Assembly (NCBI GenBank): GCA_029378245.1
Contig: JARKIF010000047.1
Span: forward strand, 62,001-126,000
Reading direction: 5' to 3'
Origin: Roridomyces roridus
Lineage: Eukaryota; Basidiomycota; Agaricomycetes; Agaricales; Mycenaceae
DNA: 64,000 nucleotides
In this document: in pieces, positions 1 through 64,000 of the stretch
Layout: every line of letters starts with the position of its first letter
Numbering within the stretch: the first letter of the stretch is position 1
The notes under the pieces: generated by a model
What the model was told of the DNA's origin: nothing
Seen by the model: the letters and a program-made list of their open reading frames with translations, nothing else
The model's database searches: none
Position numbers and translations under genes: made by a program

Positions 1-800
1 CGTATCGGAGTCAGTCGGCGCTTCCGTCCCGTCTCATTCCTTCCTCCTACACAACAACTCACTCACTATTACGCCGATGCCTCATGGGATGTTCACCAGG
101 AAATCTTGCGCATGAGCTCGTCCCTCGTCGAAGCTCACATCGACCTGTTCCCTGCTCCACCGGAGTGGACTACCCTCACAGGCGACGCCATCGAACTACC
201 GCACCTTCGTTGTCTGTATATTTCGACATGGAGGCTCTAGCTTATCTCAAGATGCCTCTCCTGGATCAAATCACTCTCGATTTATTTCTCCGCCAGTCCG
301 ACTTCCTCCCCGCTTTGGAACGTTTCCTGGCCGATTCTTCGACCACTCTCCGAAGACTGGGTCTGAGAGGCATGCCGAATGCTCTCCTCTCAAGCAGGAT
401 CTTCCAAGCATGCCCCGAGCTCACCGAGCTTGCCATGATATTCAAGACGACCGACGTGCACCGGACATATGAGACCTCGAATGCATTGTTTCGACTCTTG
501 ATCCCCACCCCAGGCTCGGCGATTTTATCGCGATTGTCCCGCGTCCACGTTGCATTCGAGGGAATGTTCTCGTTTGATTATGATCTTTTTGCTCAACTGC
601 TGGAATCCCGGTGGAACATGCAGCCCCGCGTTCTTGAGGCGGCAGCACTGTGTTTCCAGGGCGAGCCCAATCATGGCAGCGCGCATCTTGATTTGCGACT
701 CAAAACACTTCGCACGGGCGGTCTGGATTTTATCGTATCAGACGTCGATAATGCGCAAGAATACATGGCCCATTGGTTGTGCCGACCAAGCTGGACATAG
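1..800 (+). pseudogene. F-box/LRR-like protein, 3-prime part, frameshifted
   Basis: This is the C-terminal half of a mushroom F-box-like protein; the N-terminal half lies before the window. From base 1 to about 225 the coding frame is frame 1, giving the family signatures QLTHYYADASWDVHQEILR and VEAHIDL. From base 228 onward it is frame 3, giving MEALAYLKMPLLDQ, LRRLGLRGMP and the family end LCRPSW, stopping at 798-800. The paralogue at 50.2 kb reads tatatttcgcacatcgag where this copy reads tatatttcgacatggag, so one base is missing near 225. Either the copy is a pseudogene or the sequence has a single-base error. It is closest to the F-box gene at 49.2-50.9 kb. F-box proteins of this type are presumed substrate adaptors of SCF ubiquitin ligases; the F-box itself is outside the window. 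Confidence 0.75.
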
Positions 801-3800
801 TCTTGTGAGTAAGTTCCTCTCCTCCTCCTCAGTGCCCATCCCTGTTGAGAACATATTTCTTGTTGTACAGGCTCTCCATTCGTTTCAGTTTGGGTAGGTA
901 CCTTACACTATCTGGTACAACTTGAGCTCGAAGAGGAGAAGCAGCACTAAACTTGGCAGTCGAGAGAGTTTTAAATTATGGGTGGCATGATGCTTGAATA
1001 ATATGAGACGGACGAGCAGCAGATCCTTATATATGCCTGATATACTCGAAAGTTCAAAGTCGATGGAGCAGGGCGTTGTGGCGCGACAGAATCAAGCCGC
1101 ACGTGAGCGCGTCAAGAGTGCGTGGCAGGTTTGGCTGCGGCACTCATTCGGGTCTTCCACGCTTCGATTGGCAGTGCTGGCCCCAGCACTTTCTCGCATT
1201 TGGTCTCAGGAGCCCATAATCCGCTCAACATTGGCGCGCATTCTCTACGGAGACGTCGATTTTTTTCGGCCCCTCAATGGCCGTCGCTCCAGAGTCCACC
1301 GGGCTTGTCAATCGGACAGACCCGAGTGTCTGCTGGGCTGCTGCTGGGTATACTTATTGTCGGGAAGGCTGCCGCATGGTGCGTCTGGGTCCCCAGCACT
1401 TGGGCTTCAGAAACTTAGACTGAAAAACTTCCAGCGAAAGGCACACCGAGGCGGACCACGTCATATGCGCCCTTCTCTCAAACTATCCGTTGTCTGAGCC
1501 AAATTCCTCACCAGGCCCATCTGTATAGCGGTCTTACCCACCGGTGTCGGGCTCCATAAAGCACCTTGCGCTCCTACACGGCCATTCCTCACCGCATTGA
1601 CGCTGGGAAGCGACGAAAGAACCGGATTGCGACATGAGGGAATGAGAGGGATGCATATCGGGTGAGAATAGAGGCTTCAGCCCGACGATGCTGGCCGCGG
1701 GTTGTGGGCAGAGCACGGAGTGGCTTGGCGCCAATGCCACTGAGAATGGCTAACGAGGTGCGGGTTCTACCGTCTTCTCGCCTGAAGGCTCATTGACAAT
1801 TCTCTAGCTCACGTTTTGAAAACTAGTACACCCACCGAGTGCTCATGCTCGCCGTCGCTGCTCTGGATACCAAAGTTCTCATTGCACCAGTTTCCGCAAG
1901 TCATCGGCCTATGAATCCCGCTGGGCGTGGAAGATCATTCGGACGAGCCTGAGGACGAGAGCGATCTGCAACGTCGATGCTGATTCATCCACGGCCGTCC
2001 TCGAGTCCCTGCCAGTTCTTGACGAGGGCATGTCACCGGTCGCGGTGTCTCCCATCCCGATCTAGCGCTTCCCAAGAACGAATGCGACCGGGAGATGGAA
2101 TTGGAATGGAATATGGTCTTCCAATGGATGGTGAGTGCATCCACCAGCCCTTGCCGGTGCCCCGATTCTTATTGTCTCGTCCCCTCCAGTTTCCGTCAAT
2201 CTCGCCAACGTGCAAGACTACCAGATCCTCGCTGTCGGCGAGAGACTCGATGTCCACGCCGCCAATCCCATGCGCCTGCATTCTTCGTGCATCTGCTCCA
2301 CTCCCTTCCGAGAGCCCGCGAGGAGGGCCGATGATTGCGTCGCGCGTCCCGAGTCCAGAGAACGCCAGCGACGACTCTGAGCTTGGCAGCCGGAGGCTCA
2401 GCGTTTAGGACCGGCAAGATTCAGACTTATAGACTTATATACCCCGCATGACTGTGACGCTCTTGCCGGCTATGATACACGCGGAGACCTACGAGCTCCT
2501 CACTGCAGATGCTACCTCTGCTCCGGGCAGCGAGCTACAGGAGGGTTTCGGACAGGGCCTACATATCTACCCGCTGGCTTCTCCGCGTACGCTTATCTCT
2601 CGCCCTCTGATTCTATGCGGTACCTGATTTCCACAGACCGCCAGACAGGCTATGTATCTGATTGAGATCGCGTTGGGGCCCACTCTGGGGGCCTGTCTCG
2701 ACTGCACGCCACCGAGCTCAGCAGAAGCAGCGCTCATGCTGATGCGGCTGTCGAGGGTCCCTCGGCCGCCGGGTGCATTTCTCCGGCCAGAGCGGCGGAT
2801 GAAGCACGTGGGCTTTATTTGGATGCACGCCTGGTCCTCGCAAGCGGCCGGATGGTCGGACGCTGGCTATGGGCGTGGATGGGGATGGGGAGGAGTGCTG
2901 TATGCTTGGTTTTCTGCTCCGAGTGGGAACCAGATGGAGGCGGGCTGAAGAGGGCCTGAGAGTCTGGGATGGCAAGCGAAGTGATGCCCTCCCGTAGCCT
3001 CCCTGCAGACAGACCGTTGTACGGACACGTAATCCGAATTTGGATATGTGCTTGCACGTATGTGTTATCAGCCCGATCACTACATCAAAGCTGTCTGCAG
3101 CGCGCACCATCGTCTGACGGTGTCATGACACCGGAGGTTCAATGCAGGCGATATCACTTCTGCACCAGGTGCAGAAGTGCACAGAGGCTAAACTCTCCAA
3201 CCGGTTCCTCCGGTACTTCGTCCTCTTCAAGTTCTCCATGGGGCGGCGTGTCTTCGCAGTCGGAAAATGCCGCATTCCGATACTATGTAACTTGCTCGAA
3301 CCATGCCTTCGCCGCTGAATCTCTTGCCTGACTATCTGAGACTTGGCCAGGTAAATCCTCCTCTTCCTGCCCGATAACGCTCCTCGCATCCTTTGACCAG
3401 TATTATGCGTTGCACGAGATTCTTTCGCTCGTAGGCAGACTCTTCGCAAATAATCTGTTCGCAAGTGGGAGAATTTCTGCAAGTATTGTACATGTCACCA
3501 GTACCACGGTCCGACTTCCAACCTTGCTGAGTCTTATTTCGGAGAGATGACTCCCGCGAGCCCAGGTGATTCTCAAGGAATGCCGTGCCGGAGGGGATAC
3601 TTATCCGTCTCAGAGTACTGGGTCCAATGGTCGTAGCCAATCCACTCTTTCCTTTCACAAGGTTGCATCTCAAACTCAATGTCAGTACGGCACTGTCACT
3701 ATTCTTAACTGCATCGCGGGTACGGCGGAGCGACTGAAGCCATTCAAATACGCAGCGATTCTCTGCCCGGAAACTTGGACCAAATCGGCAGTTTCATCGC

Positions 3801-3802
3801 CC
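801..3802. other. 3-kb stretch without a clear gene
   Basis: No reading frame here carries a domain I recognise, and no consistent exon chain could be built. Short open frames exist between 1.0 and 1.5 kb and between 1.9 and 2.9 kb, but they overlap on both strands and look like decayed coding sequence. The last 90 bases or so, from about 3715, resemble the sequence upstream of the other two P450 genes and are therefore the promoter side of the P450 at 3803. Confidence 0.5.
2640..2948 (+). pseudogene. Decayed gene fragment with an AAGWSDAG motif
   Basis: A short open frame contains PPSSAEAA and AAGWSDAGYGRG. A fragment on the other strand at about 24.68-24.83 kb has the same two signatures (PSSSAEAP, AAGWSDAGF), and the DNA is nearly identical over the block ending tggtcggacgctggct. 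The two are therefore related remnants in opposite orientation. No function is recognised, and the frame has no family-wide support. Confidence 0.3.
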
Positions 3803-6024
3803 ATGTTACTCGACCCCCTCAACTCAATCCTTCTTGCCACAGCTCTCTTTGCTGTGTTCTTACTCCGCCGACGTTCGAAGTTACCCCTCCCTCCCGGCCC
3901 ACCCAAGCTTCCTCTCCTCGGCAATCTCTTCAATCATCCCTCAGTGTCTGTCTGGAAGGTGTACATGGAATGGAGTAAACTCTATGGTGAGTCCAGCATT
4001 CAAAGTACTTAGTCCATAGATGACTAGAACTTTCTTCTGCAGACTCCGATATTATTCATGTGGACATTGCAGGTACATCCGTGGTGATTCTATCCTCCAT
4101 GGAAGCTGCGGTCAATCTACTCGACAAGAGATCCGCCATATATTCTGACAGGTCAGGGATTCCACAGATCACCTTTCCTTGCACTATTCAATCCACTGAA
4201 TCACAGAGCACGCCTGCCGATGGTGAGCGAGCTGATGGGATGGGACTTCAGTTTCGGTGTGCCGGTTCTCCCTTGGTTCCCGGAATATTATTGAACTTTG
4301 CACCAGTGATAATGAAATATGGTACTGTGCATACGGTTGAATTTCAAAGCTTTGTTGACACCCTGGTACCCATAGGCGACCTCTGGCAAGTACCCAGTTT
4401 TTTTTTGTACTTGCAATAGCAGGCTAACGTATGCTGCCTCAGGCGAACTCGTCGGCGCCTATTCCACGGTGTGTTTCACGCCGAAGCGTCAAAAAAGTTT
4501 CGCCCCAAACAACTCTCAACAACACACCAACTTCTTCGACGCTTGCTTCATGATCCTGCGGGGATCATGACTCACCTAAGACAGTGCGTGTACCGTCTCC
4601 TTTGCTGCCAACACATTTTTTCAACTTTAGAAGCATGACTGGAGGTGTCATCCTGGGTGCGGCGTATGGAATCGATGTGGTTGTGAAAGACGACCCATAC
4701 GTGCGCCTGGTTGAAGATGCAATCGCTTCTGCTACAGAGGCTTTGGTTCCAGGAAAGTTTCTCGTTGTAAGTCTAAATATTCAACACAATCATGCTCTTT
4801 TCATTTTGGTATCAGGATTCACTGCCATTATTGAAATATATACCCTCCTGGTTTCCGGGAGCTGGATTTCAACGAGTCGCAAGAGAGGGTAAAATACTGT
4901 CTCAGAACATGTCGGAGAAACCATTCGCCGAGGCGAAGCGCAAAATTGTGAGAGCAGCTATCTCTTCTAGTTTGCTTCTAATGGAAATAGGCATCCGGGG
5001 ACGCCCCGTATTCATTCACTGCTGCAACCCTTCAGAATCTGGATGAGTTTCCGGACAAAGAGCAGGCGATCAAAGATACAGCTGCAGTCATGTATGGTGC
5101 GGGGACGGACACGATTGTTTCGGCACTGAGCACATTTATCTTGGCGATGCTCTACAACCCCGAGGCGCAGAGGAAAGCACAAGCGGAAATCAATTCGGTC
5201 ATCAAGCAGGGACATTTACCGGACTTCGACGACGAACCGTACTTACCGTATGTTTCCGCCCTCGTGAGAGAGGTTCTCCGTTGGCAGCCAGTATTACCAC
5301 TTGGTAAGTGCCTGTTCCCATTATGTGAATTCTGTCTAACAGGTCTTTAGGTGTTGCACACTTCATTGATGTGGAAGACGAATACAAAGGGTATAGGATC
5401 CCAAAAGGTTCGACAGTAATTGCCAATACTTGGTGAGTGCCAGCATAGTTGTTGACATTGGAGTCCAGTCCTCATCCCCCGGGTTCCTCAGGGCTATATT
5501 TCATGATGAAGTCAGTAACGGTTGCATACCGTCACTGAGTGTGTTTCGAGGAACTGACTAGGCGCGCTAGGACCGTTATCCCGATCCATACGCTTTCAAG
5601 CCCGAACGCTTCCTGCTGAATGGCAAATTAAATCCTGCCATCCAAGGGCCTGAGGCAGCGACATTTGGTTTTGGGAGAAGGTATATTCGATCTACAAGAC
5701 ATCCTCTCTCTATGAGCTACTGTTGAGCAGAATCTGTCACGGACGTCACATGGCGGCCGCCTCCGTCTGGATCACCATAACATCCATCCTCGCCACATTC
5801 GATATCACAAAGGCGGTGGGAAAGGATGGGGAGCTGGTTGAGCCGAGCTACGAATATTTGGACAGGATTATTGCGTGCGTGTCTGCCAATTGTTGAATGA
5901 TCGAGGGTACTGACAAGGAGAAATGGACAGAATGCCAGAGCCTTTCGAATGCTCCATCAAACCCCGGTCGAAGGATACGGAGGCTTTGATTCAGTCCACC
6001 GCAGATCAGGATGGTACTTTTTAA
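3803..6024 (+). CDS. Cytochrome P450, copy 1 (14 exons)
   Basis: A microsomal (class II) P450 monooxygenase of 512 residues, similar to the basidiomycete CYP64-like (O-methylsterigmatocystin oxidoreductase-like) group; the substrate is unknown. Exons: 3803-3986, 4043-4151, 4207-4256, 4307-4321, 4376-4385, 4443-4583, 4631-4766, 4816-4947, 4991-5303, 5351-5432, 5492-5510, 5571-5680, 5731-5874, 5931-6024. They total 1,539 nt, a multiple of three. In order one sees an N-terminal membrane anchor (SILLATALFAVFLL), a proline hinge (LPLPPGPPKLPLLGN), the helix C WRTRRRLFH motif, the oxygen-binding AGTDT, the K-helix EVLR, PERF, and the haem ligand loop FGFGRRICHG. Exons of 15, 10 and 19 nt are unusual. 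The intron after 4385 starts with GC (gcaagt), the only choice that keeps the frame. The gene is convergent with the F-box gene at 6619-8175. Confidence 0.9.
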
Positions 6025-6618
6025 CTGTAGGAATTTGTTTGCTGACTGGAACTGAGAGGAGATGTAACGTGTAATGCCGATTTTCTCTAGTATTTCGTTC
6101 TAAACATATAAATCCCGGTGCACATGAGTTCAAGAGGTTTGCGACGATTGTGAGGTAGGATTGGTGTGTTCTTCCGTGAAAGTTGTAATGAAAATGGCCA
6201 GCTCCTTGACGGAGTCATATGTCTGCCTACCTCAACGTGGATTGGATTCTGGAAGGCATCGAGAGATAGAGGCAAGCTGGAGTCATCCGAGAACACCACC
6301 AAGTCGAAACTCGAGTCATGTACGCCCAACAACCTGCGGGTCGTCTGCGAAGTATATCAACAATGGTACCATAAGTTATCAGACCCGCATCGTAAGATTT
6401 ACAAGGCTCTACCTAAGGAAGCAATTCTTGGGTGCCTCAACGAACAAATTTCACATATAACGACTGCGGTTGTGTGGTACGAATTTTAGTCACTAGGCGA
6501 AGGCAGGTGGGCAACTCACGGAATTCATGCAGCCCGATTTGGAGGGCAACGTGTAAATGCGCTGTCAAACCACGATTAGTGGGAACGAACTGCACAAGAA
6601 TTCTGTCACATACGAGCA
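6025..6618. repeat. Duplicated spacer between convergent P450 and F-box genes
   Basis: This spacer is homologous, in inverted orientation, to 15849-16311 and 21022-21566, which also separate a P450 stop from an F-box stop. Shared strings include the ctagt(a)tttcgtt block after the P450 stop and a block around gtgtgttcttcc. Small open frames inside it differ between copies and are not convincing genes. It holds the 3-prime untranslated regions of both genes. Confidence 0.6.
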
Positions 6619-8175
6619 CTAACACCACGTCGCCTGACACAACCAAGAACCCAGACGATCTAATACGTGCCCATCATAGTCCATCGAAAAATCCAATCCA
6701 CTTCTGCGGAGCGCGTCGAATTTGTGGCGTACGTCAGGGCTCGGCTTATGAGGATCCCAGGACGACATTCGCAAAGTCGCGACCCGAAGCGCTAGATGAT
6801 GATCGTCCGTCCAGTGGGATCCCAACATTCCAGCGTACACCTCATAATCCAACAGCAGTTCGTCTTCAAACACCAGGTGAAGGTGGGTAAGCAGTGGCAA
6901 TGTATCAAAAGAAAAAGACAAGTCCAGGAGAGAAATCAGGGAATCGGGAATTAGGGCGTGCTCCTCTGTCTCGCTGTCAACTTCGTTCGAGTCCTCGTCG
7001 TCGAAATGGTAATCGTCGCCGCCGTAGATGAGGATAGCCAACTCCGTCACTGATGGGTATGCATCCATAATTTCCTGAGCCACATCCGCCTGAGGCAGAC
7101 CGCGCAGGCCAAGTCTTCGGACGGTGCCAGAGGTTGCTGCCATGAACTCGTCGACACCGAGACTGAGCTCATCTTCGATTGAGGAGAGGTCAAAGGTGAC
7201 CTGCTCCAGAACCGGCACATGCAGGAACTGGACGATTTTTGTCCATGACACATAGAGGCATCGAAGGTGCAGTAATTCGATCTTAGGGTCCATGTCCGAC
7301 CATTGCGGCCCGTCTTCGACGCTGATGTGAGCCTCGACAAGAGCAGGGCTCACGCTCAGAATTTGCTGGTGTGTTTCCCAGGGTGCGTCGACATGATACC
7401 GTGTGAGCTGCTGTAGTGAAGGGGAGAAGGAAATGATCCCTGGGTAGCAGATCCGGAGTTCCACCAGAGAAGTTGCCGTCTCAAAGTAGTCGATTGATTC
7501 TTCCGGGTCCTCAGTATATAGGTCCTCGTTCCATTCCAGCGACAGCCTGCGTAACAACGGGACTTGATCGCGAAGAGTGGGAAGGAGAACATCAAAATTT
7601 TCCCTCATTTCGATACTGAATTCCTCCCATCGGGTAGAATGGCTGATGAGGTACTCGAGGATGCGAGTCTCTGAGATTGGTTGCAGCCCGAATTCTGTTC
7701 GGCCGTGGATGTGGACCCTGAGAGTTTTCGCGCGCTGAACCTGCATCTCGGCTACTGCGAGAGGGTATCGCTGATCCATATAGATCAGGGACCACAACGA
7801 CGGTAATGAGATGGCGATTTCCCTCCAACGGCTGCACACATGAATCAAGACCCAAGGGCTTTGGTTCATCCCAAACCCGTTCCACCTGACCAAATCTCGG
7901 ATGGAAGGAACCGTGTGCATGAAAATTTCGCCGAGGGTCTCCGTTGGCAGCCGTCGCAGAGGGGAGAGAATGGCCTTGTAGGGCTGACGACTGCGAATCA
8001 GAGCAGCGCGAGCCTCTTGCAGCTGAGCCACACGGCCCTGCAAGCCCGAAATCTCGAGGTCCAGCGCACATATACGCTGGTCTATATCGGACATGGCAGA
8101 TTGGATGGCGGGCGCATCAAATGATTCTGGGGGCTCGTTGGAGTGCAAGAGGGAATGGAGCCGTGTGTCTTGCAT
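6619..8175 (-). CDS. F-box-like protein A
   Basis: A single-exon protein of 518 residues. The start at 8175 (MQDTRLHSLL) is chosen because the paralogue at 14292 starts at the same place with the same length; the open frame continues upstream without support. Residues 30-66 or so form a coiled coil (DIDQRICALDLEISGLQ). An F-box-like motif follows at about 69-85 (SPLRRLPTETLGEIF), then SPWVLIHVCSRW, and a C-terminal leucine-rich-repeat-like region with QQLTRYHVDAPWETHQQIL and VRRLGLRGLP. Family role: F-box proteins link substrates to Skp1-Cullin ubiquitin ligases. This is inferred from the motif only. The gene is nearly identical to F-box B and is convergent with P450 copy 1. Confidence 0.85.
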   Translation of the reverse strand: MQDTRLHSLLHSNEPPESFDAPAIQSAMSDIDQRICALDLEISGLQGRVAQLQEARAALIRSRQPYKAILSPLRRLPTETLGEIFMHTVPSIRDLVRWNGFGMNQSPWVLIHVCSRWREIAISLPSLWSLIYMDQRYPLAVAEMQVQRAKTLRVHIHGRTEFGLQPISETRILEYLISHSTRWEEFSIEMRENFDVLLPTLRDQVPLLRRLSLEWNEDLYTEDPEESIDYFETATSLVELRICYPGIISFSPSLQQLTRYHVDAPWETHQQILSVSPALVEAHISVEDGPQWSDMDPKIELLHLRCLYVSWTKIVQFLHVPVLEQVTFDLSSIEDELSLGVDEFMAATSGTVRRLGLRGLPQADVAQEIMDAYPSVTELAILIYGGDDYHFDDEDSNEVDSETEEHALIPDSLISLLDLSFSFDTLPLLTHLHLVFEDELLLDYEVYAGMLGSHWTDDHHLALRVATLRMSSWDPHKPSPDVRHKFDALRRSGLDFSMDYDGHVLDRLGSWLCQATWC

Positions 8176-9281
8176 TTTGGGGTGGCAGAGACGGAGTGGC
8201 ACCCTGTTCAAAGATCGGCGGCGGAGGCAAGAAGTGCTGTTTACGTGCGTCGTGATGTTTACGTGATGTGTACGTATGCCTTTCTCTGCGAACCATCGTA
8301 CTGCCTGCAACCGCCCTGAACTCGATTGGCAGTGCCTCCACATCCTGGGGCTCTGGCGTACCGCGAAACAGTAACAAGAGTCAATTTCACAACATCCCTG
8401 GAGCGCCAGCGGCGACTCGACAAGTCCCGGTATCTGCGATTGGAGGCGATTGGTCCTACGAACCGCACACCCACTGTGCTACCCCTTTCCCTTTAAAGAA
8501 CAAAAGCAACCATCGTTAATCCCGGGGACCAAATCGGCCAGTTTTTGTGTCCCATCGGCTGATATTACGAGTAGACGCCGTCTCGCAGGCGCGCTCTGTG
8601 ATTCTTCGCGCAGCCACAAGTTCTTGCGACATCCGAGAGTCCTGCCCCGAATTTCATGCGGAGACTCATTCGAGCCTCGGATACTCCCGCAACTTGAAAA
8701 ATCTGGAACCCGGCTCAGGCTCTGGTCCAGTACTCTGGCGAATCTTCTTGGTGGGCGCTCAGCTGTCACTGGTTGCTGTATCCATTCTGATATTCCTTTA
8801 ATACAAGGTAGGCAGGCCGCCGTTTCGATTGCCTCAAGCTCAAATCTATGTACACCGACCACATTAGTATATTATTATCCTTGTTCATGACCGGCTGCGT
8901 AACGGGTTCAAAGGTTGCCGTGGTTCCTTGACTCCTTGTTTTTTCTGTGAGTTTCCATACCTGGCCTTTCTTTTGTGCTATTATAAGTGTCGCTGCTATT
9001 ATAAGTGTCGCTGTTGAACGTGTTTGCAGATCCCTTGATCTGCTCGGGAGATTTACAATTGGATGCACAGCAGTTCAAGACCCCAGATCAAAGCGCAGTG
9101 CATTTTGACGCGCAGAGAAGCCCTGCTAGAGAAGAAACACACTTATTGGTGCCTTTGCGCCACACTATCACGTACCTGGATGAAGTCGGACCCGTCCACA
9201 GCTTCTCGAGGTTTCCACGGTATATAAACACATCTCTCTCAACTTTGATCCCCATCAGCCCTCTCTTACTCTTATTCTACC
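8176..9281. other. 1.1-kb intergenic region
   Basis: No gene is seen. The first 85 bases or so next to the F-box A start share patches (acgtaaacag, gcctccgc) with the upstream region of F-box B, so the module duplication extends a little past the F-box start. The rest should contain the divergent promoters of F-box A and of the membrane protein at 9282. A direct duplication of ctattataagtgtcgct occurs at about 8980-9013. Confidence 0.5.
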
Positions 9282-11365
9282 ATGACTACGAACGAGAACG
9301 CCCACGACACAGAACAACTTCAAGTTGCACTCTACGCAACCACGCCAGATACTCGGAGACGCTACGACAAGCCAACTCTCACGCAGTGAGTCATTCATCA
9401 TGTCCATATATTCTGTCTTCTGAGCAGCCGCTGACATTCAACCCAGGCTGGAGTACATCGACAAAGTGATCCCCGCAGGGTTGAGGTGTTTGCCTGCATG
9501 TACTTCCTCGACCTCGAGGTGCGTATCTCTTGGATGTGGCGTTGGCACCGCTCACCAGTGTTCATGACCCACTTACTTAGCTCCACCAAAGCTTGGTCGC
9601 GCCACACCCACCCAGAAGGCCGGCCGTACTTTGTCCTCGTGTCGATCAAGTTCCCGTCGTTGAAGATCTTGACGGAAGATTGGATCCCGAGTGCCAGTGC
9701 TAGTGCCACCCATACGCGTGTCGTCCAGAAAATCGAACTTGGACTCGGATTATTACGCACTGGCGGTATGGATATGCAGAACGTGAACCTCGAGGCGTTC
9801 ATCGAGGTGCAAGACGGTGGCGGAGGTGAACCTTACGCGTTTTATTATCTCATCAACCACGCGTCGCGCACGATTTTCTGGTTGCAAGAGGTTGGATTTG
9901 AGGGAATTGGGCTCAGGGATTCGACGTCGGATGAGTTGCGTGGTACGAGTCTTCTACTCTCTTCTCTTCCCAAATTCCCCGAGTACACTCATGCTATTCA
10001 CGACAGACATGCAACTCGAAGAGCTGTACTGGAAGCACGTCGAGCACTTCCCGATGCATCTTGGCCCTGATGGGTTAGGTAAAGACCGTTTTGACGCCCT
10101 GGCTTGTGTGTTGGCGCACGGGAAGATTGGTGAGTTTCCTCGGAACCGGTACCGGCGGCTATGACTCGATTAATCTCTTTCATAGATCAACTGACCTCCC
10201 GCGACTCGACCTTTGCTTTCACGGCCGAAAAGTGTGCCGAATTCCTCGATGTTCTCAATACATCGCAAGGTAGGTTCCACCGCGCATCTCACGTTCACGC
10301 CATTCATATTATACCACTGGCAGACCGGACTGCAGATGGACATGTTATCTGGATCTACGGTGCGTGCATGACTCCGTTCGTCAGACTACATCCAAGTTGA
10401 ATGGAGATTCACTAGCCCGTCTGTGGCACGAACTCCGTGAGTACTCCCCTTCCCCTTCCCATGCATGGTTCACAGTCAACGCAACACACTCCCCAGTCGA
10501 CGCTCGTTTCTACACATTCTACAACGACAAGAACGCCCGAATCACACGATCCCAAGCAGTCGTGGCCGCAGACGGCGGCCATCCCAGCGCCGCATCCAGT
10601 GCTCGAATCTTCTCAGGGCTGGCTTCCCTGTTGTCGTTCAACGTCTCTCGCAAGTATACGTGCAAGCTGAACGATATCTTCGTCGATCAGGTGGTTTATG
10701 AGGGAGTTTGGGATGCATTCACAGCGCGGTGTATCAAAGATTGGAGTGTTACTTTGCATGGAGTGCGTTATCCTTCTTTGAATCGTTCCAATAGTCTGAC
10801 AGCATCCAGACAACCATGTGTCTATTGTGCGTGTCTTGCCTCCGAGGCTGTGCACTACCTGAGCTTCTCTATGTAGGGGCCACGGCTTCCTCTTCCTACT
10901 CCCAACACACAACCCGGCAGTCGCAACGATCTCTGCGGGATTGTTGGTATCTAGCTTCCTGACAGCCAAGATTCTCCTCCACCGCTATGATTCTCTCAAA
11001 GATCTGAACGCAGTGCAAGCTGTAAGCCTTCATTCAATTATTCTTTCGACTTGAAGTCTTGAACAGATCAAATATTACAGTACGAGTATCTCAACAACAC
11101 CTGTTCCCCGGCATACAAGTTCCAGCTCGTGGCGCTCACCCTCGCCCTTCCTGAAGCTCTACAGATTTGGGGTCTGTTGGCTTTCCTTGCGAACCTCGGG
11201 ATCATTTTTAGCGGGTACTTTGGAATGGTGGTTACCCTGGCTGTGGGTGCGGTGGTGGGATTGCTCGGGCTGGGGTTTCTCTGCGCGACTTCAACCACTG
11301 CGTTCCGTTATCCATTGGCAGGGTTCTTCCAGCGCGGTAGTGTGGTGCTCCCGGAGAGCGTATAA
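9282..11365 (+). CDS. WW-like multipass membrane protein
   Basis: A multi-exon gene (about ten exons with introns of roughly 50 nt) encoding a protein of the mushroom family that has a WW-like segment and C-terminal membrane helices; its function is unknown. The frame can be followed through MTTNENAHDTEQLQ, PAGLSSTKAWSRHTHPEGRPYFV (two joined exons, the WW-like motif), ILTEDW, YAFYYLINHASRTIFWLQE, LEELYWKHVEHFP, the RLWHEL block and LNDIFVDQVVYEGVW. It ends in hydrophobic stretches (FLFLLPTHNPAVATISAGLL, LWGLLAFLANLGIIFSG-like, LGLGFLCATS), consistent with two to four transmembrane helices. The stop is at 11363-11365. It runs tail to tail with the DUF1349 gene, only 15 bases away. The exon between 10487 and 10740 is the least certain in phase. 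Confidence 0.75.
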
Positions 11366-11380
11366 TTGTACATCTTGTCC

Positions 11381-12079
11381 TTAGAGGTATTCAAACGAAA
11401 AATTCTCAAACTCCCCAACCGTCCCCTCGGTATTCGTCGGCCCACAAACCATCACACCGACCCTCCACTCTTGTCCCTCCCCTGCCTTTGGCTTCCCATC
11501 CTCATCCACATTGAACGCCCGCACCTCTCTAATCTTGACTAGATCCCCCGGCGCGGGTTTTGCCTCCATGTCGGAGCTATAGGGCGCAAAGTGCTGGCTG
11601 ACGCTAATCAACGGGCCTTCGCGCACGATCTGCATATACAGCGCGTATCCCGAGCCTCCATTAAGCGTAGAAGTCGAATGCTCCGCGGGCGATATAGCCC
11701 AATCCGACCAAGGAGACGTCACCACGCCCCCCGTATACTCCCTCCCCGTCTCAACCTCCACACCAACCTTGATCCAATCTCCCTTTACATCCTCTGTATT
11801 GCCTGCAAGCAGCATCAAACACCCTTGGTCGAATTGCACCCCCCACTCGCCCCGGATCCACACCCCCGCAGAGAAATTCCTCGTCGCGTCGATGGTACGC
11901 GAGAAAAACGCGCCAGTCCGACTGTCGATCGAATCCGGCGGTGGGAGACGCCACCAATCGGTCTTGGGGAGCGCCGTGATGGTGACTTTCTTGCCGTCGG
12001 CAGAGACGAGGTGCGATGTAGCTGGTGGGTTGAGAGTGAAGGTCCCGTCGTCAAAGGATTGGATGGGGTTGGAGCTCAT
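11381..12079 (-). CDS. DUF1349 / enolase-regulation (REE1)-like protein
   Basis: A single-exon protein of 232 residues starting MSSNPIQSFDDGTFTLNPP. The pattern of a tryptophan-rich N-terminal part (TDWWRLPPP, GVWIRGEWGVQFDQGCLML), a central WIKVGVEVETG segment and a VGVMVCGPT block near the end fits the DUF1349 family, a concanavalin A-like beta-sandwich fold that includes yeast Ree1, a regulator of enolase 1. A cytosolic regulatory or sugar-binding role is an inference from the family. The gene is followed at its 3-prime side by the membrane protein gene and lies 82 bases downstream of CWC27 on the same strand. Confidence 0.8.
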   Translation of the reverse strand: MSSNPIQSFDDGTFTLNPPATSHLVSADGKKVTITALPKTDWWRLPPPDSIDSRTGAFFSRTIDATRNFSAGVWIRGEWGVQFDQGCLMLLAGNTEDVKGDWIKVGVEVETGREYTGGVVTSPWSDWAISPAEHSTSTLNGGSGYALYMQIVREGPLISVSQHFAPYSSDMEAKPAPGDLVKIREVRAFNVDEDGKPKAGEGQEWRVGVMVCGPTNTEGTVGEFENFSFEYL

Positions 12080-12161
12080 GGTCGTGGTGGTGAGAGGAGC
12101 GGAGGAAGCCCGGAGAAATTGATTGCGCGAACGCCATCAAGATAGCTATTTACAGCGATGC

Positions 12162-14199
12162 TCAATACCGCCTTCCTCCACGTCCGCCAGCCTTGGCTTT
12201 CTGCACCCGCTTTCTCTCCCTCTCCTCCTCCTTGGCACGCGCGCCCCTCTGCCTCGGGTCAATGACCTCATAGTCGCGCTCCGCCTTCCGACTCTCCTCG
12301 CCATCATCCTTGGGGAAATGTAGCGCATGTCCCATAAATCCCGCGTCGTCATCGACCTCGATCCCCGGGTCCTCTAACCCCAGCTTCGGAGCCTCGGCAT
12401 CAGCTTCAGCATCCTGCCCGGCCTTCTCCCCATCCTCATCCCCTGCTCCCTCCATCACCTCATCCTCCACCTCCACCCTCGCCAGCTTGCCCCGAAACGC
12501 ACTAAGCGCCTTGAGCACATCACCTTCGTCCCTCCGCTTGCCTTTAGCATGTAAGCCCCGCCCTTTGGCATACCGCCCGAGCTCCTCCTGCAAGTACGAC
12601 GTCTTGGTCTTCTTGGACTTGCGCAACGCCTCCAACTCCTCGTCAGAGTCCCCACCGTCCCGCTTCCGAGCAATGGCGCGGATGTCCGCTTCCATCTTGG
12701 CGATCTCCGCTTGCCGCGAGGTCCTAGCAAAGCTCGTCAGTGCTCATAATCCACTGAGAGAAGAACGCAGAATGTACATCGACGACGCTGCTTCTTGCGC
12801 GTGCTTTTCCCGGATCTTGGTTATATCCCCCTGGTCTCCGTCGGTTTTTTTCTTCTTCTTCTTCGACTCTACGGGCGCCTCTGCAGTCGGCTCCGCTGCA
12901 GCGCGTGGTTTGCTAGCTGCAGCACTGGGTTTGGTCACAAAGTCCGGCAGAGGCACGGCCGCAGCCTGCGGGTCGTCCACCACTACGAATCGAATGAGAA
13001 GGGCCAGGGGAGGGAAAGACGACAGAACGCACAGTCGGGTCGAACGATAGCCTTCTTGGCGATAGTGACAGGCGCAGCTTCCTCATCCTCGCCGAAGCTC
13101 AGTAGCTGCACATTCCTATGAACAGGTAAATGAGGATAATTCGGTGGGGAAGGGGAAGCACGCACTTTTTAGCACCCTTTCGCCTCTCAGCCTCTTCGCG
13201 CTCCCGCTGCGCCTCTTCACGCGCTCGCTGCTGGGCGCGCTTTTCTGCGGCAGTGATACGGGGGACGATATCGTCGTATGGGTTGTCGACTATTCGGATT
13301 GACCGGATTTTTGGGGGACTGGAGGTCGTCAGCAAAGTCGAGAGACTGGTAGACGATATGTACTAGACTGGACGCCCGTTGTCTCCGAGTTCTGTCAAGT
13401 ACTTGATTAGATGGCACGCGGACTGTGGACGAGGGACTCACCCATCTCCCCGATTTTCATTACATCTGGGAGCCAAGTTATAATTCCAAGCTCCGCATGC
13501 AAAAGGGAGACGCACTGTAAATCGTATCTCCCATACACCGACCAAAAACGGTGTGCTTCCCATGTAGCTCGTCTGCGCGATCTACAGAGGCGTTTGGCTT
13601 TAGCGTTGGCGCAAAGTCCACAGACTGCGCTACGCACCGAGGGTGATGATAAATTGCGAGTCATTCGAGTTTTTCGTGCCGTTGTTGGCCATGGCGACGA
13701 TTCCACGATGAGGGAGGCGGAGTCGAGGGTGTATCTCATCCTCGAAGGGTTCTGTAGTCGTCCGTCAGGGATCACGAATGGGAGGTCACTGAGAGACAGA
13801 CCTCCGTAGACGGATTCTCCACCGCCGCCGGTACCCGTCTTGTCTCCCGTCTGCACCAGAAAGCCAGGGACGACACTGTTTGTGTGCTTGTCAATGCCCG
13901 CTACACTCCCGAGTCGAAGGCCGTTGCGCACCGATGGAATATCACATTGTCATAGTACCCTGAAGAGAGTCGAATCCAAGTCAGCCCCGCACGCAGAGCT
14001 CCGGTGAACTCACAGACCCTCCAAGGCCAGCTGGATGAAATTTCGGCATGTCTTGGGCGTTTCCTGGGATGGGGATTTCGGTTTCGAGAGGCTGTGAGAG
14101 GAGAGGAGGTGAGGTGAGGAATACCTTTGACCAGAGCTCGACGTCAATCTCCCCGACTGTGGTGTCGATTATAACGCGTCCGTTTGTTGGGAGAGCCAT
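12162..14199 (-). CDS. CWC27: Peptidyl-prolyl cis-trans isomerase CWC27 (spliceosomal cyclophilin)
   Basis: A multi-exon gene. The first exon encodes MALPTNGRVIIDTTVGEIDV and ELWSK. Later exons give ETPKTCRNFIQLALEGYYDN, VIFHR, VVPGFLVQTGDKTGTGGGG, FIITL, ADELHGKHTVFGR, NGRPVY and KIRSIRIVDNPYDDIVPRIT. These are the cyclophilin domain (catalytic FHR arginine visible) and the characteristic CWC27 linker. The C-terminal half is charged and low-complexity, with QRAREEAQREREEAERRK and a terminal DYEVIDPRQRGARAKEEER, as in CWC27 orthologues. The protein belongs to the NineTeen-complex-associated group of the activated spliceosome. Its start codon lies only 92 bases from the divergent F-box B start. 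Confidence 0.88.
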
Positions 14200-14291
14200 G
14201 CTGGAGGAGAGCGCGCGTACGTAAGCATCACGTGAACAGAATCCCTGGCCTCTGCAATCTCCGCCCCTAATTCTCTTTGAATTCTCTCGCA
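14200..14291. promoter_or_regulatory. 92-bp divergent promoter of CWC27 and F-box B
   Basis: CWC27 (minus) and F-box B (plus) start 92 bases apart, so both promoters and 5-prime leaders must overlap. The sequence from about 14203 (ggagagcgcgcgtacgtaa) is also found upstream of the broken F-box C at about 19327. The edge of the duplicated module therefore falls within a few bases of the CWC27 start codon. The region contains a cacgtg E-box-like hexamer. No other site is claimed. Confidence 0.55.
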
Positions 14292-15848
14292 ATGCAAGAC
14301 CCACGACTACATTCCCTTTTGTACTCCAACGAGCCCCCAGAATCACCTGATGCGCCCGCTATCCAATCCGCCATGTCTGATATAGACCAGCGTATATCTG
14401 CGCTGGACCTCGAAATTTCGGGCTTGCAGAGCCGTCTGGGTGAGCTGCAAGAGGCACGCAGCGCTCTAATTCGTAGCCGCGAACAGTACAAGGTCATTCT
14501 CTCTCCTCTGCGACGGCTGCCAACGGAGACGCTCGGGGAGATCTTCGTTCAGACGATCCCTTCCATGCGGGATTTGGACAAGTGGAACGGGTTTGGGATG
14601 AACCAAAGCCCTTGGGTCTTGACTCATGTGTGCAGCCGTTGGAGAGAAATTGCTATCTCATTACCGTCGTTGTGGTCCTTGATCTATGTGGACCAGCGAT
14701 ACCCTCTCGCAGCAGCCGAGACACAGGTTCAGCGCGCGAAAACTCTCAGGGTTCACATCCACGGCCGAATTGGATACGATCTGGAACCAATCTCAGAGAC
14801 TCGCATCCTCGAGTACCTCATCAGCCATTCAGCCCGATGGGAGGAATTCAGTATCGAAATGACGGACGATTTCGATATTCTCCTTCCCACTCTTCGCGAT
14901 CAAGTCCCGCTGTTACGCAGGCTGTCGCTGGAATGGGACGAGGACCTGTATATTGCGGACCCGGAAGACTCAATCGACTACTTTGAGACGGCAACTTCTC
15001 TGGTAGACCTCCGCCTCCGCCATCGAGGGAATCCCATTTCCTTCTCCCCTCCACTGCAGCAGCTCACACGATATCATGTCGACGCACCATGGGAAACACA
15101 CCAGCAAATTCTAAGCGTGAGCCCTGCTCTTGTCGAGGCTCACATCAGCGTCGCACACGGGTGGGAATGGTCGGGTACTGAGAAAATCGAATTACGGCAC
15201 CTTCAATGCCTGTATGTGTCATGGACAGAAATCGTCCAGTCCCTGCATGTGCCGGTTCTGGAACAGGTCACTTTTCACCTCTGCTCAACCGACAATGAAC
15301 TCAGTCTCGGTTTCGACGAGTTCATGGCAGTAACCTCTGTGACCGTCCGAAGACTTGGCCTGCGCGGTCTGCCTCAGGCAGATGTAGCTCAGGCAATCAT
15401 GGATGGATACCCATCAGTGACCGAGTTGGCTATCCTCATCTCCGGCGGCGACGATTACCATTTCGACGACGAGGACTCAAACGAAGTTGACAGCGAGACA
15501 GAGGAGCACGCCCTAATTCCCGATTCCCTGATTTCCCTCCTCGACTTTTCATTTTCTCGTGATAGATTACCTCACCTTACCCACCTTCACCTGGCGTTTG
15601 AAGACGAACTGCCGTTGGATTATGAGGTGTACGCTGGAATGTTGGGATCCCGCTGGACGGACGATCATCATCTAGCGCTTCGGGTCGCGACTTTGCAAAT
15701 GTCGTCCTGGGCTCCGCATAAGCCGAGCCCTGACGTACGCCACAAATTCGACGTGCTCCGCAGAAGTGGATTGTATTTTTCGATGGACTATGATGGGCAC
15801 GTATTAGATCGTCTGGGATCTTGGTTGTGTCAGCCAACATGGTGTTAG
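14292..15848 (+). CDS. F-box-like protein B
   Basis: Single exon, 518 residues, the same length as F-box A and nearly identical to it. The start at 14292 (MQDPRLHSLLYSNEPPES) is the first ATG; an upstream TTG in frame is not used in related genes. A coiled coil covers residues 30-66 or so. The F-box-like motif is SPLRRLPTETLGEIF at 71-85, followed by SPWVLTHVCSRWREIAIS and an LRR-like C-terminal half (IELRHLQCLYVSW, VRRLGLRGLPQADVAQ), ending WLCQPTWC. An acidic stretch DDEDSNEVDSETEEH lies near residue 400. It is a presumed SCF adaptor, divergent from CWC27 and convergent with P450 copy 2. Confidence 0.85.
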   Translation: MQDPRLHSLLYSNEPPESPDAPAIQSAMSDIDQRISALDLEISGLQSRLGELQEARSALIRSREQYKVILSPLRRLPTETLGEIFVQTIPSMRDLDKWNGFGMNQSPWVLTHVCSRWREIAISLPSLWSLIYVDQRYPLAAAETQVQRAKTLRVHIHGRIGYDLEPISETRILEYLISHSARWEEFSIEMTDDFDILLPTLRDQVPLLRRLSLEWDEDLYIADPEDSIDYFETATSLVDLRLRHRGNPISFSPPLQQLTRYHVDAPWETHQQILSVSPALVEAHISVAHGWEWSGTEKIELRHLQCLYVSWTEIVQSLHVPVLEQVTFHLCSTDNELSLGFDEFMAVTSVTVRRLGLRGLPQADVAQAIMDGYPSVTELAILISGGDDYHFDDEDSNEVDSETEEHALIPDSLISLLDFSFSRDRLPHLTHLHLAFEDELPLDYEVYAGMLGSRWTDDHHLALRVATLQMSSWAPHKPSPDVRHKFDVLRRSGLYFSMDYDGHVLDRLGSWLCQPTWC

Positions 15849-16311
15849 TGCTCGTATGTGCTGAAGTTCTTGTGCGATCCTTCCCATTAACAGTGATTTA
15901 ACAGCGCAGTTACGCGGTGCCCTACAGGTAGGGCCGCATAAATTCTGTGATTTGTTCGTTGAGGCACCCAAGAATTGCTTCCTTACGTAGTCTTGCGACG
16001 CGGGTCTGATCTCTTATGGTACCATTGTTGATATATCTCGCAGACGACCAGACATGGGTTGAGTATCGACTTGTTGGTGTTGTCGGATGACTCCAGCTTC
16101 GCTTCATCTCTCGATGCCTGCCAGAATCCAGATGCACGTTTAGGTAGGCAGATGCTACAGACATATGACTCCGTCAAGGATTTCACGGAAGAACACACCA
16201 ATCCTACATACGTCAAAACCGTCGCAAACCTCTTGAACTCTTTTTACAACGAAATGCTAGGGAAAATCACCAATCTCCTCTCAGTTCCAGTCAGCAAATA
16301 AAATCCTACAA
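15849..16311. repeat. Duplicated spacer between F-box B and P450 copy 2
   Basis: The counterpart of 6025-6618 (inverted) and 21022-21566 (direct). It contains only the two converging 3-prime ends. It shares gtgttagtgctcg after the F-box stop and tcagttccagtcagcaaa before the P450 stop. No independent gene is supported. Confidence 0.6.
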
Positions 16312-18501
16312 TTAAACAGACCCATCCTGATCCGCCGTGGACTGAATCAAAGCCTCCGCATCTTTCGACCGGGGTTTGATAGAGCATTCAAAAGGCTGCG
16401 GCATTCTGTCCATCTCTCATCGGTATCTTGAAAAAAAATCAACCACTGGGAGACACGCACACAATGATTCTCTCAAAATATTCGTAGCTTGGCTCGACCA
16501 GCTCCCCATCCTTTCCTACCGCCTTTGTGATGTCGAATGTGGCAAGGAGGGAAGCTATGGTGATCCAGATCGAGGCAGCCGCCATGTGTCGTCCGGGACA
16601 AATTCTGCTCAATAGTAGCATCCTGATACTAGAGAGCTCAGAGATGCAAATATACCTTCTACCAAAACCGAATGTTGCTGCCTCGGGCCCTTGAATAGCA
16701 GGATTTAATTTCCCATCCAGCAAGAAGCGTTCGGGCTTGAAAGCGTGTGGATCGGGATAGAAGTGCTAGGATGTCGTCAGTTTCCTGAATGCATCCGGCG
16801 AGCTGGTACTCACTTCGTCATGTAAGACAGCCCTGTGATGAACCCGGATGAGGACTGGATTCTAATGTCGAGTTTCACCACTCACCAAGTATTGATTATG
16901 ACGGTCGAACCTCTTGGGATCCTATACCCTTTGTATTCGTCTTCCACAGCAATGAAGTGGGCAACACCTAGATAACCGTTAGAACAAACTCACATATGAG
17001 ACACGGGTGCTTACCAAGTGGCAATGCAGGCTGCCACCGAAGAACCTCCTTCACCAGGGCGGAAACAAACGGTAAATATGGTTCGTCGTCGAAGTCCGGT
17101 AAATGACCCTTCCTGACGACCGAGTCGATTTCTGCTTGTGCTTTCCTCTGCGCTTCGGGGTTGTAGAGCATTGCCAAGATAAAGGTACTGAGCGCTGAAA
17201 CAATCGTGTCTGTCCCCGCGGCATACATCATCGCAGCTGTATCTTTGATCGCCTGCTCTTTTCCCGGAAACTCATCCAGATTTTGAAGGGTTGCAGCAGT
17301 GAATGAATACGGAGCGTGCCCGGATGTCTATTTGCATAAGAAATGAATCCCACATATTCAACTTCACTCACAATTCTGCGCTTGGCCTCCGCAAATGGTT
17401 TCTCCAACATATTTTGAGACAGTATCTTACTCTCCCTTGCAAGTCGTTGAAATCCAGATCCCGGAAACCAGTACGGTATATATTTCAATAATGGCAGCGA
17501 ATCCTAAAACACAAGAATGAAAAATGCATGATTGTGTTGAATATTTGGACTTACGACGAGAAATTTTCCGGGAACCAGAGCCTCTGTGACAGAAGCGAGT
17601 CCATCTTCGGCAAGTCTCACGTATGGGTCGTCCTTCGCGGCCACGTCGATTCCATACGCGGCACCCATGATGATACTTCCAGTCATGCTGCTAAACGTTG
17701 AAAAGTGTCATGGTAGCAAAGGCACAATGTACGCACTGCCGCAAGTGGGCCATGATACCTGCAGGCTCATGAAGCAAGCGCCGAAGAAGTTGGTGTGTGG
17801 TTGAGAGTTGTCTGGGAAGAAACTTCTTTGAAGCTTCGGCGTGAAACACAGTGTGGAAAAGGCGCCGCCGAGTGCGCCTGAGCAAAAGGTTCAGCTTGCA
17901 AGATTACACCAGTGAGTACTTGCCAGCGGTCTCCTGTAAGAAAAGTGAATAAGCTTTCCAAATTTACCCGCTTGCATACCATATTTCATTATCGCTGGTG
18001 CGAAGTTCAATAATATCATGGGAAGAAAACGGCGGCCATACAGAAGATGAACTCCCATCCCATCAGCTCGTTGACCATTAGCAGGCGTGCTCTGTGAATT
18101 CAGGGACTTGAATAGCGCAAAGGAATGTTGGTCGGTGAACTCTCTGACCTGTCGGAATATATGGCAGATCTCTTGTCGAGTAGATTGACCGCCGCCTCCA
18201 TGGAGGAAAGGATTATGATCGATCGACCAGCAATATCCACATGAATAATATCAGAGTCTGTAAGAGAAAGTTCTCTTCAGTATGGACTAGTAGTTGGACT
18301 GGAAATACCTGACTTGCCGTAGAGTTTGCTCCATTCCATATAAATCTTCCAGACGGAAACCGAGGGATGATTGAAGAGATTTCCTAGGAGAGGAAGCTTG
18401 GGCGGGCCGGGAGGGAGGGGCAACCGCGAGCGCTTGCGAAGTAAGAGCACCGTAAAGAGCACGGTAGCAAGAAGGATCGAATTGAGGGGGTTGAGTAACA
18501 T
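16312..18501 (-). CDS. Cytochrome P450, copy 2
   Basis: A microsomal P450 with the same exon plan as copy 1, intact by hand splicing. It starts MLLNPLNSILLATVLFTVLL (membrane anchor), then LPLPPGPPKLPLLGN. It carries the helix C WRTRRRLFHTVFHAEASKK, AAGTDT in the I-helix, EVLRWQPALPLG in the K-helix, HFYPDPHAFKPERF, and the haem loop FGFGRRICPGRHMA. It ends CSIKPRSKDAEALIQSTADQ. Very small exons occur at 17980-17994 (15 nt) and 17924-17933 (10 nt). The intron after the 10-nt exon starts with gcaagt. Intron 1 also appears to start with GC (tacg|gcaagt, intron from 18317), where copy 1 has GT; a GT nine bases further on is also in frame and would add three residues. The substrate is unknown. 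Confidence 0.88.
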
Positions 18502-19326
18502 GTCCGGTGAGCTGGGGATGTCATCCAGGTTCGGGACAGAATGGTTGCATATTTATACAAGTCTCTCCATCGCACCCGCGGGTCATGAGGACCTTGATGA
18601 CGCTGACTGGACCAATGCACATTACGTTGAGATCCAATCTTGGGGCAGAAAGACTGAGGCGTCTGGCTGCAACGATTGGAGCCGGTGTTCCATTCGACCA
18701 CGAACCTTAACAATCTTGAACCATGGGTAATAGAGGGATAAGTATACCGAGAGCGTACGGAATGCACAAAGCCGCTGGTGCGAACCAACGGTGACAGCGC
18801 CGCGGAGCCACGAATCGTGACGACTGTCAAACAATACTTGTCTCGAAACATCATAGGAGTCACTTGAGGATCGCGGGAATCTTGAATTATGGGAGACTTT
18901 GCGGCGCAAAGAGAGCGGAGGGTTTACCGGTGGACGGATGAAATACTTTCCTCCGAATAGCCCAAGGCGTTACTGAGTTACTTCCAGTTAACTCACGTAA
19001 CTGAAGAGCATTATTGCGCAGAAGGAGGAGGAGATGACGTGGGATTTGACTGTGTACCCGGAGAACGGACAGGATGATATGCTCAGGCACGAGATGTAGC
19101 GGCCAAGTGGATGAATCATGAGAGTCGGCCCAAATACGCTTCGCTGAGAGTCCGCGAAGCCAAGTATGAGAATATGGTATTCTCCGAACGCGAAGCCACG
19201 CCACCGCCCGTGGGATTTTCAAGCGGACCTCGCCGCAGTACACGACGGAAGAAGCAGGTGATTCAAACAAAATTAGAAGCAAGATCTGACAGAGGGTACG
19301 GACCGTATGGTGTTGCATGCACGGTG
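18502..19326. repeat. P450 copy 2 upstream region, duplicated upstream of copy 3
   Basis: This stretch matches 23766-24550 over most of its length. Shared blocks include the sequence around gagcgtacggaatgcacaaagccgctg and gagtcggcccaaa. Open frames inside it differ between the two copies and look non-coding. It carries the promoter of P450 copy 2. Confidence 0.55.
18551..18558 (-). promoter_or_regulatory. TATA box of P450 copy 2
   Basis: On the minus strand the sequence tataaatatgcaaccattc lies about 50 bases upstream of the ATG at 18501. The same element is conserved upstream of copy 3. In copy 1 the corresponding position reads ttcaaatacgcagcgattc, so the TATA core is altered there. Confidence 0.55.
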
Positions 19327-19967
19327 GGAGGAGAGAGCGCGTACGTAATCATCACTTGCACAGAACTGCCATCTCTGCCCCTAATTCTCTCGCAATGCAA
19401 GACACACAGCTCCATTCTCTCTTGCACTCCGACGAGCCCCCAGAATTATTCGATGGCAGGGCAGCTGCACGACGCCCGCACTGCTCTCATCCTTCACGGT
19501 AGTCGCGAATAGCACAAGGCCATTCTCTCCCCTCTGCGACGCCTGTCCGAGTCCTTGCATCCGAGATCTGTACAGTTTGGGATGAACCAAATCCCAAGTT
19601 GGGTCTTGAACCACCCATGTGTGCAGCCGTTGGAGGGAAATCGCCATCTCCATTCCGTCGTTGTGGACTTTCATATATTATATGTGGACTACAGATACCC
19701 GTTGGGGCAGCCGAGATGCAGGTTCGGCGCCCGAAAACTCTCGGGGTCAACCTCCGAACTGGATACGGTCTGGGACCAATCTCAGAGACTCGCATCCTCG
19801 AGTACCTCATCGGCCATTCTACTTACCCCATGGAGGAAAAGTTCAGTATCGAAATACGGACAATTTCGATATATATTCTCCTTTCCACTCTTCGCGATCA
19901 AGTCCCGCTGTTACGCAGGCTGTCGCTACAATGGGATGTACACCACAGTACCGTGGACCCGGAAGAA

Positions 19968-20918
19968 CATCAGGAAAAAGCCACCTGGTTAGGTAGCACT
20001 CCCGAGTCTCCGGAGGCTCAGTAGCCCGGTAGTCAAGTACCCCCTTACTGTGTACTACCAAGCTGCCTCCAACTGCTACCAGTGCTACTGAACAGCGGGC
20101 TACTGAGGCTACTGTGACTCCAGTGCAGGGAGGAGCTGACCCTAACAGAATTCACAAGGTTCAAAAGAAACACTGGGTACTGCTGCTATTCTACTGGAGT
20201 GACCAAGGTCAGATTGAGTTGGGAATTTAATTAAAGGAATGCAAGCGGCGGGACTCGAACTCAGGACATTTGCAAAAGACAAGTAATATTAAGAGACAAC
20301 TAAACAACTACACTAAGTACGCATTGCAGATGGTGTGCATGTCTGTTCCACATCATTGTCTCTCCAACCACAACTACTTACCTCTGGAAAATATATATCC
20401 TGTAGTGAATTTGAACTGGATGTGGAAGTTGAAAGCACAGGCACAAGACTGAGCTCAAGTAGAAGTTGGCCTGTTAGCCAATGTCTTCACTGTTACTTTA
20501 ACTTACTTAGGCAAGGTCATTTTTGTTAGTGAGGTGGATGTACACATTGAATCATTTGGGCACTCTGTAAGGAGGTTTCATCCAGAGGGATGAGAAAATG
20601 AGGCAAACAAGTGCTATCAGCCAGCCAGCCCAATGCTATAAAAATGCTATTGTTTCTACCAAGTCAACACAGGCAGGCAATCAAGTGCTACTGAGACATT
20701 AGTGTAAAGCTATCCGGGCTACTGAGTTTGAGGGCGTAGCTATCTAAGCTACTGGGTTAGAGGGTATGGTTACTGAAGCTACCAAGTGCTACTGGACTCC
20801 CCACTCAGAGCTACCAAGAGCTACTGAGCTGCGCACTCAATGCTACCATGGCTACTGGAGCTATCAGACCTACCTACCGCTTGGTGGGAGCTACCTAACA
20901 AAAGTGTGTTTCCTGATG
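19968..20918. mobile_element. 951-bp transposon with terminal inverted repeats
   Basis: The left end reads CATCAGGAAA, then after a short gap GTTAGGTAGC. The right end read inward on the other strand is CATCAGGAAA, short gap, GTTAGGTAGC. The insertion splits the F-box codons that read ggaagaatcaatc in F-box A. The flanks ggaagaa and aatcaatc imply a short target duplication of AA (or GAA). The interior has many gctactga and ctacca repeats and a tRNA-like segment. No transposase frame is present, so the element is non-autonomous. Confidence 0.7.
20245..20325 (-). ncRNA. tRNA-derived (SINE-like) segment inside the transposon
   Basis: On the minus strand an A-box-like tagtgtagttgtttag is followed about 50 bases later by gagttcgagtccc, which closely fits the RNA polymerase III B box. 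The distances suit a tRNA-derived promoter, but I could not fold a full cloverleaf, so this is not called a functional tRNA. Confidence 0.4.
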
Positions 20919-21021
20919 AATCAATCGACTACTTTCAGACGGCAACTTCTCTAGTGGAACTCATCGAGGCAATCCCATTTCTCGTCTGGGATCTTGGCTG
21001 TGTCAGCCGACGTGGTGTTAG

Positions 21022-21566
21022 TGCTCACTGCTCGTATGTGCTGAAGTTCTTGTGCGATCTGTTCCCACTTCTGATAGTGGTTTTACAGTGCATTCACGCG
21101 GTTCCCTCTAGGGCTGCATGGAATCCGTGGTTGCCCACCTGCCTTCGCCCAGTGACCATTTGGTCCCATACAACCGCAGTCATTATCCGCAAAATTCCTT
21201 TTGTGAATCTTGCAACGCGGGTCTGGTAATTTATGACACCATTGCTGATTACTTCGCCGACGACCGCCAGGTCGTACATGACTTGAGTATTGATCGTTCG
21301 TGTCCTGCGATTCCAGCTTGACGTCATCTCTCGATGCCTGCCAGATCCACGTTTAGGGACGCAGATGCTACAGACAAATGCCTCTGTCAAGAAGCTTCTT
21401 CAAAGCTTCATTCATTGACCTTCATGGAAGAACACTCCGATCCTACGTCAAAACCGTCGCGAACCTGATTTTTTACAACGAAATACTAGAGAAAATCGGC
21501 ATTACATGTTACATCTCTTCTCAGTTCCAGCCAGCAAAACAAATTCCTCCAATTCGAAACAGCACC
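21022..21566. repeat. Duplicated spacer between F-box C and P450 copy 3
   Basis: Homologous to 15849-16311 (direct) and 6025-6618 (inverted). It holds 3-prime untranslated sequence only. The copy near 21480-21540 retains the aacgaaatactagagaaaatc and tcagttccagccagc blocks. Confidence 0.6.
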
Positions 21567-23765
21567 CTACAAAGTACCATCCTGATCTGCCGTGGACTGT
21601 ATCAAAGCCTCCGCATCTTTGGACCGGGGTTTGATAGAGCATTCGAAAGGCTGTGGCATTCTGGTCGTTTGCTTCAGTATTTTGAGAAAAAGTCAACAAC
21701 GGGAAGGCATGCACAAGATAAACCTCTCAAAATATTCGTAGGTTGGTTCGACCAACTCCCCATCCTTTCCTACCGCTTTTTTGATGTCGAATGTGGCGAG
21801 GATGGATGTTATGGTGATCCAGATTGAGGACGCTGCCATGTGCCGTCCGGGACAGATTCTATTTAGTCTCTCGGTGTTGTTTCGCAGGTCGGCGTCTAAT
21901 TCCAACATACCTTCTGCCAAAACCGAATGCTGCTGCTTCGGGCACTTGAATAGCAGGGTTTAATTTCCCGTTCAACAGAAAGCGTTCGGGCTTGAAAGCG
22001 TATGGATCAGGATACAAGTTCTAGCACGTCGTCAGTTCCTCGAAAGACGCTCGATCAGAGTGTACTGACTTCGTCATGTAAGATAGCCCTAACAAACCGG
22101 CGGATGAGGACTGAGTTCCAATGCCGACACTTTACCGCTCACCAAGTATTGGTCATAACTGTCGAGCCTCTCGGAATCCTATACCCTTTGTATTCGTCTT
22201 CCACAGCAATGAAGTGTGCAACACCTGTCGACTCGTTGGACATAATTCACATAGTAGACACGGGTACTTACCAAGTGGTGTTACAGGCTGCCAACGGAGA
22301 ACCTCTCTCACGAGGGCGGAGACATACGGCAAATATGGTTCGTCGTCGAAGTCCGGTAAATGGCCCTGCTTGATGACCGAATCGATTTCTGCTTGTGCTC
22401 TCCTCTGCGCCTCGGGGTTGTAGAGCATTGCCAAGGCAAAGGTGCCCAGCGCCGAAACAATCGTGTCCGTCCCCGCACTATACATAATTGCAGCAGTCTC
22501 TTTGATCGCCTGCTCTTTGTCAGGAAACTCCTCCAGATTTTGAAGGGATTCAGCGGTGAAAGAATACGGGGCGTCCCCGGATGCCTATTTGCATGAGCAG
22601 TGTACCCGATAGATACAACCTCACTCACAATTTTGCGCTTCGCCTCCGCAAATGGTTTCTCCAACATATTCTGAGATAACATCCTACCCTTCCTTGCAAA
22701 CCGTTGGAACGTTAACCCAGCTCCCGGAAACCATGAGGGTATGTATTTCAATAATGGAAACGAATCCTAAAACAAAGATGAAAAATGCATGATTGTGTTG
22801 AATATTTGGACTTACGACGAGAAATTTTCCAGGCACCAGACCCTCTGTAAGAGAAGCAAATGAATCTTCGGCCAGTCTCGTGTATGGGTCGTCTTTTTCA
22901 ACCACGCCGATTCCGTACGCCATACCCATGATGACAATTCCAGTCATGCTGTTAAAATTGAACAAAGATGTTTTGGCAGCGAAGGAGATGGTGCACTCAC
23001 TGTCTCAAGTGAGCCATGAATCTTTCAGGCTCATGAAGCAAGCGCCGAAGAAGTTGGTGTGTGGGTGAGAGTAGTCGGGGGAGAAACTTTTTTGAAGCTT
23101 CGGCGTGAAACACAGTGTGGAATAGGCGCCGCCGAGTTCGCCTGATACAGCACAAAAGTTCAGCATGCAATATTCCAACCACTGGATACTTGCCAGCGGT
23201 CTCCTACGAGACGTGTGAATAAGTGTTCCAAAATTACCTGCATGCATACCATATTTCATTATCGCTGGTGTGAAGTTCAATAATGTCATGGGGAAGAAAC
23301 AGCTGGCATACCAAAGTTGAAATCCCATCCCATCAACTCGTTCGCCATCGGCAGGCGTGGTCTGTGAATCCAGGGACTTGATTGGAACAAGGAAATTTGG
23401 TTGGAGAACTCCCTGACCTGTCGGAATATATAGCGGATCTCTTGTCGAGTAGATTGACCGCCGCTTCCAGGGAGGAAAGAATTATGATCGATCGACCAGC
23501 AATATCCACATGAATAATATCAGAGTCTGTAAGAGAAAGTTGTAATCATCTATGAGGGACCAGTCTGAATACTTGACTTGCCGTAGAGTTTGCTCCATTC
23601 CATATAAACCTTCCAGACGGACACTGAGGGATGATTGAAGAGATTTCCAAGGAGAGGAATCTTGGGCGGGCCGGGAGGCAGGGGCAACCTCGAACGTCTG
23701 CGGAGCAAGAACACCGTCAAGAGTACCGTAGCAAGAAGGATCGAGTTGAGGGGGTCGAGTAACAT
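21567..23765 (-). CDS. Cytochrome P450, copy 3
   Basis: The third copy of the same microsomal P450, intact when spliced on the pattern of copy 1. Start MLLDPLNSILLATVLLTVFLL at 23765; an in-frame ATG nine codons upstream is less likely because the other copies lack it. Visible motifs: LPLPPGPPKIPLLGN, WRTRRRLFHTVFHAEASKK, SAGTDT in the I-helix, EVLRWQPVTPLG, YPDPYAFKPERF and FGFGRRICPGRHMA. It ends with IQSTADQDGTL. Differences from copy 1 include two extra residues in WFPGAGLTFQR and one lost residue at the acceptor before MTGIVIMG. Small exons are at 23250-23264 (15 nt) and 23194-23203 (10 nt), with a GC donor after the latter. Intron 1 appears to use a GC donor at 23581. Confidence 0.87.
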
Positions 23766-23810
23766 GAGTGGTGAACTGGGGATGTCGTCCACGTTCCGGA
23801 CCGAATGGTT

Positions 23811-23821
23811 GCATATTTATA
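23811..23821 (-). promoter_or_regulatory. TATA box of P450 copy 3
   Basis: The minus-strand sequence tataaatatgcaaccattc lies about 46 bases upstream of the ATG at 23765, identical to the element upstream of copy 2. Confidence 0.55.
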
Positions 23822-24619
23822 CAAGTGTCTCCATTGCACCCGCGGGCCATGAGGAGGTTGATGACACTAACTGGGACCGGGTCGATGCACATTGCGCTGA
23901 GATCCGATCTTGGGGCAGAAGGAATGCGGTGGTTGGCCGTAACGATTGGAGCCCGTGTTCCATTCGAGCGCGAACTTTAACAATCTTGAACCACGGGTAA
24001 GATAGGAATAAGTATACCGGGCCGAGAGCGTACGGAATGCACAAAGCCGCTGATGCGAGCCAACGTTGACAGCGCCGCGGAGCCACAAATCATGACGAAT
24101 GTCAAACAATACTTATCTCGCAACATCATAGGAGTCACTTGAGGATCGCGGGAATCTTGAATTACGGGAGACTTTGCGGCGCAAAGAGAGCAGAGAGCTT
24201 ACCGGTGGACGGATGAAATGCTTTCCTCCGAATAGCCCAAGGCTTTACTGAGTTACTTGCAGTTAACACATGTAACTGAAGAGTATTCTTGCGCAGAAAG
24301 AGGAGATGACGTGGGATTGACTGTGTACCCGGAGAGCTGACAGGATTGAATCATGAGAGTCGGCCCAAAACGCTATTCGCTGAGAGTCCGCGAAGCCAAG
24401 TATGAGAATGTGGTATTTTCCGAACGCGAAGCCACGCCACCGCCAGTGAGATTTCAAGCTGACCAGGTCGCCGCAGTACATGACAGAAGAATCAGGTGAT
24501 AACAAAATTAGGAGCAAGATCTGACACAGAGGGTACGGTGTTGCGTTAAACATCCCAGAATTTCGGCCTTAGGGCCCCACCTCCCCTCCCACGTAAACAT
24601 GGACTGCTGAAGACCCTAT

Positions 24620-25110
24620 TCATACACCTTCTCCTGGGCTCTCAGGGTAATACACGTGCGAGGCTGGTCCTGGGTCAAGGGGACCGTTGTACCCCCGTCG
24701 ATATGTGAAGCCAGCGTCCGACCACCCGGCTGCATGTGCCCACGTGCGCCCTCCTTGCTCCCCCTGGGGTAGACTGACAGCTGGGTCAACGTGAGGTGCT
24801 TCTGCTGAGCTCGACGGTGTGCGACTAAGATAGGGCATCGCTTTGAGTCTTGAGAGACGAAGGGCGCCTACGACGACGTGGTCCGAAAGTCGACGCCAAG
24901 ATCGTACCGACGAGCAGAGACCACAGGGACGGCGTGCCAGCAAAAGTAGATATGCTTGAATCTATGGCGTTTCGCGATCTCCGCAGCCGGAGGCACCGTC
25001 CACAAGAAAACCTGCAGCAGCTCGGTTGGGACCGGGAGGTTGGAGGCTCCGAGGTGGGTCGGTGCAATCTACCAGCGACGGTTGGCGTCCCAGACTGAGT
25101 GCATGAGTTC
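24620..25110 (-). pseudogene. Gene remnant, possibly F-box-like, with AAGWSDAG motif
   Basis: On the minus strand one frame reads VPTELLQVFLWTVPPAAEI, which resembles the F-box pattern MPPETLGEIFTWALPSLADL. A second frame then reads TPSLWSLLVG, resembling the family segment TPSLWSLV. A third frame gives PSSSAEAP and AAGWSDAGFTYRRG, shared with the fragment at 2640-2948. The frame changes mean it cannot be a working gene as read. The F-box assignment is tentative. Confidence 0.35.
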
Positions 25111-25188
25111 ATCGGGAGCTAGAAGAGGACAAAGCAGTATTTCATCCCGAGTGCTGTGCGCAAGCTGCAAAGCTTGCGCAAAGCAACT

Positions 25189-25196
25189 GTCAAGGC
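25189..25196. repeat. 8-bp target site duplication, left (GTCAAGGC)
   Basis: GTCAAGGC directly precedes the left end (TAGTGATGTCAAAG) of the large element and is repeated exactly at 43960-43967 directly after its right end. A hairpin-forming palindrome (gcgcaagct...agcttgcgc) lies just outside at about 25159-25180. Confidence 0.85.
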
Positions 25197-25552
25197 TAGT
25201 GATGTCAAAGTTCGGTTCGGTTCGAGTTCGGGTATAACCTGATTTCTCGTCAAATAATCTAAGTTTATGCGAAAACGAACGCGAGCCCGAACTTTTCAGC
25301 AAGTTTCCAAAAGTTTACATGTGAGTTGGAACATTGCATACTAGTTGAGTACGAAGCCGAACCTGGTGAAATTGTGTTTGAAGTTTGAGTGCTTAGTGTA
25401 AAGTTAAGGGCCAACTTTTTTCGCGTGCATAGCCCAACTTCTACAAAACAATGGTGGTGGTCACCCATGGCTACTGGTGGTTTTCCTCGTGTTGAGCCTA
25501 ACTGTCGGTCCTTGGTGGTGGTCAAGTGGTGGTTGGCAATCATTGATGCGCC

Positions 25553-25905
25553 TAGGGCTGTTCGCCGTGCCCGTGACGGGCACGGCCGTCGTTTTGACGG
25601 GGATACCACGGGCACGGACCGTCGCTCGACGGCCGTCGCCTCGTGACCAAAAACCATCAATCAGGCTTGAAGTCGGGGTTGTGAAATGTGCGGCTGGTGT
25701 CCATCGACAAGGTACGGGGCTGCATCAGACGGTCCGGGCCGATTTGAGCGAGATATCGGCTGTTTTAGGTGTCCGTCGACCCGTCGCCGGACGTTTTCGA
25801 CGGAGACGGCCGTCAGAAATGGTCGCAAAACAGTCACGGAACGGGTCGGCGTACCCGTCGACGGGAACCGTACAACCGGCGCGACGGGCACGGCGTCCAG
25901 CCCTA
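25553..25905. mobile_element. 353-bp nested hAT-type MITE
   Basis: The ends are TAGGGCTGTTCGCCGTGCCC on the left and, on the other strand, TAGGGCTGGACGCCGTGCCC on the right. They are flanked by the perfect 8-bp duplication GATGCGCC at 25545-25552 and 25906-25913. The interior is rich in CGTCGAC and GGGCACGG blocks and does not encode a transposase. It lies inside the large element just upstream of the SPT16 fragment. Confidence 0.85.
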
Positions 25906-25985
25906 GATGCGCCTCGATCAGAGATGGCAACAATACAGAACCAATCTCATCTAGTCCCGTCTCCACCTCGGAAGCAGGAGAAGAA

Positions 25986-27085
25986 ATGTTTCGTACCCGT
26001 CTACAGGAAGGAGGTGCACCCGAATGACAAGGAATCTATGACGGATGGCGTACAGCCGCGCAAAACGAGGACTACGCCTCCATTGCCGACACCGACGCAC
26101 TATTTCTCTTCGCAGGGGACCCGGCGGGAGAGGATGAACCCACACGGAAGGGAACTTGTGTCTAGGTGCGACATGCATTGGGCCCCTTTGGAAGGGCATG
26201 TGGCGCTCACTCTTTGTGACTCACAGCAATGGCTCCTCGGTTACGAGTTTCCCTCGACTCTGATTCTCTTTGGCGAGGACAAAGTGACGATCCTGTGTTC
26301 CGCCTCAAAGGGTACGCGTTTGTCGAATTTCCGACGCGTTTTTTGCTGAGTTTTGACAGCCAAGATACTCTCCCAAATTGAGGGCACCTTGGGACCGGTG
26401 CCTGTCGAAATCTTGGCCCAAGCCAAGAAAGAACAAACTAATGACTCGCTCGACCGCTTCTTCCAGCTCTACGCCTCCAAGAAACGCGTGGGGACTCATC
26501 AAGGAAGTCCACCGCGGCAAACTCGTTAATGATTGGAAAAAATTGCTTGAGGCGGCGGACAGCAAGCCGGAACTCGTGGATATGGGCCCTGCACTGTCGA
26601 CTTTCATGGCCGTGAAGGACGCAGAGGAGCTGGTTGGTTGATTTGGGTCGCATTGACGTGCGTACTCACATCCTCTCTTAGGAAACCATTCAAATGGCCG
26701 GCAACCTCACATCGACGCTCCTCAAGCATTATGTTGTAGACAAGCTCGAGTCCATATTGGACAAGGAGTCCAAGATCACGCACGAAGTCCTCGTTGCCCA
26801 AATCGAGGCCAGGCTGGGTTCGGGGGAGGGTGCCAACGCTAAGCCACCGGATCCGAAAGTATGGAGCAAGGGCAAAGGTCTCATAGACGTACATTTTTCT
26901 GTGTTCTATATCGTCCTTTTGCTTAGCGCACTAGGTCGACTGGGCTCTCGTTGAATTCTGCTACCCTCCTATCATCATCTCCCGCTCGAGCAACACTGGC
27001 TATGACCTGCGCTACACCGCGGAATCGACGGACGAAAGCATCGTGCACAAGGGTGTTTTTCTCGTATTTACCCAAGAGCATTGGC
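25986..27085 (+). pseudogene. Truncated copy of SPT16 (FACT histone chaperone)
   Basis: Exon pieces of the Spt16 N-terminal (pseudo-aminopeptidase) domain are readable in order: FRTRLQ, DGWRTAAQNEDYASIADTD, AGDPAGEDEPTRKGTC, WLLGYEFPSTLILF, AKILSQIEG, PVPVEILAQAKKEQTNDSL, LIKEVHRGKLVNDWKKLLEA, ETIQMAGNLTSTLLKHYVVD, VDWALVEFCYPPIIISRSSN, TGYDLRYTAESTDESIVHKG. The similarity stops after VFLV near 27070, far short of the full protein of about 1,000 residues. A stop codon interrupts the first part (26025) and a frameshift lies near 26493 (between KKRVG and LIKEV). Introns are retained, so the copy arose through DNA, not from mRNA. It sits inside the large mobile element. Confidence 0.8.
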
Positions 27086-27189
27086 TTTGGTGTAGGTATC
27101 TCGCATCATAAAACCAAAGCCTTGAATTCTATTCATTTGCTGTACGTAGATACTTCAATAAACAATAAAGTCGTCTCCAACGATCCCTT

Positions 27190-28240
27190 TGAGATCCGGG
27201 TTAATAATGGTGCAAATAGGACGACCAATTTTATCAGCGCGTACCTAGTCTGAGTGATGTCGCGCATAGTGACGGCGGTGTCGGGCGTTGACGACGTCCA
27301 GAAGTATATCGAGTGTCGGGGGCATGTGCAGGAAGTTTCAGTCGCGCTGCTGGTGCCTTGGATTGAGAGATTCACGTTAATAATGGTGGAAATACAAGAG
27401 GATTTGGAAGTACATACCTAGTCTGATTGATGCGGCGCACAGTGACGGCGGTGTCGGGTGTTGACAACGTCCAGATCCATATCGAATGGCGGGGGCGTGT
27501 GGATGGTGTACCACTGGTGCGAGGGGTGTCTTGGATTGAGAGATTTGCGTTAGCAATGGTGGAGATGCGAATGATTTCGCGCGGGTGTACCTATTCTGAG
27601 TGATGTGGCGGACATTGATGGCGGTGTCGGGCGCGGACGACGTTTAGCCACCTGGCAAATGCCGGCGGCGTGTGTAGGCGATCCAGAAGGTGCGGACTGC
27701 GTCCTGGATGGCGGGATTCGAGTCTGAAACGGTAGAGATGCGACCATTCTTGTGAGTGCATCCCCCTTTTGGGTGATGTGGCGGACATTGACAGCGGTGT
27801 CGGGCGTTGACAACCTCCAGACCCGTATCGAATTGCGGGGGCCTATGTAGAGGAATCAGGAGGCGCGGAAAGTGTCCTGGATGGAGCAATTCGGGTCCGA
27901 AATGGATGAGACAGGATGAATCTTGTGAGAGCATGCTGATGTGGCGGATACTGACGGCGATGTCAGGCGTGAACGACGTCTAGCCACCTATTGAATGGTG
28001 GGGGCACGTGCAGGGGATTCAGCAGGGGCGGAACATGTCCGAGATGCAGGAATTCGAGTCAGGAATGGAGGAGATATGGCCAGATTTGCAAACGGGTCGC
28101 ATTTTGGGTGAGGTGGTGGGCAGACGAGATCTATGCACTTGTTGAATGTCGGGGGTGTGTAGTAAACGTCGAAAAGGGGGGGGGACCACGCCGCTATAGT
28201 AGCAAGCCGCGTTAAATAGTGGCTGCTAAGAGACTCTGGA
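27190..28240. repeat. Tandem array of about 173-bp units (array 1)
   Basis: The motif gacggcggtgtcgggcg recurs, with variation, at about 27271, 27444, 27617, 27790 and 27953, spaced 173, 173, 173 and 163 bases. Each unit also repeats gtgatgtggcggacattgac-like and ggcgggggcgtgtg-like sequence. The open frames across it are products of the repeat and differ from unit to unit. It lies downstream of the chromodomain gene, within the large element. Confidence 0.75.
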
Positions 28241-28590
28241 CCACGTACCTTGTGGTTATGTACCCACTCTGACATCTAAACCCAATACTCTCGACTTCTC
28301 CTATACCCTTACACTATATGCTTGGCGCGCTCTTGCGATGGTCGAGTGAGTGCTGTCGGTTGTGCGTTCTGACGTGCTGGAAGGTCCAAAGTGGAAGGAA
28401 GCATCAAGGAGACGTGTTTGGCCTTCCGCCATCTCTCTCATTTTATTGCTTTTATCGAAAACTTGAACTGGATTCGACTGGTATGATACATGTTCACTAC
28501 TCCTCGGCAGTGGCAGCTTCAGCCTCAAATTGAAGTAACATTTCTCTGCGCATATGACTGTTAGCCTCGGAAACGGCTCGGCTTTGTAAC

Positions 28591-31500
28591 TCACTTGTCC
28601 TCTATGATTTTGCTGAAGACGCTCGGCTCGTAATCCGTGCATGGAGGGAACGGCCACTTGTCGAACTCCGTCAGATTCTCCCCCGATATCCACCGCGCGC
28701 CCTCAAATTCATCTGCAGCCAGCTTAGACAAATCTTTTTTGGCCGTTCTGGTCCCCAGGACTATCTTGTCATCGTCTGTGAGGAAATGATCGAGCCACGC
28801 GTAGAAACAAAGGAAAGCTGCTCGAATAGCCGAAGGGGAAGCGTTCTTGTCCGCCAGATTGAAACCTAGGACCTGAAGGCCACGAAATGCACCCTTATCT
28901 TGGTGACTGCAAATCCATTCGGCCATTTCGGTAGCGGAGGGAGGTTGGGCGATGCCAAGTAGAGTCAAATTGTTCGCAAATTGCAGCGCGCCCAAAGACC
29001 CAGCACCGAAGCCGTTGATCCTCGTGTCCACCACCCACTGCTGTGCGGCCACCCACAGAATTCTGGGTGCATCCAAGTTTGTAGGATCTTGGCCCGCGAG
29101 ATCGCCCAGGAGTGCAAGATAGCTGCGCACCACTTTGTCGGAGAACATGGGCACAAACTTCTCACGAACGCTGAGCTTCCTGGAGCCGACAGTGGGATGT
29201 AGACCGTAGTGGTTGCTTGCCTGCCCATAAATGGTGGCGTTGTGGAATTTATAGGTGGGATCCGGTGGGAGAGCGGCACGCATGGTCTCTTCAGCCTCGA
29301 ATGTCAGCACGGCCTCCTCCAGAGTGCGGAAGACCATTCCTTCTTGGCGCAGCTGCATGCGTGCAAGAAATCGGCCGGTCGCGAAGCCTTGGCCAGTACT
29401 CATGAAGACCAATAAACTGGAGATCCCCGCCGCTGTGGTCAGCGACGATGGGGGGATGAGAGATTTCAAGAAGTGAAACCCTTGCAGGTTGGCGCGGATC
29501 GGGTTCATCTGGTCAGGATCATAATGTAGCTGTTTGTAACCTGTGAATCCATTCTCGCCACGCAGGAGTCGACGGTACATGGCATCCCGTGTCTCCTGAG
29601 TCGGTGGATCTGCCCTCATGGACTCGCGCTTTTCTTCAAGTGCTGCACGAATGATGATAGCGCCTACACCAAGGGAGGGTCTCTCCGGCAGGAGGGACGC
29701 TGTCGTGGTAGGAGTGTCGACCTTTTGTTTGAGAGACCTTGTCCGCGAAGTGCTGTTTGCTATTTTGGTCAGCGCAGAGGGCATGAGGAGGGCCGCCGGA
29801 TCATCCCAGTTCTCGTCGCTGATGACAATGCCCAATTGCAGCGTTAGAAGCCCTCTGTGAACAGCGTCTCCAAGCTTCTGGGTAGCGTCTCCAATTTCCC
29901 CTTCTGCCATCCATCCAGCAAGATGATAATCCAAATTCTGGAAGGTATTCGCCTCGTTTCGAATCACAGAACTGGCAAAGGCTGGATCGCGGCCAATCGA
30001 GGAGGGAAACATCCGGCAGGGGCGTCGCAAGAACTGGTACATTTCTCTCGCAAAAAATATTCCCTCTCCTACCGCATCAGCCAAATGGAGAAGAATAGAC
30101 CCTCGGGTTATGCAGCGTGCTCGAACTGCAACAAGGTCATCCTTGGCCTTCTCGCCGCTTAACAACTTGTCGAGTTGCTGCATTGGCGCGAGAAGGAGGC
30201 ACTTGTCCCACAAGTTTGAAAGCCATCGAGCTGCCACAGAGTACACATCCTCGTTGGTTTGGAGCGACACGTTCCTTGGCACATTCTCGAGTGCCATGGA
30301 AGCTCCTCGTTTCGAAGGCAACAGGCCCCAAAGATCCGCTGGAACTCGGGCGTACTGAGATTCTTTCAACGAAGTCAGTGATTGTGCAGCGGGCCCGCTA
30401 TCAATCGTATTCGGCGCGGGGGCTGGGAATTTTCTCTTTTGGCCTCTACGAGTGCTGCCACTGCCCTCCCTACGATCCCTCTTTCGTTTATTTGCCTCCT
30501 TTCTTGTGGCTGCCGCATCGCGCATGCGGATGGTCTGGCAGTCTCGGATAAAACCGACGACGTGGATGACCATACCCGCTAGCTCGGGGAATTGCTCCTT
30601 TAGAATTCTTTCGCCCTGGGATTCCAATGTCTGAATCAACTGCTTAGCCAGCGATGGGCCGAGATGCACAAGCCACTGGTAGGCGGCAACTAAACACCTG
30701 CAGATCTGGGCCTGCGCACCGCGCTGCACAAGGTCACCAACCTCAGAGTGTAAAGTGAGCCCGGCAAGAGATGTCCCAATATTTTCCACGCATGCCATCA
30801 TGAGCTTGGCGAGGTGTGAACTCCAACCCGCCTCCGGTGTGAGTGCAAACTCCAGCTGAAAGCTGATGTCGTTCTGCTGCTCAATTTGAGATAAAATGCG
30901 AGTGGCAATTTCGTGCGGTGTGACATTGATGCTGCTCAGTTGTTTGGGTTTGGCTAAAGCACCTATCAGATCCGCCACTTGTGCGCATTCGCTTTTCAAA
31001 CTGGGAACGTCCAAGAGCCTGCGCAAAAACTCGAGATCAATCTCGGGCGCGATATCCTCTTCCAGGATCTCGTCTATAACTCGCCGTGTGCGGCGGCTAT
31101 TGCGCTTTCTGGTTCCAGCTGCATCCTCGTCATCGGATGTGGGAGGATGCATGACGACATCTGGGTCCTTGTCTAGACCGAGTTTGCGTCTGAAGGATTC
31201 CAGCATAGGTGCTGGGTGTCTGCGCAAACCCTCCGTGAGAATTGTGTTCATATAAAAGTGCAATAACTGACCCGAAATCTTCGTCCCTGAGCCACGAATT
31301 ATCTGAGGCGGGATAGCCTTCCCATTTCACAAGCCACTGACGTTCGCCGTCCTTTGAGAAGCCGGTCAGCTTTCACAAGCGGGGTAGTCCAATCGTTGTT
31401 ACCTTGAATCTCGTGTCAATGATCTCCTCGACAGTGAACTCGTTTGCTTTGGTTTGTTCAGGGGCGCCATCCTCCGAGTCTGAGTCCGACTCCGGGAAAT

Positions 31501-34500
31501 ATTCTGGTCTTTTTGCAAGTCATCGTCGTTTCCTCCCATGGGTCTGCTGATGACCGTCGCTTTGTACACCTTCGGAGGCCGTGGGTGTAGTAGTAGATTG
31601 ACCCGCGGAATTGACTGTGGTGTCTTCAGGCACGGTGAATTCAGAAGCGGAATCGTTGGGAGTAGTATATTGATCCGCGGATGACATGGGTGCAGCAGTA
31701 GATTCATCCGCGGGACAAATTCCGCCGTCTTCAGGTGCGGTCAATTGAGAGGCGGAATCCTCCGGTTCTGACTCCGAAGAATCTGAAGAATACACCGGTG
31801 TTTGTCGTCGTCGTTTCCTCCCGCGGTTGTGCTGATCACCGCGGCCGTGTACACCATCCAACAGTGTAGTCGATGGAGACACGCAATTGTCACTGGCATT
31901 ATCAAGTGCGGTCCCGGTGATAGCATTCGGAGAGGAGGTAATAGCGGCGGCGTTGGTGTTGTTCTGTTCCGCAGAAGAGCGACCAAGAGGAACACTGGCG
32001 TTGCTGTCACTGTAGTATGCCAGGCATTTCTTAGCATTCTCTCCCTGATGAAGCCTACGCCAGCGGTCATTACAGTGAATTGACTTTGAACGATGACAAC
32101 ATACCACCACGTTTCCTGGGGAACGTTGCGAATCTCACTGGATCCGGTGACCAGTACACTCCAAATAATCTGAGGGAAGTCAACGTTTGCGGCCAAAATG
32201 TGATTGTTGCTGACCTCAGACCCTTGCTTATGACGACCAAGGATGTGTTCAACTGTTTGAAAACTCCCACGGCTCAGTGCAGAGCGCAGAACAACAAGAT
32301 TCCGCTCCTTGGGAATTCCGTCGGGACGCTCCGTTGTCTCGGCCAAGCGCCTAGAAATTTTTGCTTGTTGAGCGGTGAACGTAGAGTGGGTCAGTCCCAG
32401 TGGGTACAACGCCAGGATGTCGCGCCAGTAGGCATAATATCCACGATACACGCTCATCATCCTGTATTCATCGTCATCGTCAATGTTGAACGGTGCAGGT
32501 TCAAGTGTTCTTGTCGATCCCCTTTCATCCCGGAATGTGAGCGACGCTAGTAGAGCATCTGTGCTGAGCGTGGAGGTAAGACCACACTGTGCCAAAAAGT
32601 TTTTGAACCCTAAAACTCCCTCCTGCCCAAAACGATTGAAACGACTTCTGTGATCCCCGAGGACAGTTTGACCGTGGGAGGCGTAATATCTGCGACTATC
32701 TGCACGGGGATCTGCAGGGGTGTACAAGAAGCGAAGCGATCGCGTGTACAGGACCTGAGTGCTCCGGGTGGTTGCGGTAAAGCTCGGATACAGTACATAT
32801 CCGCACCGAACGTGTGGCCCATATTTCTTGAACAGCTTGTCCGCATCTTCCATGGACACCATTGAATCCTTCATTTGCTTGACATACGTCGGTGCCGTGC
32901 CGGAGTGGATGTCGTTTGCTTTGAACGATGCAAAGACGACATATTCGTCAGATTCCCGGAGATAGAGCGCCGGTCGCAGAAACATGAATGGCCCCATGTC
33001 GCTGCCCTTGGGAAGGCGCAACAGTAGCACAAAGAGGGTGAACCAGAGCCAGTCGTCTTGGAAGTCGCCGTGGGGCCGTCCCTGAGGTCCGATGGCGTCC
33101 CTGAGCGCTCGTATCTGGACATTTGCTGCGTGGATGTGCTCTCTCAGGTTGAGCCATTGACTCTCATGGGAGCCAGAGCCAGATGCATCAAGTCCGGAGA
33201 GGGACACCGCTGGCATATCCGCCGCACAAAAGTCGAAATTATAAATCGTCGCCGCTGCCGAGCTGTTCAGTTGACAACTTGTCGGTCCAGGGTCCAATCC
33301 ACCAAACGCGACAACATTGTTGTCCAGTCCCACAAACTCCATCAACTCCCATTCGAAACGAGAGATGCACAACGGCATGATAAGCCGATACAGGCGGTGG
33401 AGTATCCTGAGGACCTCCGCAATGTGTTCAGCCTCGGCGGGTGCGTTAGTCTGTACGGCGGGCCCGAAGTGACCCGCTCCCTCGCCTTCGCCATGGGTTG
33501 AGGCGAGATTGAATGACCCTTCGCCATTGTTGAGCCTGTCAGACGAAAGCTGCTCGGATCGCAGATTCACTTGTAGACCAGGGAGTTCGAAGATGGCTGG
33601 AGAACCAGGGGCATCTGCAGTTTCAGCCACACCCCAGGTGAGCTCCAGAAGCCGCGGCATCAATTCGGCGATCTCCTGGCCTTCGTCATACATCTCCAAG
33701 GTCTTGAGACTATGGGCGCATGCAACGGTCACCGCCATGTTGGGGTCCCCGTTGATGTGATGCACCATAGGAATACCGAGCGGCATACGGACCATGCCTG
33801 GAATGGGCTCTGAGATGAACCTGCGAGATACCTTGTCGAATGCGGTCGGGGTGATATTGGGAGGAAGTTGGATGTTGAGCATACGCTGCTTGTCCCTCTC
33901 CTTTGATGAGTAGTGGTACGGAGCCGCATAGCGCCAACCCCGGCGATACACAGGGTCCAGAGCTTCATTGATTCTGTAGGGTGGGGTGTGGGGGTATTCG
34001 CCTGCCTCGGGACGCTCTTGGACAGGGTCGGCCGGATTAAGAATGTCATCGCTTGGTTTCGGCTGTTTAGAAAGCGACTCGACTGGCCAGGTAAAAGCGT
34101 TCAAAGGTGGCTTCAAGGGTCGGCTCCCTTTGTCGGTGATGCCGTACTGCCGAGGCTCATCAGAGGAAGAGTAAACTGGGCGGAGCGGTGAGTCGGTAGC
34201 CGTGGAACGTGAATTTGGAGGAGTTCACCCACCTCCTTCGGTTCCTTTCGATTGGCTATTGTTGACTTCAACAAAAGAAAAGCGATAGGGTTCAGGTGTC
34301 ATGTGTCTGGATTAGAGGATTGGTTTCTGGAATTGTGGATTAGTGTGCGTGGTGGTAGAGTGCAGATGTGCGTCCTCACCCAGCGGGACCGTAGAAGAAT
34401 TGACAGATACGCAATCCCTGTCAGACGCGCTAGTACCAGGAGCTAAGTTTTAGTTCAGCAGATATCCCTTCCCAACTCGTCCGACAAACTCACCTGAACG

Positions 34501-34804
34501 AACAATCCCATCTGTTTCCCGAGTGGGAGCAGAATAGCCCATATCTGTATGAAATTCAAAGAGTGGTCAACGGAGTAAGTGCTAATTTCTCACCTTGTTG
34601 TTGATTTTCAGATTGAGAGCCGGAGATGTGGTGTTGCTGCAGAGATTCTCCACTCCGGAGGGCGTTGAGTTGCGATTGTGTAGCGTCTGCAAACGCCTGA
34701 AGACTCTGCCCGTAGCCGGATTGAGCGCCTGTGAGCTTAAGTGATTGGAGTTGATGTAGGAGAGCCTCCAGTTGGGCTGCGTTAGATGGCTCAAGAGGTT
34801 CCAT
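28591..34804 (-). CDS. Giant chromodomain protein of the mobile element
   Basis: Hand splicing joins 34116-32105, 32054-31570, 31503-31403, 31351-31272 and 31219-28591 into 5,307 nt (1,769 codons including stop) with one open frame. At 34116 there is no ATG, so further 5-prime exons exist; a good candidate first exon starts at 34804 (MEPLEPSNAAQLEALLHQLQ) with a donor at 34593. In order: a 670-residue part of unknown fold (PPNITPTAFDKVSRRFISEP; DFQDDWLWFTLFVLLLRLP), a divergent chromo-like segment (VEHILGRHK to QETWW), an acidic serine-rich linker with GRKRRRQ nuclear-signal-like runs, a clear chromodomain (VEEIIDTRFK, QWLVKWEGYP, SDNSWLRDEDF), then about 870 residues of unknown fold. The exon 2 to 3 junction was chosen because reading through gives a TGA at about 31531. 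A chromatin-targeting role is inferred from the chromodomain. Confidence 0.6.
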
Positions 34805-36897
34805 GGAAGTAAATTCAGCAAAGAGACGAGGAACACTGCCACTAATGGCAGAGGATCGAGTAGCCGGATCAAAATGATGGGAGAACGTACCCCTGCCATG
34901 TAGCCTCGCTCCCACAATGTGAGACCTGGATTTGAACAGACAAACCTGTCCTTGGCACAATTATAAGACTTCCTATAGCGCCAAATTTTCAGTATTGAGT
35001 GTTGTGGTTCAAGGCACCGATACAACCAATTTGTAAGCAGACTGATCCGTAGATCATGTGATAGGCAACGTCACCTGCTCCTTCTCCTTCTCCTTTGCTT
35101 GCTGCAAGCATCCGTCAACTCTCTTCGCTCTCCCTCCTCTCCGTTGCAGCTGAGCGGTGTGCCTCTAGCAACGCTACAGCTCCATCCAGAGCCCAGCAGG
35201 GATACAACTTAAACGCCCCTGCTGAACGGCGTTGCCTCAATCTTGGTCCCCGAACGGCGTGGCAAATCTCACTGAGCCTGGCGCACCAGCACTCCTACGG
35301 AACGTGAATGACATCGGGGTGCCGGGACCGTCAACACCGCCGTCTGCATCGGTCGAGTCTGACTAGATATTTTCTGTGGCGTCAGCAAAGTAAGTGTATC
35401 TTATTCGATTTTTGCTCCTGTTGGCTGACACGCATACCAGCCCGGACGTATGGGTTCCCTGCTTCAAATGGGAGTGTGATTTGCCTGACGGGACCGTCGA
35501 CACCACTGTCCCCATCAGTTAAGTCCGACCAGACCACCTTTTTCGGTGCAGAAGCAGAATTGTGAGTGAATCTCACCTGACTCTTGTCCGTCTTTGCTGA
35601 CACCCATAGCAGCATAGACGTGGGGTTCCACTACATTGGACATGAATATGAATCGAGTGACAGGACCGTCGACAGCTGCTGTCCGCATCGATCGAATGCG
35701 GGTATATCACTTTTGGGTGCTGAATCAGGAATGTGAGTGCATCTCACTCGATTCTTTTTCGTTTCGGCTGGCCGACACGCTTACCAGCGCGGACGTAGAG
35801 GTCCCCTCCATCGCCCGTGAATGCAAATCGGGTGATAGGATCGGCGACACCGCCGTCCGCATCCGTCCACTCTGACTATGTCTCTTCTGTGACTGCTGCA
35901 TTAACAAAGTGAGTGTATCTTATTTGATTCTTACTTGTTTCGGCTGGCTTGGTTATCCTCTGACATGCGGACAGTGTCGTTTCCGACTGCCACATTTCGG
36001 CTCCCCATCAGCATCGCTGACATCAGTGATGCCAAAGCACAACGACATTTGTGCATTCAGCGAGTCGCACCCCATCGCAAGCACCACCGGGGTCTCCGGG
36101 CTGAGTGTGGGCATGTCCTCCGCTGCTTTCTGTATAATCGGTGACATCTTCCTGGTGCTACAGAAGGAGCGTGGCGGTGCCGGTGATTCTCTCAGGCAAG
36201 GCCGCATTCACTTCCCTCCCTCACTAAGCTCATTGAACGTTTTGTAGCGGTGCTGGGTAGTTCATGGATAGATACGCCATCCGTCCCTCGCGTACAGTAC
36301 ACCTAGTTATTGTACAGACGCCTACAAATATTCAAAGCCTCCGTCCAAATATGCTTCCGCACTGCTAGGTCAAAACCGCTACACTAAATAACAATACACT
36401 TCAGTGATGGCCCACGCGACAGGGCTGCAAACGAGCTCTGCGCACGTCGATGGTGGAAACGATCGCATGCGAGAATCTCTTGCTCTCCAGTTTAAGGCGT
36501 GCAGTAGAAACATGGAGAGAGGAAAGTCAAGGACATAGAAGCCGTACCTGCCATTGTGTAGAAAGAGTTGTGGGTGTTGGTGGTGAGCTGGAAACGCGAC
36601 GCGTTTGTTTGTTTGAGACAAACATACACATCAAGGCGTCGCTTTTCTCTATAATCATGATAATTTCCGCATAATCAGCAGCTCTTCCTTCCCTCCCTTC
36701 ACCATCCAGGATGGAGATTTACCCGTATATGCAGGGCTCAAGTCTGTTCTTCTGATTTTGACTCTCTTCGCGGCGATTCTCATATCTCTGTAGATCCAGA
36801 TTTTTCCTCCCTCGGGTCTGCGCGCCATGTTACCTGCACAATTGTAGTCGCGAGTGGTAGCCCAGACCTCCGACCTATCACATACAATTCGGAGCCC
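34805..36897. other. Region between the chromodomain gene and the next gene, with repeat array
   Basis: Divergent promoters of the minus-strand chromodomain gene and the plus-strand gene at 36898 should lie here. Array 2 occupies about 35300-36100. No additional gene is supported. Between 36600 and 36890 the frame of the next gene is partly open (DPDFSSLGSARHVT, TIVVASGSPDLRPITYNSEP), so that gene probably begins upstream of 36898. Confidence 0.5.
35300..36100. repeat. Tandem array of about 172-bp units (array 2)
   Basis: The motif ggaccgtc(g/a)acaccgc(c)gtc recurs at about 35324, 35490, 35662 and 35838, spaced 166, 172 and 176 bases. Accompanying repeats include gtgaatctcac and gctgacac. 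The period equals that of array 1, and the core cgacaccgccgtc is the reverse complement of array 1 sequence, so the arrays look like the same repeat in opposite orientation on both sides of the chromodomain gene. Confidence 0.7.
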
Positions 36898-38032
36898 ATG
36901 CCGCTCCTCGAAAGCTTTATGGTGGACCGGATTGGGGTCTGTGCCTTACGAATCGAGTCTTTGGTCTATGCGATGCGGGAAAGTATCCCTCTGTCGGCAG
37001 CGCCCGTCCCGGCTGCGGTGCAGAATGTGCTGTCCGCGCAAACTGCAGTGGACATCGCGACAATGAGGGTTCCGTTTTTCAGCGGCCGCGACTGGCAAAG
37101 CACGGAGTATGGCTTCCGGATGCTGCCGTCCTGCATCCCGGCGAGTGCAGAAATGGTCGTGCCAAGCGGCAGCCACGATAATGTCTCTCTCGTCTTTGCG
37201 ATTGACCTTGAGCATCCAAAAACCATAGATTTTCTTCGGATGTGGCAGGTCACGGGTATCCAGCCGGAAACTCATTTCATCTGCATTTTCTTCCCCCCGG
37301 TGACCTTAGCTGCACTGGGCCCGGTCTTCTCCAGAAACCCTTCCCCTTCACCGAGCATCCTATCAGGGTATAGCCCGCTCAGCGGCAGTCCTGCCTACCC
37401 CCGCTCCGAAGGCTCAGCTGGCGGAGCCGACGTTCCGCCCATGGACTTCGGACAGCAGCTGACACCTGTCAACTTCATTCGATGAGGCGTGTACCATCCT
37501 GGGCATCTCTCGGGACGAGGTCGAGAAGGGACGCTACAGGGCAGACACCGCACACAAGGCGCTGCTTTTCATGGTGCAGAACTGGGCAGCATCCACCCAC
37601 ATTTTGGCCAAGTTTTGTGTTTCGCAGTTGCCGGAGCACACATTCCCTGGGGGGTATGTTGCCCGCCGCACATCCATTCTGACAAGCCTAGGGTGGGGCG
37701 AAATTTCGTTCAGCAAAAAAACCAAGTGGTACAATTGGGCCTCCCAAGCAGCCTGCCGTTCCTGGAAACAGGACCCTGTCGCCGGTATGTCGCATCCACT
37801 ACAGTGTACTTTCATTTTCTCATTCATCTTAGACTCCGATACTGCACTGTACGAAAAATGGCGGGGCATATGTTTCCTTTGGAAACAGGGTGGGCCCTTG
37901 ATAACGGGCAAGTTACCCTTGGAATCGTCTGGGGACAGGGATGAGAGGGCTGCAGCCGGTCTAATACAGAGAGACCTCGAGGCGTCGAGAGTTGCAATCG
38001 AAGCCCGCCTTGCCCCAATGCTCTCTTCTTGA
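36898..38032 (+). CDS. Unknown protein of the mobile element
   Basis: I do not recognise this protein. The open frame starts at or before 36898 (MPLLESFMVDRIGVCALRIE) and runs to PVNF near 37477. There a single extra base seems to break it, since removing one T of the tt pair gives NFIDEACTILGISRDEVEKG and a frame that continues through KALLFMVQNWAASTHILAKF, PGGYVARRTSILTSLGWGE and KWYNWASQAACRSW. One intron (37785-37832, gtatgt to cttag) leads to DSDTALYEKWRGICFLWKQ and a stop at 38030-38032. About 375 residues, with a serine/proline-rich middle (NPSPSPSILSGYSPLSGSP). It sits 160 bases upstream of the integrase-like gene on the same strand, suggesting it works with it. Confidence 0.5.
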
Positions 38033-38191
38033 TTGTGATGCATACATTGACTCTATCACTATCATTTGTTACCCTGCTCTCGTTTCTTGCTTTTTTGTCA
38101 CGTAGCTACAATAATGCCAGTGACATTGGTTCCCTGACTAGTCCTGCCTTATCTGATCGGCCGTCACTTTCATCTTCTTCGTCCACCCCAA

Positions 38192-40037
38192 ATGGCAGAT
38201 TTGCTACCAGCCAGTCTCCTCGATGCATTCTGCACCCACTTTCATGCCTATAAAGCCCAGGTTGACGATGCAATGATAAACTCAACCGACGAAACCGTGT
38301 TGCTGCGACTTTTGGACGACATCCGGGTGTACGCAGGACTTGTCGATGAGGTACGATACACCATCCTCCCAATCTCGAAGAAAGCTCAGTTGATGAATAG
38401 TATTCACACATATTTCCTGCTCAAGAACTGGAGATTCTCCGGACAAATCTGGCCCTGATGCTAGGCGACCTCGAAGTACAATATCGGCAGACTGCAGATA
38501 CATCGCACCATGGGCGACCAACGGTCATCGAAAGAGTTTACACTGGCCGACCGGGTCGTCCCCGCTACGCAATAGACCCCGACTTTCTGCAGTTTGCTCA
38601 CGAGCACCGTTCGACGTCCGGTATAGGCCATTTCCTGGGTGTTTCGCGCGGCACCGTGCGATCAGCGATTCTACAGCAGGGATTGGCTGAGCCGCAACCG
38701 GCACCATTCTATGATCCTCATTTAGAGGATGCTGATGCAGGCGAAGACGACATCTTGGACCCACAGCACGACATTCCGCCCAATCTACCACCTGATATCC
38801 CAACAGGGACTGGGCATATTTCAGAAATATCGGACGACGACCTTGATAGTCTCCTCTTGCGGCTGCGGACTCATTTTCGCCGTGCCGGTCTCAGCATACT
38901 GGACGGGCTGCTCCGGCGTCTGGGTCACCGTGTACCCCGTGAGCGTTTCCGCGAATCACTCAGCCGAATCGATCCAGTGCAGCGCGTGTTTCAGCGCATA
39001 CGAATACGCCGCCGCGAGTACAGTGTTGCTGGACCCAATGCTCTGTGGCATCATGATGGGCAGCACGGTGAGTTCGCTGTTCCTCGGCCTTTGCAGCCTC
39101 TTACTCACTGAACATCCTTAGGATTAATTCGCTGGGGGATTGTGATTCACGGCTTCATTGATGGCTACTCGCGCCTTATCACAGGGCTGCGCGCGCACGA
39201 CAATAACCGCGGAACGACAGTCCTTCACCTTTTTCTGGAAGCGGCACAACTTTATGGTGTCCCATCGCGTGTGAGGGGTGATCACGGGGTCAAGAACATC
39301 GAAACGGCAGGTGTGGATGGAGACGCACTGCGGTTTTCGGCGGGGCTCCTACATTTGGGGCAGGTGTGTATCTATGAATCATCGGTCTGGACCTGTACTG
39401 AACCTTTTCAAATTTATAGAAGCATACACAACGTGCGCATCGAGCGACTGTGGGTAGATGTCACAGCGCAAATTGGCGCGACGTGGGGAAACCACTTCAT
39501 GCTTCTGGAGCTCCACCATGGCCTGAACGTCAACAACTCCCACCACATATGGCTCCTCCATTTTCTGTTTCTGCCTACTATAAACGACCAGCTAACTCTG
39601 TTTGTGGGGGCCTGGAATGAACACCGAATCCAGATGCGCCAGCGGACCTTCCCGCTCTCCCGCTGACTTGTTTGGGTTTGATTCGCTGGTTCATGGTGTA
39701 CGCGGTCATGCATTGGAGGCGGAGCTGACCGTCGAGGAGTTGGAGGTGTACGGGGTCGATTGGGAGGCGCTCAACAACGACAGCCTCTTGGAGTCGAACA
39801 GGACCAACAACACGAACGACACAGACAGCTTCGTCTTGGGTCGGACAGGTCGGTGTTCTGCAACACCTCAACGAAGTACCTGTGGAGGCACCCTCAGGGC
39901 CATTTGGTCCTGTGGACATGGCAGCTCTAGAAGCACGCATAGCTCCATGGCGAGGCCTCGCTTCCAATGAAGCAGTCGTCCAGGCGTGGACTTATGGATT
40001 AGCGGTTTGTCGTACCATCAATGGAAATTTATTCTAA
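38192..40037 (+). CDS. D-D-E integrase-like transposase, apparent frameshifts
   Basis: The start is MADLLPASLLDAFCTHFHAY; introns are 38351-38433, 39068-39121 and 39364-39419. After an N-terminal helical part comes a helix-turn-helix (GRPGRPRYAIDP, FLGVSRGTVRSAI), then the catalytic core: first Asp in LWHHDGQHG, second Asp in VRGDHGVKN, Glu in HNVRIERLWVDV, with IVIHGFIDGYSRLITGLRAH and LELHHGLNVNN between and after. The C-terminal tail has RSPADLFGFDSLVHGVRGHA and TVEELEVYGVDWEAL. This is the integrase-core family common in mushroom genomes. Three single-base insertions (near 39311, 39639, 39829) break the frame as read; each duplicates a neighbour base, so they may be sequence errors. The TAA is at 40035-40037. 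Confidence 0.7.
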
Positions 40038-40257
40038 ACAAATTTTTCATTTTTAAATGTGAATGGGCTTTTCCGAGTTGTGTGAGGGCGTCAAAACCAC
40101 TACCAAATGGGCATTGAAAGTGAAATGAGACGGTTGCTTATGACCAACAGAAACCAAATTTCTATTGGCACCCAATCGTAACAATGGCAGTGTTAACTAA
40201 AGGAATTTAATGTAGATGTAGCTACGCAGGAGATAGGATGAAATAAAATGATGTCTG

Positions 40258-43200
40258 TTAGGTGAAGGTATGAGTGTCCCCAATCGCCCCCAAGGACTGG
40301 CAGAGCAGCCAGTGATGGAGAAATTTCCGCCGAGATGCGGGCTCGACCCCCGTGTATGCGGCCTGGGCCGCACGGAGCAGGAAAGAGGCGGGGATTCGGG
40401 CCTGCTGGAAGCAGGTGCGGTAGGAGATGGTGCCCGAATCAACCAGCGCACGGCGCATTTCCGTGTCATGCCCACCAAGATAAACAGGGTCGTCGTCGTC
40501 AACGAGCATGATCTGGGAATGACTGGATGAGCCGTGGAAACCAGGAGAAACAGTGAACCATCATACCGAGATGCCAGAACTCCCTGCCGGTAAGAATGGC
40601 TGTCCTGTGACCGCCCACGTTAACATTTGCGCCCGAAAGTTTGGCGAGTCTACCCGAGTCAAATCCGCTGACTCGGTGAAGTGGGGCTTGCAGGCCTCGA
40701 ACAGTGCGGGGCACGGTACACCAGTCTGTTCCAGGTAATCCTGAAACAGGTCTGCCAATGTCTCGCCACCCATGGCTTCAACGATCGGGCCTGCAAGAGG
40801 TGACGGGGGGAAGACGAGTCGGGGGATGAGGCTGTATGGGCCGACGAGGGAGGCCATGACCTTGGTGAGGAATGCCTCGGAGCCGCCAGAGGTGTTGCGT
40901 ACAAACTGCAAAAATGTTAGGAACAGAAATATCAGCAATCGAACGGCATACCTTCGGGAACTGGAACCCATTGCGACAGGTGAGCCTGAAGCCCCGAAGC
41001 AGCCACTCCATGTCCTTGTGCCGAGGACCTTGGGAAGCGACGACCGCCTTATACACCATCTCGACAGCAAGGGCATCGTGCATCCTTTGGTCGCGGTTCT
41101 CGATCGCTTGGATCTAAAGTGACAGTGTTGAGCATACATCGGCAGTCGGGCGAAAAGCAATACATACTGGCAGATCCATATATGATGCAAGGTGGCCGAC
41201 AATGGCCGGCTTGTTGACATTGCCAGCGGGGCCGGCGGTTTTCCATGCGCTTATAATGGCGCGGAGGGCGGGGTGCCATTCGCCGATGAACCCAGGGTGC
41301 AGCGCGCGGAGGTCGCCATCAGTGGAGCAGAAATTGCAGCAGGCAAACATCGACGGGATCGACAGCAGTGCCTCGTATCATGAGCAGCGCCCACAGGGCA
41401 CCGGCGACGGCAATGTCATGCTGCCTCCCCGCAGAAAGATAGTGATCCCCAAAGCCGAGAGAAAGAACACAGAGGAGGGAGAGCTTGCCGTCAAAGCGGG
41501 GTGTGAGCCATCGGCTGCTGCCAGCCATGACCTTCGAGAATGCTTCTTGATAGACGTCCCGGAGGACCCCTTCGCCGAGGGAACGCACAACCCCATCCCC
41601 GCTGTCGCGCTCTTCTGGTGTGCGCGGGTAGTAGCTGTATCAAATGTCAGTGATTGGCCGTGGTCGAATATGTAAGGAGCTGCTTACAGGATTGCATTCT
41701 GGTCCTCGGATAAAACGTCGGTGAAATCGTTGGCATCGACACACCGACCAATGGCAGCGAGGAGCTCATCTGCAGCCTCAGCAAGTGTGTCACCGCTGTA
41801 CATGACACGGAGCGGGGTGTTTGAAGCGCCCCTCGCCGCCACATAGACTGAAGACTCAGTGAAAGCAGGATGCCTGCCAGCGTGACGCAGGCGGCCATGG
41901 CTGTTCGTCATCCCAGATGGAGGCAGGGAGATGGGGCAGTCTGGTTTCGGCTACGGGATGGACCACCGACGGCCTAGATAAGGTGAGCTCAACGAAGCAG
42001 ATGGCAGACGAGTCAGCTTACCACCACATCCATTTCCTCATCATCTAAATCAGAAAGGTTGGCGACGTCGCCTCCATCGCATGACGATGCACCATCCTCA
42101 TGGGGCCAAGGCACAAATTCACGATCACGGGGAAACACCAAATTAATGCGGCGGGGGAGACAATGGTGAAGGCGTGCTTCTTGGCCGATTCCCGGGAGCG
42201 TGAAAGTGGCGGAAAGGAACTCTTGCGACATAACTAAAGTGCTGTCAGTACTAATGGTGAAGCTGAAAATGAAATGAACATACCCCACTGGATACAAAAG
42301 TAGGACTCTCCGTCGACGGTTTCAATGCACAGACCGGGGATGGCGAAACGAAGCCGACTGGCCGCCATGTCGGCCAAGGTGGATTGGGGAGGGAGGGGGC
42401 TACGGCAAAGACGGATCTGATTATCGCTCGGTCGTGCTACACCTCGGTTACCGACATAGAGGGGGATAAGAGGCATGCCCTCGTGGGCAAGCAGTGCAGT
42501 TTCGGCGGGGTGGTCAACATTTATTCCGCGCTCGCGGAGGACGTCGACGAGAGACCGAATGTGTGCGGTAACAGGTGTGGATGCAAGAGGACTGTCCTCG
42601 ACAACAAGCCCAAAGCGACGCATGTGTGCGAGGAAGGAACCGCGCAGGAACCGCATAAAAAAATTTCCTCGTTGTCCTGCTTGAGACCAATGTCAGACCT
42701 GGTGTTAGATAGCAAAAATTGGACATACGACAGGGGGTAGGATGACATTGAGTGTACGAAGATATGTTTCGGTTCCGCGCACGAAGAGACATGAATTTAT
42801 GGTTGGCGGGCGAGGTAGGCTGGGACGGGAGGTGGCAGCAGGGCGAGCGATGGGGCTAATATTGGCACGGGCATGACGCCGTGTCAGGGTGGGGACTCGA
42901 AGCTGCGAGGCGCCCGAGTGTGCCAGTCGTGCTTGGTTAACGATTGAGTTAATGTTGGCAGCAGGTGCTGCATTCGACGGTCTGGGTAGTGGCGGAAGCT
43001 CCAGGCGTAGAGACGACTGTTGAGGCCTCAAGCTCTCGTATGGCCCGATTGGCGCGGCTCCTTCCGTGGCGATGGGAACCTGGCTGATGGTGGAAGCTGC
43101 CGGCGCACCAGTGCCGGTCGGAGCAAGTTGGATCGAGGGGTGAGCTGTCGCTCGCGGCAGAGTCGGGGATATAGTTGGTGCGAGAGGTTGCTGGCTGCCC

Positions 43201-43271
43201 GTCATAGCTGGAGGCTGGACATGATTTTGCAGGAATTGAAAAAAAAGACTGGCGAAGCCCTGGGCGTCCAT
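40258..43271 (-). CDS. Unknown multi-exon protein of the mobile element
   Basis: I do not recognise this protein. Eight exons can be chained from MDAQGFASLFFQFLQNHVQ at 43271: a proline/alanine-rich N-terminal part, then MRFLRGSFLAHMRRFGLVVE, MSQEFLSATFTLPGIG, KPDCPISLPPSGMTNSHG, VYVAARGASNTPLRVMYSGD, YYPRTPEERDSGDGVVRSLG, CNFCSTDGDLRALHPGFIGE, IQAIENRDQRMHDALAVEMV, FVRNTSGGSEAFLTKVMASL and, last, MLVDDDDPVYLGGHDTEMRR ending LGAIGDTHTFT. Two places need attention: a run of seven T near 42660 between NEEIF and MRF, and ccc near 41355 between AVDP and SMFACC, each with one base too many for a continuous frame (the first can alternatively be solved by a different splice). CxxC pairs (ACCNFC) hint at metal binding. 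The gene is convergent with the integrase. Confidence 0.5.
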
Positions 43272-43959
43272 CGGATTGCTGGAGGATTGTCAGCAAATTT
43301 CAAGCAGAAAAACTCGCAGTGGCCAGCGTGAAAGTACTCACGACGGGCTGGGGAAAACGAGTGGCTGGTAGACGCGATAAACGAGTGACTGAAAGAGAGA
43401 GAGAGAGAGGAACGGCGGGAGGCAGCCCATCCAGCTAAGTATACTATCCGACAGTGGCCAAATTAGCCGGTCAGTGGGCTGCCAAAGTCACCACCGGCTG
43501 GCCAAGGTCGACCACCAGTCGCTGGCCAGAGGAAACCACAGGTACAGCCGGCAAACCACCGGCTGACCACAGGTCTGCAAGACCACAACACCATTAATAA
43601 ACTTCCGTCCTCGTTGACCTCTTGAACTTCATGTTGCGGCAGAGGATTGGTGGTCAGAGTTGGTCAGAGTAAAGGTTTGGTTATTCTTGTTCGCATTTGT
43701 CTATACAATACAACTTCAAACTACGCGCTCGATTTTTTGATGAAAACGCCTGTCATACAAATCATGAGAAAATCATCAAAAACAGCCAGTTTCAGGTTCA
43801 AGTTCAGTTCGGGTTCGAACTTTTCGGTGACGGCTGAACCTCGAACCTGAACTTCAGGTTCGGTTCGAACATACGCTGAGCTTTGAACCTGAACTTCGTG
43901 GTCAGTTCGGTTCGGTTCGAGTTCGAACCGTTTACTCGAACCGGACTTTGACAACACTA
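43272..43959. other. Right end region of the large element
   Basis: It contains a gagagagagagag run at about 43388-43400, a patch of short ctggccaa/accggctg repeats at about 43450-43580, and from about 43785 the GGTTCGAACC-rich subterminal zone that leads to the terminal inverted repeat. No gene. Confidence 0.6.
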
Positions 43960-43967
43960 GTCAAGGC
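43960..43967. repeat. 8-bp target site duplication, right (GTCAAGGC)
   Basis: Identical to 25189-25196; directly follows the right terminal CACTA of the large element. Confidence 0.85.
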
Positions 43968-44952
43968 GCGCCGCGTGACACGTGTCAGGACCGCGATTTT
44001 GATGCGTAAGTACCGCCTCATCGATATCGATCATCTGTCACAGTCTGTCACCACCACACCGAGAAGTAAGTAGCGCGCTCGACACTGGCCGACCTTCGTG
44101 AGCGAAGAATGGCACAGTCATATGCATGAAGACGCAGGACCTACGTGATCTAGGCCGCCTTGCATCGCAATCCCGGCCGCCCCTCATCACCCACAACTTG
44201 ACTGGCCCGGCGACACGGGACTCGTCGGGACTCGGGACAGGTATGCCCTGTTCAAACTTCAAGGTTGAAGGAGGTGCGTGGTGTCCCCAATCTCTTGCAT
44301 CCACGACTGTGACGGAGCTTCAGGAGAAAGAACCTGGCCAAAATTCGATCCGAAGCCCTCCCGTACATAATCGGATGGAATACCACAAGGCGCGCCAGTG
44401 GCGCTTCCCGTCCCAGTCCGAGTTGCGGCTGAGCAATGCTGCCAAGCTCTCTCTCTCTTCCGCTGGGTCATCCATTCGTGCCTGCCGCGACTGACCGTCT
44501 CAGCGCTCCATCATCCTCCTCGTCGCAACACGAGAAGCGTGTTTGGCATTGGCAGATTCCCGCATGCCTTTCGCCGACTTCAATGGGTGGCCAGCCCGAG
44601 TGGATGTCGATTCAGCAGAGTGGGGCGCTCGCGTGGTTGGGCGGTGGGCTGTCGAGGAGGACTGCGTGCGGCGGGTTTCGGAGTCTAAAGGCCTCAGTAG
44701 GAACTGGACAAGGATGCTCGGTGCTGGGCCAGGTACGCCCCACACTTTTGTTCTCCGGCTGCAGCATTGACTTGGATGCAGGGGAACACGCCACGAACCG
44801 GCTGAAGGACAATGCGCATCTCCTCTGTACGATAGACCAAAATGGCAATTCATTTTCCTATTGTTCGAATCTTTGTGGTGTAAAGTTTGCGCAACTCGAG
44901 TATTGACCTCTACTACTGCCTTCTCCCCACCACCTCTGAATCCTCAGACAGA
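43968..44952. other. 1-kb region without a clear gene
   Basis: Between the right flank of the mobile element and F-box D. Several overlapping open frames exist between 44.4 and 44.9 kb on both strands but show no recognisable domain and no splice chain. The promoter of F-box D should lie here. Confidence 0.45.
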
Positions 44953-46780
44953 ATGGACTTTCCTGAGGTGAGCTCTCGCTTAACTTGAGCGAATAAGGAA
45001 CCTAACTTGCTCCTAGATCGTAGTTGACCTCCGCGAGTTTGAGTCCCAGCCTTGGCTCCTCAACGCCTTGCCCCGAATCCACGCCCTCATGCACTCGAAC
45101 GAGCCCCTAAAGGCGGCCGAGACACCGTTCATCCGGTTGGCAGTAGCCGAACTCGACCAGCTCGTCACTCGACTCGACAAGAAGATCATCTCGTTTGCGA
45201 GGGAACGGCTGGTCCAGCCTGAAGATGACCACGCCAACGTGACGGATGATGAGATCGTCTTATGGGTGACGCAGCTCGAGCGGCTCGAGGACGCGCGTGC
45301 GCGTTTTGCGTGTTGCGACGACGCCGAGCACGCGGGCAGGCCGTTCGCGAGCATCCTCTCGGCCATCCGACGAATGCCACCCGAAATCTTTCGGGAAATC
45401 TTCGCGTGGACCCTCCCCAACGCCACGACGAACAAGGTGGCACATACGATCGCAGAATCTATGAACGAGAGTCCTTGGGTCCTCACATACGTGTGCAGCG
45501 TGTGGAGGGCAGCAGCCATCTCGACGCCCTCGTTGTGGTCCTTTCTCGCGCTGCCCCGGGCCTGCAGCGTAAACCTCGACTGCCATTATCCTCTGGCGGT
45601 GGTCAAGGCACAGGTAGAGCGCGCCAGCACCCTCGCAATTTATTTCAGTTCGGGTCCAGGTTGTGGCACAGAAGGGTCCGATGCAGTGGAGACGCTGGAG
45701 CACCTCATCGAGCATTCTCCGCGCTGGGAGGAGGCATTCTTGCAATTGACTCCGGAGCTTGAAAGTCTCCTTCCCGCTCTTCGAGACCGGCTGCCCTCTT
45801 TGCGGAAGCTTCGTTTATGTTGGATTAACGATGAACGCGACAGCGAGGCACCGTCGGATATCGACTATTTCGAGACCGCAGAGTCTCTGGTCCATGTCAC
45901 CATTGATTGCTGGCCACGGCACTCACCGTCGCTCCGAGTCTTGCTCCCTGCAAATCAACTCACTCATTATCACGTCAACGCGCCTTGGAAGTATCATGTC
46001 GAAATTCTTCGTCAGAGCCCCACCCTCGTCGAGGCGCACATCTCATCCCGGACCCGACCCGTCCAAGGATATCGAGCTGAATCGGCCATTATACTTCCTG
46101 CGCTCCGGTCCCTCTACCTATCCGAAGCGGGTGTCGTTTCGTGCCTCCATGTACCGAATCTCGAACAATTCACCCTCAAAGTTCGGCGTTTGGAGACCTG
46201 GACTCATCTTAGCCGCAGACTCGAACAGTTCATCGAGAGAACCTCGCACAGCGTCCGGAGACTCGGACTACACGGTGTTGGTGATGACGGTGCAGAGTTG
46301 GTCGCCGAAATCCTACGGCGTTATACTGGCGTCACTGAGCTGGCCGTAATCTTCACCTGGCACCAATACAATGATATTACTTCGTGGGGCGCCTCCGTCC
46401 CCGTCAAGACTCCCGATCCGGAAAGCCTGGTTTCCCGCCTGGCGGTGGACGCAACCACTCCCATCGTGGGCCCCAGACTAACTCACATTCACCTCGTTTT
46501 CGAAAAGGATCCCCAGCCATTCGTGGTGGACTCCCGTATTGTTCTCCGCATGCTCAAATCGCGGGTTGACGCGCCCCAGTGTGGTCTGCGGGCGGCGACG
46601 TTATTGTTCCAGTCCGGGACGGTGAAAGAGTCCAAGCGTGAACCAACCAAATGGGAGAGGCTTCGTCGGCAAGGGTTGGAACTTTCGATTGTGGAAGATG
46701 AGGAGGACAAGGGGAATGCTATAATGAAACCCAGATTCATGGCGCGTTGGATGTGTGGCCCGGACTGGCTTGTTGAATAA
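44953..46780 (+). CDS. F-box-like protein D
   Basis: Proposed exons 44953-44967 (15 nt, MDFPE) and 45017-46780, with intron gtgagc...tcctag. The joined frame continues IVVDLREFESQPWLLNAL and gives 592 residues. Without this exon the first in-frame ATG would be at HALMHSNEP. Visible are a coiled-coil-like segment, the F-box-like SAIRRMPPEIFREIFAWTLP, SPWVLTYVCSVWRAAAIS, and LRR-like motifs (NQLTHYHVNAPWKYHVEIL, VRRLGLHGVG). It ends MARWMCGPDW. It is the most divergent member of the tandem cluster and has no acidic loop. Presumed SCF adaptor; substrate unknown. Confidence 0.78.
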
Positions 46781-47070
46781 AGTGGGAATGTGTATAATGT
46801 GTATACATAGTTGCAGGAATGGATTCTGTCAAGGAAAATGAGTACATAGAAGCAAAAGAAATCAACAAGTTGAAGATTGCCACAAAGACAGGGGCTGACA
46901 GGGGTACAAATAACACGTATGTGTGACGTGACCGTGCACGCTTCTTGTTCACTGCCAGTGCCAAACTCAGTCCACGCTGGCCCCGAGCCGTATCCTCCTG
47001 CATTCTGTGCCCCAATTAACTGCAACCAACCGAACGAGCCTTCCAACACGCCCTCGTCTTTACAGACTCG

Positions 47071-48648
47071 ATGGACGTCGACGGCCATCCCAGTCCCGAT
47101 GTCGTCAAGAACTTGAATGGCGTAGATCCAGAATCGAAACTGCACATCCTCTTACACTCCAACCAGCCCCCGGACTGCTGCCAATTTCCCGCTATCCGTG
47201 ACGCCATCTCGAGCATCGACGGGCGCTTGGAGTTGCTTGACGGCGAAATCTCGACGCTTCGCCATCGTCTCGCTCAGCTGGAAGAGGATCGCGACGCGCT
47301 GAGTCGCAGCCGCAACCAGCACGTGGGCATCTTTTCCCCGCTCCGCCGGATGCCACCAGAGACCCTCGGAGAAATCTTCACGTGGGCCCTACCGTCCCTC
47401 GCCGATTTGCACAAGCGGAAGTCATTCATAAAACAAAGCCCCTGGGTTTTGACGCATGTCTGCAGTCAGTGGAGGGCTATTGCCATCTCCATGCCTTCCC
47501 TGTGGTCCGTGGTCTGTGTAGATTGCAACTATTCTCTCGCCGCGGCCGAGGCGCAGATAAGCCGCGCACAGCGCCTCAAAATCCACTTCTACGGGTCGGA
47601 GGAACGGGAGGCGCGCCCACAAGTACGGCTGCTCCGTTTTCTCATCCAACACTCTGCCCGATGGGAGGAGCTTTATATCCAACTCACAGAGGGCCTTCTT
47701 CCTCTCCTTCCGTCCATTCGTAATGTACCGTCATTGCGCAGAGTCGCTTTCGAGTGGGACAAGGATGAGGGAGGAGACTCGGACGATGAAGACGATGACA
47801 ACGCGGCACGATCCGTTGTCGTCGATTATCTGCGCACCGCGTGTCATTTGTCTGACCTCATGGTATGCAGGCAGCTCTCGGTTCACTTTCTCCCACCAAT
47901 CAACCAGCTCACTCGATATCACGCTCACGCACCTTGGGACACACATCGCGGAATTCTCAGCGCCAACCTCGCTCTGGTGGAGGCTCATATCAACGTCTAC
48001 CCTTACCCTGTTTGGCCGGCGACTGGGCAGGTCATCCAGCTGTCACAGCTTCGGCGCCTCTATGTCTCGCATGCCGAGGTCTTGCAGTATCTACAAGTGG
48101 CCATTCTCGAACAATTCACACTGTACCTTCGGTGGCATGAAATGTATCTCATCCCTGCCCTCGACCGCTTCGTCGCAGACACTTCCAGCACCGTTCGGAG
48201 ACTCTGTCTACGTGGTTTGCCTCATGAGGCACTAGCTTCCAAACTCATGAACCGATGCACCTCGCTTATCGAGCTGGCCATAATCATCGTCGGCGGCGAC
48301 CGCTATGGGTTTGACGAGGACTCGGGCCACGCTACCGTCGCGAACGACTTGGTCGAGCTCATCACCTATCTGCCCTCGCAGATCACGGGCCTCCACTTGA
48401 CGTTCGAAGACAAGTCACCTTTCGACTACGGACTTTGGGCGGACGTGCTCGAGTCCCGGTGGCGCATGGGGCAGGGTTCGCTGCGCGTCGCCACCCTCTG
48501 TTTTAATGGTCGGCGTCCCAAACCCGAGCCTGGCACGCTTGAAAAATTGGGGTCGCTTCGCGAAAGCGGGCTAGATTATAAATTGGTCAAAAGCGCCGAT
48601 TGGTGGGATCATGTAGCCCCTTGGATGTGTTGTCCGCTGTGGTACTAG
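47071..48648 (+). CDS. F-box-like protein E
   Basis: Single exon, 525 residues, starting MDVDGHPSPDVVKNLNGVDP. Coiled coil at about residues 48-80 (SIDGRLELLDGEISTLRHRL), F-box-like SPLRRMPPETLGEIFTWALP, SPWVLTHVCSQWRAIAIS, an acidic stretch (DEGGDSDDEDDD) in the middle, and LRR-like QLTRYHAHAPWDTHRGIL and VRRLCLRGLP. It ends WMCCPLWY. It lies 290 bases after F-box D, same strand. Presumed SCF adaptor. Confidence 0.85.
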   Translation: MDVDGHPSPDVVKNLNGVDPESKLHILLHSNQPPDCCQFPAIRDAISSIDGRLELLDGEISTLRHRLAQLEEDRDALSRSRNQHVGIFSPLRRMPPETLGEIFTWALPSLADLHKRKSFIKQSPWVLTHVCSQWRAIAISMPSLWSVVCVDCNYSLAAAEAQISRAQRLKIHFYGSEEREARPQVRLLRFLIQHSARWEELYIQLTEGLLPLLPSIRNVPSLRRVAFEWDKDEGGDSDDEDDDNAARSVVVDYLRTACHLSDLMVCRQLSVHFLPPINQLTRYHAHAPWDTHRGILSANLALVEAHINVYPYPVWPATGQVIQLSQLRRLYVSHAEVLQYLQVAILEQFTLYLRWHEMYLIPALDRFVADTSSTVRRLCLRGLPHEALASKLMNRCTSLIELAIIIVGGDRYGFDEDSGHATVANDLVELITYLPSQITGLHLTFEDKSPFDYGLWADVLESRWRMGQGSLRVATLCFNGRRPKPEPGTLEKLGSLRESGLDYKLVKSADWWDHVAPWMCCPLWY

Positions 48649-49202
48649 TTCGGTATGTTTCTTGCAGTTTTCTGAAATAACTTCACACTGAGTACAATCC
48701 AGGGCAGTTGGTTCCAACTGTAGCTCGTAGCAGACCCTGTGTACAGTACTCCCGTGAATGACACTGAATTTCCAACTTGAACTAGTATGCACGATTGATG
48801 AGGGAAGGTCTGGTGGAAAATAAGGAGAAAGAAGCTCGAGCTCGTTACAGTATTTACCATTCCTTTACCCAATTCTTGATTTGCAGATTGAAAAGAGAAA
48901 CCTTCGCCGCTAGTTGTTGACCGCTAGACAATGAAAGATCGCCGATCGCATGAAGAGATAAATCATCCGAATGGTTTGCAACGTTTAAGCGTCCAATCTT
49001 ATCCTGGGCGTTATTTCGCTGCCAGGCCTAACGCCGCCGATAGCAAGAAAAGACGGAGTACTAGTGCTGAAGCGGAGGACGATGAGAAAGATCAGCTGAT
49101 GGCTTTGCCTGTATTTGGCTCCCTCTTGCTCTTGACCACCACGACGAGCAGTAAGTGACTTTGTTCCCTCTCGTGTCCGCATGTAACTGATATATTTCAT
49201 AG
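48649..49202. other. Intergenic region between F-box E and F
   Basis: It contains the downstream sequence of E, including cttcacactgagtacaatccag, a string that recurs downstream of F-box F at about 50950-50975, so the 3-prime flanks were duplicated together with the genes. No separate gene is supported. Confidence 0.5.
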
Positions 49203-50869
49203 ATGAACGCGTCAATATGCTCCCAGTGTGGCACTCCGTCGTCAACCGAGTCTCCAAACGCCGCCATTCAATCTCTCAAAAGTATTACAGCGCCTGGGAC
49301 CCGGCTGCACATTCTCATTCACTCCAATGGGCCACCGGAGCCCTCTGAGATCCCATCCATCCAGTCTTTCTCGTCAGAAATTGACAGCTCTTTGGCATTC
49401 CTCGACGCGGAAATCTTGCGATTGCAAGAGCGGCTGCGCGCCCTGCAGAAGGATCGTAGCGAGCTGCTTACCCATCGGCGGATAGGCAAATCCATCCTCT
49501 CCCCGCTGAGACGCATGCCCGCCGAGATAGTAGCCCGAATTTTCACCTCGTCGCTCCCCGCCGTCTCGGAGTTGCTCCTCGAGCGAGGATCATTTGAAAC
49601 TGGAGATAGCCCTTGGCTTTGGACCCATATCTGTAGTCGCTGGAGGGGCAGTTGCCATCTCCACGCATGCCTTGTGGTCCCTCATTGCGATGGATTTCGC
49701 CAGATACGACTATCCTTTGGAGGCAGTCTCAGCCCATGTCCAGCGCTCTCGGACCCTCAAAATACATTTCTATGCGTCGACTATATACGATGAATCTTCT
49801 TCGCAGATGGAGATACTCCGTTACCTTTTCCAATACTCTTTGCGATGGGAAGAACTCTGCCTGTCATTGACGGAAAGATTGATGCCCCTCCTTCCGGCTC
49901 TTCCCGACAACCTACCCTCCTTGCAGAGGTTATGGGTCCAGTTCGATGGCGAAGAAGACGAAAGACTGGCCAATTCCCTCGATTTTTTTCCGGACAGCAT
50001 ACAATTTGGTTGATCTCGGTGTTGGGCGCCACTTTCGCCCCGCATCATTCATCTCTCCCGCCTCCCAGCTCACTCATTATTGCGCCGATGCTTCCTGGAC
50101 GCGTCATCAAGAAATCCTGCGCATTTGCCCATCGCTGGTGAAGGCGTACATCAACGTGCATCCTGCAAGCGTGGAATGGCGTACGCCTAGTGGCGAAGCT
50201 ATCGACCTTCCGCACCTTCGATGTGTTTATATTTCGCACATCGAGCCTTTGGAGTACCTCAGGATGCCCCACCTACATCAGGCCACCCTGGATTTCAGTA
50301 CCCTAAGCGACTGCACCATTTCCCCCGCCGTGCAATACTTCCTAACCAACTCTTCCCACAACGTTCAAAGACTTGGTCTCAGGGGTTTGCGGGGTGGCGC
50401 TGTAGCGAAGGAGATCCTGCGAAGCCACAGTCGTCTCACGGAGCTGGTCATTATGATGAATTTCCACGAGGTTGACGCCCACGACGTCTCGTGTGCACTA
50501 ATCGACGTCTTGAACGTCAACACCGCCGAAGACACTGTCGTGCTTCCTGGATTATCCTGCATTCATATCGCATTCGAGGCGGCATCGTTAACGTTGCTTG
50601 ATAACGACCTCTATATCAAGATGCTGGAATACCGGTGGAAAATGCAACCTCGCGTCCTCGAGGCGGCGACGTTGTGTTTTGAATGTGGGCCGTGGCCGGA
50701 GAGCAACGCACGGCTTGAGGCTCTTTGTTGCGATGGCTTGGATTTCACTCTAGCAGAGGTCGGCAATGTGCTAGAATTCATGGCCTATGAATGGCTGTGC
50801 CGACCAAAATGGATGATGGTGAGTGTAGTTTGCGAGACTCTCTTTTCTGCGCTGATCTCTGCTCAGTAA
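49203..50869 (+). CDS. F-box-like protein F, two apparent single-base insertions
   Basis: The start is MNASICSQCGTPSSTESPNA. It shows a coiled coil (SSLAFLDAEILRLQERLRAL) and the F-box-like SPLRRMPAEIVARIFTSSLP. The frame then breaks at tggaggggcag (49640-49650): related genes read tggagggcag, so one G is extra. It resumes as VAISTHALWSLIAMDFARYD and breaks again at gatttttttccgg (about 49983-49990), where one T is extra; after it FRTAYNLVDLGVGRHFRPAS continues to the family end WLCRPKW and a stop at 50867-50869. Both breaks lie in homopolymers, so they may be sequencing errors and the gene intact, or it may be a young pseudogene. It is closest to the partial copy at 1-800. Confidence 0.7.
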
Positions 50870-51053
50870 GGATACTGAAAGGCGGGGATTCGTGGGATCA
50901 TATCCCATGGACAGGCTCAGTATGTTACAGTGTCTTTGTACAGTTTTGGCGACTTCACACTGAGTACAATCCAGCGTAGTTCGTTCAGATTGTAGCTGGC
51001 CTCAACTCTTGACTTGATCTATCCAGCTTCGAGCGTGTCCTTTCTCAACACGA

Positions 51054-51710
51054 CTACAACATAGCTACAAGACACAACAGTGGAACCCAACCCATAACCC
51101 AGGATATCTTGACAAAAGGTACTGCCGAATTAACGGTCTGCGTCGGAGCTGCGACGAGCGCCGGTTGACCGAGCGTGTAGAAAGGTAGAAGCCCTTCCGT
51201 AGTTGTGGCTCCCTCTCCGTGGCACACCGCCCCTCCATCCTTGAAAGAGCATGTCGACGTCTTCGTTTCAAAGTCGTCAGGGAATCGCCCGCCGGAGTCG
51301 TTTTCCTCGAACGTCACTGTTGTGTCGTGGTGAGGTCCAACCAACACCCAACTTTATAAAAAGAGAACGCACTTGTGTAGGCCGTAGGCTCCACAGAGGC
51401 CGGCGGGTTGGCAAAGGTCGAGGACCCCACGACCTCGACGACGGTTTGAACTCCCTTTTCGACGTAGGTGGTCATGCTGCTGGGTCCGACACCGACGGCG
51501 GAGATCGTGTAGTTGGCCACGACTTCCAAAATGGTCGCACTTGGTCCAATCGGATCCGCGCTTCCGCCGGGTACAGGTATGTAAAGCGTCTGGGGGATCG
51601 CATGAACGACTCGCCAAAGATAAGTTGCCAATTGAATGAATGCAGTCAAAGGATGACTTACCCTGTGTCGAGCTGGAGAGAAAAAGCGCGAGAACGGGGA
51701 GCAGCAGCAT
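51054..51710 (-). CDS. Small secreted protein, type TTTYVxxxVQTVVE, copy 1
   Basis: The start MLLLPVLALFLSSSTQ is a signal peptide. The next exon begins TLYIPVPGG and contains SSMTTYVEKGVQTVVEVVGS. A later exon gives MTFEENDSGGRFPDDFETKT, two cysteines (STCSFKDGGAVC), TLGQPALVAAPTQTV and a hydrophobic tail (WVMGWVPLLCLVAML), as in a surface protein with a C-terminal anchor. Splicing at the first intron needs cag|gtaag, but the sequence has cagggtaag, one G too many near 51662. The gene at 61289-61959 encodes a paralogue. Function unknown; cell-surface location is an inference. Confidence 0.6.
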
Positions 51711-51916
51711 CGTGGAAGGGTGGTGGGATGCCTGGATGACCTCGGCGACAAGTGCGCAATTTAAATGACCTGGACCCTTACTACTGCTGTATGATAGTCA
51801 TCAGATCGCATCAACTGGCGCTTGCCTTCGCCCATTCACATTGACAAGCTAAGAGCTTGGCGCCGACTTGGCAGGAGACCGTATTCTCCCTCAGGCTGTG
51901 GACATTCTCATCTCGG

Positions 51917-53524
51917 ATGGACAATCCACGAAGCTCTGCCAGCGAAGATGCGGCACCCGGCACCCGACTCCACACCCTACTGCATTCTAACGAGCCGCCG
52001 AATTGGCCTGAGATTCCGGCCATCCAAGCAGCCACGTTGGAGACCGAGCAGCGCTTAGCTTCTCTTGAGGAGGAGATTCAGCGTCTACAAAATCGGCTGC
52101 TCCAGCTGGACACGGAGCGCACGCGATTACGGGAGCACCACAACAGGAACAAGAACATACTCTCCCCACTCCGACGCATGCCCTCCGAAATGCTCAGCGA
52201 AATATTCCTCTGGACACTCCCTGCGATTGACGAGGGCATGTTCCGAGAGAAATTCGATGTGGGAAGCGTCCCTTGGGTCTTGACGCATGTTTGCAGTCGT
52301 TGGAGGGCAGTTGCTATATCGACACCGTGCCTATGGTCCCTGGTCATGGTACTCTATCCCCGCGATCTGGTGTGTCCCCTTGCAGCACTCGAAGTCCAAA
52401 TCCAGCGCTCGCCGATGCTCAAGGTACACTTTTATGGATCTGTCCGCTGCGACACCAGCCCCCAGATTCAGACCCTTCAGTTTCTTATACAGCATTCTCA
52501 ACGATGGGAGGAGCTCAGTATAGGCTTGACGCGGGAGCTGTTGCCTCTACTTCCCAGTCTATGCAACCAGATCCTGTCGTTGCGAAAACTGTGGATCGAG
52601 TGGGAGGAGGAGCTGGACGAGAGCGAGGAATTGACGCAGACGATCGACCCGTTCAAGAGTGCAGTATCCTTGGTCGAGTTTGGCATCTGTCGTTTGCCCG
52701 CATCCATTTGCCCACCGGAGAACGGGTCCCTCACTCGTTACTACGCCGACGCTGGATGGGACACTCATTGGGGAATTTTGAACGGCAACCCTGGCCTTGT
52801 CGAGGCCCACATCTATGTCACCAACCGCGATCCCAACTGGCCGGGTTCCGGTCAAGCGGTCGAGTTGCTTCAGCTTCAGCGCTTGCACGTTTCTGACGTC
52901 GAGGCGCTGGCGTATATCAAGGTGCCGATCCTCGAACAAGTAACTATCGATCTTTGGAAGGACGATACCATCTTGGTACCTACCCTGGACCGCTTTATTA
53001 CAGCCTCTTCGAACAATATTCGAAGCCTTGGGTTGCGAGGCGTGCCTCAGGCATCCTTGGCCGCGAAAATCATACACCGATACCCTCTACTCACCGAGCT
53101 GGCTATCCTCATTTTCGAGCCTCCTCGAAACGAGGACGCTCATTTCAATCCGCGCGATACAGCCAATTCACTGTTGACTCTCCTCGAAAGTCCAGTAGAC
53201 GCATCGGACGCGGACGCGGATGCGCCTCCTCCTCCCTTTGCCAGTCGACTATCCCACATCCATTTCGCCTTCAGCTCCGAAACCGACTACTTACTGCTCG
53301 ATTATGAGCGTTACGTCGGCATGCTCGAGTCTCTCTGGCATCAGCCGGCACCGCGTGTGCTTCAAGCTGCGACGCTGGTGTTTAATTGTCCACATGAGCC
53401 GGAAGCGGTCATAAAGAGCAGATTGGACTCGCTTCGCGGGGATGGTTTGGATTTTTCGTTGTCGCAGGGTGTGCATGTGGAGAGCCATATGGCGCGGTGG
53501 ATGTGCAGTCCCAGTTGGAACTGA
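51917..53524 (+). CDS. F-box-like protein G
   Basis: Single exon, 535 residues. The start MDNPRSSASEDAAPGTRLHT at 51917 is the first ATG; a TTG upstream in frame is ignored. Coiled coil TEQRLASLEEEIQRLQNRLL, F-box-like SPLRRMPSEMLSEIFLWTLP, VPWVLTHVCSRWRAVAIS, and LRR-like SLTRYYADAGWDTHWGIL and IRSLGLRGVPQ. An Asp/Ala-rich loop (DASDADADAPPPP) lies near the end, which reads WMCSPSWN. Presumed SCF adaptor; same strand and cluster as D, E, F and H. Confidence 0.85.
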   Translation: MDNPRSSASEDAAPGTRLHTLLHSNEPPNWPEIPAIQAATLETEQRLASLEEEIQRLQNRLLQLDTERTRLREHHNRNKNILSPLRRMPSEMLSEIFLWTLPAIDEGMFREKFDVGSVPWVLTHVCSRWRAVAISTPCLWSLVMVLYPRDLVCPLAALEVQIQRSPMLKVHFYGSVRCDTSPQIQTLQFLIQHSQRWEELSIGLTRELLPLLPSLCNQILSLRKLWIEWEEELDESEELTQTIDPFKSAVSLVEFGICRLPASICPPENGSLTRYYADAGWDTHWGILNGNPGLVEAHIYVTNRDPNWPGSGQAVELLQLQRLHVSDVEALAYIKVPILEQVTIDLWKDDTILVPTLDRFITASSNNIRSLGLRGVPQASLAAKIIHRYPLLTELAILIFEPPRNEDAHFNPRDTANSLLTLLESPVDASDADADAPPPPFASRLSHIHFAFSSETDYLLLDYERYVGMLESLWHQPAPRVLQAATLVFNCPHEPEAVIKSRLDSLRGDGLDFSLSQGVHVESHMARWMCSPSWN

Positions 53525-53893
53525 GTGGATGTTTTTGGAGCTTGATTTTCGTTATGTAAATTGTTGAATCTTTCTGTTCCGCCTGCTACCTTGGCATTTA
53601 TAGCTGCTCGTTGCGTTCTTAGCTGGCAATCCAAGTTGAATCGAAGTCTGGTCTCAGGACTGGTGTCTTGATAATCCTCTGGTTGAAATTCTTACTAAGG
53701 TTAGTGAATGCAAATGTTATACTTCTTAGCGGAGGTTACGGAGCGCGAAGGTCTGTAAGAGAGAATAATAACAGAATTGCTTTTCCGACGGAATTTGGAA
53801 TCGAAAAAAAAATGGATTTAATTCAAGCCAAGGGTAGTTCATGCAACGCCCGAATATACGCAGGGCTGGCAGGGAGGCAGGTGAAGTGAAATT
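53525..53893. other. Intergenic region between F-box G and H
   Basis: No gene seen; an A-rich run (aaaaaaaaa) lies near 53803. It should contain the promoter of F-box H. Confidence 0.45.
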
Positions 53894-55633
53894 ATGAATG
53901 ATTCTGACATGCATCAACTTGCCGTTGATTTTGATCGCCTGATCGCTTCCGAGTCCTTCTTCCCCCTTCCCTTCCCTGCCTCGTGTTTCTCCTCGAGTCG
54001 GGGTCCTGGTCTGCATGGACGCGTCGCAAGGTTCCATTCCTCATTCAACAGCGTGTGTGTACTCAATCTGAATGCAGGCCAGCCCACGCCTCCAGAGACG
54101 CGACTCCATGCTCTCTTGCACTCCAACGTCCCAGGGGCCTCTTCTGATTTCCCGGCCGTCGAATCTGCTATATCAGAAATCGACGTTGAACTCGCCCCTC
54201 TTAAACAAGATATCTTGGAACTGCAGACCAGGCTCTCTACTCTGGAATTCAAACGCGATGAATTGATGAGCCGGCGCGACCAGCATAGAGCCATCGTCTC
54301 CGCCCTCCGTCGGATGCCTCCCGAGACGCTGGGTGAAATCTTCATGTGGACGCTGCCCAGCGTTGCTGACATATGGGAGACTCCGGACGTCTTTGGCATC
54401 AAGGCAACGCCTTGGGTGCTCACTCATGTCTGCAGCCGGTGGCGGCAAATTGCGGTGGAGATGCCGGCGTTGTGGTCGTTGGTGATGATTCTTTATACGG
54501 ATTACAACTTTCCGCTTGCGGCGGTCGAGTTGCAGGTTCAGCGCGCGAAGAATCTCAGGATACACGTGTATGGATCGCATAGACGCGAACCTGGTCCTCA
54601 GGTCGAGGTTCTTACATACCTCATCGAACATTCGGCGCGTTGGGAGGAACTCAGTATCGGGTTGACACGCGAGATGAATCTCATCCTCCCGACTGTTCAA
54701 GACCGACTCCCCTTGTTGCGTCGGTTGTGCTTGGAATGGGATGAGGAAGACGGGGCAGAAGAGACTGCCCTTAATGTGGATTGTTTCCAGTCCGCAACTT
54801 CCTTGGTCGACCTTAGGATCTGCCGTCGGTGGCAGCCCATCTCGTATTCCGCTCCGGCGAACCAACTCACTAGATACACCGCTGACGCGCCCTGGGAAAC
54901 CCACCGCGCCATCTTGAGCGTCAGCCCCGGCCTCATCCAAGCTCACATCAGCGCCTTCCCCGTCCTCCCGGATCCAGAGCCGAATCCCGAAGTCATCCAA
55001 TTATCGCAACTTCAATGTCTCTACGTCTCGCACGTCGACCTCCTTCAGTACTTCAAGGTGCCAGTTCTGGAGCAAGTCACCTTGCGTGTTACGTCGGATG
55101 AGCTGGATATCACTCCGGCTTTGCACCGCTTCATCGTGGACACTGCCAGCACCGTTCGGCGGCTTGGACTGAGGGGGTTACCTGACACGGGTCTAGCAAG
55201 CCAAATCCTGGCGCGTTACACATCCATCACCGAGCTTGCGATTCTCATCTTCGGCGGCGACGGATATCAGTACACGGAACACGAGTTTAGCATCCCCAAC
55301 GCCTTGATTTCACTCCTCGACATCCCGCCGGTCTCGGAGGGCTCGCCAGTGGTAATCGCGCCTAAATTAACGCACGTGCACATCGCATTTGAGGATTTGT
55401 TGCCGGTGAATGCTGATATCTTTGTGCGGATGCTCGAGACGCGTTCGCAATTACCCGGGGGCGCGTTGAGAGCGGTGACTGTGACTATGGAGCAAGATCC
55501 GCAATTACCGGCGTATATACTCGAGAAGTTGAATGGGCTTCGGGAGAGGAGTGGTTTTGAGTTCTCTTTGGTGGTGGACACGAATATATTCCATCACGTA
55601 GCGCCTTGGACGTGTAACCCGACGTGGAACTAG
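53894..55633 (+). CDS. F-box-like protein H
   Basis: The open frame from the ATG at 53894 gives 579 residues, but the first 60 have no counterpart in the family. An alternative start at 54015 (MDASQ) with an intron ending at gaatgcag (about 54078) would give MDASQGQPTPPETRLHALLH, which matches related starts better. The core is clear: coiled coil VELAPLKQDILELQTRLSTL, F-box-like SALRRMPPETLGEIFMWTLP, TPWVLTHVCSRWRQIAVE, and LRR-like NQLTRYTADAPWETHRAIL and VRRLGLRGLPD. It ends WTCNPTWN. Last gene of the tandem F-box cluster; presumed SCF adaptor. Confidence 0.8.
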   Translation: MNDSDMHQLAVDFDRLIASESFFPLPFPASCFSSSRGPGLHGRVARFHSSFNSVCVLNLNAGQPTPPETRLHALLHSNVPGASSDFPAVESAISEIDVELAPLKQDILELQTRLSTLEFKRDELMSRRDQHRAIVSALRRMPPETLGEIFMWTLPSVADIWETPDVFGIKATPWVLTHVCSRWRQIAVEMPALWSLVMILYTDYNFPLAAVELQVQRAKNLRIHVYGSHRREPGPQVEVLTYLIEHSARWEELSIGLTREMNLILPTVQDRLPLLRRLCLEWDEEDGAEETALNVDCFQSATSLVDLRICRRWQPISYSAPANQLTRYTADAPWETHRAILSVSPGLIQAHISAFPVLPDPEPNPEVIQLSQLQCLYVSHVDLLQYFKVPVLEQVTLRVTSDELDITPALHRFIVDTASTVRRLGLRGLPDTGLASQILARYTSITELAILIFGGDGYQYTEHEFSIPNALISLLDIPPVSEGSPVVIAPKLTHVHIAFEDLLPVNADIFVRMLETRSQLPGGALRAVTVTMEQDPQLPAYILEKLNGLRERSGFEFSLVVDTNIFHHVAPWTCNPTWN

Positions 55634-55754
55634 GCTGGTGTGTCCGTTCCTCTTGCATTTCTCGCAGCTGTTGACTCGCTCCCAATCAAGGAAGGGGGGA
55701 ATCTCGAATCTATTCTTACAACAAATTGAATGCATACATAATCCATCCCGCGTC

Positions 55755-57379
55755 TCAAATCCCCATCAACCCCGCGAACCGCTCCTCCGCGTCCTTCAAA
55801 CAATCGAACCCATATATATAATCCGTCACCGCCCTGTCTACCCACTTGTCGGGATTCTCCCCGCCGTTCTTGACGCGCCTTAACGCCTCGTCGCGCGCTG
55901 CCTGTGCTTTTGAATCCGCCAGCATTAGATTGCGGCCTGCGGATTCGGCTTCTTCGACGAGGCGTTCTGCGCGTTGTTTTCGTAGGTGCTGGGAAGTGAG
56001 TGAGTATTCCAATGGGAGAGAGAATTTTATGAGCACCTCGTAGACTTTCAAGCCTAAAGGTACGTCCGTATCCCGAGTAAGTTTGCTCAACACAAATGCG
56101 AGGACGACCCCATCTTCGATGGCCTGTGCGGCACCCTTTGCATCGAGTTTCATAAGCTTGTTCATGGACAGACGAGAAGACAAACCTGGCCAAGATGCTG
56201 CAACAAAATTCAACTATCATGTCCAAAATAAAAGACAAGACGCACAGGAAGTGCAGGATGGCACGCGTCGCCCAAGAGGGCTACACATCCATCAACCCAA
56301 GTCTTGAGCGGGGCATGCACGCGCAACTTCCACTCGCAGACCTCTCCTTCAGGAACGAGTGAAAGCAGCCTCCGTATACGCGGACAAAAATCAGCAAACA
56401 CGGACTGCATAGCGGATTTGGAGCCGCGTGTAGTCCAACTTGCAGTGGGTGCCGAAGCAAAGTTGGTGTCGGGTTGCGTTGTGACGATGTTGAGGATATT
56501 GTGTGAGGAGATTGGGTAGGCGATTATTTGACAACCGGCGGCGACCCATCGGGATGTGCAATTCCCGTCTAGGAGTGCGAGGAGGTCGGGATCGGTTGAG
56601 AGTTTCTCGCGGTTGATCATGATGCGGTAGGCTGCCTCTCCCGTGTCCTTGGCTAACGGAGGTTGAGTTGATTGGGTTTCACGAATGAACCCGCAGTACA
56701 CACTTTTATCCTGCTCCCCGTGCTGAGCTAGCATGGATGCTCTCACGACGCTTTTGACCCCGTCGGCGCCGAGTACCAAATCCACCTGGTCGATCCATCT
56801 TGTGTCTTTGCCTTCCCTGATGAGGATACGCGGTGTCAACGCCGAGTTCAAGTCGATGCCAAGAACAGAGGTTTGAAAATGGAATTTTACACGTCCGTTG
56901 AATTTGAGGCACCCTTCGTATAATGCGTTGGCCAGCGCAGAGCGGTGTGCAACGCGATGCGGGCGTCCGTACCGTGCGGTATTGTGTCTGAGGTCTACGT
57001 ACGAGAGTTCTTCGTCTGTGTAGCCGCCTTGAAGAAGTGAAATTATTAAATTTCAAGTTTACAAGTAATAATGAGGATGCTCACCGCGAATTGATACCTC
57101 CCTCGTCTCTACGACCTCTGCCTGCATGCGCTCCCACACCCCGAGGTTTTCCAACTGCTTGGAGAGGTTGGCGGCAATTTGAATGCCCGCACCGACGAAT
57201 TCGATACCGGGGGCAGATTCGTAGACGTCGATCTCGGTGAACCCAGCACCGGCGAGGGCTAGTGCGGTAGCGAGGCCGGCCATGCCTGCGCCGATGATGG
57301 CGATGCGCAAAGTCGATAGCGGGAGTGGAGATGAGGAGGGCTCGAGGGTTGGTGGTGGGGATGGGGGTGCTGGGGCCAT
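55755..57379 (-). CDS. FAD-dependent monooxygenase (salicylate hydroxylase-like)
   Basis: The start is MAPAPPSPPPTLEPSSSPLP; the FAD-binding Rossmann motif follows as IAIIGAGMAGLATALALAGA, then AGIQIAANLSKQLENLGVW. A second exon starts GYTDEELSYVDLRHN and has VDLVLGADGVKSVVR (the DG motif) and WVDGCVALLGDACHPALP (the GD motif binding FAD ribityl). The next coding bases are a 12-nt exon, 56186-56197, encoding HLGQ, then GAAQAIEDGVVLAFVLSK to the end at 55755. Without that tiny exon the conserved ALPxxxQGAAQAIEDG string would be lost. Members of the family hydroxylate aromatic compounds with NAD(P)H; the substrate is unknown. The N-terminus lacks a clear signal peptide. Confidence 0.82.
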
Positions 57380-58471
57380 GGTGCAGAGCAGAAGGAGAAG
57401 CGAGCGAGCGAGCAACTAGTTACTCCGCCCCCCTTAAGCGGTTCGTGTCCCGCATGTACTGATTAGCAGTACGATCCAATCCATCATTTTACTTTTACCC
57501 GAGGTCTGGCCAGGCACGGAATTCAATCAGCGGTGAAATGGAATGGCGGGAAGTACATGGTTTAGTGAGTGTCGTGCTGTAAACGAATAGAATACTTAGT
57601 GCAACTACCTAGGTTGCATTTCTCGGCGAAGTACCCGGTGGCCGGGATGTCGTCTGTCGAGAGTGGCTATCCAAATATGGTCAGGGTCCTGCCTATATCT
57701 GGCTACGGCCAACGGCGGCTTGTCGTAATAGCTTGTGTGTCAATGGCCGAGCATTTACTACTGGCGGCTGACGAGTCACGATGGCTTGCCGGAAAGTTGA
57801 AACCAGACGAACAGCCTTGTCGGGGGTCGATGGGTCCCGGGGATGGCGATGGCGAGTTGACATGCCATTATTGTGCAAGTGGTCCCGGAAGTCGACGGAG
57901 AGTGGCGCCCAGGGTGACAGAGGCGTTCAGAGGCGTTCAGAGGCGTTCGCGTCTCGGATCTAAGCTGCGGTAGGCTGCGGTACATGGCTAGCATTGGGCT
58001 AGCTCCCAGGTTCCCGAGTGTCTCGCAGTATCTGGCTTACAGCTCCAATTTTCGGAGGATTTCCATGCGATTCTCCACCCAAGACAGAATGCTGTACGGC
58101 AACTGTGCCGTGTTTACGGTCCGACAAGACATTTTTGCAGACACTTGCAGGGTTGGATTTACGCCCGTGGAAGATGCGTTCTTTTTCAGTCGTTCGAGAA
58201 CGAGTCTATTCGCACACTGGCCCTGGGAGTTGGAGAAAAAGTAGAGCAGCTGAGTTGCCGCATGATTCAGACTCCAGGGAACTTTGAGACCGGACATTAA
58301 CGTGTGCATGGCGAAGATCGGAGCAGGTGGTGTGCAAGTCTGGAGATAACCGAGACGATGAGAGGATTAAAGAGACAAAGAGAGAGACTGCGGCCGACTT
58401 GGTCAAAGCGCAGTCAAGGCAGTGTAACAACACGTGACCCAATTACCACCACCTTCCCGACGTCGTCGACA
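57380..58471. other. 1.1-kb intergenic region between divergent genes
   Basis: It separates the monooxygenase and UBC6 starts. A short direct repeat of aggcgttcag occurs three times at about 57921-57950. No gene is supported. Confidence 0.5.
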
Positions 58472-59608
58472 ATGGCCAGCAAAGCCGCCTACAAACGCGT
58501 ACGCACTCTCGTCTTCGCTGCCACCGTCCCCGAGCTCATCACATTCGTCTACAGCTCACCAAAGAATATGCTGCGATGCAGAAGGAGCCACCGCCATTCG
58601 TCTGGGCTGCACCCGACGAGAAGAACATCCTGACCTGTATGCCCCCTCGCCTGCTCTCTCCGTGTCTCGCTGACGTTGTATCACAGGGAACTTCCTTATC
58701 GTGCGTTCCTCGGCTCCCAGAGAGCCCAGAACGACTGACCGACTCTGACCTCATCAGCGGGGCCCCGCCGATTCACCATTCGCAGGCGGCGAGTACCACG
58801 GAGTGCTGCTCTTCCCATCCGAGTACCCATTCAAGCCACCTGGAATAAAGGCGGGTCGCGTTCCGTTGGTCATCCGCCCAGCTGACTAACTCGCTTTGAG
58901 CAGATGCTAACGCCGTCCGGGCGTTTCAATCCCGACAAGAAAATATGCTTCTCCATGTCGGACTTTCACCCAGGGACAGTACGTGCTCCTCCTCCCGTTA
59001 CGGCTTGTGGCGCTCACCGGACTTGTTGCAGTGGAATCCAGCGTGGAGTGTGGCGACAATGTGAGTGGCATGTCAGTGCTATTGTCGTCCCTTTTACTGA
59101 GCCGGTTTCTCTAGATTGACCGGGCTCCTCTCCTTCATGCTCTCAGACGAGATGACCACAGGCTCCGTCACCTCTACCGACGCCCACAAGCGTGCCTTTG
59201 CTGCCCGCAGCCACGCATGGAATGTCGTCAACCCTCGCTTCAAGGAGGCCTTCCCTGAGGTCCGTGCTTGTCCCTCCTCGTCGCCACATGGTCTCACTGA
59301 CTCTACAGTACTGCACGCCCGAGATCCGTGACCTCCCGAACATGGGCGAGCGCGAGCGTGGTGTTGCCGCTAAAGCTCCGCAGCCAGCCACCTTGACGCC
59401 GACACCAGCACCAGCAACTAGTCCTGCTGCAGCTCCCGCCGCCGCTGCCCACGCCGCTGTACCCGCCACGCCAGCTGCTGCCCCGACAGGCTCGGACCCG
59501 CAGGACACCGCGGCATGGACGGCCTCACTGGGTCGCGTGCTGTGGGAGAAATGGCGCTGGGGCTTGCTCCTCCTGCTCGCCGTCATGGTCTCTCGGTTCT
59601 CGTCGTGA
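58472..59608 (+). CDS. UBC6: Tail-anchored E2 ubiquitin-conjugating enzyme UBC6
   Basis: Seven or so exons give about 260 residues starting [20 protein letters not shown]. The UBC fold is continuous: [76 protein letters not shown] with the active-site Cys at residue 87, then [18 protein letters not shown] linker rich in Ala and Pro leads to a C-terminal membrane helix ([18 protein letters not shown]). This is the ER-associated degradation E2 of the UBC6/UBE2J type. The intron at 58851-58903 starts with GC (aag|gcgggt); the next GT would shift the frame, so either a GC-AG intron or a base error is present. Confidence 0.9.
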
Positions 59609-61288
59609 CATTCACGCCAGCCACCGACCCCTCACATACTACGCATGGCTCCATTTTGGTTTTGATCTCTCTCGCTCTTTCTTCTTCACATCAGCCCATG
59701 GTCTAGTGGCGCCACATACACACCCACCGTGTACGTCTCGTCGTCTCCGCTCCGTGTGCGCTGCACCTCTCTCCCTGCCACCCAAGTCTTTATACCATAC
59801 ATATCCTTATCGCGACACCTTTTTGTCCCTGTCCTGCCTTGCCTGCATGGCCACGGCCACTCGACGTCGTTGTACACCACCACAATCAGCACGCACGCAC
59901 GCACGACGACCAACTAGCCACTACTCTCCCTACCTACATATTATTCCTCGCACCTGTAGGCGATTAGGTGTTTTAATGACCTTGATCAATGAGCAGAAGC
60001 GTGCGCGATGGACTCGATGGACTCGATGGACGAGGGTCTTGCTTTGTCTGCCTTGCTTTCTCTCGAGTCTCGATCGGCGGCGTCTTACTTTTTTGTGGTT
60101 CAGTGGCCTGCCGGTCTCCTTAGACTCCGGTTCCCGAATGAATATTGAATCCCGATTCCCGACGACGATTTAGATGAAGATAGGGTCGACGTGGCTGCTC
60201 TTTCCTATCATGGTCCTATGGCGCAAATGCCGCGCTTGGAGTCGACTCCCTCCCGACCCTGGACATCCTGGACCCTTGTTGCGAGTCGTCCGATCCGATG
60301 CCTACTACCCAGCTGGACGCATTTCGGACAGGCGACGTCAAACTCAAGGTTGAGACTCGAATGCCTGAGTACTTCTCCAGGGTCCTCGCCAAGTCCTCGT
60401 CCGGTGCTGACTGGAATTCTTGGCTGCGATGAGTGATGTAGCTTGGACCCTCCTCCGCGTCCGACAAGTTCTCGATGTCGATGCCCACGGTGGATAGGAC
60501 TTGGCAGGGTCCGTCCTAGTCCGACATTGGCGCACTCGAGTCTCGCCCGATGAAGCCCGGACGATCAGCTGCGAGCGAGAGGTGGGGCTCTAACTTCTAG
60601 CGTGTCTTCCCCGACCCTCCACTTACGTAGGCGCGAGACGTGCGGCCGCAGCGGCACGGACGATCTGTGGCGTCTGCACTGTGTAGGGGAACTCAGGAAG
60701 ATTGTCCGCAAGACCAGTGCCGCGGGCACCAGGGTTACCATCTCGATTACTTGCAAGGTACTTGATACATTCTCATTCCGAAATCCCGCACCTTATAATA
60801 AAATGTGGTCACTAGATTCTTTCACCGCTTCAAGTTCTACAGCCTTCTGCCCTGGATTCTTTCAATGGAAGGACTAGGAGGGAAGGAACAGTTTTCTCAG
60901 TTCTGCGCTGTCTCACACCGGCACAGCAGGTGTCAATGTGCGTCGTCCTACATATCGTACCATGCGGATTCCCAGAGACTACACCAAAAGCTGCGAAGTC
61001 ATTCTTGAAGAGAAGCAGTCACCAGTGCCTGGCCCTAACAACCCGTCGAACGGGAGCCCACAAGACGGTACTCATCTTCAATTTAAATGATACGTAGGTG
61101 CATCCAAATTTTGCTGCACACGAGGGTTTACTGAATGCCGATGATATTTGCTACATACAAATGCGTGGATGCCGTCCATTGCCGTCTTCTGTGCAGCTCC
61201 CGCGACTCCACTGTTGCTCCACTCCTTAGCAACAATGAAGACTCTATGTAGAGCAAGGGCTGTAATTCGGCTCTTTCCCGTAGCCACC
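59609..61288. other. 1.7-kb region without a clear gene
   Basis: It holds the UBC6 3-prime region, a short direct repeat of atggactcg at about 60008-60036, and decayed-looking open frames on both strands between 60.2 and 60.9 kb. A minus-strand fragment near 60.48 kb reads VGIDIENLSDAEEG, similar to GVDIESLADSEDL on the minus strand near 2.25 kb, which may be another pair of related remnants. None is called a gene. Confidence 0.4.
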
Positions 61289-61959
61289 ATGGTCCTCCTG
61301 CTACGAACCCTCGCCGCCGGGATTCTGCTCTCCACCTCAGCGCTGAGTACGACGTCCGTAACTCAAGCATCCGTCCACATGCTCACCACGAGGCCAGCTT
61401 CTGCACAGACGCTTTACAGACCCGGTGTTTCGGCCCGACCATACACTCCCCAGCCGAGTCAGACGGTCTTGATTTTCGAGGACAATTATACTGTGGTTCC
61501 TCTAGGCGTTGGCGAAGATGGTATGACGACATATGTCCAACAAGCAGTGCAAACTGTTGTCGAAGCTATTGGCCCCGACTCGACTTTCATCTACCCAACC
61601 AAGGCTTCGGCTTTTGCTAGTGCGTTCTCGAAATTCCTGCTCAACGAATTGAGCTTGATACCAAGCATATCGTAGTAACATTCGTGGAGAACGCCTCTGG
61701 ATACCGGTACAGCGACCCCACCGCGGGCCCCGCTGCCGCTCAGACGTGTGTGTTTGTCAGTGGTGGGCTGGCGTCGTGCAAGGGACAGACGACGACGTAT
61801 GTGCAGGACCTCATTCCGATTTACACCATCGGCGAGCCGGCGGTGACGCCCGCGCCGACGCAGACTGTGCCGAATGCTGGGGATGCCACATTCCTTCCGG
61901 TGCGTGTTGGGCTGATGTTGGGCGTTGTAGGGCTGTTGCAGGTTCTTCATTTTGGTTGA
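61289..61959 (+). CDS. Small secreted protein, type TTTYVxxxVQTVVE, copy 2
   Basis: Exons 61289-61619 and 61676-61959 give 204 residues. The ATG at 61289 sits in gccaccatgg, an excellent start context; an upstream in-frame ATG exists but adds no signal. MVLLLRTLAAGILLSTSAL is a signal peptide. The second part has QTLYRPGV, DGMTTYVQQAVQTVVEAIGP, ITFVENASGYRYSDP, two cysteines (QTCVFVSGGLASC), QTTTYVQDLIPIYTIGEPAV, TPAPTQTV and a hydrophobic tail (VGLMLGVVGLLQVLHFG). It is a paralogue of the gene at 51054-51710 with the same last intron position. Surface or secreted protein by inference; function unknown. Confidence 0.7.
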
Positions 61960-62220
61960 ATGTAATACGTTTAAGATCTTCGATTTATATGGTTTTTCTT
62001 TCTGTCGTGTTCACTGAGCCGTACCGTGAAATCGATTCAACTTGGAATTCAACAGATGCCGCTCGCACTAAGTTGTTGCAGTCACTTGCTGGCTGTTCAG
62101 ATCTTCAACGGGGCACACTCAGGCCACTACTCGAATGCTGGCTCGGAGGAAGTTTAAATGCATTGTTGAAATATAGGCTGCACGCGTATATTCCTTGGAA
62201 GAATTCCCTCTGTTCAACTT

Positions 62221-63729
62221 CTACACATTGTAATAGAGCCCCATCTCGCGGACATCCCCAATAATGGCAGGCGGGTTATCCCAGCTCGGAAAATGTCCTC
62301 CAACATCGTAGACTGCATTTATTTTTCGCTCATCAGTTCTCACCTACAAGGAAGAAATTGAACTCGAACTCACATTTGTACGAAATCAAATTCCCCGTCT
62401 TGGCTATATACTCCTCAGGCCAGTAAAGTGGACTAAATTCAAACTGGCTAAAGAACATGGGCGCGTCAGTAGCAGGGGGCGCATAGACGGTGTGCAGCGG
62501 AGTCGGGTTCTGTTCGTAGATGTAGATGGACGAGTAGAACGTGTCGGTGAGATAGAAGAGAGAAATGGAGGTCAGGATGGCTGTGTTGGTAAGTTGGGAG
62601 GGTGCGATTCCGGCGTTGGGGTCCGACACTGGTGAGAATGGTGAGTACTTCGGTGAGAATGGTGGAACAAAACGCGTACTGTTCTTCCAGATCCAACCCA
62701 TCCAGGAAAGCTGCCCCACCGGGTTGTCGTACATCGCAAACCCAAGCGTCTTGGGGCGCGTCGTCTGCTCTGTGAAATACGCGTTCCCCGTTGACGCCCA
62801 ATCGACAAATATGCCCTCAGCCTCTTGCTGGTCCGGCGCGAGAGTGATATTCTGAGCCGCAATTTGATCAGGCGTGGGAGGGGAGAAGGGAATCATCAGG
62901 AAATGCGCCGCGCGGACGGTGGTGTTGTAGTTGGCGTATAAATCGTACCCGATTATAGTGCCCTGGAAGTAAAACTAAATGAGCAACGCAACCTGGATTT
63001 GTGGATCCCTTACCCAGTCATTTGCGTGCAGTGCGTAGGTGGGGTATCCCAGCACTTGGGTCATTAGTGTGTCGACCAACCTCGCAGTGTCGTGAACAGT
63101 CCAGCTGTTGTTCGCCGGGGGGGAGGAAAAGTCCCACCCGGGCAAAGATGGGACGACGACATTGTAAGATACATTCTTTCCACCCGTGGTGTTTGTCCAA
63201 GTCTGTGTCAATGGCTCGATGACGGGTTGGAACTCCTGGAAGGAGCCTGAATATTTTGAACCCAAGTTTCCAGATATGAGTGAAGGAAGATGTACCCGGC
63301 CATCCGTGGAGCATGAGGAGCGGAATAGCATTCGGGTCCTTGGATTTCTCGTGTATGAAATGTATCGTAAGGCCTTCGATCTCAGCCGTAAAATGAGCGA
63401 ATCTAAAGAAAACCAAGTCAGTTCAATCTCAGCCATTCATAAAACAAACTTGCTTACTGATTCAGCTTTGCCTGTTGCGTATCCCAATCAAAACTCGTGA
63501 CCCAGTCGTTTTTCAACTGCTCGAGCGTCGAAAGCTCAATCCCATTAGCCATGCCAACCTCTGGACACAAGTCCGAAGTTGGCAGCCGTGTATTCTTGAC
63601 CAGCGCATTCATCCGAGAGACTTGGGAGCTGAGATCGATTTTGAAGGGCTGGAGGTTGAATTTGTTACTGGAGGCGGCCCACGAGGACGTTACCAACATG
63701 AGTGCGGCGAGTGTTGGAGAGAAGAACAT
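62221..63729 (-). CDS. Secreted epoxide hydrolase (alpha/beta hydrolase)
   Basis: It starts MFFSPTLAALMLVTSSWAA, a signal peptide. The epoxide hydrolase N-terminal region follows (FKIDLSSQVSRMNALVKNTR, NGIELSTLEQLKNDWVTSFD), then IEGLTIHFIHEKSKDPNAIP, the oxyanion motif HGWPG and the nucleophile motif HANDWG (Asp). The cap and core run through YDNPVGQLSWMGWIWKN. The last exon carries the catalytic His (VYDVGGHFPSWDNP or FYDVGGHFPSWDNP, depending on the splice) and ends near 62221. It is of the microsomal EPHX1-like family, but here with a signal peptide and apparently secreted. It hydrolyses epoxides to diols; the substrate is unknown. Confidence 0.82.
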
Positions 63730-64000
63730 GGCGGTGCGACTTTAACTGCGATGTGCTTTTGAAGAGCCCACTACTTATACTTGGGCTCGACAAACACAAG
63801 GGCATTTGGCCAGCCCCTGTCTTCCCTCATCTTGCCGCCCCACCGAATGCGCTCTCAGCGGTCCTCCCACGAAGGCGCGGGCGGCTCCGTGTCCCAATCA
63901 ATGTTCTTGAACTGCGGATTCGGTCGGGGTCAAGATGAGAGGGAGGAAGACGAAAGGAACCGAGCAAATGGGGCAAGAGGAACGAACAATGACACTAGAG

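Follow-up and report, generated by a model that had tools for sequence, protein, structure and literature searches.

We propose that the 18.8-kb block bounded by hAT-like ends in the analysed window (64,000 nucleotides, positions 62001-126000 of contig C412 in the 90.8-Mb, 501-contig assembly of Roridomyces roridus, a mushroom in Mycenaceae) consists of two mobile elements: an 18.5-kb IS3EU-like element, likely inserted by its own integrase, lies between the remnants of a ~626-bp non-autonomous hAT-type MITE and carries as cargo a gene for a predicted TET/JBP-type dioxygenase. The probability that we attach to this reading is about 0.8. The original prediction, that the whole block had moved as a single hAT unit, was contradicted on two grounds: (i) 19 distinct copies with the same ends never hold the interior genes and (ii) the interior has termini of its own and occurs alone on contig C1, with a 6-bp duplication. 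The coordinates of all features are given in Table 1.

Table 1. Features of the block (window coordinates)
Feature	Position	Strand	Remark
Target duplication GTCAAGGC, left	25189-25196		Product of hAT-type element; empty site on C9
Left hAT-type MITE remnant, 36 bp, begins TAGTGATGTCAAAG	25197-25232	+	Identical to MITEs L073, L074, L077, L045
Inner IS3EU-like element, 18.5 kb	25233-43757	+	Sharp termini common to other contigs
Left terminal inverted repeat, inner element	25233-25259	+	19/27 bases match right end
hAT-type MITE, 353 bp, nested in inner element	25545-25913		TAGGGCTG ends, read by eye
SPT16 (FACT subunit) gene fragment	26032-27065	+	96% identical to C480:278806-279842
TET-like dioxygenase/chromodomain/helical C-terminal region gene	28591-34804	-	5' end about 34804, 5' exon by eye
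P0001 ORF, 911 aa	28591-31326	-	No Pfam domain
Weak chromodomain match	31280-31430	-	20.3 bits, under 25.1 Pfam cut-off
P0002 ORF, predicted TET/JBP-type dioxygenase domain	31741-34224	-	HGD residues 385-387, H440
Two overlapping open frames	36664-38032	+	Without known domain
Integrase-type transposase gene (rva_4, PF24764)	38192-40037	+	Ends by eye; frame break near 39660
Right-hand gene, family P0033-P0042	40258-43271	-	At least 3 frame breaks as read here
Right terminal inverted repeat, inner element	43731-43757	-	Pairs with left repeat
Right hAT-type MITE remnant, 202 bp	43758-43959	+	From sequence comparison with genome copies
Target duplication GTCAAGGC, right	43960-43967		8/8 match with left copy

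Outer ends and their short relatives

The predicted 8-bp target duplication was recovered on both sides of the block (8/8 identical), and so were the TAGTG inverted ends, which extend over 24 nt with 92% complementarity (25196-25219 versus 43937-43960). TAGNG ends are a hallmark of hAT elements; the outer element has both 8-bp target duplications and short terminal inverted repeats (TIRs) of the TAGNG type. A genome-wide search (90.8 Mb) for TAGTGNTGTCAAAGTYCGGTTC, allowing 1 mismatch, gave 56 occurrences, against 0 for its reversed control, i.e. the inverted end pattern is commoner than expected by chance. GGTTCG/GAACC-rich zones had been described at both ends. The right one is present (about 200 bp), but the left one is reduced to 36 bp because the left part of the MITE is mostly gone; in related MITEs the GGTTCG-rich left zone extends over ~150 bp.

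An empty site was found: contig C9 reads AAGTGTCAAGGCGCGCCG, with a single GTCAAGGC and without the block. On the right flank, window and C9 are 98% identical over about 2.0 kb; on the left, the C9 flank is 98% identical to window positions 15801-19301 and 83% identical overall to 20982-25196. The left flank contains a local duplication (15801-25196) which is unlike between the window and C9. Since this duplication complicates the left flank, C9 is only presumed to represent the other haplotype of the site.

Other copies with the outer ends were counted by script among the fetched loci, and 19 distinct copies, complete and shorter than 2 kb, were retained: 18 measure 604-635 bp and 1 measures 1387 bp. 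The 8-bp duplication is perfect for 15 of them and 7/8 for another; three show no recognisable duplication. The interior genes of the block were found in 0/19 of these copies. The short copies with these ends are non-autonomous hAT-type elements. Right-type hAT ends with common flanks were also observed at four loci (C57:1097057-1110583, C424, C460 and C162), with a weak dimerisation domain at three. At C57, C424 and C460, where the right-type ends have one flank in common, Dimer_Tnp_hAT scored 25.8-27.7 bits at ~0.8 kb inside these ends; when the C57 piece was rescanned with hmmscan, the hAT dimerisation domain scored 20.9 bits, slightly under the cut-off of 21.4. The four loci may be what is left of the MITEs' autonomous partner. 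The block itself lacks a hAT transposase, as had been predicted (no such Pfam domain in six frames at E <= 0.05). It does contain a transposase-type gene, of the integrase (rva_4) type and unlike that of hAT elements.

The inner element and its relatives

The left terminus of the inner element, TATAACC, is common to C1, C457, C279, C68, C79 and other contigs, and its right terminus, GTCATA, to C1, C457, C279, C13, C85 and C458. At the right junction, GTCATA is directly followed by CAAATCATGAG of the MITE remnant. The match between the two terminal repeats was reached by 0/20000 random pairs drawn from the element. The copy at C1:1796738-1823210 is 96-99% identical piecewise to that of the window, carries extra insertions, lacks hAT ends and is bordered on either side by GCTACG, a 6-bp duplication. 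Shorter relatives have 6-bp flanks CCATCC at C457 and GAAAAG at C279. A 6-bp duplication was thus present at 3/3 other sites read on both flanks (the flank seen at C279 recurs at C85, and for C13 and C458 the reading covers a single end), whereas the window copy has none; no flanking repeat of 4-8 bp was found around it.

In the Pfam search, the integrase matched rva_4 with 146 bits and rve weakly. Integrase loci at C483, C179, C112, C212, C334 and C135 are also bordered by TATRAC ends. According to Kojima 2023 (PMC10045372), TA..TA ends are a constant feature of complete IS3EU families, and 6-bp duplications a usual one. The inner element combines TA..TA ends (TATAAC...GTCATA), 6-bp duplications elsewhere and an integrase-like DDE transposase. 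Because of its termini, its 6-bp duplications and its rva_4 integrase gene, we classify it as IS3EU-like, an assignment that fits the sequence features. A KDZ element (Zisupton-type, 8-bp duplications) was considered first; the interior ends, the 6-bp duplications and the rva_4 integrase do not fit it, and Pfam scans of the block revealed no KDZ-type transposase.

Genes carried by the inner element

The nested 353-bp MITE is flanked by 8-bp duplications GATGCGCC at 25545-25552 and 25906-25913. It is missing from the C1 copy, which provides an empty site, and elsewhere in the genome it has copies up to 100% identical. The SPT16 fragment is found inside the C1 copy as well. Two arrays of imperfect repeats whose unit recurs about every 172 bp (27242-28075 and 35303-35948) lie on either side of the TET-like gene and, by eye, appear mutually inverted. 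The integrase frame of the C1 copy remains open beyond the break seen in the window. The family of the right-hand gene, also present in Mycena and Favolaschia, has a conserved C-terminal RTC motif, and this C-terminus may resemble that of HECT ubiquitin ligases; the gene gave 0 Pfam families at E <= 10 and 0 matches in the PDB profile search, and its structure model is poor (pLDDT 35.8). On account of the frame breaks in the integrase and right-hand genes, the window copy of the inner element looks defective and is probably no longer autonomous.

The TET-like gene is divided between ORFs P0002 and P0001 in the window; in P0003 and P0004, also from R. roridus, one predicted protein unites the dioxygenase, chromodomain and C-terminal parts. 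The chromodomain passes the Pfam cut-off in the relatives P0003, P0004 and P0005, and precomputed chromodomain annotation exists for 7 of 30 P0002 homologues. It is likely that the fusion of dioxygenase and chromodomain holds for the window gene. The predicted model shows a double-stranded beta-helix fold of the TET/JBP type. In an alignment of 29 rows, the putative metal triad HxD...H is found in 23 of the 24 rows having letters at the three columns (the exception is P0027). On the basis of this modelling, the cargo product is predicted to be a TET/JBP-type dioxygenase. Among named protein hits, the family was encountered only in Roridomyces and Mycena.

The integrase sits on one side of the TET-chromodomain gene at C334, C21, C112, C483 and C179 and on the opposite side in the window and C1. 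The integrases of the two groups are 42-49% identical, and the TET gene shows up to 71-77% DNA identity to C334 and C21. This looks as if the TET gene had been handed between IS3EU lineages.

The domain predictions suggest a function. The chromodomain would bring the cargo protein to silenced chromatin, where the dioxygenase would oxidise 5-methylcytosine, permitting expression of the integrase. We offer tentatively, at somewhat less than even odds, the idea that IS3EU transposons of Mycenaceae encode a self-targeting eraser of silencing, a single predicted protein in which the chromodomain reads heterochromatin and the TET-type domain demethylates the DNA of the element.

Origin of the block and comparison with known systems

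All 33 matches obtained in a search with the left junction were scored, and only in the window does the MITE end meet the inner end; a match at C112 spans the junction point yet shows no MITE end. Comparison with four 625-626-bp MITEs revealed that the inner element stands in for exactly 388 bp (positions 37-424). The simplest account of this loss without a duplication, we infer, is insertion followed by adjacent deletion: (i) insertion of the MITE duplicated GTCAAGGC, as is seen from the duplication and the empty site, (ii) the IS3EU-like element, whose insertions at other sites created 6-bp duplications, would have entered the MITE and (iii) an adjacent deletion starting at the exact end of the inner element would have taken 388 bp of the MITE together with one copy of the 6-bp duplication. 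An adjacent deletion is invoked because the breakpoints at 36/425 are exact. Such deletions are an established behaviour of transposase-type recombinases.

Alternatively, a hAT transposase could have delivered the whole 18.8-kb composite, the inner element having been caught between MITE ends earlier and elsewhere. The perfect outer 8-bp duplication and the single-copy empty site would be expected from such a move, and large cargo-bearing hAT-like elements have been reported (ToxhAT, about 14 kb). However, the left junction is unique among the 33 matches, the MITE has kept only 36 bp at its left end, versus the ~150-bp GGTTCG-rich zone of relatives, and the interior moves by itself elsewhere; we therefore regard this scenario as improbable. 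Recombination between two IS3EU-like insertions, at MITE positions 36 and 424, into one element with mixed flanks would explain both the exact breakpoints at the two inner ends and the absent 6-bp duplication, but it demands two independent insertions in the same orientation less than 400 bp apart, to which nothing further points, and appears slightly less probable still. Finally, filler DNA copied in while a gap left by hAT excision was being repaired, with no involvement of the element's own integrase, fits the loss of the MITE interior without a 6-bp duplication. Such filler would hardly coincide so exactly, on either side, with the termini of an 18.5-kb element, and this scenario is very improbable.

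With insertion followed by adjacent deletion as the preferred reading, an apparent giant hAT element is removed, and perfect outer duplications do not prove joint movement of everything between them. Nested insertion as such is ordinary. The outer remnants resemble known hAT MITEs in their 8-bp duplications, short TAGTG TIRs and lack of coding capacity; unlike these, the window copy is split, has lost 388 bp and has gained an 18.5-kb insert. ToxhAT, which in wheat pathogens is reportedly a 14-kb hAT-like element with cargo, is similar in being a large gene-bearing block between hAT-like ends and differs in that the window interior has its own termini and independent movement. The cargo protein shares the predicted fold and the HxD...H motif with the TET/JBP dioxygenases CcTET, TET2, NgTET1 and CMD1; it is only 8-13% identical to them, longer, and has a chromodomain and a helical region downstream. 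A transposon gene in which, as predicted, a TET-type enzyme is linked to a reader of heterochromatin would provide a testable case of how fungal DNA transposons evade methylation-based silencing.

The closest parallel is with the TET-carrying IS3EU families that Kojima 2025 (PMC12730594) describes from Tuber indicum and seven species of Pucciniales, with an alpha-kinase gene in every case. As described there, these also (i) have an integrase-like DDE transposase, TA..TA ends and 6-bp duplications and (ii) are large, with accessory genes and a TET/JBP-type gene beside the transposase. Their ends are TAYGG..CCRTA, versus TATAAC..GTCATA here, and their third gene is an alpha-kinase, whereas Pfam found none here; a further difference is the chromodomain to which, in several relatives, the TET-like domain is fused. 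The main text of PMC12730594, a survey of TET-carrying fungal transposons, names neither Mycena nor Roridomyces nor their family, Mycenaceae, and has 'chromo' only in a reference title. No published TET-chromodomain version of IS3EU was present in the literature searched; on that literature, TET-carrying IS3EU elements are already known and the chromodomain-TET gene in IS3EU-like elements of Mycenaceae is new.
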